The position numbers and the translations under genes are program-made. A stretch of DNA of 64,000 nucleotides from Isoetes taiwanensis (Eukaryota > Streptophyta > Lycopodiopsida > Isoetales > Isoetaceae). Each line of letters starts with the position of its first letter. The first letter of the stretch is position 1. The stretch covers positions 2,700,001-2,764,000 of the forward strand of contig JAJEKV010000073.1 of NCBI GenBank assembly GCA_021234155.1, in the 5' to 3' direction. A model generated the notes under the pieces. That model worked only from the letters and a program-made list of their open reading frames with translations, ran no database searches and was not told where the DNA came from. Positions 1 to 64,000 of this stretch are shown in pieces.

Positions 1-177
1 TTAAGTTAGGATTAAGTTAATTTTTTATTAACTGCCAGTTAAACTTATAAGAGACCCTTATGTTCGCACCGAGACTAAGTTAAGTTTCCGTTAAGACTTT
101 AACCTAACGGAAACTAGTTAAATCCTTTCAGACTAGAACAAGTTAGGTTTTTTTTTTTAACTTAACGACAAAATAAA

Positions 178-815
178 AAGGGAAAACTACCAAAATGCCC
201 CTATGAGTTTATGTAATTATCAAAATGCCCATATAAGTTTCAAAATTACCAAAATGCCCCTGACTCAAATAAATGTACGAATGAAACCAATTTGCCCCTA
301 CACACCAGACTTAATTTTTAAAATACCCCTACACACCAAACTTAAATACCAAAATGCCATTACATACACCAAATTTATTATCAAAATATCCTATACATCA
401 AACTTATTTACCAAAATACCCCTACACAATCTTGTTGTGACACTTACCAGGAGCCAGTGTTTCTTGTGGTGACATGATGATGCTATTGGAGGTATATCAC
501 CACCAGCCATACGCAAACCTCTTGGACGTCTAAAATCTAAACGCATGTGCACAGGAGAAGAAGATGTAAAGAAGAGGAACATCTTTATGGAAGGTGTAAT
601 GGAAGAGACACAATGCATGTAGTTGTAGGGCTCCAATTCAGTGATGATTGTGACTTTCGTAATCTCTTTGTTGAATTTAAACTTCTATTCTTGAGGCATT
701 TCGTATAGATTGAGTAGGATAAGTATGTAAAGGCATTTTGGTAGTTAAGTTTAGTATGTAGGGGGTATTTTGGTAATTAAATTTGGTGTGTAGGGCATTT
801 TGGTGATTAGTTTGG
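178..815. repeat. Inverted-repeat element built of AATTACCAAAATGCCCC-like units
   Basis: The left arm (about 178-440) is a run of degenerate units of the form ACCAAAATGCCCCTACACACC. The right arm (about 728-815) carries the same units in reverse complement (GGCATTTTGGTAATTAAG). The arms enclose about 300 bp of unrelated DNA. A related arm lies at 34430-34665 in the orientation of the right arm. Long terminal inverted repeats of this kind are typical of mutator-like elements, but I found no 9-bp target duplication, so the class is an inference. Confidence 0.6.
479..625 (+). pseudogene. Possible remnant of a MULE transposase C-terminus
   Basis: In the frame around 490-570 the translation reads IGGISPPAIRKPLGRLKSKR followed by a Cys and a GEE stretch. 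The PP-x-x-R-x-P-x-GR-x-x-x-x-R pattern resembles the tail after the SWIM zinc finger of plant mutator-like transposases (usually PPxxRRPPGRPKKxR). Only about 45 residues can be read, a stop lies just upstream, and nothing of the catalytic domain is present. It sits between the inverted arms, which fits a deleted MULE. Chance resemblance is possible. Confidence 0.3.
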
Positions 816-849
816 TGTAGATCTAAGTTCAAACACATCTAAAGAGAGA

Positions 850-965
850 TGATGAAAATCTAGACAAAGCATATAAAGGAAGAGAGACACAGAGGACGAA
901 AGAGAGACAAGAGAGACAAGCGATGATCCCAGAACAACACACACTATCAATTGTATTGAATCACA

Positions 966-970
<5 letters not shown>
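850..970 (-). repeat. First half of the split copia 3' LTR
   Basis: This stretch matches 22858-22978 of the intact LTR base for base by eye, starting TGATGAAAATCTAG, and then enters a TA microsatellite (about 969-994). The rest of the LTR resumes 17 kb away at about 18050. Confidence 0.85.
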
Positions 971-998
<28 letters not shown>

Positions 999-1079
999 AG
1001 TCTTTGTACTATGAGCGGTTGCACTATGAGAGACTGTACAAATCCAACTAGAAGCCAAAATGCAGAGCTATCCAATGAA

Positions 1080-2727
1080 GATTCTACTAGATTCACCAAG
1101 GCTCTGGAAATATTCCCCTAGGCTATATGAGATGCCATTAATGTTCCCCTATATTCCTTAAGATCCCATTATGATTCCTCGAGATCCTTTACAATTCGAT
1201 AAACATTCCGTTAAATTGCCCAATATTTTATGAAGGTTCCATTTTGTATTACAGTGATTGTACAAATTCGACTAGAACTCCAATTCAAAATCATACGATG
1301 AAGGTTCCATAGAGATTCTCTAGATTCTCCAACATTCTATCAAGGTTTCTTTAGACAGAATTCCCTTAGATTCTTAAAGATTCTCTTGAGATTTCCTTAG
1401 ATTTCCAAAAATTATCTCAAGATTCCTCTAGATTGCCCAAGATGCCAGCTAGATTCTCCTACATTCTGTTAGATTCTATGAAGATTTCTCTGCAAGCACA
1501 CCTAATATCAAAGATTCTCCTAGATCCTCTTGGATTTTCTCCTAGATTTCCTAAGATTGCACAAAGATTTCCCTAGATTCTTAAGATTCTATAAAGATTC
1601 TCCTAAATTTTTGGGAATTATCCCAAGATGCCTCTAGATTCACCAAGATTCTATGTAAATTCATTCAAAATTTCAAGGATTCATTCAAATTTTGTAAAGA
1701 TTCCCCTATATTCTCAAAGATTTTATGAAGATTCCTTTGGATTATTTAGAAATTCTCAAAGATTTTTATGAGATTCCCATAGATTCCCCTAAAAGATTGT
1801 TTCAAGATTCACCTAGATTTAGCATGATTCTATGTAGATACTCTTTGATTTCCTTAGATTCTATGAAGATTCCTTTAGGTTCTCCAAAATTTCATCAAGA
1901 TCCCCCTCGATTATTAAAGATTTTATGAAGATTCCTTTAGATCCTATGAAGTTCCTAGACTTCATCAAGATTCTCCTAGATTCCCAAAGATTCTCTAAAG
2001 ATTCACATAAATTCCCCAAGATTCTATGTAGATTCTTATAGACTCTCTAAGATCCTAAGAAGATTTCCATAGTGCTCAAATATTCTATGAAGATTTCCTT
2101 CGATTCCCTTAGATCCTCTCGAGATTCCCCTAGATTTCTAAAGATTGCCCCAAGATTCACCTAGATTCTCCACGATTCTATGTAGATTCTCTTGGACACC
2201 CCTAGATTCTATGAAGATTCCTCTAGATTCTCAAAGATTTCATTAAGATCTCCTTAGATTTTTAAGGATTTTATGAAGATTCCTGCAGATACCCTTAGAT
2301 CCTATTAAGATTCCCTTGATTTCTTCAAGATTCCTCAAGATTATATGTAAATTCATTAAAATTTTCAAGCATTCATTCAAATTTTGTAAAGATTCCCCTA
2401 AGATTCTCAAAGATTTTCATGAGATTCCCATAGATTCCCCTATATTTCAAAAGTTTGTTTCAAGATCCGCCTAGATTTCCCACGATTCAATGTAGATACT
2501 TTTCGATTCCCTTAAATTCTATAAAGATTCCTTTAGGTTCTCCAAAATTTCATCAAGATTCCCCTCGATTATTAAAGATTTTATGAAGATTCCTTTAGAT
2601 CTTATGAAGTTCCTTTAGGTTCGCCAAGATTCCATCAAGATTCTTTTAGATTCCCAAAGATTCTCTAAAGATTCATATGAACTCCCCAAGATTCTATGTA
2701 GATTTTCATAGACTCTCTAAGAATACG
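1080..2727. repeat. Degenerate tandem array of AGATTCYNNTAGATTCC-like units
   Basis: About 1.65 kb is made almost wholly of short variants of AAGATTCTATGAAGATTCC and CCTAGATTCCCAAAGATTC, with spacing of roughly 10-30 bp. A higher-order repeat is visible: about 1646-2055 and about 2342-2723 are long homologous copies roughly 700 bp apart, sharing for example the GTAAATTCATT and GGTTCTCCAAAATTTCATCA segments in the same order. The array ends sharply near 2727. It lies just inside the left end of the 17-kb insertion, like the subterminal repeats of some DNA transposons. Short ORFs in it are by-products of the repeat. Confidence 0.75.
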
Positions 2728-3060
2728 ATCAAGTTAGCTCCAACTGCGACGGAACGATGCCAAAGCACCACTCTTTGGAAAGTTCTCGAGGAGAGGAATC
2801 AATGGTGTGGGTCCCACCTTCATCCAGAGCCCCTCTTTGCAAGTTTTAGGCCCTTGAAGTGATTATAAAAAGAAGCTTCCTAGAAAGTCTATTCATTAAT
2901 GATAGTGTCACCTCATTAACTTTGAAATTAAATAAGGATGCCACCTCACCTCTTTTAATAAAGAAATTGTAATTTAATAAAAAATTTAATGGTTAAGATT
3001 TCTCCTCCCCTTTTGATCCAACGGTTAAGATTATTTGCACCAAAAAAACACATTTTAAGG

Positions 3061-3279
3061 GACCTTTCCTTGCACCTTCCCTAAAAAAAATCAAGGGCCA
3101 AGATTTCTCGCGTGCAGATCCATTTGATCGGGGATGGGGTGCATGCCCCATGCATGCCCCATGCCCCCATCAAATCCAAAGGCCGTTGTCGCGCCACCTC
3201 AAAAATGGACTAGGTGAGATGAATCTCTACATAACTTTAACCCCCCATAGGACCCATAAAGTAATTGTATATATATAGT

Positions 3280-3313
<34 letters not shown>
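3061..3313. repeat. Repeat arm A' with TA microsatellite
   Basis: The stretch with GGGATGGGGTGCATGCCCCA and CCCCCCATAGGACCCATAA is the reverse complement of 12213-12440. It ends in GTATATATATAGTAG and a TA run at 3284-3313, mirrored by the TA run at the other copy. The two copies lie inverted about 9 kb apart. Confidence 0.65.
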
Positions 3314-3318
<5 letters not shown>

Positions 3319-3434
3319 TATATTACTTGGTACCAAAACAGGGTACGCTACGCACGGATAACGTCGAATTGGTTTGGACTTAGGACGATTTTCGGGAACA
3401 AGATGGTGAGATTAGAACTGGCCGAGGCATCGGT

Positions 3435-3671
3435 TTGTTGCATCGGTCATCTGCAGATTCTGACTTGGAAGCTCAACATATTAAACCAAGCACCAGCAAC
3501 ATTGAAAGCGAACCATTGCGAAGAGAGCGTAGGTCAGTTTTGCTGCGAACAGCATCAATGGCCCATGTCCGTGACAGGGTAAAAGAGGTGCCTCCAGAGT
3601 GGGCTTTGCTGTTGATGGGATGCTTTCTAGGATGCGCCACTGGAGTCAGTGTTGTGGCATTCAACAAGGGG
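3435..3671 (+). pseudogene. First-exon fragment of a CLC-f/e type chloride channel gene
   Basis: The frame ends with PPEWALLLMGCFLGCATGV followed by SVVAFNKG. This corresponds to the start of the first membrane helix of plant CLC-f/CLC-e anion channels (PPEWALLL.GC..G...G..VA.FNKGV in the family). Upstream is a basic, serine-rich N-terminal region with RRERRS, as in CLC-f. The frame stops being homologous exactly at a good splice donor (GGG then GTAAGT at 3672), where family members also continue with GV. No further CLC exon follows: the sequence goes straight into repeat DNA. So it is an isolated captured exon, probably without function. The reading upstream of 3435 is uncertain. Confidence 0.6.
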
Positions 3672-3740
3672 GTAAGTAATTATGTCATATATCCTTATAT
3701 ATATATACAATTATTTGGAGGTCTACCAACATGGTGTAGA

Positions 3741-4020
3741 GATTGATCTCGGCCGTCCATCTCTGAGATGGACGGCCGAGACGGTGCCACCTCGTAACAC
3801 CCCAAGCATCCCTCCTTATTTGGGGCTTTTAATCTCGGCCCTTGAAATTGGGGCATTTTATCTAGACCGTCCATTAAAATTATTTGGGGCTTTTCATATG
3901 GGCCGTCGGATTAAAAGGGAAGGTCAAATCTTGGCCGTCAATTTTGGATAGGAAGTTGCAAGGAAAAGCCCTTATTTGGGGCTTTTAATCTGGGCCCTTG
4001 AAATTAGGGTACTCATCTAG
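3741..4020. repeat. Repeat B with 33-bp palindrome and GGGGCTTTT units
   Basis: It starts with a perfect hairpin (3748-3780: 16 bp, one-base loop T, 16 bp; arm CTCGGCCGTCCATCTC). Then come two or three units containing TTATTTGGGGCTTTTAATCT and GGCCCTTGAAATT. A second copy lies at 12451-12600 in direct orientation, where the palindrome has two mismatches. Confidence 0.7.
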
Positions 4021-4636
4021 ACCATCGAATTCTAAGATTTGATCTATAAAAAAGTCAAGGAAATTAAATGCCATTTATTGGTGGCACCATCTCATATGTC
4101 ATTTTGGTTCCTCATCTATTCTGAAAGGTTTTAGTATAAGGTGTCATATCTAATTTTATTTAATGATAACGGTGGCAATAAGCCTAATCATTTAATTTCT
4201 TAAATGTCACACATGAGGTAGGTGTCGTGCAATGGTTGATGGGAGAAAAAACACCAAAAAGCCCTCCAAATTTTTTACCACGATTTTTTTCCTTTGGCGG
4301 TGGCTGTTCCACCAGTTCGGATCGAGCAGAGAAGAGGGTATTACAGCGGTCTCTGTCTTCTGATGAATATCTCAGAAACCTGCTTTTTATTCTTGCTCCT
4401 TTAGCCAGGCGCCGTGTTTGCTCCGATTGTTCTTGCTAATCGGATCATTCAGGCATTTGAACAATGCATTCTTCGTCAGAGGAGAAACAAAATCGAAGGC
4501 AAACTGCAGAGATATTTTTAGAAGGTAAAAGTGCGGCCATTATTTGAAATATTTTGGATCGTTCTAAACATTTAACTCGCCTCAATCCATCCATGCACAT
4601 AAAACGCCCCAGTTCTGGCTTCCCACCTCCTGATCC

Positions 4637-5274
4637 TTGGATATGGAGCTTTCTCATCAACAGAGAAGCCGGAAGCGGTCTAAGGCAAGTAATTTCTTAG
4701 CTAGATTTAACAGTGATGTGCAGGGTATTTTGTCCCGGAAGACAATTGATCGGAAGGAGGCTAAGAATAACAAGCTTCAAATTCAGCCTCTGTTAGACCC
4801 AGATCGTTTTTTCCACCAGAATGGCGCAGATGCTGCCATGTCTAGGATATCTAGCGTTTTGAGGGAGTTGTTTTAGGCTTATGAAATTCTGCAACAAATC
4901 TTTACCTACTTTTTGTTGTCAAATACAGGAAAGATGTTGCTGGCCGCATTTGCATGTGAGTGCAAAGATAATTATGCAAATATATACGATTTTTGTGGAT
5001 AGTGCCTATCTAAACATTTTCATGTGCTAACAAGGTAACTGATACTTCTTAGCTAGATTAGTTGTTGTACATTTCCAGCTTGCATCCTAGTCAGAAGCTC
5101 TGCTTTAAAGCTCTATATGATGAATGTGACGATGTAGAGTTGACCCACTTTAGTCCTGATATTGATGTAGATGTTCTTGGGCTGAGCATTTCCGAAAGAG
5201 ATGGAGACATTGCCTGTAGTGACTCTGGCAAGGAGGACATATCTAGACAGGTTTGTAACGAATATTATGCCTGA
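4637..5274 (+). pseudogene. Unidentified exon-like fragments
   Basis: Two open stretches look exonic. One (4637-4876) encodes about 79 residues with RKRSK, a hydrophilic middle and a VLRELF end. The other (about 5062-5251) includes HPSQKLCFKALYDECDDVEL and an acidic serine-rich tail, and stops at a possible donor (CAG then GTTTGT at 5252). AT-rich sequence separates them. They precede the PPR remnant at 5755 and could be the front of the same captured gene. I do not recognise either. Confidence 0.25.
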
Positions 5275-5754
5275 TCGTACTGTTGGTCAGGGATCTATAG
5301 CAAATTCAAATGCTGAAATATGAATTAAAATTGCATATTCTTAATCTCACAAAATAGATAAATAGGGCACTCTTTCTGTTGACAAAGGGTCGATCTCTTT
5401 CATGTATTGGTCTTCTTTTTTTATTGTCTTACGTAATATATCTGTGGCCTTGCTATGAGGTAAGGAATATTATCAGTATTTTATAAGAACTGGTTGCCAT
5501 TTGGCATCTGTTTATGGCAGCCCTATCCTTCTTGCCACCCATTAATCCTTTTTTTTTTTGTTGCAAATGTGTGTGGCAGCCATATCCTCTGGCCGCTCTT
5601 TGGGAATGCTAATGCATAGCAATAAGATCTTTATGCTGGATTTATGCTAATATCTTTTATCATTCAAACACGATTGGAGGCTTCGCAAGAGTTGGAGTCC
5701 TTACATCATGCTGCCCCAATTGATTATCTAAAGGCTTATGTTGCAGACCTAGGT

Positions 5755-6224
5755 TGAAGCTCTAGAAATTTTTGAGGAGCTGAAGAAATTAGGTATTATT
5801 CCTAGCATAATCAGTTACAATACGTTGTTAGATGTGTATGGAATAATGGGGAAAGGAGAGGAAATGCTGGTACCTTTTAAGAAATTACAGGAAGCTAAGT
5901 GCATACCAGATAAGGTGACATGAAATATCATCGTGAGTCCTTATGGAAGAGCTGGTAAGCTTGAGCAAGTATATTGGGCTTTCAGCAGATAAAGAAGATA
6001 TGCAAAAATTTGTCAAGTGGATACATATAATGTTTTGATTGATGCTTATGGTCGATGGGGGGACATCAGCACATGCAATTGACATCTACAAGGAGATGCT
6101 CGAGGCTGGATACCAGCCTAATGTATCTACTTGCAATGCATTCTTGGTTTCTTTTTCAAGAGAGGGCCATTTTCTAGAATGTGCGCATTTGAAACATTTG
6201 ATCAGACATTTCAAGAAGGCCTGC
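5755..6224 (+). pseudogene. P-type pentatricopeptide repeat (PPR) gene remnant
   Basis: The translation shows about four PPR motifs: EALEIFEELKKLGIIPSIIS then YNTLLDVYGIMGKGEEML, then an EAKCIPDKVT motif broken by TGA, then YNVLIDAYGRWGD, and after a frameshift AIDIYKEMLEAGYQPNVSTC. PPR proteins of this P class bind organelle RNA. Two in-frame stops (near 5920 and 5990) and a frameshift near 6065 show it is dead. It ends with HLKHLIRHFKKAC and a stop. No start or organelle targeting sequence can be assigned. It lies within the 17-kb insertion and is likely captured. Confidence 0.75.
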
Positions 6225-6239
6225 TAAGCTTCTCTTCTC

Positions 6240-9200
6240 TACTCATGTGCAAATGCTAACCAGTTCTCTTAAAGCATAGAAGAAAATAAATTTCTTCATC
6301 TGCATGTCAAGGTATCCTCGAGCAATTATGTATTTGGATTCTTTTATTGCATTATTCGGGAAATTGCAATGAGCTCATTCAGTTTTTAAAGGCCAAGGAA
6401 TACATGTTGAAAAGTCAATCAAAGCCCCATTTTCACAAGGAATTGAGCTTTAGTATTTCCTAGAGTCTTAAACAGCCTCCTTTCCTTTGAGCACTGTCCT
6501 GTTCGTGCAGTTGCTTTAGAATAGGACTAACAGATAAATTAGAATTTAGGAAAACTCAGAATTGAGGTTGTCTTTTCGATTTTAAGCGATGAGGCTATAA
6601 GTCAAAGCAGAGTAGTGCTCTACTCTGCTTGCATCAGAGTAAACAATCTGGGAACTTTCAGTCAGAAATCCAACAAATTTGCAGCTTTTTCTATTTTTTA
6701 AATCTTTGTAGACTGGTAAATGTTCTCTATTCTGAATTTCTGTGTAGTTGCTTGTGTGGAGAGGTGTAAGTATGCAGATCTACCCACGCAGATTGTTTCC
6801 ACAAGATTATCCCTGTACCAGAGGAATTTTCAAGTCAAATTCTTGACGTGGCGCCTGGGGAAATCTGGCAAACCTCAACAAATTTGCAGGCCAAAAATTT
6901 GCAGGCCAGCAATCCAACAAAGTAAGTCCAACATCTGAGCAAATCTTGCAAGCATCTAAGTTCCAAGTTTTTGTCTGTCAATCAGGCCGAGATTTGCCCC
7001 GAGATTTGCCCACCCTTCATCGTTACATTGAAGCTAACAATAAAAGATTCTACTAATCGTATCTTAAGGTGCAAGGGTAAGCTATGACGTAAGCATAGAA
7101 TATTGCCTTGATTCTTAGCTACGGTTACATATGGGATTTTCTGGAAGACATTTGTTGTAGTTATACAGATCCGGGTGATGTGAAAGAAAATGCCATGGAG
7201 GCCATATTTTGGACTCGTGGGCGGGCAAATTTTAAGATGTCCGCGATTTTTTTTGGCTGTTTGTCGACGGTTTCTTCAACCCGTTCGTTCCTGTGTCAAC
7301 AAAACAAGAACTACAAAACAACACGGGAATACAAAAACAGCAAACAGCATCGTACGACCAGAAGAAGGCTGGAAAATGCGAACCATGATCAGCCTAAACC
7401 TGAGAACAGTACATACAAGATATAATGATGCTTTTGCGACCGTTTAAAACATCTCAAGGCAGTTATTTAAGCGAATGCAATTAGAAGCAGAAAGGGAACT
7501 TGTGTCTCAATCAATTATCACTCTGCTGCAGATTGTAAGAAATGCAGATTGTATCCAAACATGTTGGAATTATCGAACATGGTCTGTTTGCTATTCAGCT
7601 CTTCATTTGAATGGTCGTCTGATTGCAAAGTAGAGGAAGCTTTGTTGTTATGGCAATACAAAGGAAGTATTTTTTGACAGCTTTATTTCGTATGTTTAGG
7701 TGAGTACAATGCAAGTTGATTTTTAAATTTATAAAACTATTTCGAGTTTATCCTTGTTCTGTTTTTGCTTTTCAGCCAGTAGATTCTGAATGTGCTTGTG
7801 TATTTTTTAGCAATGGCGAAGCTTCTATACCGGTGCACATTGACATTTCAGGCATAGTAAGAATCACTGGACCAAATTTATCAACATCGATAATCAGCAT
7901 TTAGCTGTTGCAGAGGTGTGTTTGTTGTGGCAAACTTGATTGATTAAAGAACTGAACTGATGGAGTGAGTGCAGGCCATGAGTTCCTAGATAAACTACTT
8001 CAGTATGTTCATTGAGAACAGATAACAGCTAGAGAGGCTACAGGTTGCTGTTAATACGTGTTTGGTTTAGTTGTGAGTTTAAGCTCATGTGCTGTGAATA
8101 CTGTGAGCCAATGTTTGCTGCATGCTGCCATGCAGAGAAAGACTGAATTAAAAAGTGTAGATTATAGAACTGCATGGATTTTTCTCTTTGCAATGGCTAA
8201 CCATATGGTTTGCCATTAGAAAATATCGTTTTATGCTGCAAAGAACATGTAAGAGTGGCATGTCAAAGCTTCTCTATTTTATCAGCTAATGGTTTATACA
8301 TGCCATTAACACTTTGCCGCTGGTTTAAGGATAACCGTTGCTGATAGAAGCAATATTTCTACCTCCATAACCCTCCATAACATATGAGATTTTCTGGAAG
8401 ACATTTGTTGTAGTTGTTATGAAGCTCGACGATGGACTGCTAGGCTTTCATATTGTTTCAAAACTCGGTGATTTAATCCATATGGTCTGGATTTTTTACT
8501 CTGTCAGAGGCAAAGTCAAGGGATGCTTTCTTTTCTGCGGCCTATAATAGGCTGGTTTATGTTAGGCAAATTGGAAACAACTTATGGTTTAAGAGTTTTT
8601 GCAAGAATCTAATGCCTTGGCTAAATTTCATTCTTCAGACATGGTTCTTGGATCTACTACAAAGTGTTTGTCAATAGTATTTTTGGTTTCTTAGCATGCT
8701 CAAAGATTGTGTTTAGAAATCAATGGCCTGCAAGTCCAAGTCCTCCTTTGTAGTTTGAATGGCTTAATACGTCATGTTTGGCTCGATTGGAGCTGTTTTC
8801 TCATGCTATTAACTTCGTCGATTAGGATTCCAATGTGCTTGCCCTTAATAGCTTGAGCTTGCCTTCATTTATTTTTAATCTAATGATAGCTGTTGCTTTG
8901 CAGGTGTGCTCTGACGTCCAATTCTGTTATATGTTTTATGGATGGCTATTGTGTATGTAGTCGTATTTACAGACAGGTCAGATAACCATGGCGTCAAATT
9001 CTCTGTGTAGCCAAAATAGGCTGGTCATACACTGATTCAGAATGCCAAAATTGGCATTGAGCTTGACATTGACAGATTTTGTTAAGGCCAAAACTGGCCA
9101 TGAAACCTTGATCTAGCATTTTTATTGTTCTGGTTTTCAATTGCCTTAGGTCAGAAGGAGAAAATAATAAAGGAAAATGTGCAATATGGCATTTGGTACT

Positions 9201-12110
9201 GGCCGATTTATTCAGGATTGGAGCTTACTGAATGCTTTGTACACAGGTTTGGCATTTTTGGCAAGACTCGATGGCTTATTCAAGTATAAACAATGGTCTG
9301 TGCTAGATACACGTTTTCTTTATTTATGTCACGCATTTGAATATCGTATGGGTGCTGTTTGGTCCAGTACATTGTGACACCTTTCTTCACCATCAGAGCT
9401 CATGGTCCGTTGTGTCCTTCCTTTGTTTTCTAGTTTTATCATTTTGTAGTTTGGCAATGTATTTCAAGGATGGATACGATTGTGCATTCTCGGGCACCGG
9501 GTAGGTTTTCCAATGCACTTCTAGATCCGTAGTAAGTTTTTCTGATGCTTTAGCAGAGTTAGCATGGCTTTTGTTGGGCCTAAATATGTTTTATTTAACC
9601 GTGTATTCCAATATTTCTGGTTCCTTTCCTGTTCAATCCAAGTCTTGAGTATTCTCTGGTTCCTTTCTGTTCCATGTAATCTAAGCCTATTCACAGCCAG
9701 TTGTATCTACATATCTCACAGCAATGACCGAACTTTTGCAAAGGTAACAATATGTGAAGCATGCAAACATTTGAGTGTGACGTCTACCGTTTGTTTAGAT
9801 TTGTTTTGCGTTTTTTTGTTCCTGCGGTCTAAATTTCTAGTTGTTCAATGCCTTTCTCCTATTTATATGCATTCAATGGCGGTTGTTTGGATTACGGATT
9901 TGTGGGCTCCTTTCTATATCTTCCCTTTATAATGCTGCCATTTGTGGTCTCGTACCAAATTCCCATTTGGAGTGCAAAGCATGGACTCGCCGATCTCCAT
10001 AGGCAGTCTATTTATTAGTGTTCTTTTTCATATTGGCATCTCATTACGTCTATTTGCGGTAAATAAGTGGTAATCCTCTTAGTACTTTGGCGGTTGTTTG
10101 GATTACGCATTTGTAGGCCACTATTACGTATTTAAGCTACCAAGCTTCGTCTTTTGAACCACTCATTTTGATCGAGACCAAAATATTTCTTTTTCTTTAT
10201 GTGCGCTTACACTATCTTCGTATCATAGCACATTCAACTAACAAAGCAAAGCAAAAAAAATATCTGTTGTGAATAGATATCGAGGACGAAGCTGAAAACT
10301 ATATGCGAGCCATGTGCGTAATGCTACTTTCACCCTTTGATTTTTGCATGGGTTGCTCATTGGTTTTGGATCAAACAACTATTCTATAGTAGGATCTGCA
10401 ATGATGTGCACTATATCGTTAATATGCAATGATGTGCACTATATCGTTAATATGCAACTCAGGTTGGACTAGCTACACACAATAAATAGATGGATAGATA
10501 GGTTTTTTAACCCTTTCAAAACTAATAATGCAAAATGCATTATGGACGCATTGAGTCAATCCATCCTATTGGCACTATTCACTTCAAAAAAATTGACTAT
10601 TCTGGGTGGAAATATGACTAAATGTTTGACAGAAATGGAAGCAATGGATTGACCCTTGACAGAGAATTACTACGGCTACAACGTTCACTTTAACGTAAAA
10701 CACTTATGGTAAAATCTTCATGCAAAAAAAGTCGATGACATTGTCCATATTTTTTAAAGGTTTTGGAGCTCTTTATAATGCCTTCATTCCACAACTTAAG
10801 CATATATAAATGATAAAATGTTGCCATTTCCTTCGGTGAAAGTTAATTCAAGCGATACTTTCATAGTCTTTTATGTGACTGTGTTAGCATCTATGCTAGC
10901 AAGTCTTATGGTATTTTGCATGCTCACAGAATAATGAACCTCACATGGAATTTATAGAATATAGCATCTACATGCTCATGTTTTGAATAGCCTATAGGAA
11001 GTATGTGCATCACACTTGCAACCTACTCAATTTGTGCATTTTAATTGGAAGCCCAATTTTTAAAACTGGAAGATAAGGGCTATTCTTTTGAACATTACAA
11101 AGACATGGTTGAAGAATCTTTACATGATGTTGAAGAATCTAATCGAAAACTATGAAAATCACGAAGAATTTCCATGGAATGATGGCAAAGAAAATGATCA
11201 TGAAATTTCACGAAATTTTTAAAAATCGTGGAGATCTAGCAAAAATCTTTGGAGATATTGTAGTGGAACACTATGGGCTCATTGGAGTTCAGATATCTCA
11301 GGGCAAAAGGAACCACTTTGTCAAGGACCTCAAAATCTCAAGTGACCAATTAACTGTCAATGTGCTTTGCTTCTTAATTGACTAAATTGCCCGCGTGGAT
11401 AAAGGACACAGAAGCTAAGCTAGCCACCTTTGACTTCGATGAATATAAAGGTCACTCCTCCTAGAAGCAAGAGATGTTTCCGTCACAAATACCACGATAT
11501 GAATCGTATTTTTTGGATAGTTTTTCCACCTTTCACACCATCTTTTTCTGCACGTTGGGTGGTCCATCTAAAAGTCCTTCGAAGTAACCCTTTAATGGTT
11601 CAAAACACTCTTCGAGGATTACACTTTGATAATAATATTCAATGCAAGACTAGAAGTGCTAGTATAATAGTCTTCTTTTTTTACTTTGAAAAATAAAGAC
11701 ATGATAAACACCTCGGTTGCTAAAGATGGATACATTCAACTAAATAGTACAACTGCGACTCTTTGAGGTTAATTCAAATTTAAGTCAACTATTCACTGAG
11801 AAGTACTAATAAACAATGGCGAGCTTCATTGAATGGCTATTGTGCGAGGAATTGAACTTAAATGTTCGCGTCTTTGAACTAAATGCATACTGCCACTATG
11901 CACTAAAGACGCTGATACCAAATCATATGATGACAATAAATCAGTGGGTTCCGATACTTGAATTCGACATGAACAAACAAAACTTTGATACTTATTTATG
12001 ACTTCTTCTAACTTAATTATTGGCACGAACTTCACATAGTGATCTGCTTAATCTCGAAGGTTATTTCCAGATGTTGTGACCATGATTGATAAACCCTTGC
12101 GATAGTATTG
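6240..12110. other. Long AT-rich stretch without recognisable genes
   Basis: No convincing coding homology was seen. Two small internal repeats stand out: a 33-bp motif with GATTTTCTGGAAGACATTTG at about 7130-7162 and 8381-8415, and a perfect 28-bp tandem duplication at 10398-10453. Short ORFs here lack family resemblance and could be chance or introns of captured genes. Confidence 0.5.
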
Positions 12111-12211
<101 letters not shown>

Positions 12212-12212
12212 C

Positions 12213-12600
12213 TATCTACTATATATATACAATTATATTATGGGTCCTATGGGGGGGTGAATGTATGTAGAGATTCATCCGAGCCGTCGATTTTCTGAGG
12301 TGTCGCGACAATAGCCCTTAGATTTGATGGGGGGCATGCATGGGGCATGGATGGGGCATGCACCCCATCCCTGGGCCGTCGATCGGGCACGTGAGAAATC
12401 GTGGCCCTTGATTTTAAGCTTAAGGAAGGTGCAAGAAAATTGTTGGTAAAGATTGATCTCGGCCGTCCATCTCTGAGATAGACGGTCCAGACGGTGACAC
12501 TTCAATCAACCCCAAGCAGCCCCCTTTATTTGGGGCTTTTGATGTGGCCCGTTAGATCTATGGATTCAATTGGGGCATTTTATGTAGACCGTCCATCCTG
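12213..12600. repeat. Repeat arms A and B side by side
   Basis: Bases 12213-12440 are the reverse complement of 3061-3290. Bases 12451-12600 repeat 3741-3890 in direct orientation, including the hairpin CTCGGCCGTCCATCTC at 12458-12490, here with two mismatches in the second arm. The composite suggests a TIR-bearing element whose arms were reshuffled around the CLC-f fragment at 3.4 kb. Confidence 0.65.
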
Positions 12601-12914
12601 AAATTAGGGCATTTTATATTTAATGTTTATTAAATATTGGATGTGCAAGGAAATTGTATTACATTTAATATTGGGCGAGGTGGCACTGGCAGCAATTAAG
12701 CATCATTAATTACATTGTTCGGTTGGCAAGTTTTCAGTCCCGTTTCTTCTGTAACATCGTAGCTAGCTATGGCGACCGCTTGCAAGTAAAGGGAAGGCCG
12801 AAAGCCTTCCGATTATCCTTTATAGATCCTCGTTACCTCCCCTTTGTTTCCCTTTGTTTTTCTACGATTAGGGTTCTTATAGTTCTTCCGAATTCCTTTC
12901 CTTATTGAATCGGG

Positions 12915-13594
12915 AATGGAGCGATTGTTCTGGCGATTGTCTTCATAGCTGCCGTTCCATTAGATGCTCCTGTGGGACCACAAGCAAAGATCACAAAGAA
13001 GTGTTTTATGGATATTGAGATTGGCAAAGCACCACAAGGAAGAACTGTCATTGGATTATATGGTGAAGACTGTCCGAGAACGGTAGAGAATTTTCGAGCT
13101 CTTTGTACAGGTGATACCGGATTACAGCACACATTCCAAGTGATCGATTTTCCCTTCATTACAAAATCATAATGTTTCTCCCAACAGGAGAAAAGGGCTT
13201 TGGTTACAGAGGTACCTTCTTCCACAGGGCCATCCAGGACTTTCTGATTCAAGGTGGTGACTTCGACAAACGTGATGTAAGGGAGCACCATTTTGCAGCC
13301 ATTTAGATTCTATGTTAATATCTTATTTAAGAGTCATGAACAGATAGCATATGTGCCTCCTCTGAGCAAAGATTTTTATGCAGGGCACTGGTGGGAAGAG
13401 CATCTATGGGGATACTTTTCCCGATGGAAATTTGAGATGTATGTTCCATTTCGTTTTTACAGTCATTTGATTTTGAGAGACATGCTAATCCTTCCTCTTT
13501 TTTCTAGTGAAACATCATGGACCTGGTGTTGTTAATATGCATAACAATGGTCCCAACACAAATGGTAGTCAGTTTTTTATAACCACAATAAGAG
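12915..13594 (+). pseudogene. Cyclophilin (peptidyl-prolyl isomerase) fragment with introns
   Basis: Exon-like pieces in order: [15 protein letters not shown], a signal-peptide-like stretch, then [20 protein letters not shown] with [14 protein letters not shown] (to about 13109); [20 protein letters not shown] with QGGDFDKRD (about 13188-13276); GTGGKSIYGDTFPDG (from 13384); and [20 protein letters not shown] with QFFITT (to about 13591). These are the core of a secretory or ER-type single-domain cyclophilin; the catalytic FHR, QGGDF and SQFFI segments are visible. Splice-site-like borders are kept (CAG then GTGATA, GAT then GTAAGG). The third join has a small indel. The gene breaks off after FFITT and runs directly into proline iminopeptidase sequence, so the C-terminal third is missing. 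Confidence 0.8.
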
Positions 13595-13599
13595 TAAGC

Positions 13600-14850
13600 A
13601 CATGAAAAGAGCTGTTGAAGACTACCGGGTTATTCTGCTTGATCAGGTGAGGGAGAATGGATCTATCTGTAACCCAAATTAAATATGTAGATACCATGGT
13701 GAAAGTGTGAATTCATTTTGGAGCGCGGTACAGGACTCTCAACAGCTTTAACCTCGGGTTCATTGGGCCAGTTAAAGAATGCTAAGGAGCAAGCGGCATA
13801 CTTGCAGTGCTTCCGAGCTGACAATATTGTGCAGGATGCAGAATTTGTTAGGAGCTGCTTGCTAGGAAATGGAGAACCTTGGACTGTGCTTGGACGGGTG
13901 GGTTATATGCAAATGCATTATTGTATAACAGTGTCTAGAGGCCTTGGATGACATCAAGCATTCTTTGCAGAGCTATGGTGGATTCTGTGCTGTGACATAT
14001 CTTAGCATGGCTCCAGCAGGCCTTCAAGAAGTACTTCTTACCAATGGGCTTCCACCTTTAGAGGTTGGCTGTTCTGCAGAGACAGTTTACCATGCTTGCT
14101 TTAAACGGGTGCTGGTGCAAAATTTGAAATTCTATGAAAGATTCCCCCAAGATGAAGAAAATATTCGTCAAGTGGTTATACATTTAGCTGAAGCAGAAAG
14201 TGGCGGGGTACATTCTGAATATTCTTTGAGCGTTCAAACCTATAATGGGCTACACAAACCATATCTAACCAACCAATTGTAGGTGCAATTGCCATCTGGA
14301 GGAAGGTTGACGCCAAGATTTCTGCAGGGATTGGGCCTATGCTTGGGATCATACGGGGGGTTTGAGTGCCTCCATTACCTGTGAGTGAAGTCTTCTACTT
14401 TCTAATTGTTAAGATGATGAATGTTGACAATCAACTTACTAGTTTCGAGAGAGCATGGGAAGCGTTATTGATACCTGGAGCCAAAAAGAAGTTGAGCTAC
14501 GCTTTTCTTCGCATGGCGACTATTCTTCTCTGTTCTGCTTATCAAATAATGCTTTGGTCTTTGAATTCATTCCCATGTCTGAGGAAATTGCTGCACAGGT
14601 TGAAAATTTTCTGGACTTCGACACAAATCCATTATATGCAGTGATGCACGAGTCTATTTATTGCCAGGTTTATATTCCATGCAAACTTCTCATTTGACAC
14701 CTGGAGTTGATTTGTGACATTTCTCTTCATACTAACAGGGAGCAGCCTTAAGATGGGCAGCAAATCGAGTGGTGGATTTTATTGGGAATATTTTGTTTAT
14801 GTGGGGCTCTTGGCTTGGCTACAGTACTCTGAAGCAGCATGAACATGTTC
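13600..14850 (+). pseudogene. Proline iminopeptidase (alpha/beta hydrolase) fragment with introns
   Basis: Successive exons give DYRVILLDQ (ending at a GTGAGG donor, 13648), RGTGLSTALT with AYLQCFRADNIVQDAEFVR and GEPWTVLGR (about 13718-13897), SYGGFCAVTYLSMAPAGLQE with VLLTNGLPP and FYERFPQDEENIR (about 13972-14205), LPSGGRLTPRFLQGLGL (14289-14380), FERAWEALLIPGAKKKLSY (14446-14515) and NPLYAVMHESIYCQ (to 14668), then GAALRWAANRV. This matches the plant proline iminopeptidase family in order. The nucleophile motif GxSxGG falls at the G(Q)SYGG splice join, where the residue before SYGG is Arg here and usually Gln. The N-terminal third is missing and is replaced by the cyclophilin fragment; frameshifts occur near 14215 and 14520. 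It is therefore a captured, decaying fragment. Confidence 0.8.
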
Positions 14851-17760
14851 AGTAAAGGTACACTAGGTCGGCGCCCAACTATGGCTTTAGCTTTTAGATA
14901 AAAACTTACTCTCATTCTTTCTTCCATTTGCTAGCAGTCTGATTGATTTGCATTAAAGGAACATCCATGGCCGTTCAGAATAACATCAAAGTAAAACCTT
15001 CACATCCTAGTCGAGGTATGCATGTTCTCATCTTATCACCATTAGAGCAGAAAGCAAATAGATTAGAAGCATAGAAGTAGTCTATCCTGTATAGATGCCC
15101 TAAGTTATCAATTTCAGACAAAGAAATTCACAGTACTTATGTCATTGGATTTGAGCGTTTGTTTTTGCCAGATATGGTGCAAAAGGGTGATCAGGCTTCT
15201 AGCTCCAAGTGCGGATTCTAAAGGCCCAGGTTTAGATTTCTGAGCTGAATAGGCAGACGGCAAGTCTAAATCTTTAATGGGGTTTCTGGGTTTTGCTCCA
15301 TGTTTGGCCCCAAATTTGCTGTAATTTTTCTAGTTCTTCTTAAACAAAGTTTAGTATTTTTGTTGCTGAGATATTTAGGTTTATTTTATTTGCAGATCCG
15401 TTCACAGAGGCGAATGTTGAAGATTCAGGTGCTTGTGTTTTTGAACTAATCATGAATGTGCAAGGAGGATCATTATAAGCTCGTGTGTAAATAAAGAGTT
15501 GGTATTGTTGATGTCAATTGCGTTATTTTAGATCATAGATAAGTGTAGATAGATCTGAAGTGTGGATAGGCATACCTTTGTAAGTTGCTTAACAAATGGA
15601 CTTACAGTGCCCATGGAAGCAAATAGTAAATTCGACTTATCTAAATGGTCCAGCATGGGAATCTCGACCAATGGAACTTCTGCATAGTATTATATAGATT
15701 ACCTTTATTTTATTTCTTTAGGTTCTTTGCAATGCCATTAAACCTAAATAGAACTTTATGCGAATAGCCATTGGTTCACATTGACAAATGCACTTATGGT
15801 GTCTATTGTAGGAAACATTGAATTTGACTTATCTAAATGGTGGTTGCTAAAGGAAGCATTTAACTCGACTATACATTTTGCTACACAAGTTTTTTTGTAC
15901 GTCGAGCACACACGTTTCTACACAGGTAGCAAATGTGGGTAGATATATCTTTGTAAAAAGTAGAAAAGTCAAGCACAACAATTAAATAGCATAAATCATC
16001 TTTATGCTCTTGCTTACGATTTTTGTCAAGTCTTTAAGTTAAGGGTTATCACCTTTCTAACAAGTCATTTGGTACGCGCTACTCTGATGGCATAACGGCT
16101 CCTCGCAACTAAGCATTGATCTTCCTCTTATCTCTTGTTTTTTGCTTCATTTGCATATACATACAGCTTTGTACTAGCGTGTCTGCGTGCCTTGATTCTT
16201 GCAATTAAAAAAATATCTTGAAGCATCCACAATTTTTGGAACAAAGGACAAAATTTCTCCGACTATGATTATCTTGGCAACCTGTTCTTAGTGCTACCCG
16301 ATTAAGCAAAGACCATATTTCCATTAAGTCGAAGTTTCACATTAGAGCCATGTGTGTGCTCAAGCCAAGGGCAAAGGCAATTCTGAGTGGATCTGGTAGG
16401 CTGGTCGGAAAATCATCCGGCTCTTCTTCTAAGATGCCCATGCGGAGTTTTCTCCAAGGACTGCTTGCTCCAAGTGTTTTGGATTTGCCTTTATTTTTTC
16501 CATTTGTGTAAAAGAGCTTATCAGATGGTAACAGTTAGTTCGAATTCATTGCAAATGACATTTTTTGCTATACTGCCTTGGGGGATCACTGTGCTGGCCA
16601 AGTCTTCTTGCATATTGGAGGTTACGCACCCCTTAGGCCCGAAGTAAAAGTCTAGAACATAAATCTTGCAATGGGAATGTTTTGAACGATGTGTCGGCCT
16701 GGACTTGCGATGTACTGTTTTAGTTTAATTCAAACTTAACTCGACTCTTCTCCGAGAAGTTCTATTAAACAATGGTGAGCTCATTAAATTGCTATTAGGC
16801 AAGGAATTTAGTTTAAAAGTTCATAATTTTGGACTAGATGCATCATGCCACTTGAGCAACAGAACAATTGATTGTGCAAATTGAAGAATATACTAGCAGA
16901 CTATGAAGAATATCTAGTAGATAGCTCGTCGCTGCATTGTTATTACACACTTAATATAGCGTCCATCTTTAATTTTGATCAAAAACCAACAATCTACCTA
17001 AGAAGAATGAGGATGCAACTATGTTGTTAATGTACCTGCTTCCAAAAATGTCAAATCTAAGTAATCTTCATCATTTTCACTGAAATTGATTACATTGCCA
17101 TCACCATCAGAAAAGATACTGCAGCTTACAGACCTGACAACTGTATTTAGCAAAGGAACATAGGCAGAAAATGGGCCTGTAAGCCACTGTCATAATGCTA
17201 TGTTTTTATGTACAAATGTACGCCACCGCCATATCGTATCTACCAAAAGCTGGCCGCCTTAGCTGAACAAAGGTCATCTGTTGGAAAAAGGGAAAAATAT
17301 CAGTATTAGATAATTTTGTCTCAAGAAGTGCCACAATTTAAGCCAAAAACTATAACCTACAATCAAGAATAAATTGCGTACCCCAAATAAAGTGATATTC
17401 CATTTTTGTAATTTAAATAGTTTAAAAGAGTAAACATTTCTATGTTAAAAATAAATAAAAAGAATCCTCACCTTCACACCAATCGGGTTTTTATATCGTG
17501 GTCGAGGGAATGAAGAGAAATTCCAAATGGTTTCGACCCTCCAGAGAAAGCACGATTTCAACTTCGAGAGTGATAGAAGGCACTGTTTTGAGACCTGAGA
17601 CCAAAAGGCAGCAATGGATATCTCGTGGTAATCAAAGGTCGTCATATAGCTTCTCTTCCTGGGAGTCGCCGCATGAGTAAAAGACTAAAAACGACATCCT
17701 ACAGTTTTCATATGAACCCAATGGACCGGGAAATCCATGTCGAGGAGCTTCTTGCTTTGC
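14850..17760. other. Stretch without recognisable genes
   Basis: AT-rich sequence with scattered short ORFs and no family resemblance that I can support. It forms the right part of the 17-kb insertion up to its terminal inverted repeat (about 17850-17879). Confidence 0.5.
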
Positions 17761-17879
17761 GATGCGTCATCCTCTTATCAATTGACTTGATACACTCTTT
17801 TCTACTGCGAGCTGTTTACTTTGCAAAATTCCTTTGTAGTACACCTCTTGCAGTAAACCCCTCATAGTACAAAAACTTG

Positions 17880-18158
<279 letters not shown>

Positions 18159-18309
18159 CCCCCCCTGCAACGTTTGTGATTCAAATACTCAGAAGGTGAC
18201 CAAAGATGCACATGCATCCCCCCTTGCAGCCTTGGTCATGTGCCAGGGTTAAAAAACCTTTTGTGGGAAGCAAAAGGAAAAACCGTGGCACCCTTCAAAA
18301 AAATATCTA

Positions 18310-21300
18310 TCAAGTAGAAGACGAAGGGAGGATCCGCAACTGAGTGGTAAAATCTTCATGCTTTGTCAGAGATAAAGCTTTGGTAATCATGTTATCTGTA
18401 GGACAATACTGTAGCATAATTGTCTTTTTCTTGACTTCCAGTTTAATGTAATGGTAATGAATATCAATATGCTTGGACTTTGAATGAAAGACCTCATCCT
18501 TAGTTAAAGATATGGCACTCCGATTGACACAATGTAAAAGTGCCGGACCGATGAGTACTTGTTGAAAAGATTGAAGTAGACGTCGCAACCAGACCAACTC
18601 TCTGCTTGCCATACTAGCGGCAACATATTCTGCTTCAGTGGTGGACACAGCAACACAATGTTGTTTCTTGCTATACCAAGAGATTAAAGAATTATCCATA
18701 AAGAAACATGCTCCACTTGTAGAGCGAGAAGTATCAGGACAACCTCCCCAATCAGAGTCAGTATAACCAACCAATTGTGGACCAATACCATGATCGATAG
18801 TGCCTTTTAGATACCGAAGAACTCTTTTGGCTGCATTCCAATGTTGGCGTCCTGGATTAGACATAAATTGTCCTAATGTGTTGACAACATAACTGATATC
18901 TGGCCTGGTGGCATGGGCTAAGTACATTAAAGCACCGATAAGATGTGCATAGGGATATTGAGCCATGTCAAGACGCTCAGCTTCTGTTTGAGGACACATG
19001 TGTTTCAGCAATTTGACGTTAACTCCCAAGGGGGTTGACTGAGGTTTAGCATTACTCATATCATATTTGTCAAGTAACTCAGAGATATACTTTCGTTGGC
19101 TCAATCGTATGCAATTATCGTGACGCTCAATTTGAAGTCCAAGACAAGATTTGATAGAACCAAGATCCACCATGTCAAATGCAGCGCCAAAATTAGTCTT
19201 ACACTGAGCTAGAAAATCAAGACTGTTGGATACTAGAATAGTATCATCAACATATAGCGCAATAAAGATAAATGCAGGACCAACTTTTTTGTAATAGAGA
19301 TTTGCGTCTGCAGCGGTGGGTAAGTAACCATCAGAAATAAAAAATGCATTCATTTTCGTATACCAGGCACGGGATGCTTGTTTTAAACCATATAAAGCTT
19401 TTCGTCACTTGCAAACCATAGGTGTGGGACCTGTGATCTTGTAGCCATCGGGTTGTTCCATATAAATATCCTCTGTAAGATCGCCATTGAGGAAGGCCGT
19501 TTTAACATCCATTTGATGAACATATAGATTATGGGCGACTGCAAATGCTAACAAAGCGCGAACAGTCGCAAGGCGTACCACAGGCGAGAATGTCTCATGA
19601 TAATCAATTCCAGCAATTTGAGAAAACCCTTTCGCAACCAAGCGTGCTTTGAATCTGTCAAAAGTACCATCTGCTTTAGTTTTAACACGGAAAACCCACT
19701 TACTTTTAATAGGTTTGCGACCAGAAGGAAGGGCAACTAAATCCCATGTGCCTTTGCTTATCAAAGAGTGATATTCAGCATCCATTGCTTGTTGCCAATA
19801 TTCCTGCTCATCAGAATTGAGAGCATCATGAATAGTAACAGGTTCAGTAATGGAGACAAAAGTATAATAGTCGCGCAAAGTAACCGGGGGACGCCGTCGA
19901 GTAACACGAGAAGTGTGAAACTCTTGCTGAGACATAACTTCAGGAGGTTGTATAGATGGTTCTGCATGTGGCTGAGGAACATTATCATCCATCGAAATAA
20001 TATTATCATGTAATTGAGCAGATATATCCTCATATTCGCCTCCAACACTATCAGGTAAATCCGAAATATCAGGCAACAATGAGACTTCTTCAATGGCATG
20101 ATCATCAAAAATATCGTCATCATAGTGTTCTCGGAAATTTGATAGAATATCGCGAGTAACAGATGGCGAAGGAGACTGGGCCATAATAGTTTCATTAACA
20201 ATAGTATCTTTATAGCGGCAGAGAACAATTTTCTTAGAAACCAAATCAAACAGTCGATAAGCTGGTGCAGTATCAGCATATCCTAAAAGATAACCTTTTG
20301 AGCAACTGGTTGTAATTTACTCCGTTTCTCCTTAGGAATATAGGCATAGGCTTGACATCCAAATACTTTAAAATGTGCTACTGTGGGCTTCTTGCAAGAC
20401 CATATCTCAAAAGGTGTGAAACCAGCGACAGATGAAGAAGATATACAATTTTGAACATAAACGGCTGTACTCGCTGCTTCAGCCCAAAATTGTGTATTTA
20501 AACCAGAATGAAGCAACATACTCCGAATAGCATTCAAGACGGTCCTGTTCTTACGTTCTGCCACTCCATTATGCTGTGGTGTATGTGGTACTGTAAATTC
20601 TCTCAGAATGCCAGCATTAGTACAAAAAGAGTCAAATACATGATTCTTAAATTCACCACCATTGTCACTGCGAATGCTTTTTAAGGGCACATCCATCTGC
20701 AATTCCACCATTGCCTTCCACTTACAGAACGTTGAGAAAACATCAGATTTCTTCTTGAGAGAAAAGATGAAAGAATAACGTGAGTAATCATCAATGATTA
20801 AGAGAAAATATATGGCACCACCAAGTGACCGTGGCAATGGTCCACAAAGGTCCATATGGACCAACTCCAAAATAGAAGATGCACGAGGTCCAACATGATT
20901 AAAAGAACGCCGACAAGGCTTACCAAGTACACAAGCCTCACATGGTGCCAAGAGTGCCTGAGAATCCATCGAGAAGCCATTAACGACACCATAGGCATGA
21001 CAAAAGCGTACATGCCATAAATCTCCATCAGGATGTCGTGCAGTAAGAGCATAGATTAGACCATCTGTAATTCGGTACTCATATAAATTGTGATGGCGCA
21101 TGCCAGTACCAAGTATTAAGCCATCTTTCAAAAGGTAGCAAAATAACTCATCAAAGTAAAGATGAATACCAACATCAGTTAATCGAGAAACAGAAAGTAA
21201 ATGACGATGTAAAGCAGGAACATGTAAAACACCACGCAAAGAATGAATTCCTGAATGAGCTCGTAATGGGAGATCACCAATACCAAGAATTTGTTGACGA

Positions 21301-21391
21301 CTGTCATCTCCCATATAAACATATTTTAAAACGCGCAAGGGATGGTAATTTCTGAGCAAGGATTTCTCATATACCATATGTTGCGTTGCAC
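18310..21391 (-). pseudogene. Copia pol: protease, integrase, reverse transcriptase, RNase H
   Basis: Reading on the minus strand, pol starts just inside the acceptor at 21392 with ATQHM of the protease. It continues through the integrase zinc region (WHVRFCHAYG, CEACVLGK) and the DDE core (HMDLCGPLP, RSDNGGEF, NGVAERKNR), to about 20283. The RT begins with AYRLFDLVSKK and holds LYVDDTILV near 19250. RNase H follows with DSDWGG and TTEAEYVAAS and ends at 18310. Two defects interrupt it: a one-base shift near 20284 (VAQKVIF then LGYAD, in a T run) and an in-frame TGA near 19405 just before RKALYGLKQ. All catalytic residues I looked for are present, so the element was active not long ago or is mobilised by a relative. 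Confidence 0.85.
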
Positions 21392-21689
21392 CTAGATGAA
21401 AATTGCACAAAGGTGTAAACATAATAGCTAGACAACACCAGATAAATTCAAGATAATACTATAAGTTAGGAACTTAATATTTCAATACCACACACAATAT
21501 CAATGCTCAACAATATATATAAGAAATAAATTCCAATACTATATGTAGAAGTTGACACCATGGTGCAACACACAATAACACATGAATGAAGAACATGCTG
21601 TATACACACATGCCCAACACCATAACAAAGCTCAACACCATTGCGTAACACACAATACCATCATGATTATTTGGGAGCAGGATGCACAC
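21392..21689 (-). other. Intron-like segment splitting the copia protease active site
   Basis: On the minus strand, GATTCAG precedes GTGTGC (21689), and TTTTCATCTAG (21392) precedes GTGCAACGC. Removing the 298 bp joins GATTCAG to GTGCAACG and restores DSGATQHM, the copia protease signature, in frame. Unspliced RNA reads DSGVHPAPK then stop. So the unspliced form would make Gag only and the spliced form Gag-Pol. Confidence 0.75.
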
Positions 21690-22750
21690 CTGAATCTATC
21701 ATCATGTTGTCGGTACTCCCTAAAACATTTGTACTAGCTTGTACAGGATGTCCAATTGTTCTTTCCACACCATACTGTTCACTATCACGTGATGTATTAA
21801 TACAATTAGCTTCCATATCTCGTTTCTCGTCCTCTTTTCTATCAAAGCATCTTGCAATGCCATGGCCATCACGACCACAATATTCACACACAATAGATTG
21901 ATATCTAGATTGATATCCACGTGACCCACGACCACGTCCATATCCACTACGACAAAAAGTGTTATAATCATGGCGACCATTATAATCACTGCGACCATAC
22001 ACACTACTACGACCATAACCCCCACGCCCATGGTCATATCCTCCATCATAACCTCGACCATAACTACGGCCATAACCACGACCAAAGGATCCATCATAAC
22101 CACGACCAAAAGACCGAAATCTTTTTCTTTGTTCGTAAGACTCGAAAGGTGGGTTTCTTTTCCTTGTATCGCAACCATTACAATGTTGTCTTTGACGCCG
22201 GGGGTGCAATAACTCTACAAGACATGATCTTCTAGGATTCACACGCGTCTTCAAAAGTAACATGCTTCTTATTCATCAATATAGAAATGATGACCCCGAA
22301 TTCGAGAGGATGGAAAAGTTTCCAATAAATTTGCATCACCAATTCATCTTTGGATATAGGCTCTCGGCAGCGACCAATTGTTCAATTATTTCTTTGAAGC
22401 GATCAACATGAGTTCTAACAAGATTACTTGATGAATCATATTGGAGATTTGCCAAACTCCTCTTCAAAGAAAAGGACTTCTTGCTTTGTTCTCTTATTGT
22501 AAACCTGCTCTAAATAATTCCAGACCTCACTGGATGTGATAAATTGATCAACATCCGCATGGATAGAATCTTTCAATCCATACACTAAGAGACGCCGTGC
22601 TGCACGATCTTTGGTTTTCCATTGCTCCTTCTCTTTAAGCCATGTATCAAAAGTTTGTCCAGAAGTAATCAATTGATCATTCAACATTGGTTGCTTGGGA
22701 CACTCCTTTTTTCCAATTACATAATCAAGCAAATCATCACTCTCTAACAC
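21690..22750 (-). pseudogene. Copia gag with Arg/Gly/Tyr-rich linker and zinc knuckle
   Basis: The gag body (UBN2 type) is seen in 22436-22750: ITSGQTFDTWLKEKEQWKTK and SEVWNYLEQVYNKRTKQEVL. A one-base shift near 22450 moves it to the frame SLANLQYDSSSNLVRTHVDR, and further shifts or stops follow to about 22200. The next part (21690-22140) has many GRGYG/GRSYG units and a CCHC knuckle CEYCGRDGHGIARCF (near 21850-21895), then MMIDSG at the splice-donor-like site. Gag is the capsid and RNA-binding protein. At least three breaks make this copy unable to form a full Gag, although the start (around LESDDLLDY) is not certain. Confidence 0.8.
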
Positions 22751-22845
22751 ACATTTGATCTTCCTCTTTCAACCAGGATATCCAGTACCGTTGAAAACAT
22801 AAATTGTTTTAGCTGACGAATCGCCCTTCACGGTTATCACCTGCA

Positions 22846-22857
22846 GCTCTGATACCA
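22846..22857 (-). other. Copia primer-binding site (tRNA-iMet)
   Basis: It reads TGGTATCAGAGC on the minus strand, the standard plant copia PBS, and directly abuts the LTR end TTCATCA. Confidence 0.95.
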
Positions 22858-23080
22858 TGATGAAAATCTAGACAAAGCATATAAAGGAAGAGAGACACAG
22901 AGGACGAAAGAGAGACAAGAGAGACAAGCGATGATCCCAGAACAACACACACTATCAATTGTATTGAATCACACACTATATATATATACATTGGGTTGCA
23001 TGCATGCACACGCATGCACATGCACGACACAGACAATGACACACTTGCATGCATTGGAGGACAACGTAGCATCTCCAACA
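22858..23080 (-). repeat. Copia 5' LTR (intact, 223 bp)
   Basis: On the minus strand it starts TGTTGGAGATGC and ends TTTTCATCA. It is flanked by AGAGA (23081-23085), matching 845-849. Confidence 0.9.
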
Positions 23081-23303
23081 AGAGATACGTCAGATGCGGC
23101 ACATCGAGAGCATCTAAAGCATCGAGGCATTTACTCTTTTAGATGCGTGAAAGATGCATTCGGAAAATTTAAAAACAATTGAAAAATAGCCTTACCTATA
23201 GCAATATACTAGATATAATGATAGAATAAGGATAGTAGACTCATAAGAAATCTGTTACACCATTTTGTTAAGAAATTTAGAGCTAAATAGTTAATATAAC
23301 AAA

Positions 23304-25940
23304 CTAACAGTCATAATAAAAAGTCCAAAAACGATTTCCGCTAGATGAAGACCCCTCTGAATCTTCTAACTCATCCTCTTTATCATCATCATTACCACAT
23401 TCTTCGTCCTCCTCCTCCTCCTCTAAATCCTCGTCAGATTCATCATCCAAATCCTCTATTTCTACTTCCTCCTCTTCTTCATCATACTCACTCTCCTCTT
23501 CATATTCCTCTTCATCATTTATCACATCCAATTCTACTCTCCCACTCCATCTTCTCCCACGTCCTCTTCCTCTTCCAGCACTAGTACTTCCTCTTTCGGC
23601 ATGAGTAGGGCCCTTTAAGTTGGAACGAGAACGTGTGGACCTCCTGGTTCCAGAGACCTCCAAAAATAAAGTCTTATACAACTCCTCTTCTTCACGATCA
23701 ATAGGAGGCAATTCAGGACATTTGAATACATCATCTCATTAGGGTCTACCTGCAATTAATTAGGAAAGACAACGCCATTGAAAAAGTGATTCTAATTCTA
23801 TTTGGAAATCAAAATATAAATAATTTACTTGCTTGGGTCCATTGAGCTGTTTATATCTTCGCAAGGCCCTCAAGTTCTCTCTACAATAGATTAATCTATT
23901 TACAGTTTCAGATTTCAACTTATTCCTCCTTTTTGTATGAATTAGAGAATGGGCTGACCAATTTCTCTCTACTGCACCTGTAGAGCAATTCTGAGCATTT
24001 TTAAATTCAATTGGAAAAATTAAGATAAAGAATCAGAAATTCAGAATTGATGATAAATAAAGATGTAGTGAATCTGTGAAAGTGCTATTATATACAAATG
24101 ATTCTTCACCTGAGACAACACTTTGAGAGCTAGCTTTTGAAGCTCTGGTGTGCATCCGCCGTATTTCTCCCACCATGAGACTGGCCTTGACATGGCAAGA
24201 CGAGATTCAGCCATTGGATTATTAAAGCCTCCCACTCTCCCTCGAAACTGGAGCAAGTCATCATATAACTTAATGGCTTTTTCATGATCTCTCCATAAAG
24301 GATGGAGTAAGTGGGCTACAGCATGAATGGGACGATAGAACCAATCCCTTCTAGAGGTCACCTTGCTTTTTATGTCTTCAATTCTGTTGGAATAATAATT
24401 GCTATTGCTGATCATAAACAAAGTTATTGATTCACAAAAAAAAACTAAGGATGTTATTACAATACCTGTTTGTCATGGATGGATCTCTTTCTTTGATCTT
24501 ATTGAGTGCCACATTGATGCGATCCATGAACTCATAAAGTAAGTTCAGTATTGAACCTCTATCAGCGAGGCGTAGAACAGAATACATTGGGCGAATGATT
24601 TCCGTAATTTCATTAGTGTAATCCAATATCAGAACTTGAAAGGCCTCACTTTCTTGTAGTTTGGAATCATCCCAAGCAAGCCACAAATCTGATACAACAG
24701 TTTGTCTCAAAGATTTCCATACTTTAGTTAAGCGCTCGATCATGATAAACTTTGAGCCAAAAGCGGTTCCGGGCTGGTTTCAAGAGTTCTAACTTGGCAT
24801 ATTTGCGATAAATTGCAATGCCTTCTTCTTTCGTGAAAAGAGAGTCACAATTTGCTCATCGGTGACAATGGCTTTCTTAACCCAAGGAATGTTGCCAACA
24901 TCTTTCATAAGCAAGTTCAAACTATGTGATGCACAAGGTGTCCATACAATGGACTGATACTTCTCTTCTAATAACTTCCCCATGGAAACACAAATTGAGC
25001 CGTTATCTGTTATCAGTTGAACTATGTTTTGTGGACCAAATTCTTCAATCACTTCTTGCATCTTCTCAAATAATAATTCTCCTGTAACAGTCACGCCAGC
25101 ACCACTCATATGATTTCCTATAAATTGTGCCAAATGCAGAAGAAATCATTACATTATAAAGGCCTCTTTTTTCACATCCACCCATCCATCTGTCATCACG
25201 CTGCAGCCATATCGGATCCATTTTTTCTCAATTTGAGAGACCTCAAGTGCTACCTCATTATACGTGGCTGGAATCAACTTTCTTGTGAGTGTCATCGAAG
25301 ATGGACCCGAGGTCTTCTTGCCTATTACTGAAATTGCCTCCACCATTTGCTTCCAACTCGGTGTATCTAAAAGTCTGAAAGGGAGATTGCGCTCAATAAG
25401 CATCTTTCCAACCTTCAATTCTGCCTTCTCCATCCATCTTTTTTGCCAACCCACTTGATTTTTAGTGAGGGTTGTTTGCCTCATGGTCATGTGCGTAGCG
25501 GTAGGAGATATTTCTTGTTCAATTTCTTGAATAAAAAGTGATGAAGTTCCAGTAGCATCGTCTGATCCCCTTTTTCTCTTTCCTTGACCTTGAGTTGGAG
25601 TTGTAATGGGGGGATGTGGAGGAGGAATAGAGGCAACCGACACTGAATGTGAGGCTGTTGCTGCAGTTGTGGATGATTGTTGATTTTGCTCAGCCACTAA
25701 ATGAGCCCATCCTTTCCTTAGTATAATCTCTTCCTTCATATCAGGTGGACATGAAGGGCATTTCTTTATGCCTCTGCCACTAAGACCTACTAAATGTGCT
25801 TCCAATTTTCCAAGTACTCCTGTGGATGATAAGCTGCAGAATTTGCAAGTAAAGTCCTTGTTTCCACTTCCTTTACTTAACCCCAAAACTTTTTGGGTCT
25901 CAGAACATGCCTCCTCCCATAACTTGCTTGATTGCTTCAT
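23304..25940 (-). pseudogene. hAT-superfamily transposase gene (BED finger, DUF659, dimerisation region)
   Basis: The probable start is the ATG at 25940 (MKQSSKLWEEACSE). Next come a BED-type zinc finger (FTCKFCSLSSTGVLGKLEAH and CPSCP), an NLS-like GKRKRG, and the DUF659 block with YGCSVMTDGWVD (near 25200) and NIVQLITDNGSICVSMGK with WTPCASHSLNLLMKD (24890-25030). Later exons give ERLTKVWKSLRQTVVSDLWL (24650-24743), RRDWFYRPIHAVAHLLHPLW (about 24290-24350) and the hAT dimerisation part AVERNWSAHSLIHTKRRNK (about 23910-23975). The last exon has a very acidic tail (about 23340-23490). Splice-like borders join most parts, but a one-base shift near 23730 interrupts the last exon. I could not find matching terminal repeats or an 8-bp duplication, so element borders are unknown. 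Confidence 0.8.
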
Positions 25941-26613
25941 TTCCAGACCTTCAATCAATCCTTGCTCCGCGGATCGTTGTTCTAATCCCTCACCACATCC
26001 TTTGTTGGATCGTTCTAAACTTCCAAACTCGCCCTATAGTATTAGTGTTAATGTTCACGCACGGATAATGTGATTCTGAGAAAGGGCTCAAGCGGTTTGC
26101 TACATGATCGATCTGAGGACATTACATTTCTTATATTCTAAAATTTCGTCCACATCTACAAATGGATATAGGCAGAAAGGGATAGAGGCAGAATTGGTAG
26201 TAGGGAGATATTTTTGGATTGAATGGGGATATGCAAAAAGGCAAGGATTTCCCCCCTTAAAATAGATACTATTCTACCTTGATAGAAAGATATAGAATGA
26301 AGTAAACGGTTTGGGGTGGGTTATTTCTCAAACCTCAGATGCTCTCTCAGCCGATTCCTACAGATCGACACCTTCCTGGACGATAGAATGACTCCAAGGC
26401 TGCCGAAACCCAGATTTATGCACTAAGACTTTATCTATACCAGTCCTAATTGCCGCCCTGATGCCTGCCAGACGAAATCGCATGCTGTTTTGATCTCCAT
26501 CAATAGAAAACAGAGAGCTGGAGAACACAGAAGTCTGAATCGAGCAAACAGAGTGTCAAAGACGCATGTGGACTATCCAAAACTATTCGAGACCTTAGGG
26601 CAAACATTTCTAG

Positions 26614-26618
<5 letters not shown>

Positions 26619-26646
<28 letters not shown>
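26619..26646. repeat. Poly-T tract
   Basis: About 28 T in a row end the duplicated hAT region. In the second copy (about 29964) the same place has only six T. Confidence 0.9.
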
Positions 26647-26648
<2 letters not shown>

Positions 26649-26689
26649 AAGATGTAAAGATAATATTGACTTCTAGCTCCTCACTCATA

Positions 26690-28080
26690 ACACTGTAGGT
26701 GGAAGGGCTGTGAATGAGCTAATTATAGTATTTGGTCTAGATATACTTCATAACCTACATATTATGAGAGTAAGTGTTTAAAATATCCATATGGGTATGG
26801 TCAGACCAAACATGATTCAGCATACAAGTTGGGTTTAAATAAATTAAGACAGACATGTGTATTCTAATAAGAGATAATATGGTCTAGGTCACATAGAAAT
26901 GACCATCGAGAGTCTAAGGACATTATAATAGTTGAGGGCATAGAGGCCACAAGATTAACATTAGAGTTGTCTCAGGGACCTGTTTGGGTTCATCAACCCG
27001 TATGGGTCCCTCAATCCCTTCTCCATATTAGGGACTAGTTCTTCATGATACTTATGAGATTTTACATATGAACACCTGAATTGTAAGATTAACTCGAAGT
27101 TGTACCACCATATTCAATGGCAAAATAAAATTCTTCACAAGTTTGACACAATCGCACCTTGAAATACACTCAATTCACTGGTTTCGATGATATGATATAA
27201 TCTCATGACACTCAACATGGAATACAAATTTCAAGATAACATTAATTTTCTATGAATGTAGCCTACAAATGCTACTCATTTTTCAAATTTCATGTGATTT
27301 CATAAAAATTTGATGTATCAATGAGCAGATCATAATTTCAATCCTTAAGAGACCCAGTCAGGTCCCTAAGGAATTTCTGAAAAACAGACATCCAGGAACC
27401 ATTTCATATCTATGATATTTGAAATAGAATATGAATGTGAAGATACTATTATTTTTCAATGGAAATAGATACTAAGTACTATACGTCTTGCTAAATGGAT
27501 TTCATTTTTCCAAAAAGTGGAGTAGTACTATGAATTTTCAAAATTTTGACCCTTGGGGGACCTAACTGGGTCCATAAAGGACTTCTGAACTTCAAAATTT
27601 AAGGAATTATTTCTCGAAAATTCTACCATAGAATTTTCTAATTCTTCTTGTGATAGATTTCTCATATCATGATTTACAAGATGGAAGAATTAGAACTCCT
27701 AGGAAAAATCATTTTTGCAAAATAATGTGAGAAATGTTAAAGACTTTGAGAATAAACTTGACCCCTTTGCATTCGGCTCTACATTATATTTGGTAATAGA
27801 AGCTTTCTATATTTTTCATAAATTTTTCCTTATATGTACACTCATGGAGGACAACATATTGTGAGTATGTAGACAAATTCTTTATCTCGGAGCTATAATA
27901 GAATTTCAAAAAAAGTGTACGAATGAACCCATTTGGGTTCATCAAGGGACAACTCTAGTGTTAAAGAAAACTAAACCCTAAAACGGTGCATTTAAAGTAA
28001 AGGGGCTGGTAAAAAGGTAAAGACCAGTTGACCCAGTAGAAGATCTATGACAATATTCTGGCAGGCGATTTTCTCTTAGA
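26690..28080. other. Stretch without recognisable genes
   Basis: AT-rich sequence. Phrases of the type GGGTTCATCAA and GGGTCCCTCAA recur (about 26990, 27015, 27960), as do GACCCAGTCAGG and GACCTAACTGGG (about 27350, 27555), suggesting an old degenerate repeat. Nothing coding was recognised. Confidence 0.4.
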
Positions 28081-28096
28081 AGCAAGCGCCCACATA

Positions 28097-28387
28097 ATGG
28101 GCTATTTCTCCGATGATAACTATACATCAGGCTCAGATTATGAAGATCTTAACACAGCCAACTTGAAGCGGGAGCTTGAAGCCTACATTGCTAGGTCTGA
28201 TAGGAGTGATCACAGAATGGAATCTAGAGGTTTTAGAGGAGGCTATGGCCAAAGAAGAGGCGGATTTCAAAGGGATGATAGAAGCTATCAAAGGGGTCCC
28301 AAAAATTTCGGCAAAAGACGCCAAGATGATTATCAAGAAATACACCAAATCCAGGAAACTCAGGAGCTGGCTCATCTATACCCTTAG
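28097..28387 (+). CDS. Small ORF with Arg/Gly-rich segment, unknown
   Basis: A 96-residue ORF begins MGYFSDDNYTSGSDYEDLNT, has an acidic N-terminal third, then ESRGFRGGYGQRRGGFQRDD and RSYQRGPKNFGKRRQ. RGG/RGY content suggests RNA binding, as in the linker of retrotransposon Gag, and the neighbourhood is transposon-rich. No zinc knuckle or known domain is seen. It may be a truncated gag remnant or a chance ORF. Confidence 0.3.
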   Translation: MGYFSDDNYTSGSDYEDLNTANLKRELEAYIARSDRSDHRMESRGFRGGYGQRRGGFQRDDRSYQRGPKNFGKRRQDDYQEIHQIQETQELAHLYP

Positions 28388-28757
28388 GCTTGATACAGTC
28401 CCATATATCAACAAATTAAGATTCTCTTCGCATAAGGTTGGTCCAGATGTAACTTTAGTGCTGAGAATATGTAACAGGGCATAACTAAGATGATATGAGT
28501 GTATCTACACAAACAGGGATCTATTCTAACGAAGTAGAGTAGGTTTTTAGACTTGTTTTAACATGTATCAGTGATTAATCTATCTTAATGCATGCAAGTG
28601 GTTCAGTTGAATTACATAAATGCTTTATCTGATTTCAGGACATTCTTGTAATCTATACTTACTAATAGGGCAAAAGGAACAATGGGTAATCAGCGAAGAG
28701 CTGAAAACCCCAATGTACCTTTTGGCCCTTGCCTTGATACCATTTTTATGCTAACAG

Positions 28758-29965
28758 GGTGTATCTAAAAGTCTGAAAGGGAGATTGCACTCAATAAGCA
28801 TCTTTCCAACCTTCAATTCTGCCTTCTCCATCCATCTTTTTTGCCAACCCGCTTGATTTTTAGTGAGGGTTGTTTGCCTCATGGTCATGTGCGTAGCGGT
28901 AGGAGATATTTCTTGTTCAATTTCTTGAATAAAAAGTGATGAAGTTCCAGTAGCATCGTCTGATCCCCTTTTTGAGGCAACCGACACTGAATGTGAGGCT
29001 GTTGCTGCTGTTGCTGCAGTTGTGGATGATTGTTGATTTTGCTCAGCCACTAAATGAGCCCATCCTTTCCTTAGTATAATCTCTTCCTTCATTTCAGGTG
29101 GACATGAAGGGCATTTCTTTATGCCTCTGCCACTAAGACCTACTAAATGTGCTTCCAATTTTCCAAGTACTCCTGTGGATGATAAGCTGCAGAATTTGCA
29201 AGTAAAGTGCTTGTTTCCACTTCCTTTACTTAACTCCAAAACTTTTTGGGCCTCAGAACATGCCTCCTCCCATAACTTGCTTGATTGCTTCATTTCCAGA
29301 CCTTCAATCAATCCTTGCTCACTGTGACTGTTCTAATCCCTCACCCTGTCACTGTTGACTGTTCTAAACTTCCAAACTCTGCCCTATAGTATTAGTGTTA
29401 ATGTTCACAGACAGATAACAGATTACAGAAAGGGCTCAAGCAGTTTGCTACATGATCAGATACAAGACATTACATTTCTTATATTCTAAAATTTCGTCCA
29501 CATCTACAAATGGATATAGGCAGAAAGGGATAGAGGCAGAATTGGTGGTAGGGAGATATTTTTTGATTGAATGGGGATATGCAAAAAGGCAAGGCTTTCC
29601 CCCCTTAAAATAGATACTATTCTACCTTGATAGAAAGATATAGAATGAAGTAAACGGTTTGGGGTGGGTTATTTCTCAAACCTCAGATGCTCTCTCAGCC
29701 GATTCCTACAGATCGACACCTTCCTGGACGATAGAATGACTCCAAGGCTGCCGAAACCCAGATTTATGCACTAAGACTTTATCTATACCAGTCCTAATTG
29801 CCGCTCTGATGCTTGCCAGACGAAATCGCATGCTGTTTCGATCTCCATCAATAGAAAACAGAGAGCTGGAGAACACAGAAGTCTGAATCGAGCAAACAGA
29901 GTGTCAACGACGCATGTGGACTATCCAAAACTATTCGAGACCTTAGGGCAAACATTTCTAGCAAT
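28758..29965 (-). pseudogene. Second, deleted copy of the hAT 5' region
   Basis: This repeats 25361-26618 almost base for base. It carries the transposase start (MKQSSKLWEEACSEAQKVLE at 29293), the BED finger and the first part of the coding region up to LPFRLLDTP, where it stops at the left junction (28758). About 55 bp coding for the proline-rich stretch before GSDDATGTSS are missing, and three extra Ala-type codons occur at the ATAATA run. Small clustered changes occur at 29320-29460. It has no DUF659 core, so it is a non-functional partial duplicate of the neighbouring element. Confidence 0.85.
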
Positions 29966-31560
29966 TTTTTAGCAGGGTTGCCTAACCCCCCCTGCACAAA
30001 AGGCTGCAATTCTAGCTATGCCACACGTCACCCAAAATCAATTTGGGCCGTCCGATTATGTAATTTCGGATCGTAGGGCCAGGGAAATTAGAAAACCCAA
30101 GAAATTCTCGCGGGAGTTTGCTTTCGATCTCGATCTTGGTGGCACTTTCGCCTTGGCTATGGCGGCCCGATCCCCGGCTGGCTATGGAGGCTTTTTTTTT
30201 TTTTTTTGGGCATACCGTTCTCCAGAGATCGAGGAACCCATGGTCAATTTTCGTCGGGGGCCTATCTTGGCAAATCTGAACTGTCGATAGCATTTTGGTG
30301 AGTTTGTATGCAAACCGGCAATACATGAGTAGAATGATGGCGGGGATCCTATCGCCATGAACTGTTGGTGTTGTTGGCCGTTGCGGCCGATTAGGGCATC
30401 GATCTTCGCTTCCGATATTCGAGAGCGAGATGGAGTTTTACATATGATATTCAATGGCTAGAGATGTTGCTCGGTGAAAGAGTGAGTATAGGTATCTGAG
30501 ATCACAACTAGAATTTTGTACTCTATCAAAGCATTCAATAGAACAACTAGATCACAACTAGAACACTTGGTGGGACGAACTTCTTACATGGAAATGAAAG
30601 GTCTTGTAAATGAATGATGATGCGGACTTCGTTTATGTTTCCATTGTTTTGTAGATGTATGCTTATGATTCTACAATATTCTTTTACAGTGCATATCCGC
30701 TAGGATTCTACATCTTGATGGAATAAATTCACATTTAATTACCTATGTGTGAATAATTGTGTACACATCTCTTTGGTTCCCATGTGAGCTTATTAAGGTG
30801 ATTTCGACGAGGCCAAGTCTACCAATCTGAAAGGTCATGTTGTACCGGTCGTGTAACAAGTTTAAGATCCCGATGATGGTTTTAAACCAACAACAGGCAA
30901 AGTTCAAGTATTAATGCTTTAGTTGTAAAAGATGCTTTTTTCGGATGATTAATTAATTAGGTTGGTTTGCGGTTTCTAGAAATCTTCAAATGACTTTAAC
31001 ATCTTAGCATCAAGTCTCACGGCTGACAAAGGTCTTAGACTACATTGGTTATCTTGAGAAGTGCCGATTCCACCAAAGGTGTGTTGCAATGTGATTAATT
31101 TATTTCAAATCATGCTACGTATAGATGCACACCTGCTGATTGTAGGGTTGGGATTTTGCAGAATCTTTCCCTTCGAGATGGGCATTTGTCCAATGGAGTT
31201 CTCGAGCCAAATCTGAGGCATCACGCATGAAATATTAGGTGATTCTTTAAGGTACATGCCATGCATTGCAGAAGTAGACTACATTTGAACAGATATTAAA
31301 AGCAAGGAATAGTAATGTGTACAAAAGAAGTTTTTTTTTTCTTCTTAAGTAGATGTATAATGACCCTTGTCTATCTTGAACTGATCTAAAATGCATCTTT
31401 GGTTAGATGGTACTATCGTGTGCATGCATGCATCTTTGTTCTATTACTGAAATGCTATGCATTTATGCTTTCATTAAATAAATCACGTTTTGTCTGTTTA
31501 AACATGAATATGATTTCGAACATGAACATGATTTCGTTAAGATATCCACAAATTCATAAC
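29966..31560. other. Stretch without recognised genes
   Basis: At 29970-29990 CAGGGTTGCCTAACC runs into CCCCCCTG, an inverted end reminiscent of hAT termini. ORFs near 30010-30450 occur on both strands with no family resemblance. The remainder is AT-rich and unremarkable. Confidence 0.4.
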
Positions 31561-31829
31561 TAGAGCTCTGTTTTTGGAGCAGGATAGAGGAAATTGGGTA
31601 TCTGATCCACCGGAGAATTCATTGGAATTCATCCTAGCGAACAAGGATATGACGCCCGGATGGGTAACCCGAGAAGCACAAGTTGGCACATGGTTCCATC
31701 AAGTAGTGCTTTTTATGCGAGGGTTTAATCCTCTGTTTTGAGCTGTCGGATATTTTCCTTCAGCGATTACCACGGGGGCTCTTAGGCGGTGACATCTTTG
31801 CTTATGATCTACCCGCAATGATAAACTTA

Positions 31830-32260
31830 GCGGATAGAAAACAATGAAGTCTCGGCTTTACTACATTGGCCATTACATTGCTCAAATCAAAGTTCGAGAA
31901 TTAACTTTGTCCGATAACGTGGTCTTGGTATGGGGCGGTCGCGAGTTCATTCTATCTACCACTATAACCAAGGTGAAGATCTATGATCTGGATCTTGCAA
32001 TAATCGAATCATTTGCGACTCTTGGCATAGAGCTCATAGTTGGAACGAAAGATGAAAACATCCCAGTATATTGCTTGATGCGGACAAGGCCCCAAAAATG
32101 GGTGGAGTAAAATGTTGCGGTCGACATGCCTACATCAAAGATCAATATAATTTACGTAAGGAACACTCAACTAGTTCCGCCATGCAAAACATTCATCTTT
32201 GCATCCACGGACCTAAGGATTGACAACCTAGTGAAAACTTTACACCAACGAAACTAATGA
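31830..32260 (+). pseudogene. GH17 beta-1,3-glucanase fragment
   Basis: The translation has TTITKVKIYDLDLAIIESFA then TLGIELIVGTKDENIP, matching the N-terminal (beta/alpha)8-barrel part of plant glucan endo-1,3-beta-glucosidases (TkVKlYDad..vL.A...tgIe..Vg..NE.ip). After an in-frame TAA at 32108 it goes on in the same frame with NVAVDMPTSKINIIYVRNTQ, the next conserved block (normally ..tkIt.I.VGNEvl). The catalytic acid Glu of the NEV motif is lost (RNTQ). More stops follow near 32252. The enzyme normally cleaves callose in the cell wall. Only about 140 residues remain, with no signal peptide. Confidence 0.65.
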
Positions 32261-32960
32261 TCCAGCTTTACAGGGAAACAGACCCCTTTTATGGTCAATA
32301 AATATTCATATTTTGCTTACAAGCGTGAGTCTAATCATATCTCTCTTGCTTATGCCATGTTCCTTTAAAATGGTAATAGGTGTTCATTATGCCAATTTGC
32401 TCTACGCAGCATATGCCATGAAGAAAATGGGATTCCTCTAATGTGAATAGTATTGTGTCTAAAACTGTAAATTTGCAGCTATCATTAGGTTAATTTGGAT
32501 AGCATATTATACATGGTGGTACCACCACTCTGAAACATCATAAATTGAGGTGGCATTGCTGGCTTGGCATGTGACAAGGCTTGCCACATAGGGTATCTGC
32601 TTGGGATACTGCCACGTGGAATGCATTCAATAGCCTTTGGGACGTTAACATGACTGCCATTTAGATTATTTGCTACAGCCAATGGACACCCTCCCCTATG
32701 GCTTCTCCCCGTATCCCTATCCCTGAGACACCATATAGCACTTACCAAGTATGCCTTTTTGAAGGTTTCAAAATTCTACCACAAGACCCTGCTCACAAAT
32801 AATAACCCTGACTTTAAGCCTTGTATGGTTCCATATTCATAAGGAACGTGTTTGACTTCTTGAGCGGCTAAATGCACTATGGTAGCATTACCGACATTTA
32901 CTGCCCTTATGAAGGGTGAAGGTGCCACCTCATCTTTACTATCAGCAAGAATTCTTTACT

Positions 32961-33712
32961 TTATGGGATCTGCTGTATTGACTGCATCTCTTCGTCCATC
33001 TTTCTGATTAATTTCCAGCTCGTGCATAAATGTTCGATAACAGAACAAAGGCTCCCGTTACATCTTGATAAGTCGATCACAAAGTCCAAAACATGTTCTG
33101 CTAATTCTGAATTAAAATCAACCCTACATGCCCGAAGAAAAGATTTCCATACCACAATGGATGCTTCAAATGGCATTCCTTGAATAAGGTTTCCAGCCTG
33201 ATCAGCCCATCCAGCATGGCCAAGGAGATCGATAACACAAGCATAATGAAGCTCACGTGGGACGATGCCATGTTCTGAAGCCATGGTAAGAACCTGGTGA
33301 TATCCTTCATCTAATAATCCTCCATGGTTGCACGCAGAAAGAATGGCAGCAAAAGTAACTTCATTAGGTTTTGCGCCTTTTTGCTGCATGCTCTTGAACA
33401 GCATAATGGATTCTTTTGCATCCCTATGCTGACAGTATGCAGTTATGATCGTATTCCATACAGCCACATCACATGAGGATATCCTATCAAATAATTTACG
33501 TGCATCATTTATACCCCCACATTTTGCATACATGTCAGTGAGTGCACTATGAATAAAAGTATCTGTTTCACATCCATTTGTCTTGATCAGTGCGTGGATC
33601 TTCTTTCCTTGTTCCATATCTCGAACGCTAGCACAGGCACTGAGAACACTAATAGAAGTGATGCTGTTTGGCAGACACCATAATAACACATTGTCGCTAT
33701 AATGGAACTTTT
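32961..33712 (-). pseudogene. PLS-type PPR protein fragment with E-domain start
   Basis: About 245 residues on the minus strand hold PPR motifs in PLS order: PNSITSISVLSACASVRDME, DTFIHSALTDMYAKCGGIND, DVAVWNTIITAYCQHRDAKE, PNEVTFAAILSACNHGGLLD, then LHYACVIDLLGHAGWADQAG and EASIVVWKSFLRACRV, the usual entry to the E domain. Such proteins specify RNA editing or processing in chloroplasts and mitochondria. The front is cut: the frame meets a stop at about 33710 and joins unrelated GC-rich sequence. The C-terminus ends at TAA near 32961 without E+ or DYW domains. The frame itself is clean for 240 codons, so the truncation is recent. Confidence 0.75.
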
Positions 33713-33714
33713 AT

Positions 33715-33945
33715 AGGAAAGTAAACAAGATAAATACAAAAAACACAAAGAAACCCCAAACTTGGGTCCGATTCCATATTATGGTACGAGTTCACGATAG
33801 AAGGCAACGCGATCATGGTCGTGAGGAGGGCGTTCACGCCGGGGCTGCTGTACGTGATGCTCTCGTGGATCAAGGACAGGAAGCAACTGTCGATCGTGTC
33901 GCCGATCACGACCGCGGACTTCCAGCCGAACAAGACGCTGCAAAT
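33715..33945 (-). pseudogene. GC-rich membrane-protein-like gene fragment, unidentified
   Basis: The minus-strand frame reads FGWKSAVVIGDTIDSCFLSL, IHESITYSSPGVNALLTTMI and ALPSIVNSYHN. It is alternately hydrophobic and looks coding, with strong GC in third positions, unlike its AT-rich neighbours. It begins near a possible acceptor (TTTGCAG around 33940) and ends near 33775. I do not recognise the family. It abuts the PPR fragment, so two unrelated gene pieces lie end to end. Confidence 0.4.
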
Positions 33946-34242
33946 GTAGCCGGTTCAAAACGTGCCGCAATCAACATGTCAATAATTCACAGCTTCGCAC
34001 TGAATTTCTATGCTGTTACACCATCGAAGCACAACACATTCGAAAACATAATTTTGCTCTTCTTTGTTTTACTCTGAAAAAATGGATAATTATTGAGCAT
34101 CTCTATTATTAAGTAGCCGGTTCAAAACGTGCCGCAATCAAGAGGTCAATAATTCAGAGCTTCGCATTGAATATTTAAGGTAAAACACCATCGAAGCACA
34201 ATACATCTGAAAATAAAATTTTGCTCTTCTTTGTTCCTTCTG
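33946..34242. repeat. Tandem duplication of a 128-bp segment
   Basis: Two copies (33946-34073 and about 34113-34242) share GTAGCCGGTTCAAAACGTGC at the start and TTTTGCTCTTCTTTGTT at the end, with about ten differences between them. Confidence 0.85.
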
Positions 34243-34309
34243 TGGACATACTAGCACGCATTAATATTTTATAATTCTTTCCTTTGCCTCAACCCTGCCC
34301 TTCTGCTAG

Positions 34310-34310
<1 letters not shown>

Positions 34311-34337
<27 letters not shown>
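34311..34337. repeat. Poly-T tract
   Basis: About 26 T in a row, directly followed by GATGC/GCATC-type palindromic repeats (34345-34425). Confidence 0.9.
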
Positions 34338-34341
<4 letters not shown>

Positions 34342-34344
34342 AGT

Positions 34345-34665
34345 GGATGCATCTAACTTAAGATGCGTGTCGATGCGGCACATCTGCATCTTAAGCATCT
34401 AAACTTTAGATGCTCGCATCTGTGGAACATAGGTGTAGATTGATCAAAATTGGTATGTAATGGCATTTTGGTAATTAAGTTTAGTGTGTAGGGGTATTTT
34501 GGTAATTAAGTTTGGTGTGTAGGGGCAAATTGGTAATTTGTTTGTATATTTATTTTATACAGTGTATTTATTTGAGCCAAGGGCATTTTGGTAATTTTGA
34601 AACTCATAAGGGCATTTTGGTAATTACATAAACTCATAGGAGTATTTTGGTAGTTTTCCCTTATT
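34345..34665. repeat. Second copy of the CCAAAATGCCC inverted-repeat arm with GATGC palindromes
   Basis: Bases 34445-34663 are the reverse complement of the left arm at 178-440: for example TTTGAAACTCATAAGGGCAT and GTAATTACATAAACTCATAG correspond to AACTCATAG-type blocks there. Bases 34345-34425 (GATGCGGCACATC) resemble the sequence that flanked the copia target (820-849 joined to 23081-23130). So the same repeat family is present here in the opposite orientation. Confidence 0.65.
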
Positions 34666-34669
34666 TCTT

Positions 34670-37640
34670 TCCTTGGTTTTGCTCATTTTTTCGCAACATT
34701 GCAAGATCTATAGCAATTATATCCCAAAATATCTGATTTCTAAGATTTTGGCGTAGGTGGGCTGGAAAAAGGGGGCTTCGATTTTTGTTTTTGTATGGTC
34801 TGAGAAGACTCCAAATTTTCTATATGTATGCTATGCATGGTCGGAAATAGCAAGCCTTCTCTTCACGGGGGCTGCTAAGAACAACCCGATGTAGGCGCCC
34901 GGACAGCTGGAGCCTTGTACAAATGGTGGCGTGCTGGAAGCGGATGTCATCAGGCTCTCTTCGAAGCGATTTGCTGATGCAGGGGAAGCCTGAGGTATTC
35001 GATTCCTTGGGTTTGTTGCTGTGCTTTGGAGAAGCCTGATTCCGCTTCTTATCAACTGGAAGGGCTCAACGCACTGAAGATTGCCTTGTTGGGTGTTTTT
35101 CGGAGCAGCATTTTGTTGTTTTGTCTGTATTTGTTGGTGTTTTGGGAGCAGCAGCCAGCAACACTCGGGCTTCAGATGGGACTTCCAGTGTCAGAATTTT
35201 GCACGTTGCTTGCTTGCTTGCCAAGTAAAGAAATTTTTCTGTATATTCAAGAAGAAATATGTGGGTGATTCCAGTTTTGTGGCCTGTGGATTGATTGAGG
35301 GCTTGTCAGCTGTGTTGTTCGATTGCTTGATTGTGGAACGATTTCTTCCGGAGTCTGTGCTCTCTGTGCTGGAGACGGTAGAGACGCATCAATCATTTGT
35401 TGCATCCACGGACTTTCTTGGAAAGTACATCGGCTGTGGGGCTGCTGTTCCAATTGCTACTGTGTGGATGGAGATATGGCTGTTAGCGGGGCGAGACGAG
35501 GTGGAGTTGTACAGTTGGAGTAGTTGAAATGCTTGAGGATCTGGCAGGTTTTGCAGGGATGGTGTGCTTCCTGCATATGGGGCCATGTAAATCTGTTTTA
35601 GCTCGCTGTTGGCGTTCAGTTTATGGTTGGTCTGCGTACAGGAGTTGTGTATCTTCTGTATGGGCTGCTTGCCTATGAAGCCTCTACTTTGGGCTTCTTT
35701 GTAAGGCTGCGTCTGTGTTCTATCAATGTAAAAATTTGTGGTTTTTATGTGTAACTTGGAGTTCGCATATGTAATTTGATGCCTTGCTGTTTCGTTGTTA
35801 CGAATGTCTTTATGTGGTGCAATTGTTTGTGTAATCTGGGTCTCCGCATGTAGTCATATGTATAACAAGAGCATTTGTAGTTTCTCTTACTTTGACTTTC
35901 AGTTACTTTGGGAATGTGGGACCTTAGGTGGTATTGTTTTTTATTTTGTATGCATTTTATTGGTGTACGTATGTGAAGCATATGGGGAGCGTGTTGATAT
36001 ACGAGGTTGTGAGATGTAAAATCTGACACCCTTGATTTGGCATATTCTCAGGATTATACCTTTATACCTTCATCCAATGAACAGAAAAAAAACATTAACA
36101 CATGGACACATTAACGCATAATAAGGCCCAGATTCCACTGCGCCGTCAATTGCTACAGGGACGAATCAGGGATCCACAAATAAGCAATTGACACCCTTGT
36201 TGCAATTCCATTGCAGTCTGAATTCTGGGTGGAAGTTTCCGACGTGGAGTGAGTTATCACAGAAATAACAGACGGGGGATCTTGCCCGGGAGTTTCAGGG
36301 AAAATTTGACAGCTCGGATGAACAAAGCTTATAATCAGGAAGTGCCGGAGCTGCAATGGAATGTAGATGATGGTAGATAAGCTCTGTTTTATTGCTGATC
36401 GCCCGCTAGTTCTTGCCAGCAGATCCAGAAACGGCCGGGTTAGTGGAATCTGGGCCTAAGAAGATCTATCGCAATTACATGTGTTAATATATGTGTTAAT
36501 ATTAAGGAATGCTGAAAACAAATAAGGCAATGAAATTGGCTTCTCAAAATCGTAGGCTACGGAATACGCCAGCAAGTTCCATTCTAAAGAGAGCCTTAGT
36601 GCATACAAATCGTTAAAGTGTTTGTGCAACTCCTCTTGGTTGGTTGGTTTCCTCCTCATAGCAATTGCTTGAGTCACAAGTTTTATCCGGCAACCAGGGT
36701 TACTGGGTTCAACTAAATTAGGATCGGTTTATGCCAAAAGAAATTATTAGCTTACAGCAGCGTGTAGTTGAACTCACATAAAACTTTCGTTTAAAAGGAT
36801 TGTTCAACTGCAAAGTCTGCTTGTTGAAGTTTCATTTACCGTCTGATCCCTTCATTCATCCTATCCTGATGCAGTATCAAGTTTCCAAATTATAGAGCAT
36901 TAGTCAGATTGTTTGTGAGCGATACTTCAATGTTGCTTTAACAACAAATGGTAGCATCCAAAACAATGCACGAACCAAATTCAATTCTAACGATCAATGT
37001 TTAACAACAAATGGCAGCATCTGAACAATGTACGAAACAAATTCAATTCTGGCAATCAGATATTTTAAACTTTGTAAGTACACATGGTCAGAATAAAATC
37101 CAGATATCATACAATCCGAGAAAGAATGGCATGATATTACCATCTACCATTCTATTGCAGTACATATTACTTATATATATATATGAACTCAGCAGCCAGG
37201 TTTCGTGGACAATGATGGTTCCAGTACATCGTCCTGCAATCAACCTATCCAGATGCCCATGTAAAATCCGCATGTAAACGACCAACTGGGGAACTGTGGT
37301 TCTCTTTCATGCCAACCTCCTATTCTACCAATTTTGCTCATAACTTGAGAGAGCAAGGGACTTCAATGTTGTATCATGCACCCTGTAGGAAGAAGACTAT
37401 TGTAGATGTGCTTGTGGAAAAACCTTTGAGAGTCTCCTTAAACATGCTGCTGTTCTTAATTACCATATAATATGGTCATGGCTGTTGCAGTGGCGTAAAA
37501 ACAGTGGCAGTAATATTCTGCTCAACTTTCATACATGCACTTTAAGATTTCCAGTTCAACCATGCACTTCAACCACCAACTTTTTGATGATCATGCTGCT
37601 CAAAATTCGGTGTTCATACACATGGAGATTTAAAGAAACG
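34670..37640. other. Intergenic stretch downstream of XLG
   Basis: ORFs occur on both strands at 34830-35590, including a 148-codon plus-strand one, but none shows a family pattern or codon bias that I can defend. The part just below 37640 is expected to hold the XLG 3' untranslated region. Confidence 0.4.
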
Positions 37641-37643
37641 TGG

Positions 37644-40600
37644 TCACTGCGTGAAAGAACTTGAATCCGAACATATCGAATCTTCGGGGATGCTATAGCC
37701 AGATGCTCTTCTTTCCTCCTCACACATCAAGACCTGTTGAATGTAAGCAAAGGCACATTCCACAGATTCTTTATCGAGTCCGTTCACTGGTAAGGTGTAG
37801 AGCCTACGCCCATCAAGAAGTCTCTTAAATTTGTGCACTATGTAGATATATGCTTGCTGAATCTGATTCTCAATCAACTTCTCTGCCTGAACTGACTGCA
37901 CTCTTTGAGGATTATTTGCATGAGAGGATCCAACAGGACTGAAGTCAGAAAACCACTCGCACACAGTTATCGAGTTACCACTTGAAATCTTTTCTTTAAA
38001 TTCATCGAATTTATTAAAGAGGAGAACTAATGGAGTATGTGAGAAAGAGTGGCATGTAACAATGTTCCTGAAAAGCTCCTTGCTGTAAATCATCTTATTC
38101 TGAGGGACACCATTGCGATTTATACACATTTGGTCATAATCACTAATAGAAAGGCAATATACTAGAACCTCGATATCTCTGAACATATCCAACTTTCGGA
38201 ACTCGTTTAAACCAAGGCCACCAATGCTGATGAGATGATAGCTGCAATTAAAAGAAGATTATATTACTTGCATAAGAAGAAGGTAATAGAGCATAGCTAC
38301 AACCTAGCATATGTTGATTGAGAGGGTTCACTCTCTGCTATTGGCCCATCCTTATCTTCCAAGGAAAATACCTCCTCTGCAAGCCCTGAGCCTTCTGGAA
38401 GCCCTTCAGCACATAACACATCATGGTCTGAAGGGATGTACTCATCAGAGAAAAGCTCCGTTACCTGCATATTCTTTTGTCACTAGATTGTACACAACGG
38501 AGATAAATAGAGTATTTAAGATGCAAAAACTTATACAAGCCCTCCATAAGCAACACTAAGTTAGATTCCTCCCATACAGACAAGCCTATTGGTTCCTGCC
38601 ACGTTCACAGTCTCTTCCGTTCAGCACGGTTTGTGTATTGAGTATCTCAACTTGTTTTCTCAGAGGCCATAATACAGACTATCTTTCTCATGGTTAAACT
38701 GGACTCAAGAAAACATCCAACGGATGAACAGTTTCATATATGCCAAAGTTGGCTGCTTTTAGTGTAAAGCACAATAAAGGCTCCGATGCAATGAGATTGA
38801 GATAAACAATGCATATGAAAACTTACTCTAGAGAAATATTTCAGAGCATTGCCAGGCAACATATGCGGTGCTCGTTGGTAGGTAGCTTGAACAGCAGGAT
38901 CTTGCCACAGTTGTTCAACTATAAGTGGTCTGCCTAATTGTTCAAATGGTGTATTTGCTTTCTCCATAACAAGATTTGCTGCTTCCCTCAATGACTCACT
39001 TAATTTGTACCGATCCTTAGCTTCATCAATGGACCAAGAATTGCTAAATTCTGGAAACACATAAGAACAGTCTTGTAATTCAGAAGGCAAAAGTTCATGT
39101 CTAAAATAAATTGAAGCATAAAAAATCCTAGGAGTCTTATTCTTCATTTGAAAAGATTTCTTATGGAGCTCTCTGGCTCTTTCTTAGGTTTTTTGGGCTA
39201 ACCCTCAATCAATTTTGATTTTCTTTTCATCTTCCTATTCCTCCCCACATATGAGATGCCGAATCAGGTAGATAAAAGGAGGTCAACACTGTTGCTTGTT
39301 GAAATAACTGCACATTTGCTAATTCAATGTATGACCACCTGAATGAATGGTAATCCATAGCGATAAAAAATATATGGTTAAGTAAACAGGACACCTCATC
39401 ATTTTTGAACCCCCCACTACCAGTTAAAAACACAGTACGATAATACTGTACTACTGTAAATTTGCTTTCTCACTTGCTAGCTTCGCCTAGCGCTTTCACC
39501 TAGGAAGATGCTCCTAAAAAATAGTGAGCTGATGTATTTGTTGGTTTATACCACAAGGGTCTCTGAAGATGTTGATAAATTTCTTTCTTTCTCAAAATAA
39601 CCTATGAAAGATGACGCAGCACTACAACAGCAGCAGGTTTGTTTTCTTTTTGTTTGCAGTTCATTCGATAGACTTACCTTTCTTCAACCATCTCATGCAA
39701 TCATGATTAAATAAAGCATCACGTGTTGGAACTGCATTACTTAGACACCACTGTATATTAAGTTTCCAAAATGACATCTAGATTTACGAAGTTTAAAACA
39801 TAGCATAACAAGAAAAACCTTTTGATTCTTCTTCTTCTTCAAAGCATTCCCTTGCGTTTAACAAAATGCCCAGGTATTTGTAAATATTATTCCGTATCAT
39901 CTCTCTATATGTCAGCAATTCTTCCCTGGTGAACGTAAATTTCTCCTTGTATAAAATTTTGGCCTGCAAATGACCAGTCCATATTGATCAAGCAGAACAC
40001 AGGAGTAACAGCCATACCAGCAAGCAGTCACAACCACAGCCACAACAACAGATAGCTAGATGGGTATGCTCAAATGAATATGTCAAACAGGTAACTGCAA
40101 GCTTTAATCTGCTGCCACACTTCGTTTAACTACAGGAGCCCATACGTAACTCTTGTTGGGCCACTATTAGCATGCAAGAACAGACAGCCACATGGAGGAC
40201 GACGATGCATTAAAAGACCCGATAACTTTATGTACTGACTTTTATCTCCAAGTAACTGAGCACAAAATATAGACAATAATCCAGGGGAAGGACTCTATAC
40301 AAGCATTTACGTTAAGACCACCAAATATTGCAGCACATAAAGAATAAAAAATATCCAGCCAATGGGCATATGAACAACAAATAAGAAATCAATATCGAAT
40401 AAAATATCAATATCTTCTACCATGTTATCAGATACAAAGTCTGAGCCTTCATTCAATCCCCTTGAAGCTTTTTTTAGCGATGTGAGCTAGAGAATACCTA
40501 CCTAAGTTTTGTAATTATTTTATGTTTTATTAATCAATTCAGATTCATATATATAAAGAAAAAAAATCTATGTGTGTTTTAGGTCTTGACATCAATAAAA

Positions 40601-42587
40601 GTTCATACCTGTTTAAAAATAGTGCTCCTGCCAGAGCCCTCATTTCCAAGCAGAAGTATCTTGTGTGTGTTTCTCTGCTCAAAATATTCAGGCAACTTTG
40701 AAGCAGCATCCATGTCTGACTTAAAATGTCCATTGCTTCCACGAGGAACTGGAAGTGATAGTAATGTGGATAAAAATTTTACCGACGTCTGCATCAAAAT
40801 GTAACATAAGGGTGGGCCCATATAACATTCATAGACAGAATGCTCTTGCTTTAGATGTAACTTACCATTTTCCAAAGGTTCCCTTTCTTATTACTGTTAT
40901 CAAATCCTTCCTCTTCATATCGCCCGTCTGAATACAAAGTAAGGTATGTCTTTGGAGGGCATTGCACACCTGAATACTACATGGAACTTCCTGGTGTGAG
41001 ATAGCAAAGCCAAACATGGTCTACCTTTTTGGAACTACTTCAGCCTCCAAATGTTCTTATTAACACACATGTCAACACGCATTGCTTAAACGGTACTACA
41101 ACTTGGAAGTACTGGGAGAGTGCATGTTCAGGAGCAAGATTTATCTCTTCCTTGTCATGGCAATTAAGAGGATGACACTTAAGAGCCTAAGGGGAGGTAA
41201 TTGCTTGGCTACAACAGATATTCTAGGAAGACTATTTTAATCATATATCTAAATTTATCTAATCTATATTATGCACAAAAGGAAAATAATACATTTGGTG
41301 TCTTTGAGAGCAGTAATTTACGTTATCATAATTACTTGGATCGTGCATAGCAGCAGCAATTGACGGATATATTTATGCCAGACAACCTAGTAGAGACTTA
41401 TCTATGTCTGTCAAATAACTGCAAGCATAAGAAGAATATGATAACAATGAGCAAACAAAAAAACATTATCTTCCCTAGCTTTACATACATTCGGTTCTAC
41501 TTGGCTTTCTGAATGATATGTATGATAATTTGGTTCACACAAATAAAAGTATCATAAAATATTTGAATACCTTTAGCACATACAGTTCTGCCTTGCTGAT
41601 CTCACGATTATTAATGTAAACTTCAGTAGCACCTTTACTTGCATTTGACTTTAACTGTCCACCAACCCTTAAGCGGCAAGCAATAATTTCTGATGGCTTC
41701 TCCCCTTCCTAAATAAATGTACCCTTGGCATATTAGTTTCGAATTATGGTGGTCAATACTAAGATTTACACATCACTCACCTTACCCCAAAGCCCTGAAA
41801 CCTTGTCATACCAATACTTCCCAGGTTTCACTTTTCGAGGAGGATTGGGACATCCAAGTAGTTCAGCCAGCTCATGAGATGTAAGCTTTTCACCATTAAC
41901 ATAGATCTGCTCAGGGTGTAGTTGATTTGCTGGACATTCTTTCTCAGACTTCATAATTTGTTGAACCTCCAAAGGACTGAGAAGTCTCTTTAATAACCGA
42001 GAGGGCTTTCCCAAGCAAGTTCTTCGCGACTCATGTACTGGTTGTCCTATACAAGTCTCACACTTACGACCTTCTGGCATTGAACCCATAGCTTGCAGAA
42101 CACAATTGCTGCAGTATTTTGCATAACAAACCAAACAAGTCTCTTTCTCTTTCATCCGGATGCCTTTCAAGCATCTGCAGCACTTACCCTTTTCTCTTTG
42201 CTGCCCAGATACTGGACAATGTTCCCCAGATGTTGTTGGATATTCTGAAGATGTTGGCAAATTCCTAGAGTCACACTCTGGAGAGGAACAAGATGAATCA
42301 TGTTGTTGACCACTTGACTGCCCTAGATCCTCACTCACAAAAGGGGAAGAAGAAGAGGGAGGTCGACGGGGAAAATGAGGCACAAATTCTGCTACTGGCA
42401 ATGGGTGCTCTATTGGTGGTCCATCGTATTCAGGTGCAATTGAAAAGTCTAAATTTTCAGGCAATGGAACACCTGGAGGCAACATACGCCTTAGTTGTTC
42501 TATATAATCTTCCATGCCTGTATTGGACAAAGCATAAGCTTGTGGTTTTTTTCCTGAGTTCATCTCGTTGGGCATGAAATGGCACAT
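37644..42587 (-). CDS. XLG: Extra-large guanine nucleotide-binding protein (XLG), eight coding exons
   Basis: Minus-strand exons: 42587-41781, 41708-41571, 40976-40866, 40788-40609, 39963-39819, 39050-38827, 38464-38304, 38241-37644. Every join has GT-AG and keeps the frame, giving 787 codons; known XLGs are somewhat longer. The N-terminus has the family phrase PEYDGPPIEHPLPVAEFVP and a Cys-rich block (CCRCLKGIRMKEKETCLVCY, CSNCVLQAMGSMPEGRKCET). The second exon has ATEVYINNREISKAEL. The G-alpha-like half starts at exon 4: P-loop LLLGNEGSGRSTIFKQ, with Arg where G proteins have the invariant Lys. It ends with VLLFNKFDEFKEK (NKxD) and LPVNGLDKESV where TCAT would be, a known XLG divergence. 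XLGs act with G-beta-gamma at the plasma membrane and in the nucleus in immunity and growth signalling. The start ATG is the first in frame; a 5' UTR intron may end at TTGGTTGTAG (about 42597). Confidence 0.9.
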
Positions 42588-42589
42588 GG

Positions 42590-43600
42590 GCTACAACCAA
42601 CTACACTCTGTCACCTTGCAATATTCATTTCCTCTCTCTCTAAAGTAACTGCCTTAGATCTGCACGGGCATGCTGAGCTTATATGAATTTCCCTTATATA
42701 TCATACTGCATGTGTGATAGGGGATATCCAACTCAAATTTGGATTTCGAGCATATAAGAAGATTTTGTTTCGTTTTCTGTTTAGACTTCGATGCGATCCT
42801 TCAATCCAAAACCCTACACAATTACAGGTACTAACTGAAAATTTAATAGGTACCTAGATAAAAGTTTGAGCCAACTCCAAGCCAAGACGCCGTCGTGTTA
42901 GGATTGAAGCTTGATTGCTGCTCCATAGTCAAAATGCCGCGTGCAGTCCACGCGTGTTTCGCTTTTCCCAGAACCTCCCACTGATAACGAAACCTGTTAT
43001 CACCCCCTAAAACAAAAGTCAACATTCACCCCAACCATAGAGTTCACCAATTTTTTTGGGTTGCCCCTAAGGGGGCAAACCCTCGTTTATGTGGGTATGT
43101 GGGCATATCCAGGTATATGCCGGCATATGCCTAGCATATGCTGGTGACTGCTCCAGACTGGCTGCTGCCTGTAAACTCTCGGTCATCCAGCCCCATTCCT
43201 TGGCAGGCGTGGCTATGGCGCAGCTCGACCCTTCTTCTTCTTCCAAGCATTTCCCTCTGGCTTCCAGGAGCATGGCAGTTATTTACCATACTCAGATTCC
43301 TAAGATGTCGTCCAGTTTTAAATTTTGCCACCGGCCGGCGTAGCCCTACAAGAATGTTGGCAATCTCCCCCATACTTGGTGTGGCAAGCGGATTCTCATT
43401 GTGCACAGCAATGCTAGCCTCAGAACAATAAGTATCTCCTCTTCTTCCTTTCCTTATTCTAGAACCTTATCAACGGACCATTCTGTTAATCAGGTCGAAG
43501 CACCATTATGCATTCTAGTTCTTTTTGCCAATTCTCTACATTTCATATTGATTATATCAACTGACTTTGTTTTGTCTTGGTCAATATTTCTGAAGAATGG
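42590..43600. other. XLG upstream region and low-copy sequence
   Basis: The XLG promoter and 5' UTR are expected here. A cluster of GGCATATGCC-like palindromic words lies at 43095-43145. ORFs on both strands at 43065-43430 overlap each other and show no family pattern. Confidence 0.4.
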
Positions 43601-43692
43601 GTAACTGCCATTCCAGATTTAGGGTCTATTCTCATTGATGACGATACAAAGTTTAAAACTCTGGCATCCGATGGCCTCTGAGATAAACTCGC
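43598..43692 (+). pseudogene. PP2C phosphatase fragment
   Basis: The frame reads WVTAIPDLGSILIDDDTKF then KTLASDGL, stop, DKLA. This matches the conserved PP2C block ..PD......D.F.iLASDGLWDv with the Trp codon changed to TGA. Only about 31 residues are visible. The aligned metal-binding DG of ASDGLWD is present. It is a short relic, and a longer gene around it was not found. Confidence 0.5.
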
Positions 43693-43699
43693 AAGGTAT

Positions 43700-45720
43700 T
43701 TAAGTTTTTACTAGTAGTTGTGCTTAATAGATTCAACTAATTAACCATGTGTAGGGTTGATATGACTGTTTTACTTTTGAAAAAATGTAAATATGGATAC
43801 CAAAGCACATTAATCAGGATGGAGCTAGTCAGAGATGCAGATTCTTTATGGGGTTGAAGTAAAAGAGAATTGAACATATCTGTTGCTTTTAGAATTGAAC
43901 ATATCTGTTGCTGTTATTCCAGTGCTGAAACATCACCTTTGCCCAGAACCAACTAAAAGAGTAAGACATGGAGATATGATACGACATGATATGGCCAGAT
44001 GTCTTTGGAGGGTAAAATGATTTGTACTTCTGAAACATGCTTGTGCTTAAAAATTAGATAAATTTTCTTACAAATATCATTCTTCTCATTTGCATCTTGC
44101 ATAATGATGCAACTCTACTATTTCAAGTAGCATCATTGCCATTTCGTCAGGTACATTTCTTGCTTTTATCCTGTCATTGTTTGGATATGTAACTCAAGTT
44201 TGAAGAACTGTGAAGTATCAAGCTTCATGGTTTTAGAATTCATGGTCCATAAATTTTCGAAGCATGCTTCATGGTATCTGTCTACTAAGAACAAATTATG
44301 ACGAGGAACCTACGGTGACAAGAACATTTCTGTATAAACAAATCTTCCATTTGAACTAACTGCTGTAACAACTTCACTGTTTATGTTAGCCACACCAAGA
44401 GCAGTGTCACATGTGGATAATGGACACGCTCTATTCCAGACACCCCTTTGAACATTCTCATCAGTGCTCCACTAGTAGCATTTGTAAGACTTGCCATGAT
44501 GAAACACAAAAGGCATCCCCTTTCCATCTGGAGTGTTTTTTTTCCAGCCGTGTATTGCGATCTCACAAGCAGATGCACACATGGTAAGTGTTATAATCCG
44601 GTCTACAGTGGTGGCAATATTTGAGGCCGGTGTACTGCAACATTCTTCATTAGGGATCATATAAATTCTCTTTGCTTCCGGATTGTGAAAAATTGTTTGC
44701 TAGGCTCAAATTGCAACTAAATAAGTCTTCTGCTAAAACGCGCATGATATGTCTTGCTAAACATACCTGAATTTGCAGCACATATGTTATTGGTAATCTC
44801 CTGATATGAGGAGTTTTTAGAAGTTGTGATGGAGTTTGTCCAAAATATGCAAGATCTTGAGTTGCTTTGTGAAGTGGTTACAAGACATACAGTACATAAG
44901 TGTCTCTAGGGTATTGTAATTAGACGAAGTTGTATAGGAGTTGCCTGCAGCATCAGTTATCTTATCAATATCCACAACTTCCTTCATATGTCATGTAAAG
45001 AAGACATTTTGTTGCTTATACCTGCATTAAAGACTCTTAGCCAGACTGTCTCCACAAGCCAAGCAGATGGGAACTCACAAAGGTTTGATGTGATCTTTTA
45101 ACTACCCAAAGATGAGGTCAATTCATTCATGTAAGTGTTCTGATATATATTCGTTTTCCAATGTAGCCCTGCGTTTTTGCATAAAGTCAATTGCATCCGT
45201 TGCCCACGGTGATAGCTTTACATCTATCTATCTAATACTATAACCTTCTATTTGATGGCATTATACATTCCAAAAGCAAATTATTTTCTCAGAGCCAACC
45301 AAGTTATCTCAGAGCAAAAAAATTGACAACCAAAGTAGTTCCCCCAATTGTGTATGTCGTACATTATAGTTGTTTCCATTGACAAGCATCTCTGGCAAAT
45401 AGAAGAACTCAGGAACCTGCAATAAAAGACATCAATTTAATTATGCAGGATCATCCCAAAGTTGCATAAGAGCTCAGTTGGTATTGGAGGCATTAGATGA
45501 ATTCAATTATTTTGTTGTATATTCCAAGAATCTAATCTGATATTAGGCATGCAAATTAAATGCAATATTAAACCTATGTTTGTCCAATATCTCATGATTG
45601 TCAAAAATCTCGAAAAAATCAGGAGCATCCATGAATTTTAAATGTCATAAGGAAGTTCTCTAGAGTTTGAAATCAAATTTCATCTGGTTACTCCAGAAGT
45701 TCACATTTGAAATATGTTTC
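43700..45720. other. Stretch without recognised genes
   Basis: On the minus strand a frame at 44381-44660 (with CASACEIAIHGWKK and GMPFVFHHGKSYKC) looks somewhat gene-like but I cannot assign it. The rest is AT-rich. Confidence 0.35.
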
Positions 45721-45744
45721 TGATATGTGCTATTACTATTTTGC

Positions 45745-45909
45745 AGTATTTATGACTTGCTTCACATATTTGAGTTGAATGGTTATCTATCTGACATGAA
45801 TCCTTACCTCTTCAATGGAGACTTTGTAGACCATGGATCGTTTTCTACGAAAGTCATTTTGACACTCTTAGTGTTCAAATGTCTTTATCCGTCATGTATT
45901 GTTGTCTGA
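45745..45909 (+). pseudogene. Protein phosphatase 5-type (PPP family) exon fragment
   Basis: After an acceptor (TTTTGCAG at about 45746) the frame reads [20 protein letters not shown] then [20 protein letters not shown] and [10 protein letters not shown]5 has [31 protein letters not shown] and so on. The GDxVDRG metal-site motif is GDFVDHG here, with the conserved Arg replaced by His. No neighbouring PP5 exon (GNHE block) follows. It is an isolated, mutated exon. Confidence 0.75.
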
Positions 45910-46830
45910 GAGTGTGCTCTTTCAACGTCAGCAAATATGCTTAGTGTTATTTTCATGTCCCCAGGCTTGTATCACCATAGTTTCATAGCTATAGATTCAT
46001 TCCAGATAGCTTAAGGCCTCTTCTTTACCAGAGCCTAAACCTCAATGGAAAGCGATCATTTGGAACAAATGGTAGGACATTTGCAAGCTGCTGCATATGG
46101 TGGCAGATCCAATGCATGAGAGTGTAAGTCTTCTAGCACTTAAAGCTCTGATCTTTCAAAGGACCAAAAAAAAAATACAGAATCATTATGATAGATTTGT
46201 CTCGCTCCAACATTTAGAGATGATCATGGTAGAAGTTTGTTACTTTTGTTCTCTCTTTGTAGGCAATTTTGATGACACTTCACATGGAAAAGTCAGTGCT
46301 AAGAATTCCAACGGTAACCTGGAAGAAGTGGACAAAGTGAGATTGCAAATGCAGATATTTGAGAAAGGAGATGTAAGGTTTCAAAGAGCTTCAAATAAGC
46401 AATCATTATCATGTAGATGCTACAATGTTATAATTCCATTATTGTAATTATGCATGCCTTATGACCTGACTATTCTTCGCATGATATTTGTTTGATAAAC
46501 ACGATAATCTATCTGTTTAGTCATTCAATTACCATCATTTACTATCTTTGCAATTATGTAGCAACTTGTTTTGAGCTAAGGTTCTTTGTTATTACTTGCA
46601 ACATAAGCATTTATGATTTCTATATGTATAGCCAGAAAATGAGTCCCCAAGTTCTTTATGTACAGACAGAACAAATATAGCCAGAGAAGGCTTCCAAATG
46701 TTCAGGATTATGGTTTTGAATTGATTGTTAAAAACTTTGAACTATGATTCAAGCCACTTCACCTTCCGGCCATGGAGGGCAACCCTCCGTGCGAGCCCAA
46801 TATTCCTGGTCGCTTCTAGCTACATGCTAA
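45910..46830. other. Stretch without recognised genes
   Basis: One plus-strand piece (46262-46372: GNFDDTSHGKVSAKNSNGN and EEVDKVRLQMQIFEKGD) is bordered by TAG and GT and may be an exon of an unidentified gene. Nothing else is supported. Confidence 0.3.
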
Positions 46831-46839
46831 GAGCCTAGA

Positions 46840-47420
46840 CTATCTTCTGTTAAGTTTTTGGTAAGTGTTCCATAATGTAGCACGGGCATTAGTTAGCCCA
46901 AAAGGCATAACGATAAACTCATAGTGCCCATAACGTGTCCGCAAGCCAGATTTATGGATGTCATCCTCTTTTATTCTTATCTGATGATAGCTTGAGCGAA
47001 GATCAATCTTTGTGAAGTACTTGGCCCCTTGCAATTGATCTATTAGATCATCGGCGCGCGACAGAGCATACCAATTCTTATTGTGTGCTTATTCGATTGC
47101 CTGTAATCAATGCACATACGCAAAGTACCATCTTTTTTCTTTATAAACAAAATAGGGGCACCAAAGTGTGATACACTTGGCCTAATGAATCCTAACTTAA
47201 GAAGCTCTTGCAGCTGCTTCTTAAGCTCTGCTAATTCGGGTGTGCTCATATGATACGGAGCCTTACTAGTAGGTTTAGTACCAGGTTCCAGTGTAATTTC
47301 ACATTCCCCGCCTCTGAAAGGTGGTAATTTTTGAATCTTATCTGGAAAGAGATCGTGAAACTCATGAAGTACTGCTTGTAGGATAATCAAAGATGTATTC
47401 GACTTGCACAATACATAACT
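46840..47420 (-). pseudogene. Ty3/gypsy reverse transcriptase fragment
   Basis: The minus strand gives [60 protein letters not shown], then after a short gap and shift [20 protein letters not shown] and [16 protein letters not shown]. It is the N-terminal half of RT and is closely similar to the element at 50219-61990 (56570-57060). It stops before the catalytic F/YxDD motif. The upstream end runs into a tandem repeat. No LTR was found nearby. Confidence 0.85.
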
Positions 47421-47625
47421 TAGTTTAGAGGAGCCTAATATTTCCTTGGGGGTTGTTTTGGGGAAGGATGTAGGGGGGGGTATTCGACTTGTGGGATAAT
47501 CAAGGGGGTATTCGACTTGCACAATACATACCTTAGTTTAGATGAGCCTAATACCTCCTTGGGTATTCGACTTGTGTAATGCAAGTGTGAGTTTAGACGA
47601 GTCTAATACCCCTTTTTTGGGGGAT
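47394..47625. repeat. Tandem repeat with GTATTCGACTTG units
   Basis: At least four GTATTCGACTTG starts are seen between 47394 and 47575, three of them followed by AATACAT/AATGCAA, TTTAGA and GAGCCTAATA. The unit is about 55-65 bp. Further TCGACTTG and CTAATACC words reach 47770. Confidence 0.65.
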
Positions 47626-47769
47626 AGCAGTTCCGGCGAAGGAGATTTCCCATTTTGGAGGTATTTAGCTTGCCTAATATCAACCCGAAATTAGGGGTAT
47701 TCGACTTGTGAAATAACGGTGCATGCCGAAACCACAAGTCTACCCTCTATTCCATGAGTCTAATACCCC

Positions 47770-50213
47770 CCCTGGAATCCAAGCCCAAATCGGGAGCCAA
47801 TAAATGCACCAGTTTATTAGTACATCTTTTACCTCTTGATATATCCAACACAATTGTCCACCATATGTACATGTCCCAATCAATATACATCATCCAATAT
47901 TTATCTCTAGAAAGCATATCTAAACAACAACCAATTAGACGCTCCATAAATAAATCTACCCATAAATTCCTCAGGATAATGACACGTTTGATTTTTGGCA
48001 TATTCTGTATTTCGGGGATGAAAAAATAGGATGTTACGAAAAAAAAGAGGAAAAAATTATGGCCCAGCACTGTCGCCACGTATATTGGCAATTAGCCTCT
48101 TCTGGAGTTTCTCTGCCACAACACAGCCTCTGCAATCGGCTCTACAAGCATAGGGATTCCTGTGTGGCCTTTACAATCGGCTGTCAGGGTGCGTCTTCTC
48201 GAGCTATCCACCATAGCCAATTTTTTTTGCGCTTGCGTTGTAGCATCTAGGGCAATTCCAGACGTCTGTTTCCCGAGGTATGCTTTATGATGAATCTTAT
48301 TTTTCTAACATAAGTTGATATTACGGTTATGTTTCTCCATGGCCAGCTAGCAGATCATTGCTGTAGAGTGTATGACCTTTATGATTTGTTAGCTGTGCTA
48401 CAAATATATTGCAGTGGGTGATGTGCTAGCTATGTTTTCTGGATGGATTAGTTGGCTTTGGAAGATATAGAGTTTAAGCCATTGTATTTGCTCAAATTCA
48501 ACAGGTCTTGCATTCTTTCATCTTTTTCTTGCAATGATGACATATCTGGTAAGCGAAAAAGGGGTGCAGCTCTGCTCCATAGCAAGTCACTTCCATAGCA
48601 AGTGAGCTTCCTCTTATTGAAAATGCTTTTGCATTATTCCTTCCTTCAGTTTGATCTGCATTATATTAAAAATTCGGAGAAATATTTTTCTACTTATTGC
48701 TTTACAGTTCACAGAAGCATGTCGCTGTTATGTGATTATACTGCACTATAGATCACACAGTTTATGCATCTTAGTTGGTGATTTGACATCCACTGACATC
48801 GAGGAGACTGTAATTTATTGCGGTGGCGGTCGCCACCACAGCTATGTCGATCTTAAGAAGGCCTCCAAAGCTGTGTTATCCTAGTGGAAGCAAAAATCTT
48901 AACTGAATTTTTTTGTTGTCCATTAAATTGAAAACATGAAATTAAATTCACTAAGTTGAATAACATCGAATTAAAAATTGCATGGGTTTTGTAGAAATAT
49001 GGACATGGTGGTATGTTGGAAGATATCTTGATAGTGCATGGGTTTTATAAAAATCAATGTTAAAAGAAACGTGGAAACTACTGAAATTTTACTAAATTGC
49101 TCACTAAAAAGGAAGTTACAAAGCTGGAAACTTATTACTGAAATATGGCATATTACTCCCTAGAGATACCACATTATTATGTGCTTTTATCTTGTGGCTA
49201 ATCAAAGCAAATAGCAAATCCCATAGATGACCTTAGAGCACATTGAATCGTCTAACATATTTGTCAACAACCAATAGTTTTTAAGCGCACAAATTTTAGC
49301 ACAACAAAGTAACAAAGTAAGACCATTAATTGCAATTTTGCATTGTAAGAAAACTTATATCACAACCAGCATAGCAATCATAGGCAGTATTGAAGCAGTG
49401 TAGCTTGTACATCATATTCTCTGCAAAATCGAGCAAAAAATCGTCTAAACATTCATATTGGTTAGAAAGGTCTATCAGAAGCTCGCCTTTATATAATGAC
49501 AAAAAAATTCGCATCTTGGACTAAACGTAGTAGATGCACTCTAGACTATTCTGTTGTAAGCAAATTTAGCTAAAATGTCAAAAGGTCAATCGAGCAACAA
49601 CATCATATTGCTTCTGAGTAAAATTGCATGCTAGGTAAAGAGCATTTATTGTCATTAAAATAGCACCTGCATTCTGCCGGAAAGGGAAATAAATAGAAGC
49701 TGCATAAGCTTAGAAACATTAATATGCAGAGTAAAAAAAAGGATACGAAAAAAATGCAAGGGAACTGACGTCGAAGTGCACCGATATTCTGAGAACAAAG
49801 GCGTAAACAACTAGGTTCTAATTGAGCTCCTGAGGAACGAAATGGACGGGGAAGATTCTGGCAGATGGATTTAGATGCCTGTTGCAGATCCGCTCTGCAA
49901 ATCTCAAAAGCCCTTTGCATGCCAAATATTTGCAAAACTCCAATTTTGGCACAACGGCATTCGTAGAGTTGAAATCAAAATAAAAGAGTGCAAAGAAAAA
50001 CTCGGCTCTCTCTGAAAAGCCTGTTCATACTGAGTGTCGAAATTAAGAGAAGTTTCAGCAGAACAAACACTCAATCCAGCAAGCGGATGTTCTGCAGCAA
50101 TTGCCTTCATAAGCGAAGGACCATGGCAAAACCATCAACAATGACCTGCGCCTACGTTATACCAGGAATCGAAGCACCTTGAATTTTCAATCAAATTCAC
50201 ATCAAACGGCACT
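47770..50213. other. Stretch without recognised genes, left flank of the gypsy element
   Basis: ORFs at 48651-48884 (plus) and 49603-50110 (minus) look mildly coding but match no family I know. The last part (50160-50218) joins with 61991 onward when the retrotransposon is removed. Confidence 0.35.
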
Positions 50214-50218
50214 CCAAC
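50214..50218. repeat. Target-site duplication, left copy (CCAAC)
   Basis: CCAAC is found again at 61991-61995, directly after the 3' LTR. Confidence 0.9.
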
Positions 50219-51190
50219 TGTGACGTTCCAGCACAGTATACGGTCCCAGGACGTATACTGTACTGCCCCGTCACGCGTACACGCCACCCCGACTGACGTG
50301 TATGCCGACGTGTAGCCAGGCGGGTAGCCCCTAGGGGGCAACTTGCAAGGAGTGTGCATTTATTAATGTGCACATTTACCCATGTGCACATTTATCTAGG
50401 TGCACATTTTCCCCATGTGGACACTTTATGCCAAGTGGGCCATACCCAAGAGTGCAATTAATGTGCACATTTACCAATGTGCACATTTATTAAGGTGCAC
50501 ACCTTTCCATGTGGGCACATTTTGCCACCTAGCCATTAAAGGCAAGTGGGCCCATTCCCAATTATCCCACATGCCTAAAGGGGATAATTGGAAACCCTAG
50601 CCAACCTCCTTGTCTATTTAAGAGGGGAAACCCTAACTTGCCCATTTTTCGTTTCTAGGGTTTTAGAGCTCTGTTTTGACTGCCCCCGGGGTCAAAACCG
50701 CCTCCCAGACTCTGTCTGAGCGAATTGCCCCAGTAGTTTCCCTTGATTCGAGCAGTTTAGCAGGATGGTTGAGCTCAGGTCAGGAGGAGGAACTCAAGGA
50801 TCAGGTATTTCGTCAATTTAATAGCCTAAACCATCTTCTAGTCATTAAATCCGCAGGTTTAGCCTATTAAATTGCCCATAGCAGCCCTCTAGATCTCTAG
50901 ATACCAGACTCTAACTAAAGAACCTAACTCTATGATATAGATTAGATCTTGTTCTTTAGTTCTTCTGTGATGTATATGGATGATGTATCTCTATGAACTC
51001 CTTGTATTGGGAAGGGGAGTAGAGACCTAAAGCTTGGTAGTAGATGCTCCTAGATTAGCCTCTCTAGCACACTATAGATTCGGCCTGTGTACAAGAGCCA
51101 CACCTGGTTGTGGGTGAAGGGGCCAGACTGGCTTAGAAGGAGGTTCGTGTCCTGACCCTTGAATGATCCCTCTGGTGTGTAAGGCCTACG
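50219..51190 (+). repeat. Gypsy 5' LTR, truncated
   Basis: It aligns with 60324-61295. Identity ends at GGCCTAC (51184-51190): the 3' LTR goes on with CGGGGATCA, while here a coding sequence follows. A TATA-like CTATTTAAG lies near 50613. Confidence 0.9.
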
Positions 51191-52209
51191 AGGAGGAAAG
51201 GAGGAGCAAGGAGGAACAGGAGCAGAAGGGACAGCCAACCGTCGAGGAACAACTCGAAGCTTGGCCCCGTCTGCAGGAAGCTGAGGAGCGGGAGGAGCAG
51301 CGGCAGCCGAAACTTAGCCCCGCTGAAGAAGCAGACCTCGCGGCGTTCATCAGCAAGTATGAAGCCAAAGAGCGCCGCCGAGAGAGGAAGACCAAGAGAC
51401 GGGAGGACGAGCCAACCACAGCCGGCGAGCCGAAGATCAAGGCGGGCAAGAGAACAGTTGTGAAGGTTGGTAAGCGTGCGAAAGGTCCCGTCATCAATGA
51501 GCCATCAGGCGAGCAGACCCCGCCTTCTACTGACGACTTGGACGAAGATTACGTCCCCAACACTGAGGGGGCAAGCTCTTCAAAACCCCCGGTCATGGAG
51601 AAGGAAGTACCCGAGCAGGTGGCACCTGAGCAGGAGCAGCCCGGGCAGGCGCCGAAGCCCCCACCATTCCCGACGTGGGATAGGGTCAAAGCCCCACGGC
51701 CACAACGGGAGGCGTACGTGATAGACCCCGTCAAGGTCTATCAGAAGAAGATCAAGGAGCACAACGCTTACATGGCGAAGTGGGAGGCATACAACACTTA
51801 CTACCAGGAGCACAGGGTGAGAACAATTGAAGGCGGACGCCCGACAAAAAGTCAGACCCTGAAGCCGCCCCCACCGAAGCCCAAGCCTCCCAGAGCACCA
51901 GGAAAGAAGCGGACCAACAGCAAGCAGAAGGAGCAGAGAGCCCTCAAGGAAATCTGGCACTTCCAGCGAAGTTATGGACTCTTGATCCCCCGGGCACCGT
52001 TTCAACGCTTGGTCCGAGAGGTTATGCAAGAGTATAACACAGACATGCGGGTGACCGGCGAAATGTTGCTGTGCCTACAGGAGGCAGCAGAGCAAAAACT
52101 GGTGCAGCACTTTGAAGATTCGACGGCCTGCACAGTTCACGCGAAGAGGGTCACACTCATGAGATAGGATATGCATCTGGCTAGACACATCAAGGGAGAA
52201 CGCCCTTGA
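51163..52209 (+). pseudogene. Retrotransposon ORF1: histone H3-like protein with long N-terminal extension
   Basis: The ORF opens with an ATG inside the LTR remnant (51163) and reads 334 codons to TAG (52165). Residues 1-90 are highly charged (EEERRSKEEQ). Next are a basic stretch (KAGKRTVVKVGKRAKGP), an acidic and Ser/Pro part, and a proline-rich linker (KPPPPKPKPP). From about residue 259 it is a histone H3 fold: ALKEIWHFQRSYGLLIP (alpha N), FQRLVREVMQEYNTDMR (alpha 1), LQEAAEQKLVQHFED (alpha 2), HAKRVTLMR (into alpha 3). By eye roughly half of 74 positions equal canonical H3, without gaps. ALKEIxHFQ, LLIP and TLMR recall CENH3, but loop 1 has H3 length. The same frame continues after TAG with DMHLARHIKGERP to TGA (52207), matching the H3 C-terminus, so TAG replaces one codon. 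The true N-terminus may be lost in the LTR deletion. Confidence 0.88.
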
Positions 52210-52353
52210 ACTTTTGTAAATAATGAAAAATTTTTGTTAATATAAAGAATTTTTGTGTAAATAATGTGTCCAATCTTGCTTAACTAGGTTAAGATATTGA
52301 ATTCTAGCTTTTGTTTTGATCAAATTGGACTTTTTGAGCAAAATTGAGACGAT

Positions 52354-52420
52354 GTCTCACACGTCGCACCAGGACAGAAAATGAGAATCTCATTTTCGGG
52401 CTGGGCGCAACGTGTGAGAC
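52354..52420. repeat. Hairpin 1 upstream of ORF2
   Basis: A 67-bp imperfect inverted repeat: GTCTCACACGTCGCACC pairs with GGGCGCAACGTGTGAGAC, continuing through AGAAAATGAGA and TCTCATTTTC. Paired arms are about 32 bp with a handful of mismatches. Confidence 0.85.
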
Positions 52421-52553
52421 CATGCCCCAAAAATGCCCAAAACAGCTCCAAATCGACCAAATAAGGGGTCAATTATGCCTATCTCGACGAGTCCAGTAGA
52501 ATTACACCCTTAGATCACCCAAATTGATCAAGTTTAGCCCATTTAGAGCCCAT

Positions 52554-52620
52554 GTCTCACACGTCGCGCCAGGGCAGAAAATGAACTTTTCATTATCGGT
52601 CTGGGCGCAACGTGTGAGAC
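52554..52620. repeat. Hairpin 2 upstream of ORF2
   Basis: Same length and arms as hairpin 1, exactly 200 bp further on (GTCTCACACGTCGCGCC pairing with GGGCGCAACGTGTGAGAC). The inner part has diverged more. Confidence 0.85.
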
Positions 52621-52811
52621 CTCGCAGCATTTTCTTCACCATGCCATATCCAAATCATCTCCAGTTTCTTGCAATAGGTTCATTAGTCCATCTTAGCATG
52701 CTCAAACCCTAAAAGTAGTCTTCAAACTCTCAATTGCACCTCTTAATAGATCAGAATCGCCCAATCCCCGTAAATTCCAGGTCATCCAAAAATTAGGGTT
52801 TTTTCCTTTTC

Positions 52812-52819
52812 TATAAATA
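52812..52819 (+). promoter_or_regulatory. TATA box candidate before ORF2
   Basis: TATAAATA in the context TTTTCTATAAATAGG, 115 bp before the ORF2 start and after the hairpin pair. Its strength and spacing suit a plant RNA polymerase II promoter, which would make ORF2 a separate transcription unit. This is inferred from sequence only. Confidence 0.5.
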
Positions 52820-52933
52820 GGTCCCCCATTTCTCATTTAGCACCCTAGAAGTTTGCTCTCCACTGTTTAGGCGATCTTCCAGCTCCCTGAGGCGCTTCTG
52901 CATCCGTTTGATACTCTCTTCTTCGCTAGATAA

Positions 52934-54460
52934 ATGGCCACTGCTGACTTCAGGCGATGGTACAGCGCCAGTGCCCATGCTGCCGAGGCGGATGTCAATG
53001 ACATCTTCCGAGTCTTTGGGAAGGAAATAGATGTTCAAGCCACTCTGAATGCAACCCCAGCATACAGACAAGTTTTAGCAGAGTTCCAAGCTAGGGTAGG
53101 ACCCTCCCTCGTCCAGCTCCCCCCTTGCATAGGCTATTTTGTTCCCCGCCCATCCCTTCAAACAGCCTTGGGTGATGTCCCGAACATCGCCAAGTACTTA
53201 ACCAACAAGGCGCAGAGGCTGCCAGACTACATAGTCCTGACAGTTAACAGGACCAAGTATTTCTCTTACACCGCCGCCCTAGCTATTTTCCTATCCCACC
53301 GTGCCGAAAACCCAATGGGGGCAACCTCTATCCCTCCGATGGAGGTGGACCCCATAGCAGCCCAAGCAACAGAGCAGATGCTCTTGCAGTACCAGCAGGA
53401 GCAAGAAGGAAGAGAAGAAGAAGAGGAGTCGGGCGACAAAGAGTACACGGAGCTCGACTCAGACGAAGAATGGCGCCAAGCAGAGGAGGAGCTGGCCAAC
53501 ATCGAGCGGAGCCGGCAGACCCTCAGAATTGCTCCCCCACTTGGGCTAGGCATCACAAGCCTAGCCCCCATCATCATCAACGGAGAGGAGTATTTACTCC
53601 TCAGTGACATCCAGAACCTTCCTGAATGCAGGGAGAGGGAGCTCAGACTTGATGAGTTGCTGCACCAGCTACGGCAGCAACCAGAAATGGACGACTTCAT
53701 CATCCGAGGAGCCTCAGACTTCCCGTTTCAAGTGCGAGAAGCCGACACCTACACAGGGGAGTCGACTTCTGATATCCAGGCCTACAGCAGCATAAGACAG
53801 GTTATGGAGGCCGGAGACCTGCCATCGGAAGAAGAGTTCCTCGCCATCCAGGAACGGATGGGGATCAGAGGCAAGACCACCAGCATCTTGATGCCGAGCC
53901 CCTCGACACCACCTCCAGCAAGAGGAGCAGGAATCGACATCAGGCGAGTCGACTCTACAATTGCAGACTACCGAGAGCTGACTGAGATAGAGGTCGACGA
54001 CTACGCTGGACGGCATAGAGCGGGAGGCCAAACAAGTGGAGAATCATCTGCGACACACAACGACAGGTCGCTGAGGTACTACCTGCCCCTGCTGCTGGAT
54101 GGGAGAATAGCGGTGATACACCGCAAATTCAGCCCACGAGGTGAAGAAGGAGTGTTCATGCTTATTGCACTCTCAGACTTCGGCAGGCATGCTCGAATAG
54201 CGGCAAATGTCGACTATGCTGTCCTAGTGAAGAGAGCAATGGCACTTGACCTCTTTGACTTCGCCGTGCCCTACCGACGGCAGGGAAGATTGGCAATAAC
54301 CGCGGCCTACACCTCCGACCGCAGGGTGGAAGAGTTGGTGGCGGCCTTGCAGGGCGGGACGTCGACCAATGTCCTTAGGAACTTGGGAGGCTCGATAGGA
54401 ACGGCCCAAGTTAAGAAGTTCCTAGAGGACAACCCATCTTACCGGCGATTTCAAGATTAA
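52934..54460 (+). CDS. Retrotransposon ORF2: 508-aa protein of unknown function
   Basis: The ORF is intact, 508 codons, starting MATADFRRWYSASAHAAEAD. It has no stop or frameshift, although pol nearby has both. Visible parts: an ordered-looking N-terminal domain (residues about 20-130, with VNDIFRVFGKEIDV and PDYIVLTVNRTKYF), a strongly acidic glutamate-rich segment (about 157-191, GREEEEESGDKEYTEL), a middle part with a REREL helix, a Ser/Pro linker, and a C-terminal domain (about 385-508, with SLRYYLPLLLDGRIAVIHRK and VFMLIALSDFGRHARIAANV). I do not recognise any domain: no zinc knuckle, protease or polymerase motif, signal peptide or membrane span. The acidic segment recalls histone-binding proteins, and its neighbour is a histone-like ORF; a chaperone role is speculation. 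It could instead be a second structural or envelope-unrelated accessory protein. Confidence 0.75.
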   Translation: MATADFRRWYSASAHAAEADVNDIFRVFGKEIDVQATLNATPAYRQVLAEFQARVGPSLVQLPPCIGYFVPRPSLQTALGDVPNIAKYLTNKAQRLPDYIVLTVNRTKYFSYTAALAIFLSHRAENPMGATSIPPMEVDPIAAQATEQMLLQYQQEQEGREEEEESGDKEYTELDSDEEWRQAEEELANIERSRQTLRIAPPLGLGITSLAPIIINGEEYLLLSDIQNLPECRERELRLDELLHQLRQQPEMDDFIIRGASDFPFQVREADTYTGESTSDIQAYSSIRQVMEAGDLPSEEEFLAIQERMGIRGKTTSILMPSPSTPPPARGAGIDIRRVDSTIADYRELTEIEVDDYAGRHRAGGQTSGESSATHNDRSLRYYLPLLLDGRIAVIHRKFSPRGEEGVFMLIALSDFGRHARIAANVDYAVLVKRAMALDLFDFAVPYRRQGRLAITAAYTSDRRVEELVAALQGGTSTNVLRNLGGSIGTAQVKKFLEDNPSYRRFQD

Positions 54461-54678
54461 TAGACTCTTGATCCCGAAGATTTTGTACTAAAATATTATA
54501 TAATATAAATATAATTTCCCTTGCACTTTAAATGTTTTGTTGATGTATTTTGTTCCACAACTATGCCAACAAACCACATATAATGCAAGAGAACGAGTAA
54601 AACTAACCATATAGCCATGATTTACTTGTGTATGCAGCTAGAGGCCTAGGCTCAGGAGAACGACAACGCCGAGACAAC

Positions 54679-57489
54679 ATGGAAGAACAGAGTCCGCCCA
54701 GGCCACCCCCGGCAAGGAACCTGTTTGAGGAATTTGGACCCATGACCCCAGAAGAGGAAATATCACAGATGAGAACAGACCTTGAGCAGATAAAGGCTTT
54801 GCTGGCCGCACAAGCAGGAGTGGGTTCGGTGGGCAATGCTCAGTTGCCTCAAGCATCAGCTCGGAAAACAGGAAGGGACAAGAAGAGGAGCAAGAGAAGG
54901 AGGTCCTCCAGCTCGGAATCCTCTGACTCAAGCTCCGATTCGGACTCTGACTCCGAGGAAGAGGAAGAGCAGGCCCAGGACCGAACAAATGGAAGGCTGA
55001 GGAACACTGCAGATGGAAGGCAGAGGGATACCACAGATGGACGACAAAGGGACACAAGAACCTCTGATTACCAGAAGAAGGTAGACTCGGCATTGGAAAA
55101 TGTTTGGAAGGCCAGGAAGCTCGAGCAATTCTCAGGCGAGAACAGGTCAGGCATGGAGGCAGAGGCTTGGCTCGATGAGATGAGTGAATATGGCAACGCT
55201 TATGGTATGAAGGACAAGGATAAAGGCAGGGTGGCAACAGCCAACCTGAAAGGAGCAACACGTATTTGGTGGAAGGGGTATGCAAAGGCCCATGGCTTGA
55301 GCAGGGATGCTTGCAGGTTCAGGAAGTTTGCTAAAGCCTTCAAGCGCCATTACGTCCCAAGAGAGCACAAGTCCAGCATGATGCAGCAGTTCTATAGGCT
55401 GCAACAGGGAAACAAATCAGTCCAGAAATATACAAGGGAATTCATGAGGCTAAGGCTTTATGTGCCAAAGTTGGGCGAAAAGCATGCAGTGGAAAGCTAT
55501 ATTGAGGGGCTGAATGATGAGATCCGCAAGCTTGTAAGGGCAATAAACCCTAAGACAGTATCAGAAGCAGAGTCCAAGGCAATAAGTTTGCAAGGAACAG
55601 GACCTCAGAATAGCGGGCAGAGGCAGCAGTATTATCAGGACAAAGGCAAGGCAACAGGGAGTTATAGCCCTAGGGCAGCTAGCCCAGGCCCAGCTAGAGC
55701 CCCGTATGGTGGCAACCAGGGGAAGCAACAGGAAAAGAAGCAGGTGTCCTTCAAGGACAAGCAGGAGGGGTCAAACTACTCCAAAGCAGTGCGATCCTTT
55801 TTGCAGGCTATGCCCAAGGAAAAGAGACAGGAGTGCATAGAAAAGCAGCTTTGCTTCAGGTGCTTCCAGCCAGGCCATAGGACAGCGAACTGCCCCTACG
55901 TCATGAGTGCAGCGCTAGCGGAGTTGGGAGATTGGGACACTCCGTCTGACGACGACGGCGAAGCATCCCGCGACTACATTCAGGGTGAGTGTCATATCTT
56001 TGCCGCAATAGATACAGAGCAAGCAGAGAGCCAGTATAAAGTAATTTCTACACTAGGGAAGGCCAAGGCCAAGTCTTTCATAGTCCTGATAGACTCGGGA
56101 AGTAGCCATAACTTTGCATCCCCCAGAATGGTTGAAATGTTGAAGTTGAAACCACTAAAGTCGAAGCCAAGGCCCGTCGTCTTAGCAAGTGGAGCAGTAA
56201 GGCAGACGGCAGGTAAGAGAATTAACTTCGACATCGACTTGCCAGGGATTAATATCCAGATGGGGGCAGAGGTAATGGGCATTGGCAAGTATGACCTGAT
56301 CATAGGAATGGAGTATCTTGGACCAGCAGGGGCCATCATCGATTGTGGGAAGCGGAAGGTGACCTTCCCAACCCCCGACGGCAAGATCATTGAGATCACA
56401 GGTAAAGAAGTTGTTCCCATCATGCAGTGTATGTCTTCTAAGCGGCTGTTCAAGTGCATCAAGAGCGAGCAGGTAGCTTACATCTTCAAGCTTGAGATTG
56501 AAGAGCCGGAGTTGGAGGAAAGCAAAGAAGACAAGGGACTCAGCAAGTTGCCGAAGCAAATAGCTAAGTTGATCACGGAATTCCACGATCTCTTTCCAGA
56601 CGAGATCGAGCACCTCCCTCCTTACAGGGGAGTCGAGTGTGAGATAGCACTCGAACCAGGGACCAAGCCGACAAGTAAGGCCCCATACAGAATGACGACG
56701 CAAGAGTTGACGGAGCTAAAGAAGCAATTGCAGGAGTTGCTCGACCTAGGTTTCATTAGACCTAGCGTCTCGCCGTTTGGAGCACCCATTCTTTTTGTAA
56801 AGAAGAAGGATGGTAGCTTGAGGATGTGCATAGACTATAGGCAGTTGAACAAGCACACCATCAAGAACAAGTATGCGCTCCCCAGATCAGATGACTTGAT
56901 GGATCAGCTCCAAGGTGCAAAGGTCTTCTCCAAAATAGACTTAAGGTCAGGATATCATCAGATCCGGATAAAGGAAGAAGATATCCATAAAACTGCCTTC
57001 AGAACGTGGTATGGGCACTTTGAGTTTACGGTAATGCCTTTCGACTTATCGAATGCCCCCGCGACATTCATGAGGCTCATGAACGACATCTTCAGGGAGT
57101 TCTTAGACACCTTTGTGATTGTATTCTTTGACGACATTTTGGTGTATAGCAGATCCCTTGAAGAACACGTACAACACTTGAGGAGAGTGCTGGAGAAGTT
57201 GAAGAGGCACCAGTTGTGCGCCAAGTTGTCGAAGTGTCACTTCGCAACGGAGAAGGTGGAATACCTGGGTCATGTGATCTCAGCAGAAGGAATTTCGACA
57301 GATCCTGCCAAGATTGAAGCTGTCATTCAGTGGCCGGCACCGAAGAATGTGCATGAGGTCAGAAGTTTTCTCGGCCTAGCAGGGTACTACAAGAAGTTCG
57401 TGAAGAACTTTGCTAAGATAGCGGCCCCGCTAACAGACTTGACAAGGGCGGAGAAGGTGAAAGATTGGGCAGAGCAGGATAAGCCCTAG
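54679..57489 (+). CDS. Gypsy gag-protease-RT (frame ends at a shift)
   Basis: The first ATG is 54679 ([20 protein letters not shown]); the frame is open earlier and a possible splice acceptor (GTATGCAG, 54636) precedes it. Gag: a Ser/Asp/Glu tract (54905-54975), then [20 protein letters not shown] and [10 protein letters not shown] (55100-55600). Zinc knuckle [15 protein letters not shown] (about 55853-55897). Protease [16 protein letters not shown] (about 56080-56125). RT from 56580: [49 protein letters not shown] (about 57118-57160), and [20 protein letters not shown]. All catalytic aspartates are there. The frame stops at TAG (57487) one base out of register with the RNase H that follows, so Gag-Pol is interrupted. 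Confidence 0.9.
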
Positions 57490-59486
57490 CAGGATTTGAA
57501 TTGCTGAAGGAAGCGTTAACAACCGCCCCAGTCTTAACTCTGCCGGACCCAGAGAAGGATAAGCTTGTAGCCACAGATGCGAGTAAGATAGCTACAGGTG
57601 CAGTGCTCATGCAAGAGGAGCGTGTGGTAGCGTATGATTCCAGGAAGATGAACGACGCCGAAACGCGCTACCCCATGCACGATCAGGAATTGCTTGCGGT
57701 TGTCAGGGCATTAAGAATTTGGAGGCATTACCTTTTGGGAAGGAAGTTCCAATTGGACACAGATCATCAGAGCCTCCAGTATGTATTCACACAACCACAC
57801 CTCAACCTGAGGCAGAGAAGGTGGATGGAGTTCCTTGAAGAATATGACTTTGATATAGTCTACAAGCCAGGGAAGCTCAATGTGGTAGCGGATGCGCTTT
57901 CAAGGCATCCCCTGACAACTAGAGTGCATTGCAATGCAATTTCGACGCTCTCCAGCGACTTTGGTAAGAAGATTGAAGTGTCCTTGCCAACGGATGTGGA
58001 TTTCAAGGAAGTATGGGCAAGCCTCTCTAGGGAGGCTAGAACAGATAAGGAACGGGAAGCCTTCAAACATTATAAGAAGGAAGGCAACCTGTTATACCAT
58101 AAGAACAAGTTGTGCGTGCCCGAATCATCAGGTGTAAGGAAATTGATCCTCCATGACACGCACAACAGCCCAATAGCTGGCCATGCGGGATTCATGAAAA
58201 CATATTTCAAAGTGCGCAGCAGCTATCATTGGCCAGGAATGAAGAAGCAGGTAGCTCGCTACATCAAGGAATGTCAGCTATGCCAGCAGACGAAGGCAGA
58301 GCAGCTTCGAATTCCAGGGGCATTGGAGCCATTAGCGGTGCCAAACGCTAAGTGGGAAGTGATCAGCATGGATTTTATAACAGGGCTTCCAAGGACAGTA
58401 AAGGGGAAGGATGCCTTGATGGTAGTGGTCGACAAGTTGTCAAAGATGGCACATTTTGTGCCTTGCAGGACCACAGACACGGCTATGGATACAGCAAAGC
58501 TCTTCACCAAAGAGATCTTCAGGCTTCATGGCATGCCAAGGGAGATTATCTCCGACAGGGATCCGAAGTTTATGAGTGCCTTTTGGCAAGACCTCTTTGC
58601 GACCATTCAGACGAAGCTATCCATGAGCACGGCGTATCATCCTCAGACGGATGGCCAAACGGAGCGGACCAACAGGATTTTGGAGGACATGCTACGAAAC
58701 TATGTCTGGAATAAGCAAGGTATGTGGGAAGAATTTATTCACTTGGTGGAGTTTGCATACAATAGCACCAAGCAGGAATCATCCTAAATGTCGCCGTTTA
58801 TGATCAATTACGGCTATCAATGCCTAACTCCAGACACCTGGCACAATCCCGTGTCAAAAGTAGAAGTTTCGCAGCAGATGTTGGCCGATATGCAGCAGCT
58901 GGTGGAAGAAGTTCGAGGATATCTTCTAGCAGCAAGGAGCCGACAGAAGAGCATCGCCGATAAGCATCGAACAGTCAGGGAGTTCGAAGTTGGCGACAAT
59001 GTGTGGCTCAAGATCAAAGTGAAGCAGGCGAAGCTCCGTATCGGAAATTGTAAGAAGCTTGCTTCAAGGTGGGCTGGACCTTTTAGAATAGTCAAAAGAG
59101 TAGGTAATCAATCCTACAGATTGGACTTACCAGCACACCTAAAGATTCATAAGGTCTTCCACGTGAGTTTGTTGAAGAAGCACACTCCAAATCCAGACGA
59201 AGTCTTGGACACTCCAACGTTGTTGGAAATGACAGAGGAGCAGCTGGAAATAGTTCCAGAATTGATTCTTGATAAAGCTTTCAAGAAAACAAGGAGGTCG
59301 GAGTTCCTCCAATACTTGGTCAAGTGGAAACACTTGCCAGTGGAAGACGCGACATGGGTACTCAAGAAGGCTCTATTAAAGCAGTACCCACAGTTCATGG
59401 AGCAATGGGACGGCAAGGTCATCTCCGAGGAAATCGGCTCAGGCATATGTGTAGTAAGATTAATCTACGCATGCAACCTATGCTAG
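57480..59486 (+). pseudogene. Gypsy RNase H, integrase and chromodomain
   Basis: RNase H: FELLKEALTTAPVLTLPD, VATDASKIATGAVL, DQELLAVVRALRIWRHYL, QLDTDHQSLQ. Integrase: zinc region with HDTHNSPIAGHAGF and CQLCQQTK (58152-58295), DDE core MDFITGLPR (D, 58370), ISDRDPKFMS (D, 58548), DGQTERTNRI (E, about 58660). An in-frame TAA (58785) separates YNSTKQESS from MSPFMINYG; the reading frame is unchanged across it. C-terminus: KVFHVSLLKKH, then a chromodomain SEFLQYLVKWKHLPVEDATW (59303-59362), ending at 59486. In chromoviruses this domain guides integration to modified histone tails. A front frameshift and one stop disable this copy. Confidence 0.9.
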
Positions 59487-60323
59487 GTATGGGTTGCATG
59501 CGTTGTTACCGATGATGGGACCACTACGGTGATCTCTAGGGCGTGGTGTAATATCGATGTAGGCATGACCGCATTTCCGCTTGGAAGAGTGGAAGGTAGA
59601 TTAGAAAGTCTACTTCTGTCCCATGGAAGTAGACGACCTCGAGAGAAAGGAGGTCATTGAGGAATGCATTGATAGGAAAAGCACCTCTAGCCCCATATAT
59701 GTTTTGATAGGAGGAATCTGCACGCCCCATATACGGGAAGGACCTATCCTCCACGATGGGCAACTAAAGGTGTAGGCATGAGCGGCATATAGGCATATAG
59801 GCGCTGTCTCCGCGGCCACGATGGAAGAATCATCCTCTTCCTACGCCGGGAGATTAGCCATGCATTCATGTAGATAGGTGGGGTGGTCACCATATAACCA
59901 AAATTTTATTAATAATTATTAAAATGGTACTAACGTAGTGTCGACCTGCAGGCCAATAGAGCGCTCCGGAGGGCAAGGAGGTCGAGCTACGAAGACTTGC
60001 AACACAAAATTTTGTTGGAATGTGTTGCAAGGAATGAAGAGTACCTCGAACAATAATTATGAAATGTTAAAATTTTGATAAACTAAAATTGTTGTGATAA
60101 GTGAATTGTTGAGTAACTTGTTTGACGATGTTATGGATTGATAAGTTATTTTATAAGTTAAGGGCGTAATAATGTTTTAAAAATATTACCTTAAGGTAAT
60201 CTTAGTAAATGTGTAAGTATTATAGTAGTATATTGTATGTATCAGGTTGATTGCAGGTTAGGAAGATCCCAAGGTGGGGAGACCCACGATGCTGCGGACA
60301 GCATCATTTCAAGGTGGGGAGAA
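59487..60323 (+). other. Gypsy 3' untranslated region with two polypurine tracts
   Basis: No ORF of note. AAGGTGGGGAGAA directly precedes the 3' LTR (60311-60323) and is the plus-strand priming polypurine tract. A near-copy, AAGGTGGGGAGA, lies 40 bp upstream (60271-60282). Confidence 0.8.
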
Positions 60324-61990
60324 TGTGACGTTCCAGCACAGTATACGGTCCCAGGACGTATACTGTACTGCCCCGTCACGCGTACACGCCACCCCGACTG
60401 ACGTGTACGCCGACGTGTAGCCAGGCGGGTAGCCTCTAGGGGGCAACTTGCAAGGAGTGTGCATTTATTAATGTGCACATTTACCCATGTGCACATTTAT
60501 CTAGGTGCACATTTTCCCCATGTGGACACTTTATGCCAAGTGGGCCATACCCAAGAGTGCAATTAATGTGCACATTTACCAATGTGCACATTTATTAAGG
60601 TGCACACCTTTCCATGTGGGCACATTTTGCCACCTAGCCATTAAAGGCAAGTGGGCCCATTCCCAATTATCCCACATGCCTAAAGGGGATAATTGGAAAC
60701 CCTAGCCAACCCCCTTGTCTATTTAAGAGGGGAAACCCTAACTTGCCCATTTTTCGTTTCTAGGGTTTTAGAGCTCTGTTTTGACTGCCCCCGGGGTCAA
60801 AACCGCCTCCCAGACTCTGTCTGAGCGAATTGCCCCAGTAGTTTCCCTTGATTCGAGCAGTTTAGTAGGATGGTTGAGCTCAGGTCAGGAGGAGGAACTC
60901 AAGGATAAGGTATTTCGTCAATTTAATAGCCTAAACCATCTTCTACTCATTAAATCAGCAGGTTTAGCCTATTAAATTGCCCATAGCAGCCCTCTAGATC
61001 TCTAGATACCAGACTCTAACTAAAGAACCTAACTCTATGATATAGATTAGATCTTGTTCTTTAGTTCTTCTGTGATGTATATGGATGATGTATCTCTATG
61101 AACTCCTTGTATTGGGAAAGGGGGTAGAGACCTAAAGCTTGGTAGTAGATGCTCCTAGATTAGCCTCTCTAGCACACTATAGATTCGGCCTGTGTACAAG
61201 AGCCACACCTGGTTGTGGGTGAAGGGGCCAGACTGACTTAGAAGAAGGTTCGTGTCCTGACCCTTGAACGATCCCTCTGGTGTGTAAGGCCTACCGGGGA
61301 TCATTGTGACTAGGTCTAATGGCTTACCACTGAGTGTGGGTAAGGCATGGGCTCGACACCCGTGAAGTGGTGTACACTTTCCAGTGGGTTCAGTCGAATA
61401 AGGGCAGTGGCCCTCTAGTCACCTTGGGTCAGCATGTAGACCTCTGGAGGGAGTGATCCCTACCTGCCCCATCAGAACTGGGGAGATGCAACCCAGGAAT
61501 AGCCCCTTTAGCTATGCCTCCGGCGGGCTACAGTCAGGTCCCAACACTTTTCAGCCTACTCTGCAAAGTGTGCACAGGAGGGGCGGATGGAGTGGACAAC
61601 CCTAAGCCATGTTCTTATGCCAGCCAAATCCATTGTCATGAATTCTGTCTGCAATGAACTCTGGAGACCCAAGCCGTCAGTCATCCCCTCGAGTCTGAGC
61701 CTTGGGTAGGACCCCTATGTATGATGCTGATCATTGTCTATGCAGATGTTGGTGCACCACCCTTCGAGGTGGATATGTGATTATGTTGTATACTGACGTG
61801 TATGTTTACGCTTCCGCAGCTAGGTAGGCCCTGAGGGAGACGGGGTAAAATGACCCCTTCACCCTTCCCACTGGGACTCGTTACGGGTGCAGTGATTGTG
61901 GAGGGCCCTGTATCAGTATGGAGCTGGTATGGGGGATGAACTCCTGTTTGTATACGGTGAGTGCACCGTATACGAGTAGGGGACGTCACA
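60324..61990 (+). repeat. Gypsy 3' LTR (complete, 1667 bp)
   Basis: It starts TGTGACGTTCC after the polypurine tract and ends GACGTCACA before CCAAC. A TATA-like CTATTTAAG is near 60718. The last 700 bp have no partner at the 5' end of the element. Confidence 0.9.
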
Positions 61991-64000
61991 CCAACAATGA
62001 AAGATCTGCAATACAATACCCTTTTATAACCATTATAGTTTAGGCTATGCAATAAATAAAAATGTTGCCATCTCACCGTAACACTTCATTGCACGCGAAT
62101 GGATGCTCCACTTCAATGCCAGCTCATAACTTTCATAAATGAGCTCAACTTCATAGCAACATTTGTGGTTGTGATCCATCCATATAAACGACAGTCAATG
62201 ACATTGAGCTTCACACCTGCACAAACAGAATATGTCTCGGTAGAGGCTTATCTGTAAACTCTCAATTCAAGTTGAGAAAATAGAGAAACCGGATAACATT
62301 CCAGCGAAATCCAATCTGTATTTTTGACACACCTCTGTATTTTGGCTGACAGTGTGAAAACTCTTGGAAGGTCAGTCTGGAAACATCAACATCAGAAGCC
62401 AAGGCTATCCAGTTAAGAAAATTCAGGATTGCGAACTAGCTACAACTTGATTTCGATTGTCCCATCCACTCAAATAAGTCAAAACTCTCCAATCCAGTCA
62501 AAAATAAACCAACAGCACTGCACCCTTACCTCTAAAAGGCCTTCCTGAATTGCCACGACTGCCACACAAACGGGTCAAATGCATGCATCAAAGTGAGGCT
62601 GGTTGATCAGAATGAACCTCGTGCCAATTTTTTTTTTTTTCTGCATCTATAGGAGGGAAACACTGTCTATTGCAATATAATCTAGCCTATTGTTTCTAAA
62701 TATACATCGGAAATGGATCCATGGCAAAGAGCAGTGATGTCGTACAATTCAGAATTCTGGATCCGCGGCAAAATTCAGGATTCTGGAAGGGTCGTTGCCT
62801 GCAACCACCAAAACGTTCCCAGAATAAAAGAACCCTTAAAAAGAAGAATGGACCGCCCTTTGTTTGTTAAGAGGCATCAGGCTCTTTGTGGTCTTCTCGT
62901 GCTTTTTGCCGACGAAATTGAAGGCCCAGCCAGAACTCCTCCTACTTTTTTTTGCCTTTTTATGCCTCTCTAAGTTTCAACAAAGAAGCTCCACCTCCGG
63001 ATTACGCTATTCTAAAATTGGCAACTAGATTATAAATGCCTCTGCCCCATAAATCCAACCTAGACGGAAATGTGACCCTGCTTCGAACTTACACGCCTGA
63101 GACTGCGGTTTGATCTCAGCAGCTAGCATTTGCTCTTTATATACCTGGCCGAAGAATACGCTGGAAACTTCGAGAAGGTGAACGGAGCTTTTCGAACAAC
63201 CTTCTAGAATATACTATAGCAGAGGAAAGTTCTAGAAAGAGCTACCTCCTTCCAAATTTTTTATGTGTTGACACGTGTTCAATTAAGATCATAATTTTCT
63301 ATAAAAAATACATACACCTAAGCTGCCCCCTTACCTTCCACATTAGAATTATATATCAGAGAGATATTGATGGATTATTATAATCACTTGTGAAACCATC
63401 ATTGTTATGGTGTTCTTTTATATTACGGTCGTCGTAGAAACCATTATTCGAGATACATTGGAAATCAATAATAGGCTCAAATCCACGATTACATGAGCTA
63501 AGAGAAATGCTTGCGAAGAGAAATGTTCGCGGCAGCCTTGGCCGTCGCGATAAATTTCTTGTGTAATAATAAAGTTTTATGGTTTGTATTCCTTTTCATG
63601 CATATCCCTAATATATAATTGTATTACGGACGTCAAGAGGGTAGCTTAGTTAAAGATTGTGTAACCTTTAGTAATGTACACGTGTAAGTGCCAAAAACTC
63701 TATGAACAATAGAGGTGTTTCTAGAAACCGCTTTCTCATGTCTCGATGCCTCTCGAGAGCTTCGGATCATTGCCGAAACTTTTGGATTGATCATTTTATT
63801 GATATAAAAGGGGAGGACTAGGAGTATATCGGCCCAAAGTCTGGAGAGGAGGCTAGAGTAGATATCTGAGGGCAAGGCAGCGGCCAATTCCAGAAATGGT
63901 CAAACAGGTTGTCCTAGGGTTTTTCCGAAGTTGATGCTTCCAGAGTCGATGTCTGCAATGAAGGATTCGGCCCGATGGGGTATTTTGAATTGGATTGTGA
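61991..64000. other. Right flank, no recognised gene
   Basis: The minus-strand piece next to the element (61991-62030) ends in TTGTATTGCAG on its upstream side and, joined with 50160-50218, gives an exon-like stretch. At 63190-63235 TTCGAACAACCTTCTAGAA and GTTCTAGAAAG resemble heat-shock elements. ORFs at 62713-62973 and 63633-63887 show no family pattern. Confidence 0.35.

Follow-up and report, generated by a model that had tools for sequence, protein, structure and literature searches.

A histone H3 fold encoded before gag in a defective chromodomain retrotransposon of Isoetes taiwanensis

Introduction

Why would an LTR retrotransposon code for a histone? The question is raised by a 64,000-nucleotide stretch of Isoetes taiwanensis DNA (assembly GCA_021234155.1, contig JAJEKV010000073.1, positions 2,700,001 to 2,764,000 of the forward strand), hereafter called the window, in which an open reading frame of a gypsy element ends in a histone H3 fold. 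An initial annotation, made from the letters alone, had offered a self-made nucleosome mark or a centromere or chromatin targeting device as hypotheses, and as the alternative an H3-type gene that was taken once from the host and is now a passenger.

Mobile-element histones are rarely reported. A 2013 study describes a fungal hAT DNA transposon of Pyrenophora tritici-repentis that carries an H3-like gene, H3L, and a second ORF, function unknown (PMC3538342). H3L has insertions in its tail and fully matches neither H3 nor CenH3; the reference genome holds 26 copies, and the copies are nearly identical to one another (PMC3538342). That element is a fungal DNA transposon with terminal inverted repeats, whereas the element in the window is an LTR retrotransposon. 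In plants, Gypsy elements of Phalaenopsis orchids code for ALKBH in an extra ORF (PMC9289625). Here too a host domain was captured and became fixed in an additional ORF of a plant Ty3/gypsy element, but the domain is an RNA demethylase. The same paper reports a screen of 121 angiosperm genomes that found 15 extra domains; no histone is named among these in the text of one section (PMC9289625). A retrotransposon-encoded histone was likewise absent from the papers listed in the literature search, judged by titles and the opening of abstracts. The initial claim that no plant LTR element with a histone has been described therefore agrees with the literature searched, that section included.

Results

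ORF1 (51163..52167, plus strand) encodes 334 amino acids, which comprise a charged and proline-rich part, a predicted long helix and an H3 fold that reaches H3 residue 121. The initial annotation had read some 258 charged and proline-rich residues ahead of a plus-strand H3 fold, and the ORF translation bears this out. It had extended the ORF to 52209; the open frame stops at 52167, and positions 52168-52209 hold in-frame H3 sequence behind a TAG. The whole H3 fold region (51940..52209, plus strand) corresponds to residues 47-135 in H3 numbering followed by TAA. The TAG (52165-52167) replaces the K122 codon, and the rest of helix 3 follows in frame as DMHLARHIKGERP up to the TAA ending at 52209. 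Because of the TAG, half of helix 3 is missing from the ORF1 protein as it stands; D123 and L126 are encoded, but 3′ of the TAG, and ORF1 itself has no complete helix 3. H3-H3 pairing requires the very half of helix 3 that the TAG cuts off.

The profile check that had been proposed for the fold gave a match of ORF1 to PF00125 with an E value of 4.1e-22, and the 88-residue H3 piece, with X put at the stop, matched PF00125 with an E value of 5e-24. A PDB search gave 183 matches; each of the 60 listed bears the name H3, the best with an E value of 3.2e-21. The alignment with canonical H3 is gapless over residues 47-135, with 48 of the 89 core residues identical and R69, R72, R83, C110, H113, K115, R116 and T118 retained. 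Relative to the plant H3 P0003, 40 of the 89 core places are changed (the stop counted) without any insertion or deletion. The H3 of ORF1 is of the canonical type and strongly diverged. It has the fold and the loop-1 length of H3.1/H3.3 but differs from them by R49K, R52W and R63P, by the stop at K122 and by having no H3 tail in this copy. In its present form ORF1 lacks the N-terminal sequence ARTKQTARKS; since its 5′ end is seemingly missing, an intact copy could differ. A chance ORF was ruled out by the histone E value of 4e-22. An open frame of 325 codons has a probability of ~1e-5 at this base composition, and the GC content at the three codon positions of ORF1 is 0.63/0.43/0.68, with coding-like third positions.

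The ORF lies in sense orientation within an 11.8-kb gypsy element with a chromodomain. The initial annotation had placed it inside ends bounded by target-site duplications (TSDs), and these were found: CCAAC at 50214..50218 is identical to the copy at 61991..61995, directly outside the TGTGACG...CGTCACA ends of the LTRs. The 3′ LTR (60324..61990, plus strand) is complete at 1667 bp and ends TGTGACG...CGTCACA, and the 5′ LTR (50219..51189, plus strand) consists of the first 971 of 1667 bp only. This part is identical to 60324-61294 at 959 of 971 sites without gaps, and nine of the 12 mismatches are transitions. At usual substitution rates, the LTR divergence represents roughly 0.5 to 3 million years. 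An LTR end at 51189/61294 was rejected, since no TSD lies there; the true 3′ end is at 61990. A polypurine tract, read directly as aaggtggggagaa with one T in it (60311..60323, plus strand), adjoins the 3′ LTR.

The coding regions follow on the same strand. Gag, aspartic protease and reverse transcriptase occupy 54638..57489 (plus), with a Retrotrans_gag match and a CCHC finger only below the Pfam cut-off. RNase H and integrase (57501..58787, plus) are out of frame with the preceding frame and end in a stop. The integrase C-terminal SH3 domain (PF24626, E 8.5e-22) and the chromodomain (PF00385, E 9.8e-10) lie at 58788..59486 (plus), which confirms a chromodomain in the same element. The LTR ends are TG...CA and the TSD is short, as in chromoviruses, though the 5′ LTR is truncated; the Pfam domains follow the chromovirus order of gag, protease, reverse transcriptase, RNase H, integrase and then chromodomain, interrupted by one frame break and one stop. 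The element thus resembles plant chromoviruses in all these domains, the polypurine tract and the 5-bp TSD, and differs from them by carrying two additional ORFs upstream of gag, of which one has the H3 fold. Two 76-bp direct repeats, 87% alike, are located between ORF1 and ORF2 (52346..52421 and 52546..52621).

The copy in the window is a dead chromovirus copy, since it has a 5′ deletion, a stop in H3 and a pol interrupted both by a frame break and by a stop codon. The 5′ LTR joins ORF1 directly at 51189/51190, and we infer that this copy has lost the remainder of that LTR along with the primer site, the leader and the beginning of ORF1. ORF1 seems to be without its true start: the ATG at 51163 and the first 27 nucleotides are LTR sequence, and the 3′ LTR has ACG at that place. 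The description of the ORF as lying just behind the 5′ LTR therefore holds in that it adjoins LTR sequence, but the LTR is cut to 971 bp and the ATG is inside it. The search for an initiator-Met primer site with the single pattern tried, TGGTATCAGAGC with up to two mismatches, gave four matches in the window and none in the element, and its place appears to be deleted. A chimeric join in the H3 part had been named as a test; a join is present at the 5′ end of ORF1, and the H3 part contains none. Both the TAG and the 5′ deletion probably arose recently.

Between the H3 ORF and gag lies ORF2 (52934..54460, plus strand; 508 amino acids), which matches no Pfam family. Its relative P0235 shows 47% identity over 99% of the length and has the same MAT start. 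P0235 is the only match to ORF2 among the 7996 candidates sharing most words that were scored from a collection of 5.8 billion proteins. We regard ORF2 as a genuine, conserved protein. The predicted structure of ORF2 was useless (mean pLDDT 34.1). A TATA-like ctataaatag at 52811-52820, about 115 bp upstream of ORF2, could supply its own promoter.

The LTR contains a possible leader exon, MVELRSGGGTQGS (50765..50804, plus strand), which ends in CAG/GTATTT. The sequence reads ATG GTT GAG CTC AGG TCA ... GGATCAG, then GTATTT. An acceptor-like TGTGTATGCAG ends at 54637, immediately 5′ of gag, and once joined to this acceptor the leader gives an open frame that continues into gag. The counterpart of the leader in the 3′ LTR has a stop in this frame. 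If these signals are used for splicing, ORF1 and ORF2 perhaps lie within a ~3.8-kb gag intron in this copy.

A protein search with ORF1 gave 1449 matches, and none of the best 120 covers more than 51% of ORF1. Among the matches listed, the cores closest to ORF1 belong to unnamed proteins from 'ena' contigs, with P0096 the best (54 of 88 residues identical); the ordinary H3s among the 40 best cores share 47-52 identical residues with ORF1. We then used nine such proteins for a search (A1), for which the count of 7953/7963 is an "at least" figure that includes fused ordinary H3s. The best 120 matches were examined, and 117 of these were unnamed 'ena' proteins, in clusters of up to 42 members. 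So many close and unnamed variants suggest that the gene behind the family exists in multiple copies and may be mobile. The Nymphaea protein P0001, at the top of both protein searches, was judged to be a head-to-tail fusion of ordinary histones and left out, as were the insect proteins P0121 and P0122. The literature search, which was not aimed at long unnamed H3 proteins, gave nothing on this family. Two further proteins from a jgi source, P0086 (184 aa) and P0109 (193 aa), belong to another odd H3 group, have serine-rich tails with the TARK motif twice and are called only 'histone H3'.

The family proteins, P0118 among them, consist of an H3-like tail, a linker of up to ~280 residues and a nearly canonical H3 fold. 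Members were selected by a linker motif, with slightly different patterns that gave sets of 97, 104 and 101 sequences, and 16 unnamed sequences without the motif were excluded. The 104 proteins with the motif are 193-418 residues long (median 386), and 72 of these begin H3-like, mostly with MARTKQTARK[N/D]TGGKP. These tails were chosen by the pattern MA, R/C, T/M and K4-Q5-T6-A7, so that the patterned places are no result, and K9 and position 10 were left free; the pattern left out at least one family member with S7 (P0182). Residue 9 is K in 71 of the 72 tails. At residue 10 we found N in 53, D in 17, H in one and G in one, and S in none of the 72. Mean column entropy over 97 sequences was 0.20 bits in the H3-like tail and 0.32 in the fold, where conservation is partly built in by collecting the sequences through H3 similarity. 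In the linker it was 0.33-0.57 bits in four parts and 0.92 in a low-complexity part. Several conserved arginines of the family are replaced in a minority of members by C, H, Q or W; at R52, for example, 100 sequences include R in 84, H in eight, C in five and W in one. These changes look like methylated-CpG decay and would fit a silenced repeat.

We compared the window H3 with this family. K49, H53, F54, L90 and C91 are common to both, relative to the chosen canonical H3. The family core is marked by D50, H53, A59, L90 and C91, and the window H3 differs at 50 (E) and 59 (G). C91 occurs in 99 of 100 family cores and in the window H3, but in none of the ordinary H3s in the alignment. It is the strongest mark of kinship, because L90 is also present in the ordinary plant H3 P0003, and K49, H53 and F54 also occur in Arabidopsis CENH3. 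Trees were computed from 17 chosen unnamed proteins (16 with the motif plus P0114) and 16 others. A free search without CENH3 placed the window H3 outside the family on a long branch. The tree that holds it together with the 17 family members was 2.65 log units better than the free-search tree, with no significant preference between the two (p-AU 0.615). In hhalign comparisons the folds aligned over 76 columns at 58%, and no similarity to the family was found for the N-terminal part of the window protein (probability 1.5%). The family linker motifs SPxHVTTT...RGWSTDQM and IHEARMQGRLVKPHRYRAGT were not found in ORF1 by hhalign.

These sequence comparisons allow a common origin and slightly favour it. 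The competing account, in which the window H3 and the family derive from independent captures and came to share K49, H53, F54, L90 and C91 by convergence, is plausible, at somewhat less than an even chance. It accords with the lack of similarity outside the fold, with the residues shared with P0003 or Arabidopsis CENH3 and with the p-AU value; the distribution of C91 and the better likelihood of the joined tree speak against it. This alternative concerns kinship only and is compatible with the best explanation of the locus given below.

Neutral simulations of the core (2000 runs each, ended at the same number of changed residues, with no indels modelled) gave a mean BLOSUM62 score of the changes of -0.54 when started from canonical H3, compared with 0.05 seen (P 0.017), and of -0.57 when started from the family consensus, compared with 0.24 seen (P 0.0005). 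Since the changes are more conservative than in neutral simulation, the H3 core was likely under constraint over its history. The number of stops did not depart from the neutral expectation, with one seen and about two expected (P 0.35 and 0.43). AlphaFold2, run on residues 161-334 with 23 further sequences, predicted helices where alpha-N, helix 1, helix 2 and the cut helix 3 belong (mean pLDDT 65.6), preceded by a 34-residue helix with a mid-helix pLDDT of 94-95. The 13 best Foldseek matches are all nucleosome or histone-octamer entries, the best with an E value of 2.3e-3, at TM-scores of 0.20-0.33. A histone without its partner may fold poorly alone, and we put little weight on the weak model.

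Scans of IMG/VR with P0118, ORF1, A4, A5, ORF2 and the gag-protease part gave a single match, L001, of 25 residues at 56%, which was taken for chance. A search of genome contigs with A4 led to nothing.

The rest of the window contains further repeats and genes. Two direct copies of 1.27 kb, 91% alike, lie at 25360-26622 and 28758-29970; an ORF in the former has a DUF659 match just under the Pfam cut-off and is probably the remains of a transposase. A fragment of a second gypsy pol (46873-47372, minus strand) is 74-81% alike in protein to the H3-carrying element, and a broken copia-type element (18310-21422, minus strand) was judged by eye from its ORFs. A G-alpha domain is encoded at 37644-42587 on the minus strand (E 2e-27); its best PDB match is a G-alpha subunit, which we take to be from a plant, and an ORF near 42 kb without a Pfam match is presumably of the kind typical of plant extra-large G proteins. 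The window also codes for a PPR protein, which together with the G-alpha match indicates a land plant, and contains degenerate internal repeats at 1310-2722 that are about 64-74% alike.

Discussion

The best explanation of the locus, to which we assign a probability of roughly 60%, is the uptake of a host H3 by a chromovirus lineage, which retained it as an accessory gene before gag. That a chromodomain LTR element captured an H3-type gene of its host, as initially put forward, is supported by the H3 fold, the TSD-bounded ends and the presence of gag, pol and chromodomain on one strand; the evidence comes from one copy of the element. A chromodomain Ty3/gypsy lineage would have taken up a canonical-type H3 gene of its host, which then would have gained a long new N-terminal part. 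The ORF would have been kept, presumably by selection, in the interval from the 5′ LTR to gag, beside ORF2. Removal of ORF1 and ORF2 by splicing probably yields the gag message, and unspliced or differently spliced RNA would give the H3-like protein. This protein may pair with host H4 and enter nucleosomes, for which the DNA of the element itself or targets chosen by the chromodomain are the likeliest places. The benefit could be chromatin that is less well silenced by the host or that is recognised by the element's chromodomain. A self-made nucleosome mark is possible.

Instead of being kept for use, the H3 gene may have been caught once and carried unused as a decaying passenger. The stop in the fold, the lost start and the broken pol of this copy are what a decaying gene would show, the stop count does not depart from the neutral expectation, and the authors of the fungal study suggested drift for their case (PMC3538342). 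Against these points, the 89 core codons are free of indels at 40 changed residues, the changes are conservative and the third positions of ORF1 are coding-like; the defects can also be later than the insertion, as the two LTRs have diverged at 12 of 971 positions. We regard the passenger as rather unlikely. Retention of H3 with a function is favoured, because the changes are conservative and because a related-looking 'ena' family exists.

Two further accounts have little in their favour. A host H3 gene or pseudogene could have landed beside an LTR, or been brought there by an assembly join, as the sharp join at 51189/51190, the absence of the rest of the LTR and the initiator-Met primer site that was not found might suggest. 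We give this next to no credence: the TSDs match, a polypurine tract and 3′ LTR are present, ORF1, ORF2, gag and pol are ordered on one strand, P0235 shows that ORF2 is no chance frame, and the join falls where ORF1 begins, outside the H3 part. The other is a CENH3-derived protein that carries the element to centromeres. LLIP, LKEI, HFQ and TLMR resemble plant CENH3, the background is a chromovirus, and a tree that includes CENH3 joins it with the window H3; that join was flagged by the program as doubtful, a meeting of long branches. The extended loop 1 that connects helices 1 and 2 in CENH3 was not found in ORF1, which aligns without gaps to canonical H3 and has a loop 1 of canonical length, and the frame behind the stop ends like canonical H3. 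Given this loop length and these canonical-type last residues, a CENH3 origin was rejected as very improbable, and centromere targeting, one of the initial proposals, is not favoured.

Returning to a captured and retained host H3, a retrotransposon that encodes an H3 would directly supply the chromatin component its hosts use for silencing it. A bolder extension, which we consider doubtful, is that a large class of plant LTR retrotransposons codes for its own H3, composed of an H3 tail, a long linker and an H3 fold, from which nucleosomes specific to the element are assembled. If this were true, the K9 without S10 in the family tail would mean that readers of methylated K9, such as the chromodomain integrase, are not displaced by S10 phosphorylation; the element would write a mark that is read by its own integrase and keep this mark through mitosis. 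The H3-carrying element may offer a handle on site choice and retention by chromodomain elements, and the finding points to a long unnamed H3 protein family in unannotated assemblies.
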